Below the pieces are notes generated by a model. It was not told the origin of the DNA, did no database searches, and was given only the letters and a program-made list of their open reading frames with translations. A stretch of DNA of 64,000 nt, taken from assembly GCF_003473485.1 (NCBI RefSeq), contig NC_053043.1, positions 2,304,001-2,368,000 on the forward strand, given 5' to 3'. The position numbers and the translations under genes are program-made. This DNA is from Medicago truncatula. Taxonomy: Eukaryota > Streptophyta > Magnoliopsida > Fabales > Fabaceae. Numbering within the stretch: the first letter of the stretch is position 1; each line of letters starts with the position of its first letter. Of this stretch, positions 1 through 64,000 are shown piece after piece.

Positions 1-1998
1 TAGAATAGAGTTATGGCCAAAGTGAAATGGTGCTTCATGATTTTCTTAATAATAAGAGATCTACTAAAAAGTACCATAACTATCAACACATTGGGAACTT
101 GAACAGTTTCACCTTTCATTTGATAGGTTAAATTGAGTTCATACAAATACTAATTTCTAATTTTTTAATACTTACAACAAGTATCCTAAAGATACTCTTT
201 AGTATTTGACGATTTGCCATTCTCAAGTCTTCACTTGCATCAGATATTGACTTCATATGCTAATTAGATAACACTGTTTTCATTGATCTTATGGTTGTAT
301 AGTGTGATATGCAAATATTGTGGAGGCCAAATTGAACTTCTTATTAGACAGGCAGAAGATTATAACACAGAGAAGGTTGTGGACGACTGGAGGTGACGTG
401 ACGTATTTAATTTACAAATGATTTTGATAACGATTGTACTTGAAACACTCTTTGAATATTCTAAAATACGAATTATTCTTTTAGGAAAATCGAATATTTT
501 GATTTTTAATACATTGAATACACGTGTTTTCAATACTACTTATTATATATGGTTTTTAAAGAGTGCTCCATAATACTAGTAAACATTTATCTTTTTAAAA
601 AGTAGGAATAAAAAAATTGAGTAATCAGAAAAATTGGTGACCAATCATAAGTGTGAATAAAAATAGAGCGAATAGATAAATTGATCCTCAAAATTATAAA
701 AAATCTATCAAAATAGTCATTGATTTTTTTGCCACAAATTCTTTCATAACTCTTGTGGTTATAATTTGTAAAAAAAAAAAAACTTTTGTTGGTATAAGGT
801 AGGACCAGCATTCTATATTGAGGCTGTAACAAAAAAACAAAACATTCTATATTGAGGTGACATTGACAATGACGTAGGACCAACCTTCAATTATATATCA
901 CGTCACAGTAACAACAGAGAGATCATTTTTCAAATGAATGTCATGGAAAATTTCCATTTCCATTGGAAATCATACTAGAAAACAGAGAGAAAATTATTAC
1001 CTGATAGCAATATCACTTAGTTAGCTATTGCTTGCTGCGCAAGTAACTGAGCTTAATTAGGATTATATTTCTCTTTAGTTTGTCCATAGTAGTTTATCAT
1101 GCATTTAGATTCTTGTATATATACCGGTTGTAAGCTCTCATTTGATCAATAACAATTCATTCTATTCAACCCACTTAGGTTGATTTGTTGGTATTGGCTT
1201 GAGATCTGGGAGTGTACTCCTCCTCCTCGAGGTCTCAGATTCGATTTTCTTCGGTGTCAATTTGAATGGGCTAATTTAGCTTCTTCAAAAAAAAAAATCA
1301 TTCTATTCATTTTACTTGGTTTCCTAATAAAAATATCTCATCTTGTAATCGTGGTTCAATAGAAATTAGAATGAATGAAAAGACTTCAAGGAAAATGCTC
1401 ATATACAAGCAATAGAAGAAATCTGCTATAACATATTCAGTTAGAGATTACAGTTCAAAAGCTTATCTAATTAATCAACTCCAAGTGTGTAACAGTTTTA
1501 GAAGAACACTTCTATGGTCAAAACCCCAAATATAATTCATTCGCACATTTACAAAACTTGAAAAAGGTACAATAGAAGACAATTGAATAAATCCTAAAAA
1601 AAATTGAATATATAATGTGTATTTTTGACATAATTAAATAAAATGTATTGTTATGTGTGTGTGGCCACATAATTTTTATTTTGGCATGTGATCATAGAAA
1701 TATTTCTCACAATTTTAAATAACATTTTACTATTTAAGAGGTGTATTTGTAATACAAAAAATAATGAGCTAGTTTAATAGATTCCTACAAACCTATCTAA
1801 CTAGGACCACTCATTTTTGTACACAATAAGGACAGTACAGACATATTGTCGTGCCACAAAAGTAATCCACTTCAGATCATATATTATGGGTACTGTTTTG
1901 TCTATCCAAAAAGGACAATATTTAATTTTGAAAAAACATATTTTATTCTTATTAAGAATTCTGAAATTTTATTTCAAAGATTTATATATAACGATAAA
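1..1998 (+). repeat. Left copy of the array's intergenic unit
   Basis: Positions about 153-1998 match about 15962-17811 almost base for base, with a few single-base and small indel differences; both copies carry the same SINE with the same flanks. Positions 1-150 match a shortened form of 9731-9990. In the second copy this sequence lies directly 3' of a CYP89A gene, so another array member probably sits just left of the window. No gene is seen here; the open frames are short, AT-rich and broken. Homology stops at about 1998, where the Helitron remnant begins. Confidence 0.85.
1169..1296 (+). mobile_element. Short SINE-like insertion with target-site duplication
   Basis: The insert ends in a run of A and is flanked by a direct repeat of about 13-15 bp (AATTCATTCTATTCA at 1154-1168, near copy at 1297-1309). 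It contains a box-B-like stretch (CAGATTCGATT) typical of tRNA-derived SINEs. The duplicated unit carries the same insertion at 16980-17107, so it predates the segmental duplication. Confidence 0.65.
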
Positions 1999-2099
1999 GA
2001 GTGAGTATCATATTAATGTATAGAGAAAAAACATGTTTGATGAACATTTCCTTCAGATTCAACGGGTGAAACTATTGCAATTTTAGCCTATACTTTTAA

Positions 2100-3290
2100 T
2101 TTAAATTAGAACCTGGCCATTCACATTTAACGCATAAATATTGCCTTTGTTTATGGAATTTTTTGCTTATCTTCTTATTCCTAAACAAAGCTTTGTTGCT
2201 CTAACTTTAACCTAATATTTTAACCCTAATATTTTAGCAACTTTTCCCTCCTTTAAAACCTAACCATATTTCCTAATTCTCCTCCTCCAAACCTTAACCA
2301 TCTAACTTCACTCCTCCTAAACCATATTTCCTAATTCCCCTCCTCCAAACCCTAACCAATATATTTTAATCCTTTCTCCTAAACCGAAATCTCTTTTTAA
2401 AACAATACCTTTCTCTCCTCCAAACCCTCACCAATATATTTTAATCCTTTCTCCTAAACCGAAATCTCTTTTCAACATGGCTTCCAGAAACATTCAGACT
2501 TTGCTGTGATACCACTGCCTCACTGGTAACCATATCTTCATTCCACTCTGGTTTAAACTAAATATATAGATTTTTGCTCTTATTCCTCGCTGTTTTAAAG
2601 TATAAATCATTCTTTAATCCCTTTCAATCTTTTGTAGGTCCGTTGGTGAAAAACCCTTTTTCCGATCTTGACAAAGCAATCAACAAGCTCAGACTGAAAT
2701 ACAGATCATATATCGTTGAATATGACATTGATGTTGTATGTGCTTTTTGCGAAATATACCTATTCTTAATTATTTGCATTCTATTTTTATCAATGTTTGT
2801 GATGTTTTTGTTTGTTATTTTTTTAGGGTGCAGTATGCTTGCTTAACATGTTTGGCGGTGATTTCGGAGATCAAATTGGGCGCTATGCAATATTGACAGA
2901 TCCTAAGTCCAACAAGGTGTGAAGATCAGAGGGGGTGCTCCGATGGTTGGGTCACATGATACCATCTACCTTGATGTTATTTACAATTAGCCCATGTTTA
3001 GATAAATTGTGCAAGACCTTTCCAATTTGAATTTTAAGTTTTAGTTTCTTAGAGTTTTGGAAGCATCTATTTTTTTTGTCTTTGAATTTGGCAAATGTCC
3101 CTTGAATTTCATAAATAATTCAGCCTTGCTTGCTTTGCTTTCGGATTTATATATTTGTGTTTGTTTTTGTGTTGCTGAATCAATTTAGTAGCATGGCTGT
3201 GTTACTGAAGCATTTTAGTAACATTTTTAGTAACATTATTAGTAACAATTACTAGAATCAATTTAGTAGCATAGCTGTGTAACGTCTCCT
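2100..3290 (+). other. Helitron interior with unrecognised exon-like pieces
   Basis: This stretch holds CT-rich direct repeats (2220-2470, with motifs such as CCTCCAAACCCTAACC repeated) and two exon-like pieces. The one at about 2637-2737 reads GPLVKNPFSDLDKAINKLRL onward. The one at about 2827-2920 reads GAVCLLNMFGGDFGDQ onward and is broken by a stop. I do not recognise the product; a captured gene fragment is plausible. Confidence 0.35.
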
Positions 3291-3299
3291 CTTAACATT

Positions 3300-4325
3300 A
3301 TTACTAACAATTACTAATCCTAATCTCTAAAATATGTTTTGGGTGGAAACAAACTAAAATCCTAATCCTAATTTCTCTCAATCAAGTAACTAAGAGATTT
3401 CATCCACATCTCTAAACTAACTTTTTGGTGGAAAGAAACTAAAATCCTTATTTCTATAATTCAAATAATTAGGGAATTTCATCCACATCTCTAAAATATG
3501 TTTTGGGTGGAAACAAACTAAAAATCCTAATTCCAGTCATTCAAATAACTACTAAAGATTTCATCCACATCTCTAAAATATGTTTTGGGTGGAAACAAAC
3601 TAAAATCCTAATCCTAATTTCTGTCATTCATGTAACTAAGAGATTTCATCCACATCTCTAAACTATGTTTTTGGTGGAAACAAACTAAAATTCTTATTTC
3701 TCTCATTCAATTAATTAGGGGATTTCATCCACATCTTTAAAATATGTTTTGGGTGGAAACAAACTAAAAATCATAATTCCTCTCATTCAAGTAACTACTA
3801 AAGATTTCATCCACATCTCTAAAATATGTTTTGGGTGGAAACAAACTAAAAATCCTAATTCCTCTCATTCAAGTAACTACTAAAGATTTCATCCACATCT
3901 CTAAAATATGTTTTGGGTGGAAACAAACTTAAATCCTAATCCTAATTTCTTTTTAAGTAACTAAGATATTTCATCCACATCTCTAATCTAACTTTTTGGT
4001 GGAAACAAACTAAAATTCTTATTTATCTCATTCAAATAAGTAGGAGATTTCATCCATATCTCTAAAATATGTTTTCGGTGGAAACAAACTAAAAATTCTA
4101 ATTCTTCTCTCATTCAAGTAACTAAGAGATTTCATCCACATCTCTAAAGTAACTTTTTGGTGGAAACAAACTAAAATCCTTATTTCTCTCATTCAAATAA
4201 GTAGGGGATTTCATCCACATCTCTAAAATATGTTTTGGGTGGAAACAAACTAAAAATCCTAATTCCTCTCATTCAAGTAACTACTACACATTTCATCCAC
4301 ATCTCTAAAATATGTTTTGGCGAAT
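3300..4325 (+). repeat. Minisatellite, unit about 80 bp
   Basis: About a dozen tandem copies of a unit of roughly 75-85 bp. Its core is ATTTCATCCACATCTCTAAA followed by a GTTTTGGGTGGAAACAAACT block. Copies differ by substitutions and short indels, so the array is old or poorly homogenised. It lies inside the Helitron remnant, upstream of the RPA-like exons. Confidence 0.9.
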
Positions 4326-4621
4326 CAACTATGGTAATTCTTAAGTCACAAAAAATGCCAATTCTTAAGTAAAACAAAGTGCCCCATCAACAATATTAAT
4401 TTCATTTTATTCATATTAATCTTTATCCTAAAATGTTGGCCACTTCCTAATTTTGTTCCACTATTTTGTGCTTATCTAGATAACTAATACTCTTTATATC
4501 TCAACCGACATATCCTACTCACACGTATTCCACCTTTTCCTATAAATATATCATAACCTATTAGCCAAACCATCTCAATCTAAATAAGCATCCTCTTTCT
4601 TGGAAAGGAAAAAACAAGCCA

Positions 4622-5983
4622 ATGATGTCTGCCAAATACACTCCAATCTCAGCTGTTTCTGGATGAAGAAAGAATTTCAAGATGTGTGTGCGAGTTGCTC
4701 ACATTTGGTTGATTCGAGAGAAGAAGGTCCCCACTAGCATCATTTTCATGAACATGTTAGTGGTCGATGAAAAGGTTTCTGCATGTTTGCACTCTTAGCT
4801 TTAAAATTAAACTAATGTCATTGTTGTTTTTTAGTTATGTAATTTAACCAGCTGTTTAATGTTGTTGTTGTCGTCAATAGGGTGGACGTATTCACGCCAC
4901 ATCTAGAAAAGATTTGGTGGCAAAGTTCAGGTCCATGGTTCAAGAAGGGGGTACATATCAGCTTGAAAATGCAATGGTAGGTTTTAATGAAAGTCCTTAT
5001 AAGGTAACTTCACACAAACATAAGCTTAGTATGATGCACAATTCAAATTTTACCAAAGTACACTCGCCTGCTATCCCTATGAACGTTTTTGAGTTCAAGC
5101 CATTCAATGAAATTCTCTCTTCAACTGTCGAGGAAGTATCTACGGATAAGACTTCAATTCTGAATGTGTGTTGTACATTATTTCTACCTATAAGCATTCG
5201 TTTAGGAATTTCATACATTTGTTTTTGCTTTTGTATACGTAATTTCAGATGTTATTGGTCATGTAATTGAAAGAGGTGATATAAGGGAAACTGAAAAGGA
5301 CGGAAGGAAAAACAGGGTTATTGATCTCACTTTAGAAGATCTTGAGTAAGATTTGTCTCTTTCTTTGTACCTGGTTGTAATATAATTTTAATATACCTTA
5401 TGTTCCTGAATTGATATTTTGGTAATATTTTATTACAGAAACAACCGCTTGCATTGCTCTCTTTGGGGTGAACATGCAGACAAAATTGTGACCTTTTATG
5501 GCAACCATGACAACGACACACCTACTATATTGATATTGCAGTTTTGCAAGACACGCATGTATTTAGGTATGTCGTGTTTTAAGTTTGTGCTTTCTGCTGA
5601 TATCAACAATGAAATGTGAAATTATGTTCACTTGCAATTGATTTTTAAAAAATTAGGTGCTATGGGAGTTGCTAATGCCTTTAATGGGACTAAGCTGATA
5701 CTTAATGGCGATTTTCCTGATGTCGCTGTGTACATGACACAGTAACCATTTACATTTTTATATGCTTTAGAATAAAGGCAAGTTTTTTTGGTCGTAATTA
5801 AGTTGTCTGGAGGTCTCACCACTCTTCTATTAACATTGGTGCCCTTTTATTAGAATGAAAAATGCATCAATACAGTTCACCCGAAGTGTCAGCCAAATTT
5901 CAACGAATAGCTCAGCGTCTTTATCAGATGACTTGCTCAACACTAATCGAATGACAATTGAAAGCATGATTGAGTCAACTGAG
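4622..5983 (+). pseudogene. Replication protein A large-subunit-like pseudogene in Helitron
   Basis: Exons with recognisable junctions spell a protein resembling plant RPA70-like single-strand DNA-binding proteins. They are 4622-4774 (N-terminal OB-fold strand, VRVAHIWLIREKK), 4881-5003 (GGRIHATSRKDLVAKF), about 5031-5159, about 5249-5347 (DVIGHVIERGDIRE), about 5439-5566 (CSLWGEHADKI), about 5657-5741 and about 5854-5983. A TGA at 4664-4666 interrupts exon 1 about 14 codons in, so the frame cannot be translated from its apparent start. RPA-like genes of this type are frequent Helitron passengers. There is no zinc-finger C-terminal domain; the last exon ends in unrelated Ser/Thr-rich sequence. 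Confidence 0.65.
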
Positions 5984-6053
5984 GTAGCTATCTGTTTATT
6001 GAAATTTTTAGATGTCGTTTTGGATTCATCTTTGTTATTTTTCACATGGACAG

Positions 6054-6176
6054 TTGTACATGGCAATATCACGGGTTACTTCGAGGGGTGGTTTAAAGAT
6101 ATTGATTAATGACGACGACGGCGATGATACCGATGTTGCAAGTGTGGTCTACAGAAAAGTTTTCCGTAATGTGTAG
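6054..6176 (+). pseudogene. PIF1-like Helitron helicase, C-terminal exon only
   Basis: After an AG acceptor (6052-6053) a 40-codon frame begins LYMAISRVTSRGGLKILIND, passes through an acidic DDDGDD stretch and ends at TAG 6174-6176. The run 'A(I/V)SRVTSR.GLKILI' is the conserved last motif of PIF1-family helicases in Helitrons. All upstream helicase motifs, including Walker A and B, are absent, so this is a relic. Its place just inside the element's 3' end fits Helitron layout. Confidence 0.75.
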
Positions 6177-6410
6177 GACTTTTTTGTGTACTATTCATTT
6201 TCTTACTTATTGAAACTATTTGCATATCAACGAACTTCAGTTTCCCTTTTAAAATTATATGTTTTGTTAAAGTAATAGGAACTACGTACTAGAATTATGG
6301 AACAATAACAAAGTCTATGGTAATTGACATTTTGCTTTGATTCACGATAATTTTTTCATTCAAGCGAACTACAGTGTCTTATTTTTTCAGTGAGTATTAA
6401 TTTTTTTAAA

Positions 6411-6443
6411 TGACACGTGCGTTAACACGGGTCAATGGTCTAG
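6411..6443 (+). other. Helitron 3' terminus
   Basis: A short hairpin around the palindrome GTTAAC (arms CGTG and CACG) is followed 10 bases later by CTAG, then the host T. This is the CTRR terminal signature of Helitrons. Confidence 0.65.
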
Positions 6444-7299
6444 TATGGTGTAATCAGCATTTATATTTTGTGTAGTAGTGAATGAATGGATTGTCACTAA
6501 AAAACTTGGAAATGCTCTTAAGGGAGGGAGGGAGAGATGTGATAAGAGGAGTATTAATTTTATTATTAAAATCAACTCAAATAAATATTTTGTTAAAACG
6601 GAGCATATCACATATGCCACAATTAAGACGAGACAGATAATATTTTTAATTGTTAATTAAAATTAGCATTTGACAGGACATTAATTAAAATGATTAATTG
6701 CGTAAACAAAATGCATAAAATTACCCTTCATCACAAATTATAAGTCATTTTGAAGAAAAAAATTATCCCAAAGTATAAACCATTTTATAATACAAATGAA
6801 ACATTAATGATTATTTTTTTATTATACCATTGACTATTTAATACTCTTTTATAAAAGATAATTTTGTAAAACTACTTATAATTTCATTTTTCCCGTATAA
6901 AATTGATTACATGTCTTAAATCATAAAAGTACAAAGGGTTTGTTGCTAATGGCACTTCCTCCATCCAAACCAATTTTGGTTAAGTATGGGCTAGTTGGGC
7001 CAGATTATGTGCAATCTTGTTTCGTGATCTAGGGGTAAAATTAAAGGACATGTGTCAAAAGAGGATTGCTCCTTACGGATTTGTTTTTGGATAATGTACC
7101 CAAGATAAGATGTATTTATCACACTTTCCTCTTTCACTTTGCAAATCAAAATTTTACTATCCTGGATAATGGTAGAAACTATTTATAATTTGGGACGGAG
7201 GTAATACTGTTTTGAAATTAAAATAATCAAGGGTCATAAGTATATAACCATTTTCCTTAAAAAAAAAAAAAAAACTTCACCTTAAATGAAATGAGGAAT
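6444..7299. other. Intergenic, no gene seen
   Basis: AT-rich, without a credible coding frame. From about 6570 on it aligns with array sequence at 12435-12545 and 12959-13110, and it shows the empty site (GGACATTAA near 6675) that holds a MITE in the second unit. A poly-A run lies near 7260. Confidence 0.6.
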
Positions 7300-7474
7300 G
7301 CTAACAACATATTTTTTAACACATACTTTTCAACACACCTTCTTGATTGGTTAAAACTCACATAGTCCAACCAAATTTATATGGGACTCATATGATTAGA
7401 TGGGAATCATGTGAATTTTAACCGATCGAAGAAAGTGTGTTGTTGAAAAATGTGTTTTAAAATATGTGTTGCTA
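7300..7474. mobile_element. MITE with about 60-bp inverted ends
   Basis: The left arm (GCTAACAACATATTTTTTAA) and the right arm (read in reverse, GCAACACATATTTTAAAACA) pair imperfectly over about 60 bp, closing on a short loop. No coding capacity. Family not identified. It sits about 200 bp upstream of the first P450 start. Confidence 0.6.
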
Positions 7475-7488
7475 GTTTTTCTTTAAAT

Positions 7489-7604
7489 GAAATTTGTTTG
7501 TATGAGAAGGAGAGACATAATACCACATCCATAATAATAACAACAATATCATATGATTTCCCTAAAAAAGTAAAAAATAATATCATATGATTTGTTTATA
7601 TAAA
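7489..7604 (+). promoter_or_regulatory. Promoter of the first CYP89A copy
   Basis: The conserved upstream block (TTTGTTTGTATGAGAAGGAG) is followed by GAGACATAAT; four other array members have GAGACGTGT or GAAACGTGT here, so the ACGTG core is lost in this copy. A TATA box (TATATAAA, 7597-7604) lies 80 bp before the start codon. Confidence 0.6.
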
Positions 7605-7682
7605 TGCTCCTCATTCTCATTTTTTGTGTCACAGATATATCCATCCCCACAAAAGAGTAAAGTTGCACCAAACTTTTACACA

Positions 7683-9197
7683 ATGGAAACATGGTTCATT
7701 GTCCTCATTACTCTCTGCATCATCTTCCTCATCGGAGTCATTCTTGCCTCCTTCACAACCACCGTACCCTTCCCTCCTGGCCCTCCACACATCCCCATCC
7801 TCACAAACATTCAGTTGCTCCGAAAACCATCCTCCCAACTTGAACCTTTTCTCAAAACTCTCCATGCCAAACATGGTCCTATCATCACTCTCCACATCGG
7901 TTCTCGACCTTCCATTTTCATCGATGACCATGCTCTGGCCCACCATGTTCTCGTTCAAAACTCAGACATCTACTCTGATCGCCCTAAAGCTTTTCCTACT
8001 TCCAAAATGTTGTCCAGCAACCAACACAACATCAGCTCCGGTTTTTATGGCCCAACATGGCGTACCCTCCGTCGTAACCTTGCTTCCGAGATACTTCATC
8101 CTTCCAAAACCAAATCGTTCTCAGAAATTCGGAAGTGGGTGTTACACACTCTCATCAACCGTCTCAAAACCGCATCGGAATCTGCAGATTCTGTCACGGT
8201 TGTTTCTCCCTTTCGTTATGCTATGTTTAGCTTACTTGTTTTTATGTGTTTTGGTGAAAGAGTTAACGATGAGAATATCAGTGATATTGAGCGTGTGCAA
8301 ATGACAATTATGTTAAATATCGGCAGATTCAATATACTGAATTTCTGGCCGAAAGTTACAAGGATTTTGTTGCGTAACCGATGGAAGGAGTTTTTGAAGT
8401 TACTTAAGGATCAAGAGGATGTTCTACTTCCGCTGATAAGAGCGAGGAAACAAGTTAAGGAGAGTAAATTGAACAATGTTAATACTGTTGTTTCGTATGC
8501 AGATACTCTTCTAGAGTTGGAGTTGCCCGAGGAGAAACGAAAGTTGAGTGAGAATGAAATGGTTAATCTTTGTTCAGAGTTTCTGAATGGTGGGACGGAT
8601 ACTACTTCCACTACTTTGCAATGGATTATGGCGAATTTGGTTAAGTACCCAGAAGTGCAGAGGAGGCTTGTGGAGGAGATTCGGGAGGTGATGGGTGGTG
8701 ATGAGAATGGAGAGAAGGAGGAAGTGAAAGAGGAAGAATTGCAGAAACTTCGGTATTTGAAATGTGTTGTTTTGGAAGGGTTGAGGCGTCATCCACCGGG
8801 GCATTTTCTGTTGCCACACGCGGTGAAAGAGGATGTGGTTTTGAACGGTTATTTGGTGCCTAAAAATGGGACGGTGAATTTCATGCTGGCGGAGATGGGG
8901 TGGGATCCTCGTGTTTGGGAGGATCCAATGGAGTTTAAGCCAGAAAGGTTTTGGAAGGATGAGAATTTTGACATTACAGGGAGTAAGGAGATAAAGATGA
9001 TGCCGTTTGAAGCTGAAAGGAGAATTTGTCCTGCACTTAATTTAGCTTTGCTCCATTTAGAATATTTTGTGGCTAATTTGGTTTGGAATTTCGATTGGAA
9101 GCTTCCAGAGGGCGGCTATGTTGATTTGTCGGAAAAACAAGAATTCAATATGGTGATGAAAAATCCATTGCAAGTTCATATTTCTCCTAGGATATAG
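7683..9197 (+). CDS. CYP89A-type cytochrome P450 with altered haem loop (copy 1)
   Basis: Single-exon P450, 504 codons, plus strand. The start chosen is the METWF methionine shared by all copies; in-frame sequence back to 7587 is 5' UTR and includes the TATA box. An N-terminal membrane anchor (residues about 4-24) leads to the proline hinge PPGPP (31-35). The C-helix WRTLRR, I-helix GGTDTT, ExxR (EGLR) and PERF (FKPERF) are all present. The haem-binding loop reads FEAERRICPA (442-451), whereas the siblings have [10 protein letters not shown]. The thiolate Cys449 is kept, but Gly443 and Gly445 are Glu and Gly451 is Ala. Two of these are invariant positions of the FxxGxRxCxG signature, so haem incorporation may fail. 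The CYP89A family includes Arabidopsis CYP89A9, an ER enzyme of chlorophyll breakdown; the substrate here is unknown. Confidence 0.92.
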   Translation: METWFIVLITLCIIFLIGVILASFTTTVPFPPGPPHIPILTNIQLLRKPSSQLEPFLKTLHAKHGPIITLHIGSRPSIFIDDHALAHHVLVQNSDIYSDRPKAFPTSKMLSSNQHNISSGFYGPTWRTLRRNLASEILHPSKTKSFSEIRKWVLHTLINRLKTASESADSVTVVSPFRYAMFSLLVFMCFGERVNDENISDIERVQMTIMLNIGRFNILNFWPKVTRILLRNRWKEFLKLLKDQEDVLLPLIRARKQVKESKLNNVNTVVSYADTLLELELPEEKRKLSENEMVNLCSEFLNGGTDTTSTTLQWIMANLVKYPEVQRRLVEEIREVMGGDENGEKEEVKEEELQKLRYLKCVVLEGLRRHPPGHFLLPHAVKEDVVLNGYLVPKNGTVNFMLAEMGWDPRVWEDPMEFKPERFWKDENFDITGSKEIKMMPFEAERRICPALNLALLHLEYFVANLVWNFDWKLPEGGYVDLSEKQEFNMVMKNPLQVHISPRI

Positions 9198-9305
9198 ATT
9201 ATGTTTTTTATGTGTAATGATAAATCGTATGTTCCTGTGTGAACCACTCTAGATTCTCTGCTTGAGAATGTCATAACACAGCAAAGAAATATTATATGTG
9301 GATTT

Positions 9306-9410
9306 TGGCTGTTTTTTCCGCGTTTGCGGCCCCTTGTATTGTTGTTTTAGCGTTCTTTGGTGCTTTTTGCACCTAGTTCAGCTTAATAATATTTGCAGTT
9401 TAAAAAAAAT
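9306..9410 (+). mobile_element. 5'-truncated LINE 3' end
   Basis: About 105 bp ending in a run of A, flanked by near-perfect 12-bp direct repeats (ATATGTGGATTT 9294-9305 and ATACGTGGATTT 9411-9422). The body (TTTGGTGCTTTTTGCACC and an AATAAT tail region) resembles plant L1 3' UTRs. The other P450 copies have one uninterrupted ATATGTGGATTT here (for example near 26995), giving the empty site. Confidence 0.7.
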
Positions 9411-9542
9411 ATACGTGGATTTGTCACATTGTGGTATTTTGTTTGATACAATTATCCCTTATGCGCATACATATATGCCTTTAATATCATAATTGTTCAT
9501 TCTTATATATCTTGTTTCTTGTATAAAATAAAACATGCATGG

Positions 9543-9677
9543 TCCCCGTGAGCTTAGCTCAGTTGGCAGGGACAATGTATTATTATATGTAGGGGTCGGG
9601 GTTCGAACCCCGGACACCCCACTTATTTACTTTAAAAGTGAATTTCTAACCACTAGGCTACCTGACCAAAAAAAAAA
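9543..9677 (+). mobile_element. tRNA-derived SINE
   Basis: Polymerase III box A (TAGCTCAGTTGG) and box B (GGTTCGAACCC) are both clear. The body ends CTACCTGACC plus poly-A and is flanked by a 12-bp target duplication (AAACATGCATGG at 9531-9542 and 9678-9689). Other P450 3' flanks show the uninterrupted site (for example near 36700). This is a retroposon, not a functional tRNA gene. Confidence 0.88.
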
Positions 9678-9689
9678 AAACATGCATGG

Positions 9690-10793
9690 ACTTCCTGTAA
9701 GTCGAGATACTTTCACCAAAAGTGATGCATAGAATAGAGTTATGGCCAAAGTGAAATGGTGCTTCATGATTTTCTTAATAACAAGATCCACAGATGTATA
9801 TAGCTTGTTTCTCGACCTGAGTTAATCATCATCAATTTCTGTATCAACAATCTTCTACTTCTATTTGAAATAGTAACATGTGTTCCTCTCAACAGGTCTA
9901 TTAATAAGTACCATAACACAACAATCAACACATTGGGAACTTGAACAATTTCACCTTTCATTTGATAGGTTAAATTGAGTTCGTACAAACAGTAGATTAT
10001 ATAGTTATAGCATGAAATTGATAAATAATAATTATAATAATTTACTCAAAATAATATTAGAAATAATGGTCACTTACATAAAGAAAAAAATAATAGATTA
10101 ATAGTCACTTAACAACAACAACAAAAAAACAAAAAAACTTAAAATATCTGTTTAGGACTTTTGAAACTTAAAAAACTTATTTGAGACTTTTAAAACTCAA
10201 AAGACCACTTTAAAAAAAACGAAAAACTTAAAGCAGATTGACCTTTAATATTTTCTTACAATTTAGAGTAATAATTTAATTACACCTACCTATCTAACTA
10301 GGACCAAATCTTTCCAAAAAAAGAAAAAACTAACTAGGACCACTCATTTGACAGGGATATTGCATATTATATGCAGGGGCCGGGGTTCAAACTCTGGACA
10401 CTCCACTTCTCCACAATTTAATTGTGTGAGTTCTAGCCATTAGGCTACTTAAAAAAAAAAAAAAAAAAAAGAACAGACGTAGTGTGGTACCACAAAAGTA
10501 ATCTACTTCGGTTCATATATTATGGATATAGTACAGACATAGTGTCTAACCAAAAAGGACGATATTTAATTTTGAAAAAACATTTTTTATTCTTATTAAG
10601 AATTCTGAAAGAAAAAAAAAATTATACATAATGATAAAATTAACATATTAACAATTATAAAATATTCAAATGTCTAGATGAAATAAATAACTTTGTACTA
10701 TTTAGAAAGAAATCTTTTAAATCAAAATGACATTATTTTTAGCTATGAAAGAAAACAATTTTTTTTAATGAAGTTAGTTAACCACCATTCAAC
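9690..10793 (+). repeat. Array intergenic unit, second copy
   Basis: Shares blocks with window positions 1-160, 40740-41110 and 17590-17960, interrupted by insertions. About 10140-10250 resembles one arm of the MITE at 20140-20555. No gene is seen. Confidence 0.6.
10355..10470 (+). mobile_element. 5'-truncated tRNA-derived SINE
   Basis: Same family as 9543-9677, beginning after box A. It keeps box B in mutated form (GGTTCAAACTC), the CTAGCCATTAGGCTACTT 3' region and a long poly-A. Related sequence at 40780-40850 lacks it, which marks the insertion site. Confidence 0.75.
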
Positions 10794-12038
10794 GCTTAAT
10801 ACATGCTTTGATCCCTTAACTTATTTTTGGATTTCATTTTGATCCCCTAACTATAAAGTGTCTCAATTTGGTCCCTTATGTCTTCTGCCGTTACCTCTTT
10901 TGGTCCTCTCCGTTAGTTTGTTTTCAAAAATAGTTAACCCTTGTCCACATGTCATTTAAGATTGGAGATCAAGGGCTAGATTTGAAAAGTACACAAGTAT
11001 ACAATGGGCTCACAACATATAATCATTTCTATTTTTCTTGATTTCCTAAAAATATAAATTTAAAATCACCATCAATTTACATCTTTTTTAAATAATTTGT
11101 ATCCAGATTTTTAAAAATTAAAATATTTTTCAGAATTTTGTAGGAAAAAAAAAATCTGACCTTTTTTAAAAATTTCGTAATATTTTTTTTTTTTTCAAAT
11201 TTTGAAAAAGATTTTATAAAATTCAAGAATAACTTTTTTTTTCATATTTTATAAAAATCTGAATTTTTTTTATATATTTTTCAAAATTAAAATATTTTGT
11301 AGAAAAAATTAAAAATAACCTTTTTTTTTCGTAAAAAAATATGACCTTTTTTATAACCTTTTTAAATTCAGAATTCTGGATTTTTTAAATTAAAATATTT
11401 TCCAGAATTTTGTAGAAAAATTTGTATCGAGATTTATTATATATTTTTTTAAAAATTTGTATCCAGATTTTTGTAGAAAAAATTAAAAAAAACATTTTTT
11501 TTCCGGAAATCTGACCTTTTTTTTGAAATTTCGTAAAAAATTAATTTTTTTTTCAAATTTTTAAATCTTGGAAAAGATTTTATAAAAATTCTGGAATATT
11601 TTTTTTTCTTCTAATTTTAAAATCTGAATTTTTTATATATTTTTCCAGATTTTTAAAAATTAAAATATTTTCCAGAATTTTGTAGGAAAAAATTAAAAAA
11701 ATAAATTTTATCAATTTTTTTAATTTTGAAAATGATTTTTTAAAAATTCTAAAAAAAAAATATGTAATATATATATTTTTTCATATTTTATAAAAAATAT
11801 CAATTTTTTATATTTTTGGCTTCAAAAAAATCAGGTGTTAATCATTCAGCGTAGGCTACAATAAACCTACATGATCCAACGGTTTCTATTTGAAAAATAG
11901 ATCAAACAGTTACAAACTAACGGAGAGGACCAAAAGAGGTAACGGCAGAAGACATAATGGACCAAATTGAGACACTTTACAGTTAGGGGACCAAAATGAA
12001 ATCCAAAATAAGTTAAGGGACCAAAGCATGTATTAAGC
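10794..12038. mobile_element. Non-autonomous element with about 130-bp inverted ends
   Basis: The left end GCTTAATACATGCTTTGATC and the right end GGGACCAAAGCATGTATTAA followed by GC are inverted repeats that stay well matched for about 130 bp, through a CCGTTACCTCTTTTGGTCCT block. The core is very AT-rich and made of diverged direct repeats of TTTTCCAGATTTTTAAAAAT type. No coding capacity. Long ends suggest a Mutator-like element, but a clean 9-bp target duplication was not found (CCATTCAAC versus CACTCAAAT). Confidence 0.8.
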
Positions 12039-12549
12039 CACTCAAATATATATCCTTTTGACCTAGACCCAAGCCCAATCAGACAGCAGCGTCGCGCGTG
12101 ATAAATATTTTTTTTTAAGCGTTCACTCTATTCACAAAAGTGTGTACCCGTACATCTTTGGAAGTGAACCCCCTCTTAATTATATAAATGCTACCTGCAT
12201 GTTTTCTCTCCTATATGAAACATTTTTTCAATTCACACAACACTAGTTATGGTGGGAAACAACAACTTCCCTTTCCCATGCTAAACCTCACCTAAATCAT
12301 GTTCTTCAAATGATCTAATGGTCACAAAATACTTTCTCATGGTGGAAAACAACTTCCCTTTCCCATGCTAAACCTCACCCTAGTTATATCCAATAAGACT
12401 TTGTATTATTCTTCCAATGTTCACTCATTTAACTAGTGAACTCAAATAAGTATTTTGTTAAAACCGAGCATAACACAATTGCGACAATTAAAATGAGACT
12501 GAGAATATCGTTACTCGTTAATTAAAATTAGTTTTTGAGAGGACATTAA
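12039..12549 (+). other. Relic of the region before SPNS exon 2; no gene
   Basis: 12050-12435 aligns with 18585-18780 and 28400-28515, the stretch that directly precedes interrupted SPNS exon 2 in those copies, but here the exon itself is gone. An internal direct repeat (TTCCCTTTCCCATGCTAAAC) occurs twice at 12268-12375. Confidence 0.5.
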
Positions 12550-12958
12550 AGAGAACTTCTATGGTACACCTCACAACTCTTGCTTCATAAATTTATAAAT
12601 TAACGATTATTTTAAAAAATAAATAGTTGTTTGTCAATATTTATATTTTAGAAAACATCATTTCACAAGAAAAAAAACGTCATTTCATTGTTTATAAGAA
12701 TTATATTAAATTTTTAACATTTTCTCATAAAAAATAATCAATATTCTTTGTTATGAGTAATAAAAATTCAAAAAAAGTAAATTTTATTTCTTCGACACTT
12801 TTAGCAAATAAGATTTAATTATTATAATTGTCAATGATAGAACATAATTTTTTTCTTTAAAAAATAACAACTCATTTAATTGTTAATTTAAGAATTTAGT
12901 GTACCAATACACTCAAAATTTTAGGTGTAACAACTTTAGTTGTACCATAGAATTTGCT
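12550..12958. mobile_element. Mutator-like MITE with 9-bp target duplication
   Basis: Inverted ends (AGAACTTCTATGGTACAC and, reversed, AGCAAATTCTATGGTACAA) bound a 409-bp AT-rich insert. The 9-bp direct repeat GGACATTAA flanks it at 12541-12549 and 12959-12967. The paralogous stretch near 6675 has one uninterrupted GGACATTAA. A second family member is at 22092-22498. Confidence 0.8.
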
Positions 12959-13126
12959 GGACATTAATTAAAATTATTAATTGCGCAAACAAAATGCATA
13001 ACATTACCCTATATCACAAATTATAAATCGTTTTGAATTTTTTTTTTCTCTCAAATTATAAACCATCTTATAATATAAATAAAAAATTAATGTTAGTTTT
13101 CCTATTGTACCATTGACCTTTTAATC

Positions 13127-14112
13127 AAGGTTTTACAACTCGAGAGTTTATCTTAACTTATTTTGCTTAGGTAAACTCGACTCGATAACTCTTACGAGTT
13201 TACCTACAACTAAAATTATATAAAATTTATTATATGCGCCATGTATAAGTTAATATAATATTGTAAATAGGTCAATAGTGCAAAATATGTCTTAATTACA
13301 AAGGTAAATTATACCAAACTACCATAATAAAACGTTATGCTACACTTAGCATCAAATTACAAAAATTAACTCACAAAATCATAAGTTTCATAAGTCTCTA
13401 AGTTTAAGCCATCCATAAAAACATCCAATAAAAAACAAGTTTCACAAGTTCCTAAAGTTGTTAATAAAACGAGTAGTGATATTTGTACAACCATATATGA
13501 CAACTTTGATGACAACTTTCATTTTCTCTCTTCTCATTGGCCAAAAATAATAGAGAGAAAAAAATGAAGAGAGAATAAGAATATAATGTGAGTATGAGAG
13601 ATAAAGTTGTCAAAAGGTTGTCAAAAATTGGTTGTACAAATATCATTTCTCTAATAAAATTATCCAAAAAATAAACTAAATAATTTCTTCAAAAGGTCAA
13701 TGCTTCTAAAGTTCCATAACATCATTTTCATCTATGTCTTCATCTCCAACATCATCAAAATGAGCCCAAAAAATTATGTAAATGTAAAGGTAATTTCATC
13801 TAAAGCCTTAGTTATCGTAAAGGTAACTATTCAGTAAATGTTCTAGTCTTTAGGATTGTAGAAAATGAATTTGGGTTTTGAAAAAAATGGGCCAAAAAAA
13901 TGAGCGAATTTTTTATTTTTTTTATTTTTAGAAGTAAACTCGTAAAACTCGATCGAGTTTACACGATTTTACCGAGTGTTAACTTGGTCAAACTTGTCAA
14001 ACTTTTTGATTTTACCACAAACCGAATTTACCTCCGAGTTAACACGATTTTGGTACATAAAAACGTAAATTTAATAAACTCGGCGAGTTAACACTCGATT
14101 TATGAAACATTG
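13127..14112. mobile_element. Long inverted-repeat element with nested MITE
   Basis: The left end (CAAGGTTTTACAACTCGAGA) and the right end (reversed: CAATGTTTCATAAATCGAGT) are imperfect inverted repeats rich in ACTCG motifs. Array sequence on either side (CCATTGACC...TTTTAAT) is contiguous near 6820. The core contains no gene; the frame at 13900-14091 is part of the right arm. Confidence 0.6.
13473..13651. mobile_element. MITE nested in the preceding element
   Basis: The left arm (TGATATTTGTACAACCATAT) pairs with the right arm, which read in reverse gives ATGATATTTGTACAACCAAT. Both continue into a GTTGTCA-rich stretch. Length about 180 bp, no coding capacity. Confidence 0.65.
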
Positions 14113-14201
14113 ATTTTAATACTATTTCCTTTGATTATTTAATTTCTCTTCTATATACCATTACATTTCTTAATTTGTTTAAAATTGTCGAAACTATTTA
14201 T

Positions 14202-14278
14202 AATTTGTTTGTTTGTATGAGGAGAGACGTGTGTTAAGACCACATCCATATATAATCATATCATATGGTTTATATAAA
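14202..14278 (+). promoter_or_regulatory. Promoter of the CYP89A pseudogene
   Basis: Holds the shared block (TTTGTTTGTTTGTATGAGGA) followed by GAGACGTGT, which includes an ABRE/G-box-like ACGTG core. A TATA box TATATAAA lies at 14271-14278. Confidence 0.55.
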
Positions 14279-14393
14279 CCCTCATCATCCTCCCTCAAAA
14301 AAAAAAAAAAAACCCTCATCATCCTCATGTTTTGTGTCACACACATATTCTTCCCCACAAAAGAGTAAAGTTGCACCAAACATTTACGTAAAT

Positions 14394-15914
14394 ATAGAAA
14401 CATGGTTCATAGTCCTCGTTACTCTCTGCATCATCTTCCTTATCAGAGCCATGCTCTCCTTCTTCACAACCACTGTACCCCTCCCTCCCGGCCCTCTACA
14501 CATCCCCATCATCACAAACTTCCAATTGCTCCAAAAATCAATCTCCCAACTTGAACCTTTTCTCAAAACTCTCCATGCCAAACATGGTCCTATCATCATT
14601 GTCCATATCGGTTCTCAACCTTCCATTTTCATCAACGACCATGCTCTGGCTCACCATGTTCTCGTTCAAAACTCAGCCATAATCTCTGATCGCCCTACAG
14701 CTCTTCCTACTTCCAAAATGTTGTCCAGCAACCAACACAACATCAACACCGCTTTTTATGGCCCAACATGGCGTACCCTCCGTCGTAACCTTGCTTTCGA
14801 GATGCTTCATCCATCCAAACTCAAATCGTTCTCAGAAATTCAGAAGTGGGTCTTACGCACTCTCATCAACCGTCTCAAAACTGCATCAGAATCGGAACCA
14901 ACGGATTCTATTAAGGTTATGCCACACTTCAAATATGCTATGTTCTCTTTACTTGTTTTTATGTGTTTTGGTGAAAGAGTTAACGATGAGAAAATCAGTG
15001 ATATTGAGCGTGTACAAAGGAAGATTATGTTAAATTTTGGCAGATTCAATAAACTGAATTTCTGGCCGAAAGTTACAAGGATTTTGTCGCGTAACCAATG
15101 GGAGGAGTTTTTGAAGTTACTTAAGGATCAAGAGGATGTTCTGCTTCCGCTGATAAGAGCAAGGAAGCAAGTTAAGGAGAGTAAATTGAACAATGTTAAT
15201 ACTGTTGTTTCATATGCAGATACTCTTTTAGAGTTAGAGTAGCCTGAGGAGAAACGGAAGCTGAGTGAGAATGAAATGGTTAATCTTTGTTCAGAGTTTT
15301 TGAACGGTGGGACAGACACTACTTCCACTAGTTTGGAGTGGATTATGGCGAATGTGGTGAAGTACCCAGAAGTGAAGGGGAGGCTTGTGGAGGAGATTCG
15401 GGAGGTGATGGGTGGTGATGAAAATGGAGAGAAGGAGGAAGTGAAAGAGGAAGACTTGCAGAAACTTTGGTATTTGAAGTGTGTGGTTTTGGAAGGGTTG
15501 AGGCGTCATCCATCGGGGAAATTTCCGTTGCCACACGCGGTGAAAGAGGATGTGGTTTTGGACGGTTATTTGGTGCCTAAAAACGGGACGGTGAATTTCT
15601 TGCTGGCGGAGATGGCGTTGGATCGTCGTGTTTGGGAGGACCCATTGGAGTTTAAGCCAGAAAGGTTTTTGAAGGATGAGACTTTTGACATTACAGGAAG
15701 TAAAGAGATAAAGATGATGCCGTTTGGAGCTGGAAGAAGAATTTGTCCCGGACTTAATTTAGCTTTGCTCCATTTGGAATATTTTGTGGCTAATTTGGTT
15801 TGGAATTTCGATTGGAAGGTTCCAGAGGGCGGGCATGTTGATTTGACGGAAATACAAGAATTCACTATGGTGATGAAAAATCCAGTGCAAGTTCATATTT
15901 CTCCTAGGATATAG
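14394..15914 (+). pseudogene. CYP89A-type P450 pseudogene (copy 2)
   Basis: Two lesions break an otherwise intact P450. The METWF start is ATA (14394-14396) instead of ATG, and a TAG at 15240-15242 replaces the Leu codon in the LELEL(P)EEKRKL stretch. Downstream, the frame resumes without a shift to TAG 15912-15914 and keeps GGTDTT, EGLR, PERF and the normal haem loop [10 protein letters not shown]. An in-frame ATG at 14265 could add an N-terminal extension but overlaps the TATA region. At best the locus yields a fragment lacking I-helix and haem loop. The absence of frameshifts points to recent loss. Closest relatives by eye are copies 1 and 3. Confidence 0.92.
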
Positions 15915-15961
15915 ATTATGTGTGTTATGTGTAACGATGTGGAGTATTTCTCCTAGTTCAT

Positions 15962-17811
15962 ATTTCTAATTTTTTAATACTTACAACAAGTATCCTAAAG
16001 ACACTCTTTAGTATTTGACGATTTGCCATTCTCAAGTCTTCACTTGCATCAGATATTGACTTCATATGCAAATTAGATAACACTGTTTTCATTGATCTTA
16101 TGGTTGTATAGTGTGATATGCAAAGATTGTGGAGGCCAAATTGAACTTCTTATTAGACAGGCAGAAGATTATAACACAGAGAAGGTTGTGGACGACTGGA
16201 GGTGACGTGACGTATATAATTTACAAATGATTTTTATAATGAGCGTACTTGGAACACTCTTTAAATATTCTAAAATACGAATTATTCTTTTAAGAAAATC
16301 GAATATTTTGATTTTTAATACATTGAATACACGTATTTTCAATACTGCTTATTATATATGGTTTTTAGAGAGTGCTCCATAACACTAGTAAACATTTATC
16401 TTTTTAAAAAGTAGGAATAAAAAAATTGAGTAATCAGAAAAATTGATGACCAATCATAAGTGTGAATAAAAATAGAGCGAATAGATAAATTGATCCTCAA
16501 AATTATAAAACATCTATCAAAATAGTCATTGATTTTTTTGCCACAAATTCTTCCATAACTCTTGTGGTTATAATTTGTAAAAAAAAAAAAAAAAACTTTT
16601 GTTGGTATAAGGTAGGACCAGCATTCTATATTGAGGCTGTAAGAAAAAAACAAAACATTCTACATTGAGGTGACATTGACAATGACGTAGAAACAACCTT
16701 CAATTATATCACGTCACAGTAACAACAGAGAGATCATTTTTCAAATGAATGTCATGGAAAATTTCCATTTCCATTGGAAATCATACTAGAAAACAGAGAG
16801 AAAATTATTACCTGATAGCAATATCACTTAGTTAGCTATTGCTTGCTGCGCAAGTAACTGAGCTTAATTAGGATTATATTTCTCTTTAGTTTGTCCATAG
16901 TAGTTTATCATGCATCTAGATTCTTGTATATATACCGATTGTAAGCTCTCATTTGATCAATAACAATTCATTCTATTCAATCCACTTAGGTTGACTTGTT
17001 GGTATTGGCTTGAGATCTGGGAGTGTACTCCTCCTCCTCGAGGTCTCAGGTTCGATTTTCTTCGGTGTCAATTTGAGTGGGCTAATTTGGCTTCTTCAAA
17101 AAAAATAAATTCATTCTATTCATTTTACTTGGTTTCCGTATAAAAATATCTCATCTTGTAATTGTGGTTCAATAGAAATTAGATTGAATGAAAAGACTTC
17201 AAGGAAAATGCTCATATACAAGCAATAGAAGAAATCTGCTATAACATATTCAGTTAGAGATTACAGTTCAAAAGCCTATCTAATTAATCAACTCCAAGTG
17301 TGTAACAGTTTTAGAAGAACACTTCTATGGTCAAAACCCCAAATATAATTCATTCGCACATTCACAAAACTTGAAAAAGGTACAATAGAAAACAATTGAA
17401 TAAATCCTAAAAAAAATTGAATATATAATGTGTATTTTTGACATAATTAAATAAAATGTATTGTTATGTGTGTGTGGCCACATAATTTTTATTTTGGCAT
17501 GTGATCATAGAAATATTTCTCACAATTTTAAATAACATTTTACTATTTAAGAGGTGTATTTGTAATACAAAAAATAATGAGCTAGTTTAATAGATTCCTA
17601 CAAACCTATCTAACTAGGACCACTCATTTTTGTACACAATAAGGACAGTACAGACATATTGTCGTGCCACAAAAGTAATCCACTTCAGATCATATATTAT
17701 GGGTACTGTTTTGTCTAACCAAAAAGGACAATATTTAATTTTGAAAAAACATATTTTATTCTTATTAAGAATTTTGAAATTTTATTTCAAAGATTTATAT
17801 ATAACGATAAA
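15962..17811 (+). repeat. Segmental duplicate of 153-1998
   Basis: High-identity partner of the left edge of the window, about 1.85 kb, lying directly 3' of the P450 pseudogene. No gene is seen. Past 17811 it continues into the path to SPNS exon 1, which the left copy lost to the Helitron remnant. Confidence 0.9.
16980..17107 (+). mobile_element. SINE-like insertion (duplicate of 1169-1296)
   Basis: Same insert and target duplication (AATTCATTCTATTCA, left copy at 16965-16979) as in the paralogous unit. It contains a better box B (GGTTCGATT). It was duplicated with the unit rather than inserted independently. Confidence 0.65.
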
Positions 17812-18037
17812 ATTAACATATTAACAATTATAAAATATTCAAATGTCTAGATGAAATAAATAATTTTGTACTATTTAGATAAAAACATTTTAAATCAAAA
17901 TGACATTTTTATAGCTATGAATGAAAACAATTTTTTTTTAATGAAGTTAGTTATCCACCATTCAACTCAAAGATTTTTAATGTTATGTACATCTTCTGTT
18001 AATGAAGTTAGTATGATGATCTACAACTGCAAGTAAC

Positions 18038-19315
18038 ATCCAAAGTCTTGTCCATGGAACCATTGATAATTAATGTCATCCCCCATGATTCCCACAACTT
18101 CATGGTTTACACCAAAGATGTATTGTATAACTAAAATTTGTACATTTGCCCCGATGTCCATGCTGGGTAAGTACTAATGGAAATAAAGTTTCAATCTTTT
18201 TTGCATTTTTGGTATAGCATGTGAGAATAAACGACCAATTTTGGGTTTGTTACAATTTTGGACATGTAATCTTTGTTTTTGTGAAGTGTTGCCTTTTTTT
18301 GTTTCCCCCTTCTATTAGTGTTGGTTATAATGTTGTTTTTTGTTTTGTAGGTTACTTGCTATATTTTGTGTGATTAATTTGTTAAACTATTTGGATCTAG
18401 GAGCAATAGCTAGTGTTGTTTTATGGATTTAGAAATAATATCTTGAAAAGAAATTTACCATCCAAGAGTTTATCGATCCGCTCTCTTTAAAATATTTCGT
18501 TTAAATCTGATCCAACGAATTATCTGAAAATTTTCGATTATATCCACTTGCACTTTTGGACTTTAACATTTTCAGGTGATAAAAAATATATATCTTTTTG
18601 ACCCAGACCCAAGCCCGGTCAAACAACAGCGTCGCGCGTGATAAATATATTTTCTTGAGCGCTCACTGCATTCACAAAAGTGTTTTCTCTCCTATGTGAA
18701 ACATTCTTTCAATTCCTACAACACTAGTTCTATCCAATGAGACTTTGTGTTACTCTTCCATCTTGCACTCATTAATCTGGTGTTCAAACAACTAGCAATG
18801 GTGTTAATAAGGGAACATGCACTGAATATGCTGCTGCTACTTGGACTTCTACTACAGGAATACAGTAAGATATAATGCAATTAACACCTTCCTTTTTCAG
18901 AACAAGAAATCAAGAACTCATGGTTTAGAAAAAAGGTTTTACCTTTAAAATTCAATGCCAAATGAAAAAGCACTCGTGCAAGATATCCTAAAATTATTGC
19001 AACAAGGGAATAAGCAAAATGGGGATCATCCTTGGTTACAACCAAGTTTTCGTCCAGGCTAGGCTCAAGTAATCACATTTGGGAATATTTGAGTTCAAAT
19101 CGTGGCTGAAGCAATCCTTGGTGTTTTGTTCGATGCCCATAAATCCAACGCCTTAAGATTTTATGCTAAGATGTGGTGTCCACAACTCACTTGTATGGTT
19201 GCTTTGGTGCCTACGTGGATGATCTTTGGGACTTCCCTCGTGAGCCAACACTTGACTAGACTTTACTCATCTCTCAACCAAACTACAATTATTAGGACCT
19301 CTTTTCCTTAGAAAC
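18038..19315 (+). pseudogene. SPNS transporter fragment A (exons 1-2)
   Basis: Decayed 5' part of the spinster-like gene. Exon 1 (18038 to about 18119) is recognisable beside the intact copies but is frameshifted, and its donor context is damaged. Exon 2 begins at about 18351 (LLAIFCVINLLNYLDLGAIA; the Arg after Asp is Leu). It is then split by about 380 bp of other sequence and resumes at about 18796 (SNGVNKGTCTEYAAATW) to a GT at about 18866. Intron 2 sequence shared with the intact gene continues to about 19315. Exons 3-16 are missing. The 380-bp interruption is shared in part with fragment B and with 12050-12435, so these units descend from one broken ancestor. Confidence 0.8.
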
Positions 19316-20139
19316 TAGAGGGATAAGACCAAAAATTAATTATTGTAATTTTAATGTATCTATTACCAGTCTAACGCACATGCTAGATATTCTAGGTAAT
19401 TTCTAGAATAAGTGTTACAATATTTATCTCAATACCTAAAATGGCTACCAAGTTATTTTTTTGACGGAAGGGTTTGGGATGGTGGAAGGCTATGAATTTG
19501 AACTCCCTTTATAACATCACAGTAAATTACAAATGAGTTGACAAAGAACTTACTAACAATCACTTCCTTTTAGTTATTAAAAAAAAAACACCTTTTAGAA
19601 TGTAACTATTTTTTTTAGGGCCTAATGAATCTCTGGTTCTTTTTGTTGGGCCGAAATTTCATATTAATTTTTTGGGATCTAGGATGGTCGTCCTCCTTAC
19701 CCTGCCTCAGATACGGCCCTGATGCGATCTAGTCCCAATTTTTTTTGTTTAGATGTGGGGTACTTATAACTTTGTTAAATATTGAGATTGGGATTACGCA
19801 GTATTAGAATTTCGGGGTTTATGTTTGATCATGTTGGTGTTAATAGATTAATTAGGCAAAATTTGAGTGTCATATTACAAATTTACAATCGAATGTTGAT
19901 GTTGGTAGCAACTTCTTATGAATCCAAACACATCAAAATTTTTGCGATGCAGAATGAGCTTAAGAAAGAAAAAAGAAAGCGAAGAGTATTAAATAAAATT
20001 GCTGCAAATTTGGAACATGATTGAAGTAAAAGATACTTAACTGAATAGACTTGATAGCAGGTACGTCCAAGGAAAGAGCAAAGCAAATGTAATTTATTCT
20101 GATAAAATAGAAACAATGACGGTGCACCTAAACAAATAG
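19316..20139. other. Intergenic, no gene seen
   Basis: AT-rich spacer. Around 19620-19730 a GGATCTAGGATGGTCGTCCT-type stretch looks like transposon debris, but I cannot assign it. The 80-codon frame at 19782-20024 has no recognisable product. Confidence 0.4.
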
Positions 20140-20555
20140 GGTCAAATGCATCTAAAAGTCCTTTAAGTTTTTTATTTCTTCCAAAGTGGTCCTTTAAGTT
20201 TCAAAGGTCCCAAATAAGTCCTTTTAGTTTTTGAATTGTTTCAAACAAGTCTTATTGTAGATAGCATAGTTGGTAATTGTTTCCTTGAACTCATCTTTGG
20301 TACCAAATCTGGCTCCTAACACTCACTTAAAATTAGTCATCTTTTTAGGCATGGTAAATGGTGGATAATGCTATTTGTTGTTATCATGTAAATCATCATC
20401 ATCATCCTCGAAAAGGACTTGTTTGAAACGATTCAAAAACTAAAAGGATTTGTTTGGGACTTTTGAAACTTAAAGGACCATTTTGGGACTTTTGAAACTT
20501 AAAGACGACTTTGAGAAAAACGAAAAACTTAAAGGACCTTTAGATACATTTGACC
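20140..20555. mobile_element. Mutator-like MITE with perfect flanking duplication
   Basis: Inverted ends GGTCAAATGCATCTAAA and, reversed, GGTCAAATGTATCTAAA continue as matched arms of more than 100 bp. Flanks are identical 10-bp direct repeats AAACAAATAG (20130-20139 and 20556-20565), fitting a 9-10 bp Mutator-type duplication. No coding capacity. Confidence 0.85.
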
Positions 20556-20999
20556 AAACAAATAGTAATGTAGTAATTTTATTTTAAATAGATTCAATGA
20601 AAGGAATGATAATAGTGGGGAGCAGATTCTTGAAAAGGATGGAGAACGACTCATCACCAACTATTATATATCAAGACAACAATTGTAGTCAAATTTGTTT
20701 AGTTGTTTTTGTGTTAGTGAATTCTAGAGTCCTTTATTATAAGAAGAAAAACGAATAAAAAATATCAAACCAAGACAATAATTAATAGTTGCAACATTTT
20801 GAATGTTTTTATAATTATACTTTCATCGAAATTTGTAAAATATTAAATATACTATTAATATTAAAAAGAGAAATATTAAACGAAGGTTAAAAAGTCTTTT
20901 AACTAATAAATATATTTTATAAGTTGTGACTTTTTTCTTTTAAACATAATTAATTTTTTTCTTCTTCTTCTTAATACCCGTGGGAGCATTATTTTTTGA

Positions 21000-21123
21000 A
21001 AAATGCTAGGATCCCACTTCCTAACACACTATTTTAACACACACCAATAAAAATTAGCCATCATCTACTTTTTTAATTTCTTTACATGCTACCGGTTCAT
21101 TTTTGTAACCAATTAATTTATCA

Positions 21124-21174
<51 letters not shown>

Positions 21175-21750
21175 CATTATTATTATTATTTATTTTAAAT
21201 TTTCATCTCTCAACACTCAACTTCTCCACCAAAACCGTACATGCTTCTCATATGCCAAAAAAATAATATCAAAGTTGCTGCTTTTTGCTCAAATTAAATT
21301 GAATGGAAATGGAAAGTTGATGGGAGTTGTAGCTTTTCATGTTTCTGACCCATCAAAAATGAAGTTGTTGCACAAATATACCCGAAGATTTTTTTTCCAT
21401 TGAAGCCTCAAAAGCCAAAACATCGTATAGAACATAGATCTGGAAAATTTCATCAACGGCCAAGTCAACGACGGCCACCGGAGCTTTCAACAATGACGAT
21501 ACGTTGGCAGTTAGTTAATAGAGACGAGATGCGGCAGATTGAACCATGAGAGAAAGATGTGTACTAATTGAAATGAGAAGATGCGATCCACATATTGAAA
21601 GACGATGAGATTGCAATTAAATTCTATAAAAAAATAAATAAGAATTTTTAAACAACGTGTTAGACCGTTGAATAGGTAAAGAGATAAAGTAAGTTGATGA
21701 GGTGGTTAATTTTTATTGGCATGTGTTAGAGAATGTGATCCTAGCCTTTT
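21000..21750. mobile_element. Inverted-repeat element carrying an ATT microsatellite
   Basis: The left end (TGCTAGGATCCCACTTCCTA) and the right end (reversed: GGCTAGGATCACATTCTCTA) match over roughly 80 bp, including CCAATAAAAATTA. Between them are an (ATT)n run and a GC-richer stretch (21400-21560) without a long frame. Confidence 0.65.
21127..21192. repeat. ATT trinucleotide microsatellite
   Basis: About 22 units of ATT with one interruption. Read as protein it gives a poly-isoleucine run, which is not a real gene. Confidence 0.95.
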
Positions 21751-22091
21751 TTATTTATTTTTTATTTGTGCAGAATGGATGCTTGAGTCAAGAAGTGGTG
21801 AAAACTAATATGATGTTAATTGTGCTGTGTATATGCATGCATACAATCTCTCATACGGAGTGGAATTTGAAACCACTTCAAAAATATATCATGGTTTTGT
21901 ATTTCTGTTTCTGTCTTGACCACTTAATTCCCCTTAAAAAACAATAATGTCAATTTTCAGCAATAAAACAATAATGTCAATTTGTAGTGTTTATCTAGTG
22001 CACGAATTGCGAAAAAGGTTACTGTGCTTCGGATTTTGCATTTCCACTTTAAATGAAAATGGGACAAGTTGGCAATTAAAATTAGTTTTTT

Positions 22092-22498
22092 GGGGAACTT
22101 CTATGGTACACTCACAATTTTGAGTGTACCGGTACTCTTGTTTCATAAAATATATAAATTAAAGATCACTTTAATGAAATAAAAAGGTATTTGTCAATAT
22201 TTATATTTTAGAAAACATCATTTCATAAGAAAAACCATCATTTCATTGTTTATAAGGATCATATTACAAAATTTACATTTTGTCATAAAAAATAATTAAT
22301 ATTCATTGTTATGAGTAATAAAAATTCTTAAAAATTAAATTTTATTTCGTCGAAGCTTTTGATATATAAAATTTAATTATCTTAGTTGTCAATGATAGAA
22401 AATAATTATTTTTCTTCAAAAAAACAACTCATTTATTATTAATTTTATGACTTGGTGTACCGATACACCCAAATTTATTGGATGTACCATAAAATATG
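22092..22498. mobile_element. MITE, second member of the 12550-12958 family
   Basis: Same ends (AACTTCTATGGTACACTC and reversed GGCATATTTTATGGTACATC) and the same AT-rich interior, including AGAAAACATCATTTCA. The target duplication is no longer clear. The insertion point differs slightly from that at 12550, so this looks like an independent event. Confidence 0.7.
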
Positions 22499-22499
22499 C

Positions 22500-23414
22500 C
22501 TAATTAAAATGATTAATTGCACAAACAAAATGCATCAAATTACCTTAAATCACAAATTATAAGTTGTTTTTAAGAAAAAAATTATCCCAAATTTCCTATT
22601 GTATACCCTTGACTATTTTTTTTTTTAACAAACGCTTGACTATTTAATATTCTCTTTTCTTTCAATTATTTAAATTTTTATTCCTTATGCCATTAAGGAA
22701 ATATATTTTTGTAAAACTACATATAATATCATTTTTTTTCATATAACATTGACTATATTCTTAAAAATAATCAAAACTATTTATAATTTGGAGGGGAAAG
22801 ATAATTGTTTTGACATTATAATATTTAGGGGTCATGAGTAGAAATAATTATTTTCCCTAACTTCACTTTAAGAGTGTGTTTGGTTTAGGAGAGAAGTTGT
22901 GAAGAGAGAGTATAGGAAGAGATAAATAGGTGAGAAATATAGTAGATTTGACCTATTGTTTGGTATAAGAGAGAAATGAAAGAAATAGAGAAGAGAGAAG
23001 TGTGTTAAGCTTTTGAAAGGCCAAAATATCCCTACTAAACTTTAATATACAATTTTATTATATATGAATTAATTTCTTATAAAAATTGATATAATTTTTT
23101 ACATTAATTTAATTAAGAAACTAATTAATTTTTTTACAAAGAAATTTGATAACTTATTTGCTTAATTAATTAATTATTTACAATTTTACAATTTATTCCG
23201 TTAAACTATTTCATTAGTTAACTAACTACTAGTTTAACTTTATTTATTATAATAAAAGAGGATTCAAATAAAGAGTTAAAGGCAAGAGAGTTGCGTATTA
23301 GTTTTTGTTTTTACCTACTACAACAAAAACCATGAAAACAATACAATAGTGGTAACAAAAAAAAAAGGACAATAGTTTTATATCAGCCACAATATCAGGG
23401 ATAGTTTTGGAAAT
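22500..23414. other. Intergenic, no gene seen
   Basis: AT-rich. The stretch from about 22870 (GTGTTTGGTTTAGGAGAGAA) has a loosely inverted partner near 24340-24390, so a larger transposon may enclose the foldback element; this is weak. Confidence 0.35.
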
Positions 23415-24192
23415 GCTTAAATATGTATTTCATCCTTGCAATTAGGGTAGTTTAAAAATTGGTCTATGTAATCGCTAATTCTGGCAATTTACCCTTGCAT
23501 TGTTTAATCATTTAAAATTTCGTCCCTCTCCCCACTTAATTAATGCCACGTCACTAATTTGATGACGTGACAATCACTGTCACACATGAAATTCCAATTT
23601 TACCCCTGGGTTTCCAATTCTTTCTTCAATATTGTGTCCTCTTCTTAAGGGCAAAATTGGAATTTCATGTGTGGTAGTGATTGTCACGTCATCAAATTAA
23701 TGATGTGGCAGTGATTAAGTTGGTCAAAAGATGAAATTTTAAGTGATGGCAAAATAGCACAATTAGTCCCTTAACTTTATTTTAGGTAACACTTTCGTCC
23801 TTTATTTTTTTTTGTCACGATTTAGTCCTTTATGTTATAAAATGACAATATCTTATCATTTTTTATGAGATTTTTTTCAAAGAAATTTGATTTTCTATGC
23901 TTGTATGATGAAGATTTACGTTTGCCTATGAGTTTGATGATTTTTTTTGGAGTTTTTGATTATTTTTTTCATGAAAAAGGATAACTATGTTGTTATTTTA
24001 TAACATAAAAGACTAAATCGTGACAAAAGAAGATAAAGGACGAAAGTGTTACCTAAAATAAAGTTAAGGGACTAATTGTGTAATTTTGCCTTAAATGATT
24101 AATGATTGCAAGACTAGTTTGCAACGAATAGCGAATACATGAACCAATTTTTAAACGACCCCTAATTGGAAGGATGAAATACATATTTAAGC
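23415..24192. mobile_element. Foldback-type element interrupted by a nested MITE
   Basis: Arms of about 200 bp pair from the ends (GCTTAAATATGTATTTCATC on both strands) inward through a CACGTCA..TGACGTG segment at 23540-23720. A separate 344-bp MITE lies in the right arm; without it the element would be about 430 bp. Possible 9-bp flanks are TTTTGGAAA and TTTTGAAAA. No coding capacity. Confidence 0.75.
23748..24091. mobile_element. MITE nested inside the foldback element
   Basis: Ends GGCAAAATAGCACAATTAGT and, reversed, GGCAAAATTACACAATTAGT match for about 100 bp. The flanks TTAAGTGAT (23739-23747) and TTAAATGAT (24092-24100) form a 9-bp target duplication with one mismatch. Confidence 0.82.
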
Positions 24193-24526
24193 CTTTTGAA
24201 AAAGAGCAAAAAGTTCACATCTCTACTCTATTTCTTGGCAATTCAAGAGAAATAAAACAGGCATGGGTCCCATCATATTTGGACTCTCTCTTCAATCTCT
24301 ATTCTCAACCAAACATGAGAAGTTGTTTCTCTATATCCAACTTCTCTCTCCCCTCTTTCTCTCTTTCTTATTTCTCTTCTACCAAGCAGAGTTAAAATGA
24401 AAGTTAAATGCTAACTTGTGGCATCAAGGACACATGTTAAGACATTCATTATAAAAATTATGTATTGAAATTCGTGCATTTAACTTCTTAGTAGTTAAAA
24501 TATTATGTTTTTCAATGCAGAGTTAG

Positions 24527-25144
24527 CCGTGAAACCCCGATACTTCAAAATGGATGACGTATCGTATCCCCTGCGTATCTTGCACCGATACTTGCTTGAT
24601 ACTTCCTGATACGTATCAGAAGAGTATCCGAAGATTAAATTTTATTTTTTTAAAAAATAATTATCCGATACGTCCCGATACGTATCAGGAGAGTATCCGA
24701 TAATTATCCTGGATTGATATCTGCCCTGATACTTCCCAATTAATGTTAACTAAAATAACTTAACTATTGAGTACTGATGCATTTTTTTATGGATATAGTG
24801 CTTCTTTTTTGGATTGATATAGTATAACACTAACAATGTTCCTTTTGGATATAGTATATCCATGATGTGCTCTTTTTGGGATATATTTTCTAATTAATTG
24901 ACTAATCATCATTCTTTTAATCGTCAATATTATTTATATTAATGTGGATGTGCTACGAGCCTGACTGGTTTCTTTTATTTGTTAATATATTTGCATATTA
25001 AAAAAAATGGTTATAATTATATTGTACATTTTATTATATAATTTTTTTTATTAACGTATCCTAACCGTATCATATCTTGATTTTTGAAATTTTTTCGTAT
25101 CGACGTATCAATGCAGTATCGTATCTCGTATCCGAGCTTCATAT
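24527..25144. mobile_element. hAT-type non-autonomous element
   Basis: An exact 8-bp duplication AGAGTTAG (24519-24526 and 25145-25152) flanks a 618-bp insert rich in GTATC/GATAC motifs. The ends (CCGTGAAACCCCGATAC; reversed right end ATATGAAGCTCGGATAC) are imperfect inverted repeats that resemble those of the smaller element at 36996-37174. Confidence 0.75.
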
Positions 25145-25197
25145 AGAGTTAGTCATATGTGCTCTTAAGATACAAGATAACATGACCCGGAATGAAA

Positions 25198-25300
25198 TTT
25201 GTTTGTTTGTATGAGAAGGAGAGACGTGTAACACCACATCCATAAATTCATAATCATAACACCACATCCATAATCATATCATGATTCCTTTATATCAACC
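25198..25300 (+). promoter_or_regulatory. Promoter of CYP89A copy 3
   Basis: Shared block TTTGTTTGTATGAGAAGGAG followed by GAGACGTGTA, with an ACGTG core. The TATA position reads TTTATATCAA near 25290, a weakened form of the TATATAAA seen in copies 1 and 2. Confidence 0.55.
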
Positions 25301-25379
25301 CTCACCATTCTCATTTTTTGTGTCACACACATATCCATCGTCACAAAAGAGTAAAGTTGCACCAAACATTTACGTAAAT

Positions 25380-26894
25380 ATGGAAACATGGTTCATCGTC
25401 CTCGTTACGCTATGCATCATCTTCCTTATCAGAGCCATCCTCTCCTTCTTCACAACCACCGTACCCCTCCCTCCCGGCCCTCTACACATCCCCATCATCA
25501 CAAACTTCCAATTGCTCCAAAAATCAATCTCCCAACTTGAACCTTTTCTCAAAACTCTCCATGCCAAACATGGTCCTATCATCACTGTCCATATCGGTTC
25601 TCGACCTTCCATTTTCATCAACGACCATGCTCTGGCTCACCATGTTCTCGTTCAAAACTCAGCCATCTTCTCGGATCGCCCCGTAGCTCTTCCTACTTCC
25701 ATAATGTTGTCCAGCAACCAACACAACATCAGCTCCGCTTTTTATGGCCCAACATGGCGTACCCTCCGTCGTAACCTTGCTTCCGAGATGCTTCATCCAT
25801 CCAAAACCAAATCGTTCTCAGAAATTCGGAAGTGGGTCTTACACACTCTCATCAACCGTCTCAAAACTGCATCGGAATCTGAGGATTCTATTACGGTCGT
25901 TTCTCACTTTCGTTATGCTGTATTTTGTTTACTTGTTTTTATGTGTTTTGGTGAAAGAGTTAACGATGAGAAAATCAGTGATATTGAGCGTGTACAAAGG
26001 ACAATTCTGTTGAATATTAGCAGATTCAATATACTGAATTTTTGGCCGAAAGGTACAAGGATTTTGTTGCGTAACCGATGGGAGGAGTTTTTGAAGTTAC
26101 TTAAGGATCAAGAGGATGTTCTGCTTCCGCTGATAAGAGCAAGGAAGCAAGTTAAGGAGAGTAAATTGAACAATGATAATACAGTTGTTTCGTATGCAGA
26201 TACTCTTTTAGAGTTGGAGTTGCCCGAGGAGAAACGAAAGTTGAGTGAGAATGAAATGGTTAATCTTTGTTCGGAGTTTTTGAACGGTGGGACGGATACT
26301 ACTTCCACTGCTTTGCAGTGGATTATGGCGAATTTGGTGAAGTACCCGGAAGTGCAGGGGAGGCTTGTGGAGGAGATTCGTGAGGTGATGGTTAGTGATG
26401 ACAATGGAGAGAAGGAGGAAGTGAAAGAGGAAAACTTGCAGAAACTTCGATATTTGAAGTGCGTGGTTTTGGAAGGGTTGAGGCGTCATCCACCAGGGCA
26501 TTTTGTGTTGGCACACACGGTGAAAGAGGATGTGGTTTTGAACGGTTATTTGGTGCCTAAAAATGGGACGGTGAATTTCATGCTGTCGGAGATGGCGTGG
26601 GATCCTCGTGTTTGGGAGGATCCAATGGAGTTTAAGCCAGAAAGGTTTTTGAAGGATGAGACTTTTGATATTATAGGGAGTAAAGAGATAAAGATGATGC
26701 CGTTTGGAGCTGGAAGGAGAATTTGTCCCGGACTTAATTTAGCTTTGCTCCATTTGGAATATTTTGTGGCTAACTTGGTTTGGAATTTCAATTGGCAGCT
26801 TCCGGAGGGTGGCCATGTTGATTTGTCGGAAAAAGATGAATTCACTATGGTGATGAAAAATCCATTGCAAGTTCATATTTCTCCTAGGGTATAG
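25380..26894 (+). CDS. CYP89A-type cytochrome P450 (copy 3)
   Basis: Intronless, 504 codons, start at the conserved METWF methionine, stop TAG 26892-26894. Visible parts: membrane anchor (residues 4-24), proline hinge PPGP (31-34), C-helix W126-R130, oxygen-binding I-helix GGTDTT (303-308), ExxR (E365-R368), PERF region and haem loop [10 protein letters not shown] with Cys449. All are as expected for an active class II plant P450 working at the ER with a P450 reductase. CYP89A9 of Arabidopsis oxidises fluorescent chlorophyll catabolites; the substrate of this copy is unknown. The stretch around 25875-25935 is nearly identical to copy 5 rather than to its close relatives, suggesting gene conversion. 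Confidence 0.95.
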   Translation: METWFIVLVTLCIIFLIRAILSFFTTTVPLPPGPLHIPIITNFQLLQKSISQLEPFLKTLHAKHGPIITVHIGSRPSIFINDHALAHHVLVQNSAIFSDRPVALPTSIMLSSNQHNISSAFYGPTWRTLRRNLASEMLHPSKTKSFSEIRKWVLHTLINRLKTASESEDSITVVSHFRYAVFCLLVFMCFGERVNDEKISDIERVQRTILLNISRFNILNFWPKGTRILLRNRWEEFLKLLKDQEDVLLPLIRARKQVKESKLNNDNTVVSYADTLLELELPEEKRKLSENEMVNLCSEFLNGGTDTTSTALQWIMANLVKYPEVQGRLVEEIREVMVSDDNGEKEEVKEENLQKLRYLKCVVLEGLRRHPPGHFVLAHTVKEDVVLNGYLVPKNGTVNFMLSEMAWDPRVWEDPMEFKPERFLKDETFDIIGSKEIKMMPFGAGRRICPGLNLALLHLEYFVANLVWNFNWQLPEGGHVDLSEKDEFTMVMKNPLQVHISPRV

Positions 26895-26994
26895 ATTATG
26901 TGTGTTATGTGTAACGATTTGGAGTATGTAATGTTGTGTGAACCACTCTAGATTCTCTGCTTGAGAATGTCATAACACAACAGGGGAATATTAT

Positions 26995-27400
26995 ATGTGG
27001 ATTTCTCATATGGTCGGATTTTGTTTCATACAATGATCCCTTATGCATACATTCATATGCCTTACTTCTTATATATCTTGTTTCTTGTATAAAATAAAAC
27101 ATGTCTGTCATTCTTGTAAGTCAAGATACTTTCAATGTATAAAAAATATGATCTTGTTTTTGTAATATCAAAGTTGTTTTATTTTGGTCGACTGAAGAAA
27201 AAGAAGAAATGTATGTCCTAGCTAAAGTTGGTTTATTTTGTTAATCTGTTTGGTCTTGACGGTAGACTAGAAATGTATGTCCTAGCTAAAACAGGGAAAT
27301 TATGTTTAGGATCATAGTGTCTCATACAATATAGATTATGTTTCCTCCCTAAACATCTGTGGTCTTAAATTATAGGGTTGTAACTTGTAATTTTGAGTGT
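26995..27400 (+). pseudogene. Decayed SPNS exon 11 to intron 12 behind CYP89A copy 3
   Basis: Aligns with the intact SPNS gene at 44480-44950: the intron 11 start (TTTGTTTCATACAATGATCC), the CTTGTATAAAATAAAACATG block, the exon 12 acceptor region (ATTTTGGTCGACTGA versus ATTTTGGCAGACTGA) and the intron 12 block around CTGTGGTCTTA. Exon 12 itself is unreadable. Similar relics follow other P450 copies. Confidence 0.75.
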
Positions 27401-27533
27401 GCTGAAGTGATGCATAGAATAGAGTTATGGCCAGAATGAAATGGTACTTCATGATTTTCTTAATAACAAGATCCACAGTTTTAGAGCTAGTTTGTCAACC
27501 TGAGTTAATCATCATCAATTACTGTATCCTAAA

Positions 27534-27675
27534 TACTCCTACTATCTCCGTTTTTTAATACAAGCAAAATTGACTTTTTATATTCATTCATTTAATGATG
27601 TATGTGACCACATACATCATTAAATGAATGAATATAAAAAGTCAATTTTGCGTATATTTAAAGACAGAGGGAGTA
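27534..27675. mobile_element. Stowaway-type MITE
   Basis: A 142-bp near-perfect hairpin bounded by TA, with ends of CTCC(CT)..CCGT type typical of plant Stowaway/mariner MITEs. The arms include GCAAAATTGACTTTTTATAT and its complement, meeting at 27606-27610. Confidence 0.85.
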
Positions 27676-27679
27676 TTTT

Positions 27680-28510
27680 TGTAAATACTTTCCATCTATG
27701 GTCTTCAAAGAATGTCCTGAAAACAAGGTTAATATCTCTCTTTTATAAAAATAAAAAAAAGGAATAAAAATTAACTAATCAAGACAATTGGTGACCAATC
27801 ATGAGGGTGAATAAAAATATAGTGAATAGATGAATTGATCATCAAAATAATTATTGATTTTTGCAACAAATTTTTAGCATAAGTCTTTGTTATAAGGTAT
27901 GACACGGCACATTAATTGAACGTACTCCCTCCATATTAATCTCATATCAGTGACAAATATTCCTATGAAATTTAGGTCTCCTAGGGACTCTAATTTGTAG
28001 TCTTCGTATAAATTACATTTACCAACAAATTGTTTTTCAAATGGCATAAATTTCATAGACAAACTATTCTATATTGAGGTGACAATGACGTAGGACCAAC
28101 ATTCAATTATATCACGTCATTGCAACATCAGAGAGAGCATTCTTCAAATGAATGATTAACTTATTGAAATCATACTAGAAAACAGAGACAAAATCTCTGA
28201 TCTTGTAATTTGGTTCAATAGAAATTAGAATGAATGAAAAGACTACAAGGAAAATGTTCATATACAAGCAATAGAAGAAATCTGCTCTAACAGATTCAGT
28301 TAGAGATTACAGACTATCTAATTAATCAAACTCCAAGTGTGTAATAATTTTAGAACAACATTTGTGTGGTCACAATCCTAAATATAATTCATTTAAACAC
28401 TATTAGTGTGTGTTATCTCCTATGTAGGACATTTTTTCAATTCACACAACACTTGTTCTATCCAATGGGAGTTTGTGTTTATTCTTTCAACTTCCATTCA
28501 TTTAACTAGT
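27680..28510 (+). repeat. Array intergenic unit, third copy
   Basis: Diverged version of window positions about 590-1500 (the AATTGGTGACCAATCAT, ATATCACGTCA and ATACAAGCAATAGAAGAAAT blocks), ending in the stretch that precedes SPNS exon 2. No gene is seen; the small frames at 27874-28062 and 28406-28603 are not supported, apart from the exon 2 piece of fragment B. Confidence 0.6.
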
Positions 28511-28514
28511 GTTC

Positions 28515-29995
28515 CAACATCTAGCAATGGTGTTAATGGAAGTAAGGGAACGTGCACTGAAGGTGCTGCTGCTACTTGCACTTCTACTACAGGAATACAG
28601 TAAGATATATATAATGCAATTAACACCTTCCTTTTTCAGAACAAGAAGTCAAGAACTCATGGTTTAGAAAAAAGGTTTTACCTTTAAAAATCAATGCCAA
28701 ATGAAAAAGCACTCGTGCAAGATATCCTAAAATTATTGCAACAAGGGAATAAACAACATGGGGATCATCCTTGGTTACAACCTAGTTTTCGTCCAGGCTT
28801 TGCTCATGTGGTCCACACTTGGGAATATTTGAGTTCAAATCTTGGCTGAAGCAATCCTTGGTGTTGTGTAGAAGGTGTGAATTAGAAGTCTCGCTTTGTT
28901 TAGAAAAATGGAGGTTGGACACTTTATAAGTGAGAGGATCCATAAACCAATGCCTTAAGGTTTTAGGTTAAGATGTGGTGTCCAACTCACTTGTATGGTT
29001 ACTTTGGTCTCAATGTAGATGATCCCACAGACTTCCCTCGTAAGGCAGCGGTTGGTTAGACTTTACTTATTTTTCAACCAAACTACATTTATTAGGACCT
29101 CTTTTCCCTAGAGACCGGAGAGATAAGACATAAAATACCTAGTTTGTAACATGCAAGATAACTGTTGATGTTGTGTTCAATGCCTTAACATTGATAGTGT
29201 AACATGCAAAAGTTTTGAGATGGAGTTTTATCATCTGCTTTTATGGGTGGACTTCTTGTGGCTTCTCCAATATTTGCATTTCTAGCTCAGAGGTAATTAA
29301 TGTAACCATTCATGTTCCAATCAAAGTGAAACCTATTCTTAGTATTCGATATACTTTTATTATCTTAAATATACAGCACACATATATGCTTCATAAGATA
29401 AGTTGCAAATGTAATTATATATGATTTTTTCTTTATGCCTTCATTATTCTCTATAGTCTGTGTTAAGAGTCCCACATCGGTTAGGAGTTGGTCTGACAAT
29501 TTGTTTATAAGTGGGGGCAATCCTCACCTCACAAGCCGGTTTTGTGGGGTTGTGTTAGGCCCAACCACGATTTTTAATATGGTATCAGAGCCTCTTCACG
29601 ATTGTTTGGGCCACCTGTTATCAGGTTTCCGTTATCGGGCCACCCGTCATTTATGTTCACGCTTCAGATGTGTAATCCTGAGCGTGAGAGGGTGTGTTAA
29701 GAGTCCCACATCGGTTAGAAGTTGGCCTGACAATTTGTTTATAAGTGGGGGCAATCCTCACCTCACAAGCCGGTTTTGTGGGGTTGTGTTAGGCTCAACC
29801 ACGATTTCCAATAGTCTGGTTGGTGTTGGTGAGGCATCGTTTATAAGTTTAGCAGCCCCTTTCATTGATGACAACGCCCCAGCTCCTCAGGTTTGTTTAT
29901 TTCCCTTGTAGATTTCTTGATACAATCGTAGTTGAAAATATAATCAAACTTAGGCAGAGTGATAACATAATGAAATGAAATAATATACTATTTTT
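28515..29995 (+). pseudogene. SPNS transporter fragment B (exons 2, 3, 5)
   Basis: Remains of the spinster-like gene. They are a partial exon 2 at about 28523-28601 (SNGVNGSKGTCTEGAAATC), exon 3 without its 5' end at about 29216-29292 (GVLSSAFMGGLLVASPIF) and exon 5 at about 29814-29889 (LVGVGEASFISLAAPFIDD). Exons 1 and 4 are deleted, and nothing after exon 5 is found before the next P450. A TRIM retrotransposon sits at the exon 5 acceptor. The exon 5 sequence is well preserved, so decay is by deletion and insertion more than by point mutation. Confidence 0.82.
29461..29813 (+). mobile_element. Complete TRIM retrotransposon
   Basis: Two direct LTRs of 119 bp (29461-29579 and 29695-29813), beginning TGTTAAGAGTCCCACATCGG. 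Directly after the left LTR is TGGTATCAGAGC, the primer-binding site matching plant initiator-Met tRNA. A purine-rich tract (GAGCGTGAGAGGG) precedes the right LTR. The 5-bp duplication GTCTG flanks it (29456-29460 and 29814-29818). The internal part is only 115 bp with no gag or pol. The LTRs differ at a handful of positions. Confidence 0.92.
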
Positions 29996-30164
29996 ATGAG
30001 ATAAATTCAGGAGGATGATGATATGATACTTCGGTGCAAAATAGGAAAGACCTTGACATTCAAAAAATCCTTACAAAAATAGTTATATTTACATAATCAA
30101 TACAAGAATATTAATTGGATAACAATTTTTTTTATTCTTAAAGGTGACAACTAGGGTATTCATG

Positions 30165-30306
30165 GAAGAATGGTGGGTAATTTATCCCAACCAATACACA
30201 TTAGCCACATAAGCACATTTTTAAGTGGTATCCATGAACTATCTTGACCCCACCAACAAATTGCTCATTTTCATTGGTTGGTGGGTAAATTACCCACCAT
30301 TCTTCA
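30165..30306. mobile_element. Small MITE with perfect 20-bp inverted ends
   Basis: The end GAAGAATGGTGGGTAATTTA is exactly complementary to the other end; length 142 bp. No coding capacity. No clear target duplication was found. Confidence 0.8.
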
Positions 30307-30309
30307 AAG

Positions 30310-30895
30310 GTAATCTAGAAAAAACCATTCTTAAATATGTGATGTTGTGTTATTATAATTATGGAATGTATAAAATTACAAATAGATCCACTCGTGGGTC
30401 TTTTATCAAGGGAGCTTCTACGGTGCAGTCAGAAAATTGATTTTTTTTAAAAAGTTAATTTTGATCTTAATGTTTGATTTATTTTTAAATTGTTGATTAC
30501 TGATTAATAATCAATAGTAATTCATCTAGTAATGCTTGCAACATCTTGGATTTACAGGTACTATTTTATCGTTGTAATCTTTAACATGCAAACAAATTTG
30601 ATGATATTATGTGATAGTCTTAAGTGTTACACTTTGTGGGGTGTTACGCTTAAAATAAGGTAGGATAAAATTAGATTAAGTGTAGTCTTGTTAATTTGAT
30701 GATACTATGAGGACTGAACTTTTGATGCCAGTGTACAAACAATGGGGTGTTACTCAATACATTTATGATGTTATATTGTTAACTTCACGAGAAAAGTCAT
30801 TCACATAACTTCACCATAGAATTTTCCTTTTATATTAATCGTTTTGATCCTTAAATTCGCTTTGATTACACCAATTAATTTGGATAATTTTCCAT
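30310..30895. other. Intergenic, no gene seen
   Basis: AT-rich spacer between SPNS fragment B and CYP89A copy 4. No repeat structure, RNA gene or supported coding frame was recognised. Confidence 0.45.
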
Positions 30896-30930
30896 TAATT
30901 TGTTTGTTTGTAAGAGAGGGAGAGACATCT
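30896..30930 (+). promoter_or_regulatory. Conserved upstream block of CYP89A copy 4
   Basis: TTTGTTTGTTTGTAAGAGAG followed by GGAGAGACATCTT. As in copy 1, the ACGTG core seen in the other four copies is missing. No strong TATA box lies near; TTTATACACA at about 31176 is the best candidate. Confidence 0.45.
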
Positions 30931-31232
30931 TATATTTATCTCACCTTGTACAGATTTTTTTTTGCATTACACTTTAATTAATGGATCGAGGTAATTTAAC
31001 CATATAATTTTTTTTTCTTCATGTTTTTCATCTTTAGTCTTGCAATCAATTATAGTGCAACTTTGTTCCATTTAAGAGGGGGTAATACATGTCTCACCAC
31101 CTTTCGCGCACACACTATATCCATCCATACTTATTATTAAATCATATCCCCTAGTTCTCATCATCCATCCTTTGGTTTATACACACACTATCACGTAAAA
31201 AGAGTAAATCATTTGAATAAAACTTTTACGTG

Positions 31233-32747
31233 ATGGAAACATGGTTCATCGTCCTCATTACTCTTTGCATCATCTTCCTCGTCAAAGCCATTCTCTCCTC
31301 CTTCACAACCACCGTACCCCTCCCTCCCAGCCCACCACACATCCCCATCATCACAAGCATACAATGGCTCCGAAAATCATTTTCCCAACTTGAACCTTTT
31401 CTCAAAACTCTCCATGCCAAACATGGTCCTATCATCAATCTTAATATCGGCTCCAGACCTTCCATTTACATCTCCGACCGTGCTCTGGCCCACCACGCCC
31501 TCGTTCAAAATTCATCTCTCTTCTCCGATCGTCCTAAAGCACTTCCCAGTCACAAACTCATATCTAGCAACCAGCACAACATCAGCGCCGCTTTTTATGG
31601 CCCAACATGGTGTACCCTCCGTCGTAACCTCGCCTCTGAGATGCTTCATCCATCCAAGATCAAATCATTCTCTGAAATTCGGAAGTGGGTTCTACACACT
31701 CTCATCAACCGTCTCAAAATTGCATCAGAATCTACAGATTATGTTACAGTTATTCCACACTTTCATTATGCTATGTTCTGTTTACTTGTTTTTATGTGTT
31801 TTGGTGAAAGAGTTAACGATGAAAAAATTAATGATATTGAGCGTGTACAAAGGACACTTTTGTTGAAGGTTAGCAGATTCAATATACTGCATTTCTGGCC
31901 AAAAGTTGCATGGATTTTGTTGCGTAAACAATGGGAGGAATTGTTGATGTTGCGTAGAGATCAAGAAGATGTTTTGCTTCCGCTGATAAGAGGGAGGAAG
32001 CAAGTTAAGGAGACTAAATTGAACAATGCTAATACTGTTGTTTCCTACGTGGATACACTTTTGGAGTTGGAGTTGCCAATGGAAAAACGGAAGTTGACTG
32101 AGGATGAAATGGTTAGTCTTTGTTCGGAGTTTTTGAATGCTGGTACAGATACTACTTCCACCGCTTTGCATTGGATTATGGCGAATTTGGTGAAGTACCC
32201 GGACGTTCAAAGGAGGCTTGTGCAGGAGATTAGGGAGTTCATGGGTGGTGATGGTGTTGTAGAGAAGGAGGAAGTGAAAGAGGAAGACTTGCATAAACTT
32301 CGGTATTTGAAGTGTGTGGTTTTGGAAGGGTTGAGGCGTCATCCACCAGGGCATTTTGTGTTGCCTCATGCAGTGAGCGATGATGTGGTTTTGAATGGTT
32401 ATTTGGTGCCTAAAAATGGGACGGTGAATTTCATGGTGGCAGAGATGGGGTTGGATCCTCGTGTTTGGGAGGATCCAATGGAGTTTAAGCCAGAAAGGTT
32501 TTTGAAGGATGAGACTTTTGATATTACAGGGAGTAAAGAGATCAAGATGATGCCGTTTGGAGCTGGTAGGAGAATTTGTCCGGGATATAATTTAGCTTTA
32601 CTCCATTTGGAATATTTTGTGGCTAATTTGGTTTGGAATTTCGATTGGAAGGTTCCGGAGGGTGGCCATGTCGATTTGTCAGAAAAATTTGAATTCACCG
32701 TGGTGATGAAAAATCCATTGCAAGTTCATATTTCTCATAGAATATAG
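31233..32747 (+). CDS. CYP89A-type cytochrome P450 (copy 4)
   Basis: Intronless, 504 codons. The start is ATG 31233, directly after an in-frame GTG; stop TAG 32745-32747. I-helix AGTDTT, ExxR (EGLR), PERF and haem loop [10 protein letters not shown] with Cys449 are all intact. Two unusual residues stand out beside the siblings. The proline hinge reads PPSPP (Gly33 to Ser), and the C-helix has WCTLRR instead of WRTLRR, keeping the Trp and the distal Arg. The hinge glycine helps position the catalytic domain against the membrane anchor, so folding may be affected, but the frame is under no visible decay. It belongs with copies 5 and 6 by eye (ITSIQWLRKS stretch). Confidence 0.94.
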   Translation: METWFIVLITLCIIFLVKAILSSFTTTVPLPPSPPHIPIITSIQWLRKSFSQLEPFLKTLHAKHGPIINLNIGSRPSIYISDRALAHHALVQNSSLFSDRPKALPSHKLISSNQHNISAAFYGPTWCTLRRNLASEMLHPSKIKSFSEIRKWVLHTLINRLKIASESTDYVTVIPHFHYAMFCLLVFMCFGERVNDEKINDIERVQRTLLLKVSRFNILHFWPKVAWILLRKQWEELLMLRRDQEDVLLPLIRGRKQVKETKLNNANTVVSYVDTLLELELPMEKRKLTEDEMVSLCSEFLNAGTDTTSTALHWIMANLVKYPDVQRRLVQEIREFMGGDGVVEKEEVKEEDLHKLRYLKCVVLEGLRRHPPGHFVLPHAVSDDVVLNGYLVPKNGTVNFMVAEMGLDPRVWEDPMEFKPERFLKDETFDITGSKEIKMMPFGAGRRICPGYNLALLHLEYFVANLVWNFDWKVPEGGHVDLSEKFEFTVVMKNPLQVHISHRI

Positions 32748-32879
32748 ATTATGTGTGTTATGCGTATGTAGATAACAATAACATATTGCTTTAGTTCTTG
32801 GTGAAAGTTAAATGTATGTTGTTGTGTGAACCATCCTAGATTCTCTCTTGGCAATGTCATAACACAGCGGAATATTATA

Positions 32880-33302
32880 TGTAGATTTGTCACATTGGTA
32901 AGATTTTGCTTCATACAACGATCCATTATGCATACATATGCTTTTACTATCATAGTTGTTCATTTTTATATATCTTGTTTCTGGTATAGAATAAAACGTG
33001 CTCGCATAACATAAGTTAATGTAGTTGTTATAATATTAAAACTTGCTTTATTTTGGTAGACTGATACAGATTATGGGATATTTAATTATTATTTCTTCTA
33101 TCTTTTTCTTTTTTATGTGTGTGTGACCAAATAAAGAGTTCAATTCCTTGTGTTCATCCAAGAGTTTCTGGTGTCCTAACTGAGACATGAAAATTATTTT
33201 AGGTTCATATAGTATCTTATACCATATGGATTATGCATATTTTTTTCTCAGTAAACAGCTATGTTCTGTTAATTATAGGGCTGTAATTTATAATTTTGAG
33301 TG
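32880..33302 (+). pseudogene. Decayed SPNS exon 11 to intron 12 behind CYP89A copy 4
   Basis: The clearest such relic. GTCACATTGGTAAGATTTTG parallels the exon 11/intron 11 junction of the SPNS genes (ATCACATGGTGAGATTT). ATTTTGGTAGACTGATACAG at about 33050 parallels the exon 12 acceptor (ATTTTGGCAGACTGATTCAG). The intron 12 block with AAACAGCTATG and TATAGGGCTGTAATTT follows. Exon 12 breaks off after about 12 bases. Confidence 0.8.
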
Positions 33303-34737
33303 GAGAATTCAGAGTAATTTTTGTCAGAATGAAATGGTGGTTCCTGATTTTAATAACAACAACATCATCCACAGCTGTAAAGTTAGTTTGTCAGCATGAA
33401 TGAATCATTACCAATTATTGTATCATCTATATATTATTTTATGTTTGTATTGCTCTTAGGCATGTGTTTGATTTGGGGAAGTTTTGCTCCTATTAGAATA
33501 TACAAAAATTATGCCCAAAGAGCTTTTTCTAGAATATGGACCCTATGTTTGTAGTGTGATATTCAAACATTGTGGAGACGTTTTAGACTCGATTCGGTAA
33601 TTAATTCGTTAAACTTTATTCATGATTTAAATGAGTCAAACTTGAGTTGAAAATTAAACCCTTCAAATAAATGAGTTGAACTTGAATTATATATAGTTCG
33701 ACTCGTGTGATTCATGAACCAACTAAAATAATGATGTAAAATATTTAGATGACGTTGTATATGATTTGATAATGATAAATAATCAATACTTTGAAATTGC
33801 AAAAAAAAAAAAAATCGTCTAGAAGCTTCTTTTTTGATGATAAATAATCAATATCTAGATCTTTCATATATTATGCATTGTCTTTACCAACCGAACTAAA
33901 CTCACAAGAATAGTCATCGAAATCTTTCAATTCAAAATTAAAAATTATTCCTTTTCTATAATTTAATTAACAATGTGTATACTATTTCCCGTAAAAACCC
34001 TCAAAAAGAAAAAAGAAAAAAAAACCTATAAAAAAATGTATATAATTTATCCCAATTTTTATTGTTTTGATAAAATTCACTTATGATCCAAAATCACCAA
34101 ATAATATATCACGTCATTTTCCCTAAAAATAAATAAATAATATGTCACGTCATTTAAAATATATAAAATCACTACTTTTTTAGTTTAAATTTTTTGAATG
34201 AAGAACCAAAATCGGTAAATTTTAAAATAGAGAGATCAATTCATAAACAAAAATTATATAAGAATCAAAATTATAACTAAGCTTTAGATATTTTAATTAA
34301 AATCAAAATACAATATAAATTCAATGATAAAATCAAATAAAATATCAATGGGATAGCAATTATTTTGATCCTTTCCTAAATAACAATTATTTTAATACTT
34401 CTTTTTTAAAGAATTATTATTTTAATCCTTGATCATGTGAGGTTATGTCATTATAAGTAATAATTAAATTAATGTATAAGATCACAAACATATTCACTCG
34501 TGCGTCTTTTGTTAAGAGTTATGATACATAGATATTTTTAGCTGGTAATACACTCCTTAATTAACACTCACACAAAAATGGTTCCATGGACTCGCACAGA
34601 TACATTTTCTCTTTCCTCTCCTCTTCTCTCTTCCCGATAGATATATGGGATGTACAAGGGTGAATAAGAATAAAAAGTGTCTATTAACTTTTTCATCTCT
34701 TAACCATCATTTCTCAAATTTGTTTTGAGTAAGCTAA
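33303..34737. other. Intergenic, no gene seen
   Basis: Begins with array-unit sequence (GTCAGAATGAAATGGTGGTT at about 33323, also near 37585 and 9745). The rest is AT-rich, with transposon debris around 33590-33720 (GAGTTGAACTTGAATT) that I cannot classify. No RNA gene or supported frame. Confidence 0.45.
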
Positions 34738-34774
34738 ATAATTTGTTTGTGTGTAAGAGAAGGAGAGACGTGTC
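34738..34774 (+). promoter_or_regulatory. Conserved upstream block of CYP89A copy 5
   Basis: AATTTGTTTGTGTGTAAGAG then AAGGAGAGACGTGTC, with an ACGTGTC (ABRE-like) core. No strong TATA box is seen in the 150 bp before the start. Confidence 0.5.
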
Positions 34775-34933
34775 ATTTTTATTTTTTTTGAAGATGTATT
34801 ATATCCATCCATAACTATTAATCATATCCCCTTTATTCTTATTCTTATCATATTCATTCATCCTCTGTTTTATTGTCATTGATACACTGTCCGCGTAAAA
34901 AGAGTAAAGTAGTTGCATCAACACTTTTACGTA

Positions 34934-36460
34934 ATGGAAACATGGTTCATCGCACTTGTTTCTCTCTGCATCATCTTCCTCATCAGAGCCACCCTTTCAT
35001 CCATTTCCACCACCAAGAAAACCACCGCAACCCTCCCCCCTGGTCCACCACATATACCAATCATCACAAGCATCCAATGGCTTCGAAAATCATTCGCCCA
35101 GCTTGAACCTTTTCTCAGAACTCTTCATGCCAAACATGGTCCTATCATCAATCTTAATATCGGTTCTCGACCTTCCATTTTCATCGCCGACCGTGCTCTG
35201 GCCCACCACGCTCTCGTTCAAAACTCCTCCGTCTTCTCTGATCGTCCTAAAGCACTTCCCACTAACAAACTCATGTCCAGCAACCAGCACAATATCAGCT
35301 CCGCTTTTTATGGACCAACATGGCGTACTCTCCGTCGTAACCTCGCCTCCGAGATGCTTCATCCATCTAAGATCAAATCATTCTCTGAAATTCGGAAGTG
35401 GGTTCTGCAGACTCTCATCAACCGTCTCAAAACTGCATCGGAATCTGAGGATTCTGTTACGGTCGTTTCTCACTTTCGTTATGCTGTATTTTGTTTACTT
35501 GTTTTTATGTGTTTTGGTGAAAGAGTTAACGATGAGAAAATTAACGATATTGAGCGTGTACAAAGGACGATTCTGTTGAATTTTAGCAGATTTAATATAC
35601 TGAATTTCTGGCCGAAAGTTACAAGGATTTTGTTGCGTAAACGATGGGATGAGTTGGCGAAGTTGCTTAAAGATCAAGAAGATGTTCTGCTTCCGCTGAT
35701 AAGAGCGAGGAAGCATGTTAAGGAGAGTAGATTGAACAATATTAATACTGTTGTTTCGTATGTAGATACTCTTATGGAGTTGGAGTTGCCTCAGGAGAAA
35801 CGGAAATTGAGTGAGGATGAAATGATTAGTCTTTGTTCGGAGTTTTTGAACGGTGGCACGGATACTACTTCCACCGCTTTGCAATGGATTATGGCGAATT
35901 TGGTGAAGTACCCGGACGTTCAGGGGAAGCTTGTGGAGGAGATTACAGAGGTGATGGGTGGCGATGATGCTGGAGAGAAGGAGGAAGTGAAAGAGGAAGA
36001 CTTGCATAAACTTCGGTATTTGAAGTGCGTGGTTTTGGAAGGGTTGAGGCGTCATCCACCAGGGCATTTCGTGTTGCCTCACGCAGTGAGCGAGGATGTG
36101 GTTTTGAATGGTTATTTGGTGCCTAAAGATGGGACGGTGAATTTTATGGTTGCAGAGATGGGGTTGGACCCTCGTGTTTGGGAGGATCCAATGGAATTTA
36201 AGCCAGAAAGGTTTTTGAAGGATGAGACTTTTGACATTACAGGAAGTAAAGAGATAAAGATGATGCCATTTGGAGCTGGGAGGAGAATTTGTCCTGGATA
36301 TAATTTAGCTTTGCTTCATTTGGAATATTTTGTGGCTAATTTGGTTTGGAATTTCGATTGGAAGGTTCCCGAGGGTGGTCGCGTTGATTTGTCAGAGAAA
36401 CAGGAATTCACTATGGTCATGAAAAATCCATTGCAGGCTCATATTTCTCCAAGGATCTAG
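34934..36460 (+). CDS. CYP89A-type cytochrome P450 (copy 5)
   Basis: Intronless, 508 codons from the conserved METWF methionine to TAG 36458-36460. It is four residues longer than copies 1, 3 and 4 because of a Thr/Lys insertion before the hinge (TKKTTATLPPGPP). The membrane anchor, PPGPP, WRTLRR, GGTDTT, EGLR, PERF and [10 protein letters not shown] (Cys453) are all canonical. This is the cleanest group-two copy and a good candidate for an active enzyme. The 35435-35500 stretch nearly matches copy 3, although the genes differ more on both sides. Confidence 0.95.
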   Translation: METWFIALVSLCIIFLIRATLSSISTTKKTTATLPPGPPHIPIITSIQWLRKSFAQLEPFLRTLHAKHGPIINLNIGSRPSIFIADRALAHHALVQNSSVFSDRPKALPTNKLMSSNQHNISSAFYGPTWRTLRRNLASEMLHPSKIKSFSEIRKWVLQTLINRLKTASESEDSVTVVSHFRYAVFCLLVFMCFGERVNDEKINDIERVQRTILLNFSRFNILNFWPKVTRILLRKRWDELAKLLKDQEDVLLPLIRARKHVKESRLNNINTVVSYVDTLMELELPQEKRKLSEDEMISLCSEFLNGGTDTTSTALQWIMANLVKYPDVQGKLVEEITEVMGGDDAGEKEEVKEEDLHKLRYLKCVVLEGLRRHPPGHFVLPHAVSEDVVLNGYLVPKDGTVNFMVAEMGLDPRVWEDPMEFKPERFLKDETFDITGSKEIKMMPFGAGRRICPGYNLALLHLEYFVANLVWNFDWKVPEGGRVDLSEKQEFTMVMKNPLQAHISPRI

Positions 36461-36584
36461 ATCGTGTTATGTGTAAGGTAACCATATCCTTGGAGTTAAA
36501 TGTCTCTGCAACTGTGTAATTAAACTATTCTTGATTCTCTGTTTGACAATGTAATACATATCACAGCAGGGGAAGATTATCCGC

Positions 36585-36905
36585 AGATTTGTCCGATGGT
36601 GTGATTTTGTTTCATCAAATGATCACTTATGCATACATATTCCTTTACTATCATAGTTGTTCATTCTTACATATCTTGTTTCTTATATAAAATAAAACAT
36701 GCATGACCTTCTTGCAAGCCAAGATACATTCAATGTGAAAAAGTATGCTATTGTTTGTTTGTATATTCAAGTTGGTTTATTTTGTTAGACTAATGCAGAT
36801 TATGGTAGTAGACTAGGAATGTATGTCCTAGCTGAGACGGAAATTATGTTTAGGTTTATAATATCTCATACAATATAGATTGTGCATCCTCCCTAAACAT
36901 TTGTG
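36585..36905 (+). pseudogene. Decayed SPNS exon 11 to intron 12 behind CYP89A copy 5
   Basis: Same relic type as behind copies 3 and 4. ATTTTGTTAGACTAATGCAG at about 36780 parallels the exon 12 start of the broken SPNS copy (ATTTTGGTAGACCAATGCAG). Intron 12 sequence is interrupted at about 36905 and resumes near 37500 (CTGTGGTCTTAATTTCAGGG). Confidence 0.75.
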
Positions 36906-36995
36906 GTCATTTTTTATTTTATTATATAAGCAAATCTTTTTAGAAGCATACTAGCACAAGTTGTGCATAGCTGCTAAAAAAACTAGAGTTCTCAA

Positions 36996-37174
36996 CTATG
37001 AAGCACGGACACAGACATCGAACGCGACACGGACATTGACACGCAAACACCATTAATAATTTGAGAAAATCACATAATTCAGTGTATTTATGTGTCGGTG
37101 TCGTGTCAGTGTCGGGCACAGCACGTGTCTGACACCAGGACACGCCTAATCCAATGAATGTCTGTGTTTCATAG
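36996..37174. mobile_element. hAT-type MITE
   Basis: Exact 8-bp duplication GTTCTCAA (36988-36995 and 37175-37182). Inverted ends CTATGAAGCACGGACAC and, reversed, CTATGAAACACAGACAT. The interior is full of GACAC/GTGTC motifs. Length 179 bp. Confidence 0.85.
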
Positions 37175-37182
37175 GTTCTCAA

Positions 37183-39469
37183 TCGCATATGTTACAGAGT
37201 GAAAAAAACTACACCGTATGAAACGAGACATCATCACATATGCCTACACACCTTCACATTCTAAGCTTCCAGCCTCAACTTCTTCATAATTTCACCTTAC
37301 TAATTATGTTGGACTTGAAACTTCACCCTGCTACACCTCAACATATCTACTATATCAGACTGCCTTTCACTGCTAACAAAAACCTGCTGCAAAGTAAACT
37401 TAAAACATATTGCAGGCCTTAAATTCCAATATTTGAAACAAAACACCAGCCAATTAGACCTTTCATCATCCTTGGTTTTGGTTGCTTCTTGGAACTCCAA
37501 TCTGTGGTCTTAATTTCAGGGTTGTAATTTGTAATTTTGAGTGCAGAAATGATGCAAAGAATAGAGTGGACAAATCTGAGTAATTATGGCCATAGTAAAA
37601 TGGTGGTTGCTGATTTTTCTCAATAACAATATTCATAGATGTAGAGTTAGTTTGTCAACTTGAATTAATCATCATCAATTACCGCATCAACCATCTATTA
37701 GTTCTATTTGAAATAGTAATTTGTGTTTCTTCTACTCTCTACAAGTCCTACTTAAGTTCATTTTTTCTTAGTCATATCTTACAAGTCTACTAAAAAGAAC
37801 TATGACACTCAACACATTGAGAACTTGAACAATTTCACATTTGATATGATAGTTTCTATTTTTTTAATACTTACAAAGTATCCTAAAGAAGTAAAGATAC
37901 ATACTCATAGTATCTGACTGACTATTTGTCATTTCCATGTCTTTATTTGCATCAGATAGATATCGAGTTCATGCAAATTTGAAAACGTTTATTTTGCATG
38001 GACCTTATGTTTGTATATTGTTTAATGCAAATATTGTGGAGGCCAAAGTGAACTTCTTATGCCAGGCTTCATATGTATTAAACATGTCTTCATTGGTTCA
38101 ATTTCATGTTATTATCTATATTGCATACGAATTGCCAAATTTGTTTGACTAAGAATATCATAATCTATAGAGCTAAGTTTGGTTATTTACTCATAACTCC
38201 GGTTGTTTTTGTGTTGGTGAATTCCAAACGCCTTTCAGCAACAAAAATTAAACAAAGTTATTTAATTGTTGATTTGTGAAGAAAAACAATGACGTCAATT
38301 TGTCGTGTTTATCTAGTGCACGATTTGCTATTATAAGGTTATTTTTCTTTGGATTTTGCATTTTCATTTTAAAATCAAATGAAAATGAGACAGGCAGAAG
38401 ATTACAACACACACAAAACAGGTAATAAAACAGAAAACAAGGTTATGGATGGATGATGTGATGTGACGATTGATCCAAACAAAGTAACAACATAATTGGT
38501 TAGATTAGATGCATATCTTTTAGGCAAAATTACTAAGCTCCATTTCCCTCCTTATTGAGTATGTGCACCGCCGATCATATCTATATTAAGTTAAAGAAAT
38601 GTTAAATTTAGGGCTTAACTCAACCTTACAAAACTGGCTTGTAAGGTGAGGAGTGTCTTCTTTTTATAAACTTTGATCAAGCTTTCTATTTAACCAATGT
38701 GGGATTAATTCCACCCCCTCAAATACAAGCCAACATAAGGCAACTAGGGGCAAATTGCAATTAAGGTGTGATTACCAACACACCCCCTCATGTTCAAGGC
38801 GGGATTTCCAACAAGAAATTACCAAATTTGGAGATTTAGAATTTTGATTTTTAAGGGTTTAATCTTGAGCCAATACAATTTCGAGATTTAGAATTTTGAT
38901 AATAAGGTTTTTGTGGGTTTGAAGATGATGATGAAGAAGAAGATAGTAAGGCTTTTTCTAGGTGTTTTTTTGGGTTGAAGAAAGAGAGGTCGACGATGAA
39001 GATGTTTACCAATTTTCTTAGGCATTATTATTTTTAATTAAAAATATTAAAAAAAAAATAGGATTATCATATGAGGCATGACAACTTATTTGTGCATGTT
39101 TTGAAAAATAAAGAACTTGAATGGGAAAAAGAAAAGATAAAAGATCTAAGTGTTAGATGAATTGAATAAAAATAAGGGTGAATAAAAATACAATTTAAAT
39201 AGAATTAAACCCTTACGATTTAAGGGTAACCAATCATAAGGGTGAATAAAAATACAATATAAATAGAATGAACCTAATTATTTTTATTATATATGAGTCC
39301 GAAGCAAGTACTTCCATAACGTCTGTCGTCCGTTAGTGGCTATGACATGACACATTAAATGAATACGAGATTTCTATGTGTTAATCTCTCATCACTGACA
39401 AACTATTCTACATTGACCTGACAATGACTTAGGTAGGATCCATATTCAATTATATCACATCATTATAAC
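37183..39469. other. Intergenic unit with transposon debris; no gene
   Basis: Contains diverged array-unit sequence (37500-38060 matches window 1-340 in blocks). At about 38612-38705 a stretch (CTTACAAAACTGGCTTGTAA and, reversed, ATCCCACATTGGTTAAATAG) resembles an inverted, decayed TRIM-family LTR. The two LTRs of the TRIM at 29461 have the same order of motifs. The short open frames have no recognisable product. Confidence 0.45.
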
Positions 39470-40238
39470 TGTTGTGAATTCAGACTCAAAATCACACCAA
39501 TACAAACTATGATGTGTGAAGCAAAGGAAAGTAGTAACCAATTTCAAAGTAAACACAAGCAACAACAATAATAACAACACCTAGATCTAATCTGGTAATC
39601 AAAGTGAAAACTTCAAAACCACAAGCACAAGATAAAGGGAGAGAAGAGAGAAACAAACACACCAAAGATTGTTCCCCCAGTTCGGTCCAAACTTGACCTA
39701 CTCTGGAGGAGAGATTGATCTCTCCAATCCACTATCAATGAGTTCTTACAAAGAGATACAAAAGAGTTACTAGAAATTAGCTTCAACAAGTTCACAAAGA
39801 ACAACCCTTATTTCTACCCATTTTCCCAATCTCACCAATGAACAAGACACTCAATGATTTTCACTCACCAAGGTGTTTACAATGTTTCCCAACCCAAGAG
39901 AACTCTAATCAAATACCCTCAACCCTAAAGTTACCTCCTTTGATTTCCCAAGTTTCTCTCTCTTCAAGCTCACCTTCAAAATCTGCAAAGAACACTTATA
40001 TAGCAGTCTTCAGCGTCGAAATCGTGTCACGTTTTTCCCAAATCGTGTCACGATTGATGTGTACGACCCAAGGTACGACCAACCTTATCCTGAAAATCTT
40101 GCCCAGCAAGCCAAAAATCGTGTCACGATTGGACCGCCTGAAGACAGCTCTCGACATTACCAAAATCGTGACATGCTTGCCAAATCGTATCACGATTTCT
40201 CTGCTTCCCAACTTTGCAATTTGAAGACATACACAACA
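39470..40238. mobile_element. Probable solo LTR
   Basis: A 769-bp insert starting TGTTGTGAATTC and ending CACAACA, so with TG...CA type ends, interrupts array-unit sequence that is continuous elsewhere (for example near 885-930). Five-base flanks are ATAAC and ATAAT. The interior holds repeated AATCGTGTCACGATT motifs but no coding capacity. The open frames at 39838-40430 are inside or across this insert and are not genes. Confidence 0.65.
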
Positions 40239-41120
40239 ATAATAACAGAGAGATCATTTTTCAATGATAAACTCATAGAAATCATACTAGCTAGAAAACA
40301 CAGAAAATATCTGATCTTGTTATTGTGGTTCAATAGAGTGAATGAAAATGTACATGGAAAATGCTTATATATAAGCAATAAAAAAACTGCTCTAGTTTCA
40401 GTTAGAGATATCAACTCACAAACTATATAATTATTCAACTCCAAGTGTGTAACAATTTTAGAGGAACATATATGTGGTTATAACCCTAAATATAATTCAT
40501 TTGCACACCTTATAAACTTAAAAAGGTACAACAGAAAATAATTGAATAGTTCACCAAGAAAACAATTGAATAATGTATATTTTCGACCTAATTAAATGAA
40601 ATAAATTGTATGTGTGTGATTGCATGATTTTTATTTAGGAATATTTCTCACAATTTTAAATAACATTTTACTATTTAAGAGACATATTAGTTATAAAAAA
40701 AATAATGGACTAGTTTAATGGGTTCTTATACAATTTAGAGATAATAATTTACACCTACCTATCTATCTAACCAGGACCACTCATTTGGCAGAACATTTTG
40801 GTACACAAAAATAACAGTACAGACATAGTGTCGTGCCACAAAAGTAATCCAGTTTAGTTCATATATTATGGGTACTGTTTTGTCTAACCAAAAAGGACAA
40901 AATTTAATTTTGAAAAAACATATTTTTAGTTTAGAACACGTTTTTCTGTTCATTAACAATTATAAAATATTCGAAATTCTAGATGAAATAATTAACTTTG
41001 TACTATTTATAAATAAATATTTTAAATCAGAATGACATTTTTATAGCTATAAATGAAAACTTTTCATTTTTTTTTAATGAAGTTAGTTAACGAATAAACG
41101 ACCATTCAACTCAAAGTTTT
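40239..41120 (+). repeat. Array intergenic unit, copy before the intact SPNS gene
   Basis: Diverged match to window positions about 900-2000 and 16730-17960 (GAGAGATCATTTTTCAA, the CAACTCCAAGTGTGTAA block and the TGTCGTGCCACAAAAGTAAT block). No gene. Confidence 0.65.
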
Positions 41121-41220
41121 TCAATGTTTTGTACATCTAGTATTAAATAGAGAGTATTGTAGTTAGATATTACGCTGACATGATGAGTTACAACTGCAAG
41201 TAACATCCAAAGTCTTGTTC

Positions 41221-44200
41221 ATGGAGCCATCCATAATGCCTTCCACCATTATTCCCACAACTTCATGGTTTACACCAAAAAGGTATTGTATAACTAACAT
41301 TTGTCCATTTTCTATTTACACCTCCTATATCCATCCATGCTGGGTTCATTCTTCTTTGCATTATTGGTATAGCATGTGGGGCTTTTAACCAATTTTGGAC
41401 ATGTAATCTATGTTTTTGTGAAATGTTGTTTTTTTGTCATGTTGTTTCCCTCTTCTGTTAGTGTTGCTTATAGATAATGTTGTTTTTTGTTTTGTAGGTT
41501 ACTTGCTATATTTTGTGTGATTAATTTGTTAAACTATTTGGATCAAGGAGCAATAGCTAGCAATGGTGTTAATGGAAGTACAGGAATACAGTAAGATATA
41601 ATGCAATTAACGCCTTCTTTTCTCAAACAAGAAATCAAGAACATAGGGTGTTGTCATGGTTTAGTAAAAAGGCTTTACCTTTAAAATTGATGAGAAATGA
41701 AAAAGCACTCATGCAAGATATCCTTAAATTATTGCAATAAGGGATAAACAACCTGGGGTTCATATTTGGTTACAGACCTATTTTTCGTCCAACTAAATGG
41801 CTCGGCTCAAGTGGTTCACATTCGGGAACATTTGAGTTCAAATCCTGGGTGGAGCAATCCTTGGTGGTGTTGTGTAGCATGTGTGAGTTAGAAGTTTCAA
41901 ATTGCTTAGAAAAGTGGAGGTTGAACACTTTATAAGTGAGAGGACCCATAAATTCAATGCCTTAAGATTTTGGGTTAAGATGTGGTGTCCAACTCACTTG
42001 TGTGGTTGCTCTGAACCCAATGTCGATGATCACCAGACTCCCCTCGTGATCCACCACTTGGCTAGACTTTACTTATCTTCCGTCCTGTTATAATGGCTAG
42101 ACTCCCCTCGTGACCCACCACTTGGCTAGACTTTACTTATCTGCTGTCGGGTTATAATGGGTGCTGATGTTGTTGTGTTCAATGCCCTAACATGTAAAAG
42201 TAAATTTTGAGCAATTTAATATTTTTTTACTATATTTTTCCTACTGTGTGCAGGGGGGATTTTAAATTGAACAATTTTGAAGATGGAGTTTTGTCATCTG
42301 CTTTTATGGTTGGACTTCTCGTGGCTTCTCCAATATTTGCCTCTCTAGCTCAGAGGTAATTAGAATAACCATTCATGTTCCAATCAATATGAAACCTATT
42401 CTTATTATTAGATATAGTTTTATTAGCTTAAATATACAGCAGATGAATGCTTCATAATATAAGTTGCAAATGAATTAAAATTCTTAAAGCTGAACGTGAT
42501 TTTAAACCACCACAGAGCAATCATATCGAATTTCAAGTTGTCCTTCTTGATGTGCAATTGAATGTGTATTTCAGGCAATCGTCTTGGCTTTGACTTTCAT
42601 AATTTTAAATGATCGAGACGTGTATCTAACGTATTTGCAGCAAAATTACCACAATAGTTGGATTATAATTTTAGTAGACCTTGTCCGTTACACTGAAGTT
42701 CTTATGTCTGATAGGCATAACTGTTTAAAAAGAAAAATTTCTGATCTTTTTCCTTGTATGTGCTACATGTTGTAATAGTTATCATATCATTAACTGACAT
42801 AAGAATCCTTTCTCACAATTCATATATTTTGCAGTGTAAATCCATTTAGACTTGTAGGAGTTGGATTGTCGGTGTGGACTCTTGCGACCTTCTTTTGCGG
42901 TTTTTCTTTCAATTTCTGGTCCATTTCTGTCGGTCGCATGTAAGTGTTACTGTGGTTTCTTATATTTTTAAGTTATATGATTTTTCCGTTTTGTGTAGTT
43001 AATCATTAGTACTAAACTTATGGAGAACTGGCTTTTTTTTTTTCCTTATGCCTTCATTATTCTGTATAGGCTGGTTGGTGTTGGCGAGGCTTCGTTTATA
43101 AGTTTAGCACCACCTTTCATTGATGACAACGCCCCGGCTTCTCTGGTATTAGTACTGTCTAACAATCAAATTGATATAGTATATTATTACTTCTAATCAC
43201 TTGATCATTATGAGATGTGCCGTGTTTGCTTCGTTTATTTCAACATTCCAATGTCATTTGTCAATCGTTGCCCGCTGTTCTTTCTTCTTTATGGTGGAAA
43301 TCTCTATCTCATACTAATAATGTGTGTAACAGAAAACGACATGGCTCGCAATGTTTTACATGTGTATACCATCCGGATATGCACTTGGCTATGTCTATGG
43401 TGGTTTGGTAAGTCTCTATCTGGTTTCCCTGCCACTATCAAATACTAAATACTAAATATCCATGTACTGGAAAAAGAATCAATTTGAGTATTTTACTTGT
43501 TTTGGAAAATAAATAAATTGACCTTTGTGTTTATTAACAGATTGGAAGTCATTTTGGTTGGCGTTATGCATTCTGGGTAGAGTCTATATTGATGCTTCCA
43601 TTTGCTATTTCAGGATTTTTAATGAAGCCTTTACACTTGAAAGGTACATATTTTTCTTGAATTGGTTTATCGTAAACCCCTATTATTGTTTTCCATCGGT
43701 AAACTAGTTCTGGATCCAGGTTTTGTTCCCGCTGATTTGGTAAAGGCACAAGTACCTAACACAGTTGCATCAGGAGTTCATGGTACACTAAGAATTAAGC
43801 ATTAGCCTGATTCTCATTTCTGGTTTAATATCTTGCAATTGGCTTAAATTTTGTATTAGCCTTAACAAAATTCACTTTGTTTGATTCAAAGTCACGAACG
43901 CTTCTAATGGCAGAGATGAGTCACTGTCTTTTAAGGAAGAATTCAGAGATAAAAGCTCAAATGACCAATCCAAGTTAGAACACAAACCTTCTGAAATAAC
44001 CATTTTTTCAATTATAGATTTCTTGTATCTTTTACTGTCTAGCATTTATAATTTAGCGTCTGAAGCATTCAAAATTATATCTGACTGATTATTATTTTAG
44101 GTCAAAATCTGCGACGAAAATGCTTGATCAATTCTCAAGATTTTTGATTGATATGAAAGCGCTCCTGCTTGATAATGTTTATCTTATCAATGTTCTAGGT

Positions 44201-46586
44201 ACTTGTCACTTCCACTGATCTACTGTGTGCATCAACTGTTTTTATAATATTTCTTTTATTTTCTCTAAATTTGCATCAGAAAGCTTCGGTTTTTATAGCT
44301 TACTTCCTGCGAACTTCAAATTGTAAAATCGCATATGTATTTTATTTTTAGAAATCATATTTTATCACATCTCTCTTTACTTAAACCTGTGACTTGAATA
44401 TATATATTTGTAGGTCACATAGGGTACAACTTTGTCTTAGGTGCTTACTCGTATTGGGGTCCCAAAGCTATCTACAATATTTATAACATGGTGAGGTTTT
44501 GCTTCAGCCAATGATCCCTTATGCATTAATATACCTTTACTATCTCATGGTTGTTCATTCTTATATATCTCGTTTCTTGTATAAAATAAAACATGTTTGG
44601 CATTCTGGTAAGCAAGATACTTTCAATATAAAAAAGTATGATGATGCTGTTGTCATATTAAACTTGGCTTATTTTGGCAGACTGATTCAGATTTGGTATT
44701 TGGAGGAATTACAATTGTATGTGGAATAGTGGGCACATTAGCTGGAGGAGTTGTTCTGGATTATATGACTAACACATTATCAAATGCATTTAAGGTTGGT
44801 ATTCAAATTAAAGACGGGTTCTAGTATTACTTTTATAACTTTTTAGATTCATAGTATCTTATGCCATAAGAATCATGCATCCGAAGTTCCACACTAAACA
44901 GCTGTGGTCTTAGTTATAGGGTTGTAATTTGTAAACGGTCTTCTGATCTGGCATACAGTTGAAAATTTAAAGATTTCTTCACTTGAGCATACTTAACACT
45001 AATCTTTTGCAGCTTCTCTCAGTGACAACATTTCTTGGGGCAGTATGTTGTTTTGGTGCCTTTTTATGCAGAAATGTGAACGGCTTTCTTGTTCTTTTCT
45101 CTATTGGTGAACTTCTTGTTTTTTCCACTCAGGTACTTTCCTTCTATGTCAGGAAGATCTCTATGTTCATTATATTGAAATACTGTTATTTTTACATGCT
45201 TAACGTCAATGAGTATTTTATCAGTTCTTGAATATTACTCTATAAGCTAATCATTTGATCATGAAAATTCCTAGTTAAATTCTTGCAAGAATATTTATGT
45301 GTTTTAAAGTAAAATAACTTCTACATTTGGAAAATTAGATGCAAACTTTCTCTCAAAGAACTTAATCTCATTGTACGGTTGTTTGTGTCTTCTTTTGAAT
45401 ATTTACGTTTGCTTGCGGTTTTCTTTTCAGGGTCCGGTGAATTATGTATGTCTTCATTGTGTTAAACCAAGTTTGAGGCCTTTATCCATCGCCATGTCTA
45501 CTGTTGCCATTCATCTCTTTGGAGATGTGCCTTCCTCACCACTTGTTGGAGTTCTCCAGGTCAGCCTTTTACGGAGGTTTTAGTAAACGCTTGTGTCTTT
45601 TTCACTTTAAAGTTGTTGATTTCGGAAAGTAGGGTGGAATTGTTGCTTTTTGACACATTGATGGCTGAAATTAGGCTAGACAAGTTTAAGAGAAAAATTA
45701 TTAAGAAGTACATAATGTAAAATCATATGCAGATAATTTACTTTTAATGAAAAGCACAAGACCTTTGTTTTAAAAAAATTTCGGAAGTATGTGCCTGATG
45801 GAAGTCGTAAGCCGAACATAGCAATTAATTCGATGGCTATCATAAATTTAAAGAGACATCAATAGCTAAAATTTAATTCCCAAACTTCTAAGTATCTGAT
45901 TCAAACAACGTGACAGCATGATTGTTTAAATGCCATTACTTGCGAAACAGAGGGAGGTTGAGATAGAGAAAATTACTGGTCACAGAAAATGTATTACGTA
46001 CGTGATATTACAAGATTCATGATTTTTGATACATTATGGTAATGCAGGATAGTATTAACAGCTGGAGAACAACTGTATTGATTCTAACAACTATATTGTT
46101 TCCGGCAGCTGGCATATGGTTTATCGGTATGTCATCTTGTTCATTTACTAGTAAAACGGAGAATTGGAGTTAGCATTTCTTTCGACATATCATTGTTGCA
46201 AGAGCAAAGATGTTATAAGAAACTGGAGTTGTTGGACATGAATGAAATTAATTGCTATAAAAATCAAATCCAACCAAAGTCATGACATTTTGTTATGATG
46301 GACGTTACTTTGCATGAAAATCATCGTATTTTCATAAATGCCTAATACACAGAAAAGTTGGAAATTATTTTTATTAACAGATGCTGTGATTTTTTTATAT
46401 ATACTAGCAGCTGCTGTGATTTATGTATATGTATATCTTGTAGGAATATTTGTCCATAGTATGGATAGATTTGAAGATGTCAGTGAGCATCAAGTGTCAA
46501 AGGTCGAGAGGTCATGCACTATACCGTTGCTTCAAGAGAAGACCGGAGAAACATCATTATCTCCTGCACAATCTGAAGAATATTGA
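41221..46586 (+). CDS. Spinster-like (SPNS) MFS transporter, 16 exons, open frame
   Basis: Joining 16 exons with GT-AG borders gives one frame of 506 codons: 41221-41282, 41498-41590, 42254-42355, 42835-42939, 43070-43145, 43333-43407, 43541-43643, 43720-43782, 43892-43973, 44101-44198, 44414-44490, 44681-44794, 45013-45132, 45431-45559, 46048-46126, 46444-46586. Conserved blocks match plant spinster homologues, probable sphingolipid or lysolipid carriers of the major facilitator superfamily: FEDGVLSSAFMVGLLVASPI, VGVGEASFISL, YNFVLGAYSYWGPKA, LHCVKPSLRP and FGDVPSSPLVGVLQD. About twelve hydrophobic segments are spread through the exons. Two oddities appear. The TM1 motif reads LDQGAIAS instead of DRGAIAS (codon 41544-41546). 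Exon 2 also lacks about 45 bp that encode a Cys-containing loop in the other copies. Transport activity is therefore uncertain. The start ATG is conserved in the neighbouring copy. Confidence 0.88.
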
Positions 46587-47605
46587 TTTTTCTTTTGTAA
46601 AAGGCGAAAGAATAGTTCGCTTTGTGCTCACTACATGGCTCCGGGATTCAAAAGAATGCTAACCCTATCAACTTATAGCGTACAAATAACCTGTACTCCT
46701 TTTAATTAAACAAGGTGGGATTTAATGGTTTGTTACCTCAAAGTTCATAGTTAATTAAGCAAGGTGGGATTTAACTGTCACCTTTTATGGGTTGATCTTC
46801 TCTAAGTAAAAATGTAATGAGATAAACAAAAATGTTTAGTGGACATTCACTTTTTCATACACCCGCAACACCTTGTTAATCAGAAAAAATGTTAGTTAAT
46901 TCAGTTGAGTAGATTGTTAATTCAATTCACGTAAAAAAATTGGTCAAAGCTATACAATATATATGTACTTGAATTAACCATAATTTTGATTGTGAACTGA
47001 ATTAACCATATTTTTTAACGTATGCTTTGGATTCTATTTACATGCTATATATGTTAAAATCACGTGGTTCACACGTTTTTATGAGCTCATCCTCTTTTCT
47101 AACATTGAAGATACTCTCAGAAACAAAATTTGCTAGGTTGGACACATTCATCCGGATTTGAATTCGGAACCTTGAAGTTGCATGTGTGAGTTTTAGATGA
47201 TGATTGTCAGTTCATCTATTGACAAAAAAAAAAAAAAAAACTTATGTTATCATACCCTTTGATTTAGATGTCACAAGACCTATCGTATGAAATTGTTTCA
47301 TATTTTTTTTTCCCATTTTCTTGAGAACCTGCCTATTTTTATCCTGGTTACCAATCTCAATTTCTCAACCATGGCAATTATATATAGATTCAAAAGAATA
47401 TTTAATTTATATATAACTTTCGAAAGCACAAAATATAAAAATATTTGGCTAAAACTTTAGGGACCTTTTTGTATGTCATTGCATAGCTCCACAAATTGGA
47501 AGATCCCTTAACTTGTATTAACTATTTATTTCATTTATTAAAATGTCTGGAGGAAATAAATAACTTTGTACTATTTTATAAGTAAATATTTTAAATCAAA
47601 ATGAC
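46587..47605. other. Intergenic after SPNS, no gene seen
   Basis: 3' flank of the SPNS gene. It repeats AAGGTGGGATTTAA twice (46712-46775) and has a poly-A run near 47225. AT-rich with no supported frame. Confidence 0.5.
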
Positions 47606-48441
47606 GGGAGCCCTAATATGACCTCTTTTATTAGGGTCCATCCGTGGTCCTTACAAATTGACCCGCTGTAGTAGGTAGTTTTTGTTCCTTCCATTTTTAT
47701 TTTTTTATGATCTCTTCCTTCTCATTTTACACAGTAAATTGAGAAAAAAAAAAGTAAAGGTTGTTGGGTTGGGTATTATGTTGGAAACCACCGCCACTTC
47801 CACTTAATTCCACAATTCACGACAACAAATTTACATGGCTGAAATGTAAAATGAAAGAATAATCCAATTTCCAACAAATCTAACTCACTATTTTTTTCTA
47901 CACCTTCAATTTCATTCTTCAAAGGCTGACGGAAAAACAACAAAAACAAACAATGAATCATAATTGACACAGCAAAATCAACAAAAGTGTTTGTTGGATA
48001 CTTCCAAAAGCACGGTAATATCCTTGAAGTAGTTGTCATTTCCGACTAGCTTATCAACAGATTCAAATGCTAAGACATCTTGTTTGATCAATCATTACAT
48101 TAACACCCAGTAAATTCATTCCCAATTTTTAATTTGATCTAACAGTGATAAGAAAGATGTAGCATTCAAGGAAGTATATGCATGGAAGAAGGCTTGCGAG
48201 GAACCAAGTGTGAATATCACTGGACACCAAAGCACACCTTCTCTTATGGGTGCTGGTCCACGAAGGTCTTCTAGCATGGAAGAAGGATATGAAATGTGAA
48301 ATGGAGCGAAGAAATAGAAGGGAAATGTAAAAGTGATTTGTGCAGCTTAAACCAGAAAGGAACAAAATCTACCTATTATTGTAGGTGAATTAGCAAGGAT
48401 CATGGATGGACCATAATAAAAGAGGTCCATATTAGGGGCTC
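47606..48441. mobile_element. Non-autonomous TIR element
   Basis: Inverted ends of about 60 bp (GGGAGCCCTAATATGACCTC; reversed right end GAGCCCCTAATATGGACCTC) bound an 836-bp insert. Flanking array sequence (AAATGAC | ATTTTTATAG) is continuous near 41030 and 17905. No clear target duplication. Minus-strand frames at 47776-48039 and 48129-48365 are unrecognised and may be captured sequence. Confidence 0.7.
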
Positions 48442-48626
48442 ATTTTATAATTTTTAATGAAAGCAAATAATGAAAAAATAAATTGAATGAAGTTAGTTAG
48501 TTACCTACCTTTCAACTAAACGATTTTCAATGTTTTGTACATCTAGTATTAGATAGAGAGTATTGTAGTTAGATATTACACTAACATGATGAGTTACAAC
48601 TACAAGTAACATCCAAAGTCTTGTTC

Positions 48627-51600
48627 ATGGAACCATCCATAATGTCTTCCACCATCACCATGATTCCCACAACTTCATGGTTTACACCAAAGAGGTATTT
48701 TATTTCTAACTTTTCTACATTTTCTATTTACACCTCCTATATTCATCCATTCTAGAAGGTAAATAATAAAGAAAAATAAAATTTCAATTTTTTTGGCATG
48801 TGTTGTTATAGCATGTGGGGACAAACATTTTAACCAATTTTGGGTCTGTTTCATTTTCTCTTTTCATTCTAGTAGTGTTGCTTATACTGTTCTTACTTGT
48901 TTTGTAGGTTACTTGGTATATTTTGTGTGATTAATTTGTTAAACTATATGGATCGAGGAGCAATAGCTAGCAATGGTGTTAATGGAAGTAATGGAACATG
49001 CACTGAAGGTGCTGCTGCTACTTGCACTTCTGCTACAGGAATACAGTAAGATATGTAATACTTTGGTGGAGGATCACTTCTCTCAAATTTTGTCATTTAA
49101 TTCTCCATACATTATTGTTATGAGTTTTTAGTGGTTTTTTTTTTCCATGTTTATTGCTAGAGATTCTCAAAGAGTAGAGTAGAGAGCATAGCTGAAAAGG
49201 GTTGTGAGAGTACTTAGCCGAATATCCTTGGCTTACGTCTTAGCCAATTACCGGATTACCAGGGCCCTTTTCCCCTGGAAATCAAAGGGTAAAGACAAAA
49301 AAAGGCCTAGTTTCCTTCTATTATTACGGACGCTGTCCATAATGGCACAAGTTCTGTAGCCTTTAGTTTCTTGAATGCAGGATAATTGTTGCTGACAGCA
49401 ACTTGCTGTTGTGCTCAATGCCCTAATGTTAATATTGTAACATGCGGAAGTAGATTAAAATGCAATTTAATAGTTTTTAACTATTTGTCTCGTTGTCTGC
49501 AGGGGGGATTTTAAGTTGAACAATTTTGAAGATGGTGTTTTATCATCTGATTTTATGGTTGGACTTCTCATGGCTTCTCCAATATTTGCGTCTCTAGCTA
49601 AGAGGTAATTAGGATAGCCATTCGTGTTGCAATCAGTTTGAAACCTATTCATACTATTAGATACTTTTGTTAGCTTAAACATTAAATGTCATAAGAATCC
49701 TTTCTCACAATTCATGTATTTCGCAGTGTCAATCCATTTAAACTTATAGGATCCGGATTGTCAATTTGGACACTAGCAACCTTCTTCTGTGGTTTTTCTT
49801 TTAATTTCTGGTCTATTTCAGTTTGTCGCATGTAAGTGGTTCCTTATTTTCCAAGTTATATGATTTTCTCATTTTGTGCAGTTAAATATTAGTACCAAAT
49901 ATGAGGATAAATGGTTTAGTTTTTCTTCATGCCTTCATTATTCTGTATAGGCTGGTTGGTGTTGGAGAGGCTTCGTTTATAAGTCTAGCAGCACCTTTTA
50001 TTGATGACAATGCCCCAGCTTCTCAGGTCTGCTTCTTTCCCATGTAGATTTATTTATATAATTAGAGTCAAAAATCTAATCAAGCTTAGGTAGAGTGATC
50101 ATATATATAACTGAAATGAAATAATATATTATTAGTACTGTGTAATAATCAAACCGACGTAAAGAATATTACTAATAGCCAATTGATTAGCATGAAATGT
50201 GCCAAGTTTGATTCATTTCAACATATCAATGTCATTTGTCAATAACTGCTCGCTGTTCTTATTTATTTCTGGTGGACATCTTAATCTCATACTCCTTGTT
50301 GTATCAGAAAACAGCATAGCTTGCAATGTTTTACATGTGTATACCATCCGGATATGCATTTGGATATGTCTATGGTGGTTTGGTAAGTCTTTATCTGGCT
50401 CCCATATCACTATTGAAATCTAAATAATCAATTTGAGTTGTTTACTTCTTTTCTGAAATAAATAAATTGACCTTTCTGATGTATCCTTTGTGTTCAATAA
50501 CAGGTTGGAAGTCATTTTGGTTGGCGTTATGCATTCTGGATCGAGTCTATTTTGATGCTTCCATTTTCTATTTTAGGATTTGCAATGAAGCCTTTACAGT
50601 TGAAAGGTACACACATATTTCTTGCACAGGTTTATGGTAAACTTCTATTATGTTTTCCATCTACAAACTACTTTTGGGTCCAGGTTTTGTTCATGCCGAT
50701 TTGATAAAGACACGAGTACCTGATATAGTTGCATCAGGAGTTCAAGGTACACTAAGAATTAAGTATTAGTTAAATACAACCCCTTTCAAAATTTTATTAG
50801 CCTTAACAAAGTTCACTTGTTTGATTTAAAGTCATGAGCCCTTCTACCGGCAGAGATGAGTCGGTGTACTTAAAGGCAGAGTTCAGAGATAAAAGTTCAA
50901 ATGACCAATCCAAGTTAGAACACATACCTTCTGAAATAACTAATTTTCCAATTATTGATTTATCTCATCTTTATCGTCCGACATCCATCATCTAGTGGCT
51001 GATGTTTTCAAAATTCTATCTTATTGATTCTTATTTTAGGTCTAAATCTGTTACAAAAATGTTTGATCAGTTCTCGAGGTTTTGGATTGATATGAAAGCA
51101 CTTCTGCTCAATAAGGTTTATGTTATCAATATTCTAGGTGCTTCTCACTCAAACTAATCAACTGTACGCATCAGCTAGTTTACGTTATAAGATTTACTTT
51201 ATTTTGTCGATAAATTTGTGTCAGAAAGATGCTATTTGGATAGCTTACTTCCCTGTGAACTTCATATTGTAAAATCGTAAATGTATTCTATTTTTAACAA
51301 TAATATTTTATGACATCGCTTTATTTAACCCATGACTTAAATATATATTTGTAGGTTACATAGCGTACAACTTTGTCTTAGGTGCTTACTCATATTGGGG
51401 CCCCAAAGCTGGCTATAATATTTATCACATGGTGAGATTTCGCTTCATTCAATGATCCGTTAGGCATACATACGCCTCTACCATCATAGTTGTTCAATTT
51501 TTTCTTCTTCTTTTTTTGACTCAATAGTTGTTCATTCTTAATTATCTTAGTTTCTTGTATATAATAAAACATGTTTGGCATTCTGCAGTGGCGGAGCCAC

Positions 51601-54396
51601 ATGTACTTGAGAGGGTGCAGCTGCACACCCTGACTTCTTGATAATTATACCAAATTTCCTACTTATTTCTAATTTGCATCCCCTGGATAATTACCATTGC
51701 ACCAGTTCAGCTCAATTTCTCACATTTTGTCACACTTCATCCAAAGGTTGTATCACCAAATTCTCTCACCATCTCTTGTCCTTTTCGCTGGCAGTCAGTT
51801 TTTTTGATTGTTAACTGTTCTCCACATGAATCCCAACTGTTTTCAACAAATAAAAGGGCGCAGGGAGGAATGAACATGTGACTTAGTTTACATATCAGCA
51901 TTCCTTTATGATTAAAATAGAGTGGTGGATATGTTTGATTCTCGCCACATTTATTTATTTATATACAATAACTATGTTACAGTTTGACGATAATTGTTAA
52001 GACTCTGTTTGGTAAAAATAGTAGATATTGGATAAATTAGATTGTAGCAAATGAATGTATAGTGGAAAGCAAATAAGTTAATGTTTACCTGATAGCAGAT
52101 AGCCGATAAGTTAACTGATTGGATTTGTAATGTTTGGTAAAATTAACGGTTGAACTAGTTTATTAATCAAAATTTAAAAATTTGCACCCCCTAAGTCAAG
52201 GTCCTGGCAACGCCACTGGCATTCTGGCAAGCCAAGATAATTTTTAATAGTAAAAAAGTATGTTGTTTTTGTTGACTTGCTGTAATATTAAAGTTGGTTA
52301 ATTTTGGTAGACCAATGCAGATTTGGTATTTGGAGGAATTACAATTGTATGTGGAATAGTGGGCACATTAGCTGGAGGATTTGTTCTGGATTATATGACT
52401 AACACATTATCAAATGCATTTAAGGTCGGTATTCAAATTAAAGATAGGTTCTAGTATTACTTTTATACCTTCTATGTTCATCGTATATTATACCATATGA
52501 ATTATGCATCCTCGGCTCCTCACTAAACAGCTGTGGTCATAGTTATAGGGTTTTAGTTTGTAAGTGGCCTTCTGATCAGGCATACATTTGAAAATTTAAA
52601 GATTTCTTCACTTATGGCACAGTGCACGCTCTTATATGAGACGTGTATGAACAATAAATTGAGCATCATGGGTGCAGCTTTAAAATTATTAGCTGTATGT
52701 AATATGTAGTAGGTTACAAGTATTCGACAAAAGAGATTTTCCTCGTAATGTTCAACTGATAGACCTACATGTAACCTTAATTACATTGATTAAATTGCTG
52801 TAATGATAATGGTATAGTAAATGGAAGCTGTAAGCCACGCTTGCTGATTAATTTCGTGATCTCTAAATATGTATTAACAAGTTTTAGTGAGCATAACATA
52901 TTGTTTACTGCATTCTAAACACTATTCTTTTGCAGCTTCTCTCAGTGACAACATTTCTTGGGGCAGCATTTTCTTTTGGAGCCTTCTTATGCAGAAATGT
53001 GAACGGCTTTCTTGCTCTTTTCTCTATTGGTGAACTTCTTGTTTTTGCCACTCAGGTACTTTCCTTCTAACTAAGGTAGATCTCTGTGTTCAATTGTTAT
53101 ATGGAAATACTATCCTTTTTACATGCTTACTTACCATCAATGAATATTTTATCAGTTCTTGAGTTTTACTCTATAAGCTATCACTTAATCTTGAAAATTC
53201 CTAGTTAAATTCTTCAAAAATATTCTTGACACACATATTTTTTAATCTGATTGCACGGTTGGTTGTGTCTTCTTTTGAATATTTATTATGTTTGGTTGTG
53301 GTTTTCTTTGTGAATTATGTATGTCTCCATTGTGTTAAACCAAGTTTGAGGCCACTATCCATGGCCATGTCTACTGTTGCCATTCATCTCTTTGGAGATG
53401 TGCCTTCCTCACCTCTTGTCGGAGTTCTCCAGGTCAGCCTTTTACAGATCCCCCCCGCCCCACATTCACAGACACAGACACCAATTGCAGTTTTTATTCA
53501 TTTCCATAACTTTGTTTTGGAAATTATTTTGCCAACGGTTCTAGTAAACGCATGGCGTCTTTTTCATTTAAAAGTTGTTGATTTCAGAAAGTAAGGTGGT
53601 ACTGTTGCAGTTCCACACATTGATGGCTGAAATTAGGCTATGCATCGTTTGTATTGGAAGTATGTGCCTAAAAGTTGTAAGCCTAACATAGTTTACTTCA
53701 TAAATCTATGTTCATCATAGATTAGGAGACATCAATAGCTTAAAGTTTATCCCAAAGTATTATTTTTCTGATTCAAATAACTTCGCAGTATAATTGTTAA
53801 ATGCACATTAACAGAAAATGTATTGTGGAATTTTTTGACACACTGATAATGCAGGATAGCATTAACAACTGGAGAGCAACTGCATTGATCTTAACAACCA
53901 TATTGTTTCCAGCGGCTGGAATATGGTTTATCGGTATGTCATAATGAAATCTTGTTATTAAGCTAAAAAGAAGTATTCTGGTTTGCATACTTTTGACATG
54001 TCGCTATTGCAACGGCGTAAATGTTTCATCACTGTATAAGAAAATGAGATTGTTGAACATGAATGAAATAAATACTAGAGAAACCAAGTCCAAACCAACC
54101 TACAAGTATAGAGTAAACTCTCAAATTGGTCCTCTGTAGTGTCACATCACCACCACATTTTCTCAAAAGCTTTCATCACAATTTCACTATTTTCCTCTTC
54201 TATACATTGTCACCAAATAAGTCCTCCAAAAGTTAGAATCTATTTTAACATCTGATGTGATTAATGTGTAGGAATATTTGTGCATAGCGTGGATAGATTT
54301 GAAGACGACAGTGAACAACAAGTGTGCACTATACCGTTACTTCAAGAGAAGACCGGAGAAACATCAATATCTCATGCACAATCTCAAGAATGTTGA
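48627..54396 (+). pseudogene. SPNS transporter pseudogene, nearly complete (16 exons)
   Basis: All 16 exons of the SPNS gene are present: 48627-48694, 48908-49045, 49503-49604, 49727-49831, 49951-50026, 50308-50382, 50504-50606, 50684-50746, 50832-50913, 51040-51137, 51355-51431, 52311-52424, 52936-53055, about 53310-53432, 53855-53933, 54272-54396. Two lesions break it. Exon 6 has TAG (50317-50319) where the intact copy has TGG, truncating the product after about 166 residues. The exon 14 acceptor with its first two codons is deleted (TTTCTTTGTGAATTATG instead of TTTCTTTTCAGGGTCCGGTG). TM1 keeps the canonical MDRGAIAS, and the exon 2 loop is full length. An Asp replaces Ala in exon 3 (LSSDFMVG). 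Intron 11 holds a hAT insertion. The other exons show no frameshift, so loss is recent. Confidence 0.9.
51586..52218. mobile_element. hAT-type element in intron 11 of the SPNS pseudogene
   Basis: Exact 8-bp duplication GCATTCTG (51578-51585 and 52219-52226) with inverted ends CAGTGGCGGAGCCA and, reversed, CAGTGGCGTTGCCA, the hAT signature. Length 633 bp without a transposase frame. The intact SPNS copy has the empty site (TTTGGCATTCTGGTAAG near 44600). Confidence 0.92.
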
Positions 54397-54399
54397 TTT

Positions 54400-54916
54400 G
54401 CTTCCTCTGTGTTTTTCATTTTGTAAAAATTATGTGTGTCCGTCCACAAGTCCTAGCTCAACTGGCAAAAACGCCCATTTATCGTGAAATCATTTTACAT
54501 ACGTAAACCCATTTCCTATGAAATTCATATCAATAGAATGGGGTAACTCTTATTCTCTTTTCTCGTCTTCCATTCTTACGCACAAACCCTTTATTTTCAA
54601 CACTATGATTGATGCTTTTTCTAAAGGTTGTTTCCCTCCTCAAGCCTTGTATACTTCCCTCTTCTATAAATTATAAATTTAATCAATTTAGTACTCACAA
54701 ATGGAAAAAGGTAAAAATGGAAAGAAAATAAATCAATCCCGTATACGGACGACACTGCAATATGCAAGGATTGAAGTTTGAATTTGTATTTATTCACCGG
54801 GTGAATTAAATAAGTTATGTTTACGTCCACAAGTGGTAGCTCTAAAAATTTCGAAATAGTTTTTAACATAATCATTATGTGTGGTAAGTTCAATTAAATA
54901 TACACCTTAATTAATT
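54400..54916. other. Intergenic, no gene seen
   Basis: Spacer between the SPNS pseudogene and CYP89A copy 6. AT-rich, with TAGCTCAACTGGCAAAA at 54460 resembling a tRNA box A but without a box B. No supported frame. Confidence 0.4.
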
Positions 54917-54952
54917 AATTTGTTTGTTTGTATGAGAAGGAGAAACGTGTGT
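54917..54952 (+). promoter_or_regulatory. Conserved upstream block of CYP89A copy 6
   Basis: AATTTGTTTGTTTGTATGAG then AAGGAGAAACGTGTG, keeping the ACGTG core. The distance to the start (about 280 bp) is longer than in copies 1-3, and no strong TATA box is seen. Confidence 0.45.
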
Positions 54953-55232
54953 TATTTATCTCAATCCTGAACATGCCAAACTAGCAGCACAGCACCAACT
55001 GCTGAAATGAATGAAAGTAGTCGAGCATGTGACCCCAAAAATGAGAACAATAAGAGGATTCACAATTCTATCTAAAACTCATGAGCTGGTGGTGATAGCT
55101 AGAATAAAGGAAAATCCCTTATGCATGGGAATGAATGTGTAATATTATTATTCTTGGCCAGCAAGATAACCATTCACAATAAATAAATCTTTATTTCAAA
55201 CTCTGTGTTGCACAACACAAAATTTTTACGTA

Positions 55233-56765
55233 ATGGAAACATGGTTCATTGCACTTGTTTCTCTCTGCATCATCTTCCTCATCAGAGCCATCTTCTCCTC
55301 CCTCACCACCACCAACAAAACCACCGCAACCCTCCCTCCCGGTCCACCGCATATCCCCATTATCACAAGTATCCTATGGCTCCGAAAATCATCGTCCCAA
55401 CTCGAACCTTTTATCAAAACCCTCCACACCAAATATGGTCCTATCATCACTCTCAAAATCAGTTACCGACCTTCCATTTTCATCTCCGACCATACTCTCG
55501 CCCACCACGCTCTCGTTCAAAACTCAGCCATCTTCTCTGATCGCCCTAGAGCTCTTCCCACCGCCAAAATCATCTCCAGCAACCAACACAACATCAGCTC
55601 CGCTTTTTATGGTGCAACATGGCGTGCCCTCCGTCGAAACCTTGCTTCTGAGATGCTTCATCCATCTAAGATCAAATCTTTCTCAGAAATCCGTAAGTGG
55701 GTCCTACACACTCTCATCAACCGTCTCAAAACTGCATCCGAATTGGAAACAGCTGATTATATTAAAGTTATGCCACACTTCAACTATGCTATGTTCTGTT
55801 TACTTGTTTTCATGTGTTTTGGTGAAAGAGTTAATGATGAGAAAATCAGTGATATTGAGCGTGTACAAAGGACAATTCTGTTGAGTGTTAACAAATTCAA
55901 TATAATAAATTTCTGGCCAAAAGTTACTCGGATTTTGTTTTGCAAACGATGGGAAGAGTTGTTGAAGTTACGAAAGGATCAAGAAGATGTTTTGCTTCCG
56001 CTGATTAGAGCGAGGAAGCAAGTTAAAGAGAGTAGATTGAACAATGTTAACCCTGTAGTTTCGTATGTGGATACTCTTTTGGAGTTGGAGTTGCCTGATG
56101 AGAAACGGAAATTGAGTGAAGATGAAATGGTTAGTCTTTGTTCAGAGTTTTTGAATGCTGGGATAGATACTACTTCCACGGCTTTGCAATGGATTATGGC
56201 AAATTTGGTGAAGTACCCCGACGTGCAAGGGAGGCTTGTGGACGAGATTAGGGAGGTGATGGGTCGTGATGGAAATGGAGAGAAGGTGGAAGTGAAAGAG
56301 GAAGATTTGCAGAAACTTTTGTATCTGAAATGTGTGGTTTTGGAAGGGTTGAGGCGTCATCCACCGGGGCATAATGTGTTGCCACACGCGGTGACAGAGG
56401 ATGTGCTTTTTAACGGTTATTTGGTGCCTAAAAATGGGACGGTCAATTTTATGGTGGCAGAGATGGGGTGGGATCCTCGTGTTTGGGAGGATCCAATGGA
56501 GTTTAAGCCAGAGAGGTTTTTGAAGGATGAAACATTTGACATTACGGGGAGTAAAGAGATAAAGATGATGCCATTTGGTGTTGGTAGGAGAATCTGTCCC
56601 GGATATAATTTAGCTTTGCTTCACTTGGAATATTTTGTGGCTAATTTGGTTTGGAATTTCGATTGGAAGGTTCCAGAAGGTGGGCATGTTGATTTGTCGG
56701 AAAAACAAGAATTCACTGTGGTGATGAAAAATCCATTGCAAGTTCGTATTTCTCCTAGGATATAG
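55233..56765 (+). CDS. CYP89A-type cytochrome P450 (copy 6)
   Basis: Intronless, 510 codons from the METWF methionine to TAG 56763-56765. It shares the longer Thr-rich pre-hinge segment with copy 5 (TNKTTATLPPGPP). Anchor, hinge, ExxR, PERF and haem loop FGVGRRICPG with Cys455 are intact. The I-helix reads AGIDTT, still a valid AGxDT motif. The C-helix is ATWRALRR instead of PTWRTLRR. More diverged than the others at several conserved sites, for example ISYRPSI for IGSRPSI, so it may differ in substrate. A SPNS exon 13 fragment lies about 1.1 kb downstream. Confidence 0.95.
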   Translation: METWFIALVSLCIIFLIRAIFSSLTTTNKTTATLPPGPPHIPIITSILWLRKSSSQLEPFIKTLHTKYGPIITLKISYRPSIFISDHTLAHHALVQNSAIFSDRPRALPTAKIISSNQHNISSAFYGATWRALRRNLASEMLHPSKIKSFSEIRKWVLHTLINRLKTASELETADYIKVMPHFNYAMFCLLVFMCFGERVNDEKISDIERVQRTILLSVNKFNIINFWPKVTRILFCKRWEELLKLRKDQEDVLLPLIRARKQVKESRLNNVNPVVSYVDTLLELELPDEKRKLSEDEMVSLCSEFLNAGIDTTSTALQWIMANLVKYPDVQGRLVDEIREVMGRDGNGEKVEVKEEDLQKLLYLKCVVLEGLRRHPPGHNVLPHAVTEDVLFNGYLVPKNGTVNFMVAEMGWDPRVWEDPMEFKPERFLKDETFDITGSKEIKMMPFGVGRRICPGYNLALLHLEYFVANLVWNFDWKVPEGGHVDLSEKQEFTVVMKNPLQVRISPRI

Positions 56766-57870
56766 TTTATGTGGTTTATGTGTAACTAAAACAAAAAAAA
56801 AACCTCAAACGAAAAATACATAGTTAATCAATTAATCACTCATAGTTAATCCTTACCCTTCTTCGATTCGCTCCTTATAGGTCACTTCATGTTCAAATGA
56901 AATAAAATAATTCGACAGAGTCTAACCTCACTGTCAAGTTTCCCAACTTATCTCAGTCTACAATTTCAGTTTCAACAGAAATTTGCCAGCAATATTATCA
57001 TTCACAAAATCAATTAATTCTTATCTTTTTGGGAATAAACAACAAATATAGTTTGTTCAGCAAAGTGGCATTAACAAAACAACCTCGTTATATAAAGAAT
57101 ATGGATATGACTTCAATTTGGAATAGAGGACTATATTTCCATTGAAAAATCCGAAACTAATGCTTCCAAATGGTGCACAAGGCACTGCTTGAGGATTTTG
57201 ATTAGTAAGAACAATTAGGAAGATACTAAGTAGAGGTTTTAACGGTTCAGCAACAGGTTTTCAAATTTGTTGTTTTTCTATTTCATCAGTAGACAACTTT
57301 ATGTCAATTAATCCATGTTCCATTTACTTACCTGTGATAGTCAATTAATAGAACCTGAGGGTTAGTAAAAAAAAAAAAGGCTTAATTACATTTTCCATTC
57401 CCCCGTTTTCCCTCAAGAACCGGAGGGTTGATAAAAAAAAAAGTTTAATTACATTTTTGGTCCCTCTATTTTCCCTCACTCACAAAATTGGTCCTCAATT
57501 TTGGTTCCTTTCTCTTGTTTTTGGACTAAAAAATGATGTGACATATTTTAAATGGTGTAGCATATGATATGATATTGTAGAATGATCAATACACATTCAC
57601 CTTAAAAAGGTGAATTTGTAGCCACTGGGCTACTTGGCCAAAAAAAAAATTATCGATACCCATGAAATTACCTAAAAGCACCCTAAAATTTCAATCTAAA
57701 TATGATTTTAAGTTCACAAATCCAAAACAGAAGTCAAAACCGAATTATTTAAAGTGGGGGATCAATTCCGTGATTGAGTGAAATAGAGGACCAAAACCAT
57801 ACATAATTAAGAAAAAAAATTATGGATGTATACAAATAGATCATTCCTTTTCACTGAGTACTATTATTTT
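56766..57870. other. Intergenic with a TIR element; no gene
   Basis: 57443-57810 looks like an inverted-repeat element: AATTACATTTTTGGTCCCTC at the left, and read in reverse from the right AATTATGTATGGTTTTGGTC. A partly duplicated left end lies at 57380-57420. A SINE 3' fragment is inside it. No supported frame. Confidence 0.45.
57597..57650 (+). mobile_element. 3' fragment of tRNA-derived SINE
   Basis: GTGAATTTGTAGCCACTGGG CTACTTGGCC followed by poly-A is the 3' end of the SINE family at 9543-9677. Box A and box B are absent. Confidence 0.6.
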
Positions 57871-57872
57871 GC

Positions 57873-57935
57873 AGCTTCTCTCAGTGACAACATTTCTTGG
57901 TGCAGGATTTGTTTGGGTGCCCTCTAATGCAACAA
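57873..57935 (+). pseudogene. SPNS transporter fragment E (exon 13 start)
   Basis: TTTTGCAG followed by CTTCTCTCAGTGACAACATT matches the acceptor and first codons of SPNS exon 13 (LLSVTTFLGA). Similarity fades after about 50 bp. No other SPNS exon is found around it. It lies on the 3' side of a P450, as do the exon 12 relics behind copies 3-5. Confidence 0.75.
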
Positions 57936-57939
57936 ATAT

Positions 57940-60016
57940 TTAAGTCTGAAACAAATCAGAGAGCTATTACGTAGCACAAAGCCTTTCACCAATGTTATAT
58001 GGACTTAAAATTACCAGTATTGACAATTTTGACTAAATTTTAAGGACCTTTTACAATGGAATACCAGTTGCTTGCACATTAAATGGCATTCCCAGAATGA
58101 GGAAACTATAATTGTAAATCTCTAATCTAGTACAGAAAAACCATCATACTACTCCTACTATCATTTCATTTAATTGAGAAAAAAATTTAGACTAAGATCA
58201 ATAGTTTGCTTTGTAAATAATGGTAACGATAAAATTGAATACTATCTTATACCGAAGTTAACAATTGATAAAATTGAAACTAAAAATACCATTTTATTCA
58301 GAAGTTAACAACAATAAAAAAATATAAAAAAAGAGATGAAATTAACGTAAGTAACTGTCAGTGGAAAGACCAGAAAATGCTAATGAAGTCTGAGAAGGGC
58401 TCTAGTTGTAGCAATCAGATTCTGAGGAGACATTCTTTGTTGCCAGAAAGAGTTATTTCAGTGTCTTGTGCAACAAGAAAAGAGTCCAATCTGAATCTCT
58501 TGTTAGTTTTCTGCATTCTCTGTGGTTTCATAATGACTCGACCTGCACGACAATTAAATTAAATAGAGTTAATTAAATTGTATTAATAATGTTTTTCAAT
58601 TATTGATTTCAGAGGCAAGTAACAACAACAACAACAGAACAAAAAACCATGAATTCATGCTTACTTTCATTGTTCATTTTCTCCGTAAGTTCACGGAAAG
58701 AACAGCAACTCTTCTTTTGAGCTTTTGTCAAACCAAAACGTTTACCACCATGCAGAGGTTCCAAGCCAGATCGTAAATTGGTCATGTTGGACATAATGCA
58801 TTGTATACTTATTGAGAGACATAATGCATTATGCACGATACAATTGTGAAAATAGTTTGAAATTCATTCAACAACATTCATTCATGTACCAGTTTTTCTT
58901 TTACTGGCAGCAACTGACGTTGAGACGTGTTGGAGAGCTAGTCAAGTACCAAGTTAATTGTCTATTACTTTTACCAAAATTTAATTTTTTTGAGAGGTGA
59001 CCAAAAGTTAATTGTCCAGTGAAATTTACATGTTATGTTATGAGCACTTTTCAAGCCTTGCCTATAATGCATTGGTTTGTCGAAATGCAAAAGCCTCGCC
59101 TAAGTTTATAATGCATTGGTTTTTGGTGAAATGCAGATATTCCTTCTTTCTTTCTTCATCTGAAAGAGAAATATTTCCATATCAATTTCAAAAAAGTACA
59201 ACAGATTAAATCCAGTGAATTTCCCTGTGCATCAGGGATGATTATTAGGGAAATAAAGTGAATCCAACACAACAAATTTGTGCATGAAAGCAATTACAAA
59301 AACAACAAACTGTTGTCTAAAATTAGAAGAAAAAGGTAGAAGTACACAATAACATTCATACATATTCTTCTATCAATAATTCTCACCAATGGTATATTAT
59401 TATTTGGCATTGCAACAACCTATTCAATTGAATGTTGGAGCTAATGCATTATAGAGAGACATGATGCATTGTCAGATTAGTGCACTAAAACAAAAACAAA
59501 AACAAAAAATCAGTTGGAACATATATACCTGATCCACTAAGCTCAAACAGTAGATGTAAATTGTGAAAATAGTTTGAAATACATTCAGTTACATGGATTA
59601 TTATACAACAATAAAGGGAAAGAAGTAAAAAATAAAAATAAAAGGCATGCCAGGTAATCTCAAATGATAGAGAATTCATTTGGGTATCGGCTTCCATCGC
59701 ATAGAATGTACCATCCCCTGCTTCAAAGTCCCATGGAAAATAGTAATTAGGTCTGAGAGGGGCTCTAGTTGGAGCAATCAGATTCTGAGCAGACATTCTT
59801 TGGTTTTCCAGAAAGAGTAATTTCAGTGTCTTGTATAGAATACTATCTTATATAGAAGTTAACAATTGATAAAACTGCAACTAAGAATACTATTTTATCA
59901 ATTGATAAAATTGAAACTAAAAATACTATTTTATACAAAAGTTAATAACGATAAAAGAAGAAGGAATTAACATCTATCCCCATCACTTGAATCTTGATTC
60001 CTTTGTTATTTTGTGA
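57940..60016. other. Region between the array and PTD-like gene; internal duplication
   Basis: No firm gene. 58387-58470 and 59748-59840 are diverged duplicates (GGGCTCTAGTTG.AGCAATC). In reverse, both start a short frame MS(A/P)QNLIA(P/T)TRA; at 59796 it runs on as PLRPNYYFPWDFEAGDGTFY before losing coding character. Another duplicated piece (TATAATGCATTGGTTTTTGG type) is at 59060-59130. I do not recognise the product; a duplicated first exon of an unknown minus-strand gene is possible. Confidence 0.4.
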
Positions 60017-62093
60017 TCAGTTGATCTTGGGACGTAAGTAAGACTTTGGGTCTCTGAGAAACCTTGAAATCATCTCTGCCTTGTCAGTAGAAAGATCTGT
60101 GTTCTCCAGAATTTGCCCTTTTGATACCTTGGCAATTGCTTGGACAGAACCAATAGCTTGACTAAGCTGAATTGAGTGATCAGAAAAACAAAATAACTCA
60201 ACCTATAAGCATGGCTATTATACGGTTTTTCATGTAACAAAGTTATTATTATGTGATAAAGACTACCCCCAGCCAGTAGGAAAATAGCACAAGACTAACA
60301 TAGCATGAAAACTTTGACACCAATGCAATTATTATCTGGAAATAAACAAATGGAATGCTTATGCACAAACTACTTATGAAAGTTATACTTTAGCGAGTTT
60401 AACATGTCTATACTCTAGAATTCAGAGCTTAATCAATAACGAAAGGAGGCATGTAAAAATAAAACTAAATTGAAGAGTTGCCTTGTAGTAGAGAGATTTA
60501 CCGCATTTGCATCGTGATTGTCAATGCCTGGGATTGATGTAACAACTTTAAGGTAAAAGTTCATTCCTTGCACCAACTGCTTCCTCTTCAAAACCATAAC
60601 AAAATTCAAACATCAATTTGCTAGTTTCACTTCATATGTGATTAGTAGCAGCTAAATAGTATGAAATTTTATTGTAAAATCAATGAGCTGACCTCACCTC
60701 AGCTTTCAGTTTTTCTTCAATTCTCTGCTGCTTGTATACTGAAATTAGTTGGAGAACAAGATCTATAATTAAATTGTAACAACACATTAAAGATAGTTAG
60801 AAGAAGTTTCAGGTTCTACCTCCGGTAGAATGGGCTATTTTTAACATCTTTTCAAATCCCATCTCAAAGTCTTTAACTGGCACAAATGTAGGCTTGCCAA
60901 TCACCATCCCAAATCTTCACATATTCATAACAAACCAGGATCCATGTTCTATCATTATTCAAGTCATACATACATAGCTAACATTAATCAATCAGAAGAA
61001 CAGAATTAACAAAACTCACTTGAAATATGACTGAGTAAATGAATCAATTTCCTCTTTTGCCGGTAGTGTTATAACAACATAAAAACGAGAAAATTGAGTC
61101 TTCAGTTTCTGAACTCTGCAACAGAAGAATCAGATGAAACATAAATTCTTTGGTAAGTATAAATACTACTTAAACATTATAACCCACAAGCATTAGAAAT
61201 GATTTCAAAACAACAGAGCCTAGTAACCTGTTGAAGATTGGTGCCAAATTGTTGGAGTCCCAGTTTGTGACAAAAATGAAGGCCACTGATAAACCGCCAC
61301 AATTGAAAATAAAGTCCTTCAAGAAAAATCCTCAAAATTTCAGCGATGAACCAGAATATTTAAAATGAACAGGGAAGGGAAACAGGCTAAAACAGGAAAT
61401 GACATACCGGAGCGATTGGAACGAACTTAAGACGAAAGGAGTTAGCAGAGAGGAAAGTGGAGATAAAATCAATGAAGGAAGGATGTTGATCCTCTTTCCA
61501 TGCATTTCTCATCAAACAGATTCCATTTGTATCTACAATAATGGCCTCATTCTAAACAAGTTAAGATCAATTCATTTTTTTCAAAATTTGAATTACATTT
61601 TTTTCCGACACATGTAATTAAATTGAAATAATTGAATTATGTCATTTTCTCAAAATTTGATCAGTGTGAGTGTTGCGTCGTGTCCGGTGTCCGTGGAAAA
61701 GATTTCTTAACTAAAATATGCCTAGAACTAAAAGCCTGAAGTCAAGACATTATTCAACTGTGAAATCATTACTAAAGATGAAGAATATCATGATTCAAAG
61801 AATTAAAGCAATAGGTAACGAAAAAAACAAAATGAAATTGGAACAAAATTTAACCTACATCGTCGTTTTTACAATCTATACTCAGAATAATAAGAAAAAA
61901 TCTATGCATCATGCAGAGATCAATTTCACATCAACAACACGTATAATGTATATAGTTTTAACAATCTGAATTCAAACAGCTCAGAAACTACAAATGAAAT
62001 TGTGATTAAGTAATGTGATTAAGAGAAATGGTTACCGGAGAAAGGGGAATGAGATGGAGTGGTCGAGTCTCTTCCAAGGGATGATGTATTCAT
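60017..62093 (-). CDS. PTD: PARTING DANCERS-like (ERCC1-related) meiotic protein
   Basis: Minus-strand multi-exon gene. Exons in transcript order: 62093-62036 (probable first exon, [10 protein letters not shown]), 61551-61408, 61316-61228, 61115-61020, 60914-60820, 60738-60698, 60585-60502, 60166-60017. From 61551 onward the junctions keep one frame of 232 codons: [62 protein letters not shown], then the helix-hairpin-helix-like [13 protein letters not shown] and the tail [14 protein letters not shown]. This resembles plant PTD, which with SHOC1 forms an XPF-ERCC1-like complex needed for class I meiotic crossovers. The identification is from memory of the family. The 62036 donor leaves phase 1, which does not fit the 61551 acceptor, so a small exon is missing or the first exon is wrong. 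Confidence 0.7.
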
Positions 62094-62310
62094 GTCTCTG
62101 AGAATGAATTGAAGAAGATGAAGCAGAAGTTCATTTACATAAAACAACGGCGGACAAAGGTTGCTGCTATGGCGGCGAGCGGTGGTTATCGTCGCCGCAG
62201 CACGGAAATGAAACAGATCTGTCCCGGCACACAAACTAACTAACTAACTCTTTCCCGCCCCAATGAATAAGCAAAATGTTTAATCCCTCGAATGTAACTC
62301 TGAGATGTAG

Positions 62311-62499
62311 TTTTTTTTTGTTACAAAAATTTTAGGGTGAGGGGATGGTGCCCCAGTCCAAGGCATGGAAGACCTTCGAACTCAAAAGCATTTACAATGG
62401 TATTTACATTTACCTCCCTCCAAAGGTACTAGTGGAACTCGAACCCGGGTTCTCTCGGATTCAAGACCTGTCATTTTACCACTAGACCAAGCCTTTGGA
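62311..62499 (-). mobile_element. tRNA-derived SINE, minus strand
   Basis: Read on the minus strand: box A (TTGGTCTAGTGGT), box B (GGTTCGAGTTCC), then a body ending in an A run (the T run at 62311-62319 on the plus strand). Target duplication of about 16 bp: AACTCTGAGATGTAG near 62296-62310 and TTACTCTGAGATGTAG at 62501-62516. A different subfamily from the SINE at 9543. Confidence 0.85.
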
Positions 62500-62558
62500 G
62501 TTACTCTGAGATGTAGTTGAATATTCATTTGAATTAGTTTTTTTATTGGTTAAAATAT

Positions 62559-63415
62559 GACTGGTGCTAGTCACACCAAAAAAAAAACAAATTACACTCA
62601 AATTTATTTAAAATTTTACAATAATACTAAAATTGTCCTCTTCATGTAAATTTTTAAAAACCCATCTTTTATGATCATTCTGAACCCTTACCCCCTTTCA
62701 TCCACAAATCACCATAGATGTGCAACCAATATCTGAATCAACATCTTTGTTATTGATCTGTACTATATTCATAAAGGTTAGTGAATTTCATGAATTTCAT
62801 TTTCGATGAGTTTCTATTTGTTTATTGGTTGTTTTGGTATGAGATATGCCTGTCAATTTGATTTTAAGTGAGAGGTTAGTGTAAATTAAGTTTAGGTGTA
62901 TGTATATAAAAGAGGTTAGTGTAATTTACGTATGTAGGTTAATGTAAATTCAAGTTTACGTATGTTCAATTTAGGTTAGTGTAAATTCAGTTTACTTACG
63001 TTCAATCTAGGTTAATCTAAATTAAGTTTACTTACGTTCAATTTAGGTTAATGTAAATTTGTTTACGTATGTATATAAGAGGTTAGTGTAAATTCAGTTT
63101 ACTTACGTTCAATCTAGGTTAATGTAAATTCAGTTTACTTACGTTCAATCTAGGTTAATGTAAATTAAGTTTGTAAATTCAGTTTACTTACGTTCAATCT
63201 AGGTTAATGTAAATTAAGTTTACTTATGTTCAATTTAGGTTAATGTAAATTAAGTTTACTTTTGTTCAATTTAGGTTAATGTAAATTAAGTTTACTTTTG
63301 TTCAATTTACGTTAATGTAAATTTAGTTAATTTGAAATTTTTATTTTAGTTAAAGGGTATATTAGTCATTCTGGGGTGTAACTTGTTTTTTTTTTTGGTG
63401 TGACTAGCATCAGTC
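62559..63415. mobile_element. Mutator-like MITE with minisatellite core
   Basis: Inverted ends GACTGGTGCTAGTCACACC and, reversed, GACTGATGCTAGTCACACC, flanked by the exact 9-bp duplication TTAAAATAT (62550-62558 and 63416-63424). The centre is a tandem array; no transposase frame. Length 857 bp. Confidence 0.9.
62865..63325 (+). repeat. Minisatellite, unit about 36 bp
   Basis: About a dozen copies of a unit with the core TTTACTTACGTTCAATCTAG followed by GTTAATGTAAATTCAG. Some copies are truncated. It lies wholly inside the Mutator-like MITE. Confidence 0.92.
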
Positions 63416-63424
63416 TTAAAATAT

Positions 63425-64000
63425 ACATAGATTCTACCAAATTTACTCTGCGCTCGCATAATTTAGTGTTACAATATGTATTGTTAGCATTGATCTTATG
63501 TTATTATATTAATTAATTAAAGATCGTTTTATGAAGTGATACAATATTAATTTATAAGACCATTTTAAGGAGTATGGATCCTCTTCATTTTCTTTTTCTT
63601 AAAGGAGGATACTCTCTATTTATAAAAATAAATGGAAAATCTCATTTAGAAAGATATACATACAAAAAAAGTTGTGGGTCGAACCATTAAATGAGGCTAA
63701 CCATCATTAATTATTTTTATAATATTTATGTGTTTTTATCTCTTCAAATAAAACAAATGAAGAAAGACATAAATGAAGATTTTAACTCATTTAGAGGAAC
63801 TATCCTTCAAAAAAAAACTCATTTAGAGGAACTAAAAATTTTGGTTAAATATGTTTTTGGCCTATAAATATAACAATATTTCGTTTTAGTCTTTCTAAAA
63901 TTTTCCTTCAACTTTTAGTACCTATAAAAATTTCAATCATTACTTTTGATCCCTAATTTTAAATAAATTTCTATATTTTTTTAATGAAATTATACATAAA
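63425..64000. other. Intergenic to window edge, no gene seen
   Basis: AT-rich. A direct repeat AACTCATTTAGAGGAACTA occurs at about 63782 and 63819. The end (GGTTAAATATGTTTTTGGCC) resembles the start of another long-TIR element cut by the window edge. Confidence 0.4.

Follow-up and report, generated by a model that had tools for sequence, protein, structure and literature searches.

SPNS transporter sequence in the 3′ flanks of tandem CYP89A genes of Medicago truncatula, a candidate duplication seam

In a tandem array of P450 genes in Medicago truncatula, the 3′ flanks of five of the seven CYP89A copies (c0, c1, c3, c4 and c5) carry a piece of an SPNS transporter gene, and comparison with paralogues shows, on short matches, that this piece came from SPNS. 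Our preferred reading, to which we give a probability of about 0.6, is that the piece is the seam between repeat units and dates from the first tandem duplication of an SPNS-CYP89A pair. Such a mechanism is ordinary in kind, and the array is a neat case of it. The window is the whole stretch of 64,000 nucleotides analysed (NC_053043.1, positions 2,304,001 to 2,368,000, forward strand); coordinates are window positions, and negative numbers lie to its left.

SPNS pieces behind the P450 copies

The P450 frames are single-exon, and the P450 Pfam domain is present in 5/7 copies, the five that were scanned. Their assignment to the CYP89A subfamily is putative, the name being taken over from the original prediction. 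In M. truncatula, CYP89 genes are mostly intronless, with CYP89A29 and CYP89A31 as exceptions, according to the available part of PMC8467197, and intronless copies are thus no pointer to retroposition. The array contains the following genes:

-1936..-419 (left of the window): seventh P450 (c0), missing from the original prediction
7587..9197, + strand: CYP89A copy 1 (c1), open frame, P450 Pfam 1.2e-91
14265..15914, + strand: CYP89A copy 2 (c2), frame broken by a single TAG, SPNS piece not retained
25281..26894, + strand: CYP89A copy 3 (c3), open frame
31230..32747, + strand: CYP89A copy 4 (c4), open frame
34913..36460, + strand: CYP89A copy 5 (c5), open frame
55233..56765, + strand: CYP89A copy 6 (c6), last in the array, exon 11-intron 12 piece not found
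41221..46586, + strand: SPNS-A, 16 exons, captured region 44479-44934
48627..54396, + strand: SPNS-B, full-length, with an intron-11 insertion and an exon-6 stop codon

Splicing of SPNS-A at GT-AG sites yields an uninterrupted frame of 506 aa. The pieces found behind the P450s are:

-305..-99 (left of the window): piece behind c0, nhmmer E 1.4e-15
9419..9717, + strand: piece behind c1, ending early in SPNS intron 11 (nhmmer 9419-9552, E 1.6e-10)
27001..27390, + strand: piece behind c3, running from the end of exon 11 into intron 12 (nhmmer 8.5e-25)
32885..33293, + strand: piece behind c4 (nhmmer 32887-33292, E 1.7e-18)
36587..36910, + strand: piece behind c5, first part (nhmmer 36579-36824, E 1.3e-26)
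37502..37534, + strand: piece behind c5, last part, matching SPNS-A 44902-44934 and separated by an insertion

The pieces start 107-222 bp behind the P450 and comprise some 12 bp from the end of exon 11, then intron 11, the exon-12 acceptor and part of intron 12, corresponding to about 456 bp of SPNS-A (44479-44934). Most of exon 12 is absent from them, a detail that goes beyond the original prediction. In blastn alignments the left edge at SPNS-A 44479 is common to all five pieces and the right edge at 44934 to four, c1 being without that part; a short tRNA-like repeat, at about 9543-9689, also interrupts the c1 piece. The 3′ side of c2 has lost the piece altogether, and the DNA from 15962 is a 97% match to 153-2016.

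The match is not a product of chance AT-rich similarity. For the flanks of the five piece-bearing copies and of c6, the real score exceeded all 100 first-order Markov shuffles in each case, whereas for control flanks, taken from six P450s at other places in the genome, 14 to 85 of 100 shuffles reached the flank's own real score. The claim that the flanks of c3, c4 and c5, and in shortened form c1, derive from SPNS is borne out. The c3 and c5 pieces also gave weak matches to a C5 P450 locus, L010 (E 9e-4 and 0.002), which lie outside its 3′ flank; for the c5 piece the match is at chance level (37/100 shuffles).

Direction of transfer and a probable single founding event

The SPNS origin of the piece follows from two comparisons: an unlinked SPNS gene on contig C4 has the same intron-11 start, and a P450 at C8, the closest among six P450s from other places, shows no SPNS sequence. 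Against the C4 intron-11 start, SPNS-A, c5 and c0 each beat 60/60 shuffles over 26-36 bp, while the c3 and c4 pieces were not significant (5 and 16 of 60 shuffles); a profile that included exon 12 matched C4 SPNS at E 2.5e-19. The C8 P450 3′ UTR matches that of c4 until some 30 bp short of the joint (score 67; 0/200 shuffles), the c3 and c5 UTRs showed no significant match to C8 (103 and 10 of 200 shuffles), and no SPNS match was found in the C8 3′ flank. We also considered whether the P450 UTR before the joint, a block of 60-70 bp, might itself be derived from SPNS, but seven of eight alignments with SPNS E6-E11 fell within shuffles (66-198/200), the exception, c4 against SPNS-A, being marginal (5/200). 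The piece comes from a gene within or beside the duplicated segment: SPNS-A and SPNS-B lie in the same array, and the pieces are nearer to them (0.73-0.79) than to C4 SPNS (0.50-0.60).

In trees the pieces form one group (91) against SPNS-A, SPNS-B and C4, and they branch in the order c4, c5, c1, (c0, c3), nearly that of the P450s themselves: c6, (c4, c5), c1, c3, (c0, c2). The grouping and the similar order argue for one capture followed by co-amplification, although the two trees disagree on the order of c4 and c5 (supports 54 and 89). One piece tree joins SPNS-A and SPNS-B as sisters (100), and the rooted tree does not. Sequence comparison supports a single event as sufficient, with the chimeric unit amplified afterwards.

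Junctions and the proposed origin of the seam

Beyond the pieces, the junctions contain a further stretch, X, and other SPNS remains:

27391..27534, + strand: stretch X behind the c3 piece
37535..38060, + strand: stretch X upstream of SPNS-A
27745..29994, + strand: decayed SPNS 5′ part, with upstream region and remnants of E2, E3 and E5
57852..57934, + strand: SPNS intron-12 end and exon-13 start behind c6 (nhmmer 6.3e-09)

X follows the piece in all five cases, and SPNS upstream sequence comes next in four of the five; behind c4 the SPNS upstream region was not found after X. Among the matches listed in a genome search, X matches only within this array; the ~160 bp beyond the c3 X match a repeat found elsewhere in the genome too. 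As old P450 downstream DNA or as DNA from upstream of C4 SPNS, X gave no signal (lowest 32/200 shuffles). The order of piece, X and SPNS upstream sequence is as expected of a tandem-duplication seam. This junction is repeated between successive units, c2 having lost the region and c6 being terminal, and a terminal copy without the piece is what a seam between units predicts. The absence from c6 may also be secondary, since likeness to the other P450s ends about 20 bp after its stop and the flank contains dispersed repeats. No match to the C8 flank or to other UTRs was found in this repeat-bearing flank, which is uninformative as a view of the ancestral one.

We suggest that a CYP89A gene originally lay directly downstream of an SPNS gene in the same orientation. 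The first tandem duplication would have created a new joint linking the P450 3′ flank, ~100-140 bp past the stop, to SPNS exon 11-intron 12, with the other side of the SPNS piece linked to X, which precedes the following SPNS gene. The piece may represent the true duplication breakpoint, or filler copied in during break repair, and later copies would have inherited the seam. Alternatively, break repair or a transposon could have placed a ~456-bp SPNS fragment behind one CYP89A, independently of any duplication, the fragment then being carried along and amplified by normal unequal crossing-over. The short length of the piece, its edges common to the copies (left 5/5, right 4/5) and its single group in the tree would all suit such an insertion, but it would then be coincidence that the piece lies between units and is missing from the terminal copy, and in an unsystematic look at the flanks neither terminal repeats nor a target-site duplication were noticed around the piece as a whole. 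We consider this alternative unlikely.

The exon-13 start behind c6 had been correctly predicted, and suggests that more SPNS was once present there; a pure filler model has no need of it. This scrap would fit a longer SPNS tail formerly behind the P450s, as envisaged if a deletion in an SPNS-CYP-SPNS array had removed the downstream SPNS gene as far as exon 11 and fused the rest to the P450, a second event joining intron 12 to X. Two independent breaks would be needed, both before the five copies arose, and in our search exons 13-16 were not found behind the piece in any copy. We consider the deletion route quite improbable.

The original prediction held that an intronless CYP89A had landed inside an SPNS gene near exon 11 and that the chimera was then amplified. 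The amplified chimeric unit stands, one event being enough, but the landing is not supported: the left half of exon 11 expected upstream was found before none of the seven P450s, and a protein search over 94 kb and a DNA profile over 134 kb located exon 11 nowhere but in SPNS-A and SPNS-B. The predicted 5′ SPNS exons upstream of c3 (E1 at 18070, E2 at 18352) and c4 (E2 at 28520, weak as protein with 94% DNA identity over 97 bp; E3 at 29204, containing a stop; E5 at 29816) are present and, with the exon 11-intron 12 piece downstream and the exon-13 scrap behind the last copy, would fit a landing. These upstream remains, however, bring along their own SPNS upstream region, and c6 comes after the last exon of SPNS-B, starting about 840 bp past it. 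When the stretches before the seven P450s were aligned with SPNS exons 6-11, 12 of 14 alignments fell within shuffles, against an SPNS-A/B control score of 459; the two marginal scores (c3, 0/100 shuffles, by one point; c5, 1/100) are short and lie in introns. Before c2 there is a weak exon-10-like protein match (E 0.034) without DNA support, and the SPNS-like scores before c2, c3 and c5, which might favour a landing, are weak and unordered. We regard a landing as highly improbable. Just before c2, 70 bp also match SPNS-B intron 5 in reversed orientation (E 7e-4).

The 3′ ends of the P450 genes

Under the seam model, the duplication would have displaced the old P450 polyadenylation region and placed the AATAAA of SPNS intron 11 at a similar distance. 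In the 600 bp that follow the stop, the first AATAAA falls within the SPNS piece in all five copies, at 199-243 bp (330 in c1, equal to 239 once an extra 91 bp is subtracted); the C8 P450 has its own AATAAA at 231. The P450s probably now use the AATAAA of SPNS intron 11 for poly(A) addition, and it is plausible, as proposed, that former SPNS intron makes up their 3′ UTR and terminator. Extra conservation around the motif was not seen: 4/83 gap-free 6-column windows are invariant, AATAAA not among them, and the 40-column window with the least variation (8 variable, P 0.015) lies in the P450 UTR rather than around the AATAAA.

Templated filler DNA is sequence copied from the neighbourhood into a repair junction. 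The junction described here likewise carries a stretch copied from nearby DNA, but 456 bp from a neighbouring gene would be a long insert, and the junction is old, with blurred edges. In Drosophila yakuba, tandem duplications form chimeric gene structures, the duplication boundary giving rise to a chimera with shuffled regulatory elements, as far as the available text of PMC5460883 goes, and the Medicago array is similar in this respect. It differs in having an entire intronless gene as its coding part, with the borrowed sequence, mostly intron, in the 3′ flank, and in being an old case, common to several copies of a plant P450 array and known from sequence alone. The available part of PMC8467197 reports 61 tandem P450 gene pairs in M. 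truncatula, and tandem, mostly intronless CYP89 genes are shared with those arrays; this part mentions no SPNS sequence behind P450s, and the word ‘spinster’ is absent from the main text. A literature search found no title on an SPNS-CYP89A fusion among those listed.

Tentatively, the mRNAs of the cluster may mostly end in a transporter-intron poly(A) region, the founding duplication having possibly rewired the 3′ ends of those copies that inherited the seam, with c2 combining loss of the piece and a broken frame. 3′-end sequencing could show whether the former intron now terminates P450 transcripts, and in related legumes the SPNS piece can be used to tag the founding event. The array would offer an example, datable and present in several copies, of a gene whose 3′ end was replaced by a duplication joint that then spread with it.

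The P450 and SPNS array

The genome analysed comprises 430 Mb in 42 contigs, and the window (C2:2304001-2368000) was enlarged, with 40 kb added on its upstream side and 30 kb on its downstream side; positions are given in window coordinates, with negative values to its left. The enlarged region contains seven putative CYP89A P450 copies on the plus strand, c0 to the left of the window and c1–c6 within it. They share the array with two full-length SPNS transporter genes, SPNS-A (41221-46586) and SPNS-B (48627-54396), and with several decayed SPNS 5′ parts. SPNS-A, which splices to an intact frame of 506 codons, is the sole full-length SPNS copy here with such a frame, exon 6 of SPNS-B (50308-50382) carrying a stop codon. 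Further SPNS loci lie on contigs C4 and C5 (one each). Among six P450 loci fetched from elsewhere, one on contig C8 is the closest to c5, with 75% amino-acid identity; a nearer P450 may exist in the rest of the genome. The features at the left edge are as follows.

-1936..-419 (L002 8064-9581; C2:2302064-2303581), plus strand: c0, the seventh P450, adjoining the window's left edge
-306..-24: SPNS piece of c0

Further left, 14–16 kb from the window, locus L001 3578-5657 matches, though weakly, both the region upstream of SPNS and the CYP89A promoter, and is perhaps a decayed earlier unit. Tandem repeat arrays lie at 3302-4320 (units of ~80 bp; the array separates c1 from the first SPNS upstream remnant) and, near the window's right end, at 62873-63353 (a short array).

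Behind c0, c1, c3, c4 and c5 a match to SPNS-A starts at 44479, where 12 bp of exon 11 remain, and enters intron 11; in all of these except c1 it extends beyond the exon-12 acceptor to 44934 in intron 12. The pieces lack most of exon 12, and the one behind c0 no longer has a recognisable acceptor. None of 100 shuffles reached the real score for any of these five copies, or for c6, while the six P450 flanks from elsewhere gave SPNS scores like those of their own shuffles. When the c5 flank was searched against the whole genome, all nine matches listed were within this array. These data confirm the original prediction that the P450 3′ flanks are SPNS sequence from exon 11 to intron 12.

Several pieces have since been altered. 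That of c1 is interrupted at 9543-9689 by a short tRNA-like repeat, presumably a SINE, that has a direct repeat (up to 13 bp) on either side, and beyond this insert the SPNS match picks up again for a few tens of bases; a 78% copy of this repeat lies at 10343-10467. The last 33 bp of the c5 piece are split off by an insertion of ~590 bp (36909-37502), bordered on each side by TGTGGTC. Outside the pieces, SPNS-B has an insertion of ~630 bp (51586-52216) in intron 11, the intron captured behind the P450s, and part of the flank behind c3 (27535-27692) matches a repeat that occurs at P450 loci on C8 (L012) and C1 (L008), the matches being in both orientations. The piece has been lost from c2, where 15962-17824, starting 51 bp past the last sense codon, is a 97% match to 153-2016; this duplicate, together with the P450 tree, ties c0 to c2.

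SPNS as the source

The C4 SPNS gene has the same start of intron 11: SPNS-A, c5 and c0 each beat 60 of 60 shuffles over 26–36 bp, while the c3 and c4 pieces fall within shuffles (5/60 and 16/60 reach the score) and identity to C4 across the whole intron-11 stretch is only 0.50–0.62. A profile that takes in exon 12 matches the C4 gene with an E-value of 2.5e-19, and no P450 was found near that locus among the matches listed. Conversely, bases 16–108 of the 137 in the c4 3′ UTR are common to the C8 P450 (0/200 shuffles reach the score), in whose flank no SPNS match was seen; the c3 and c5 UTRs do not match the C8 UTR significantly (103/200 and 10/200 shuffles). Taken with the exon–intron context of the piece, the C4 intron-11 start and the C8 comparison indicate that the sequence originated in SPNS, as had been proposed. 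In c4 they place the joint within ~30 bp of the end of the ancestral P450 UTR.

Insertion or duplication seam

A P450 that landed inside SPNS near exon 11, the route originally suggested, would leave the left half of exon 11 upstream of the P450. Exon searches over 94 kb found exon 11 in SPNS-A and SPNS-B only, and separate DNA and profile searches gave the same picture. When the seven upstream stretches were aligned with exons 6–11 of both SPNS copies (control: SPNS-A against SPNS-B, score 459), 12 of the 14 scores fell within shuffles; the other two, c3 (0/100, one point above the best shuffle) and c5 (1/100), are marginal and neither lies near exon 11. A weak exon-10-like protein match at 13885-13968 (E 0.034) lacks DNA support, and c6 starts ~840 bp past the last exon of SPNS-B. 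Insertion into SPNS is unlikely, and this part of the prediction is not supported. Just before c2, the stretch 14134-14202 matches intron 5 of SPNS-B at 70% in reversed orientation.

Directly behind the piece in all five copies comes the stretch we call X (for example 37535-38060, upstream of SPNS-A), followed in four of the five by SPNS upstream sequence, which is missing behind c4. This order places the piece where a P450 ends and the following unit begins, so that it probably represents the seam of a tandem duplication, being either a breakpoint rearranged later or templated filler. Chimeras formed by tandem duplication are already known (PMC5460883). Behind c6, a scrap of SPNS exon 13 is separated from the P450 by a dispersed repeat (57433-57817) whose relatives occur on each of the eight main contigs. 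Given this scrap, a longer SPNS tail may once have been present there.

Amplification, age and a possible poly(A) region

With C4 as the root, the piece tree unites all five pieces (support 91), which branch in the order c4, c5 (54), c1 (65), (c0, c3) (74). The root is soft because C4 sits on a long branch and because SPNS-A and SPNS-B, which are sisters in a tree that omits C4 (100), are not sisters once it is included. The P450 tree rooted on C8 runs c6, (c4, c5) (89), c1, c3, (c0, c2), so that for the copies common to both trees the sole difference concerns the sister relation of c4 and c5. The grouping and the near-matching trees suggest a single capture event followed by co-amplification with the P450 copies, and bear out the prediction that the chimera was amplified after it formed.

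Values of dS are 0.31–0.44 for c4, c5 or c6 against the c0–c3 group, and 0.43 and 0.46 for c6 against c4 and c5. At usual plant substitution rates, these values correspond to roughly tens of millions of years, so traces of the event are expected in related genera. Between P450 copies dN/dS is 0.16–0.42, which shows overall coding constraint.

The first AATAAA within 600 bp past the stop codon lies inside the SPNS piece in all five copies, at 199–243 bp from the stop (330 bp in c1); the C8 P450 has its own at 231 bp. These positions are consistent with a replaced poly(A) region, and no extra conservation was found around AATAAA in the pieces. The copy that has lost its piece, c2, is the only one of the seven with an in-frame stop, a single case that proves nothing; c6 has kept an open frame despite lacking the piece. 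The interest of the array lies in a possible intron-derived terminator common to several P450 copies.
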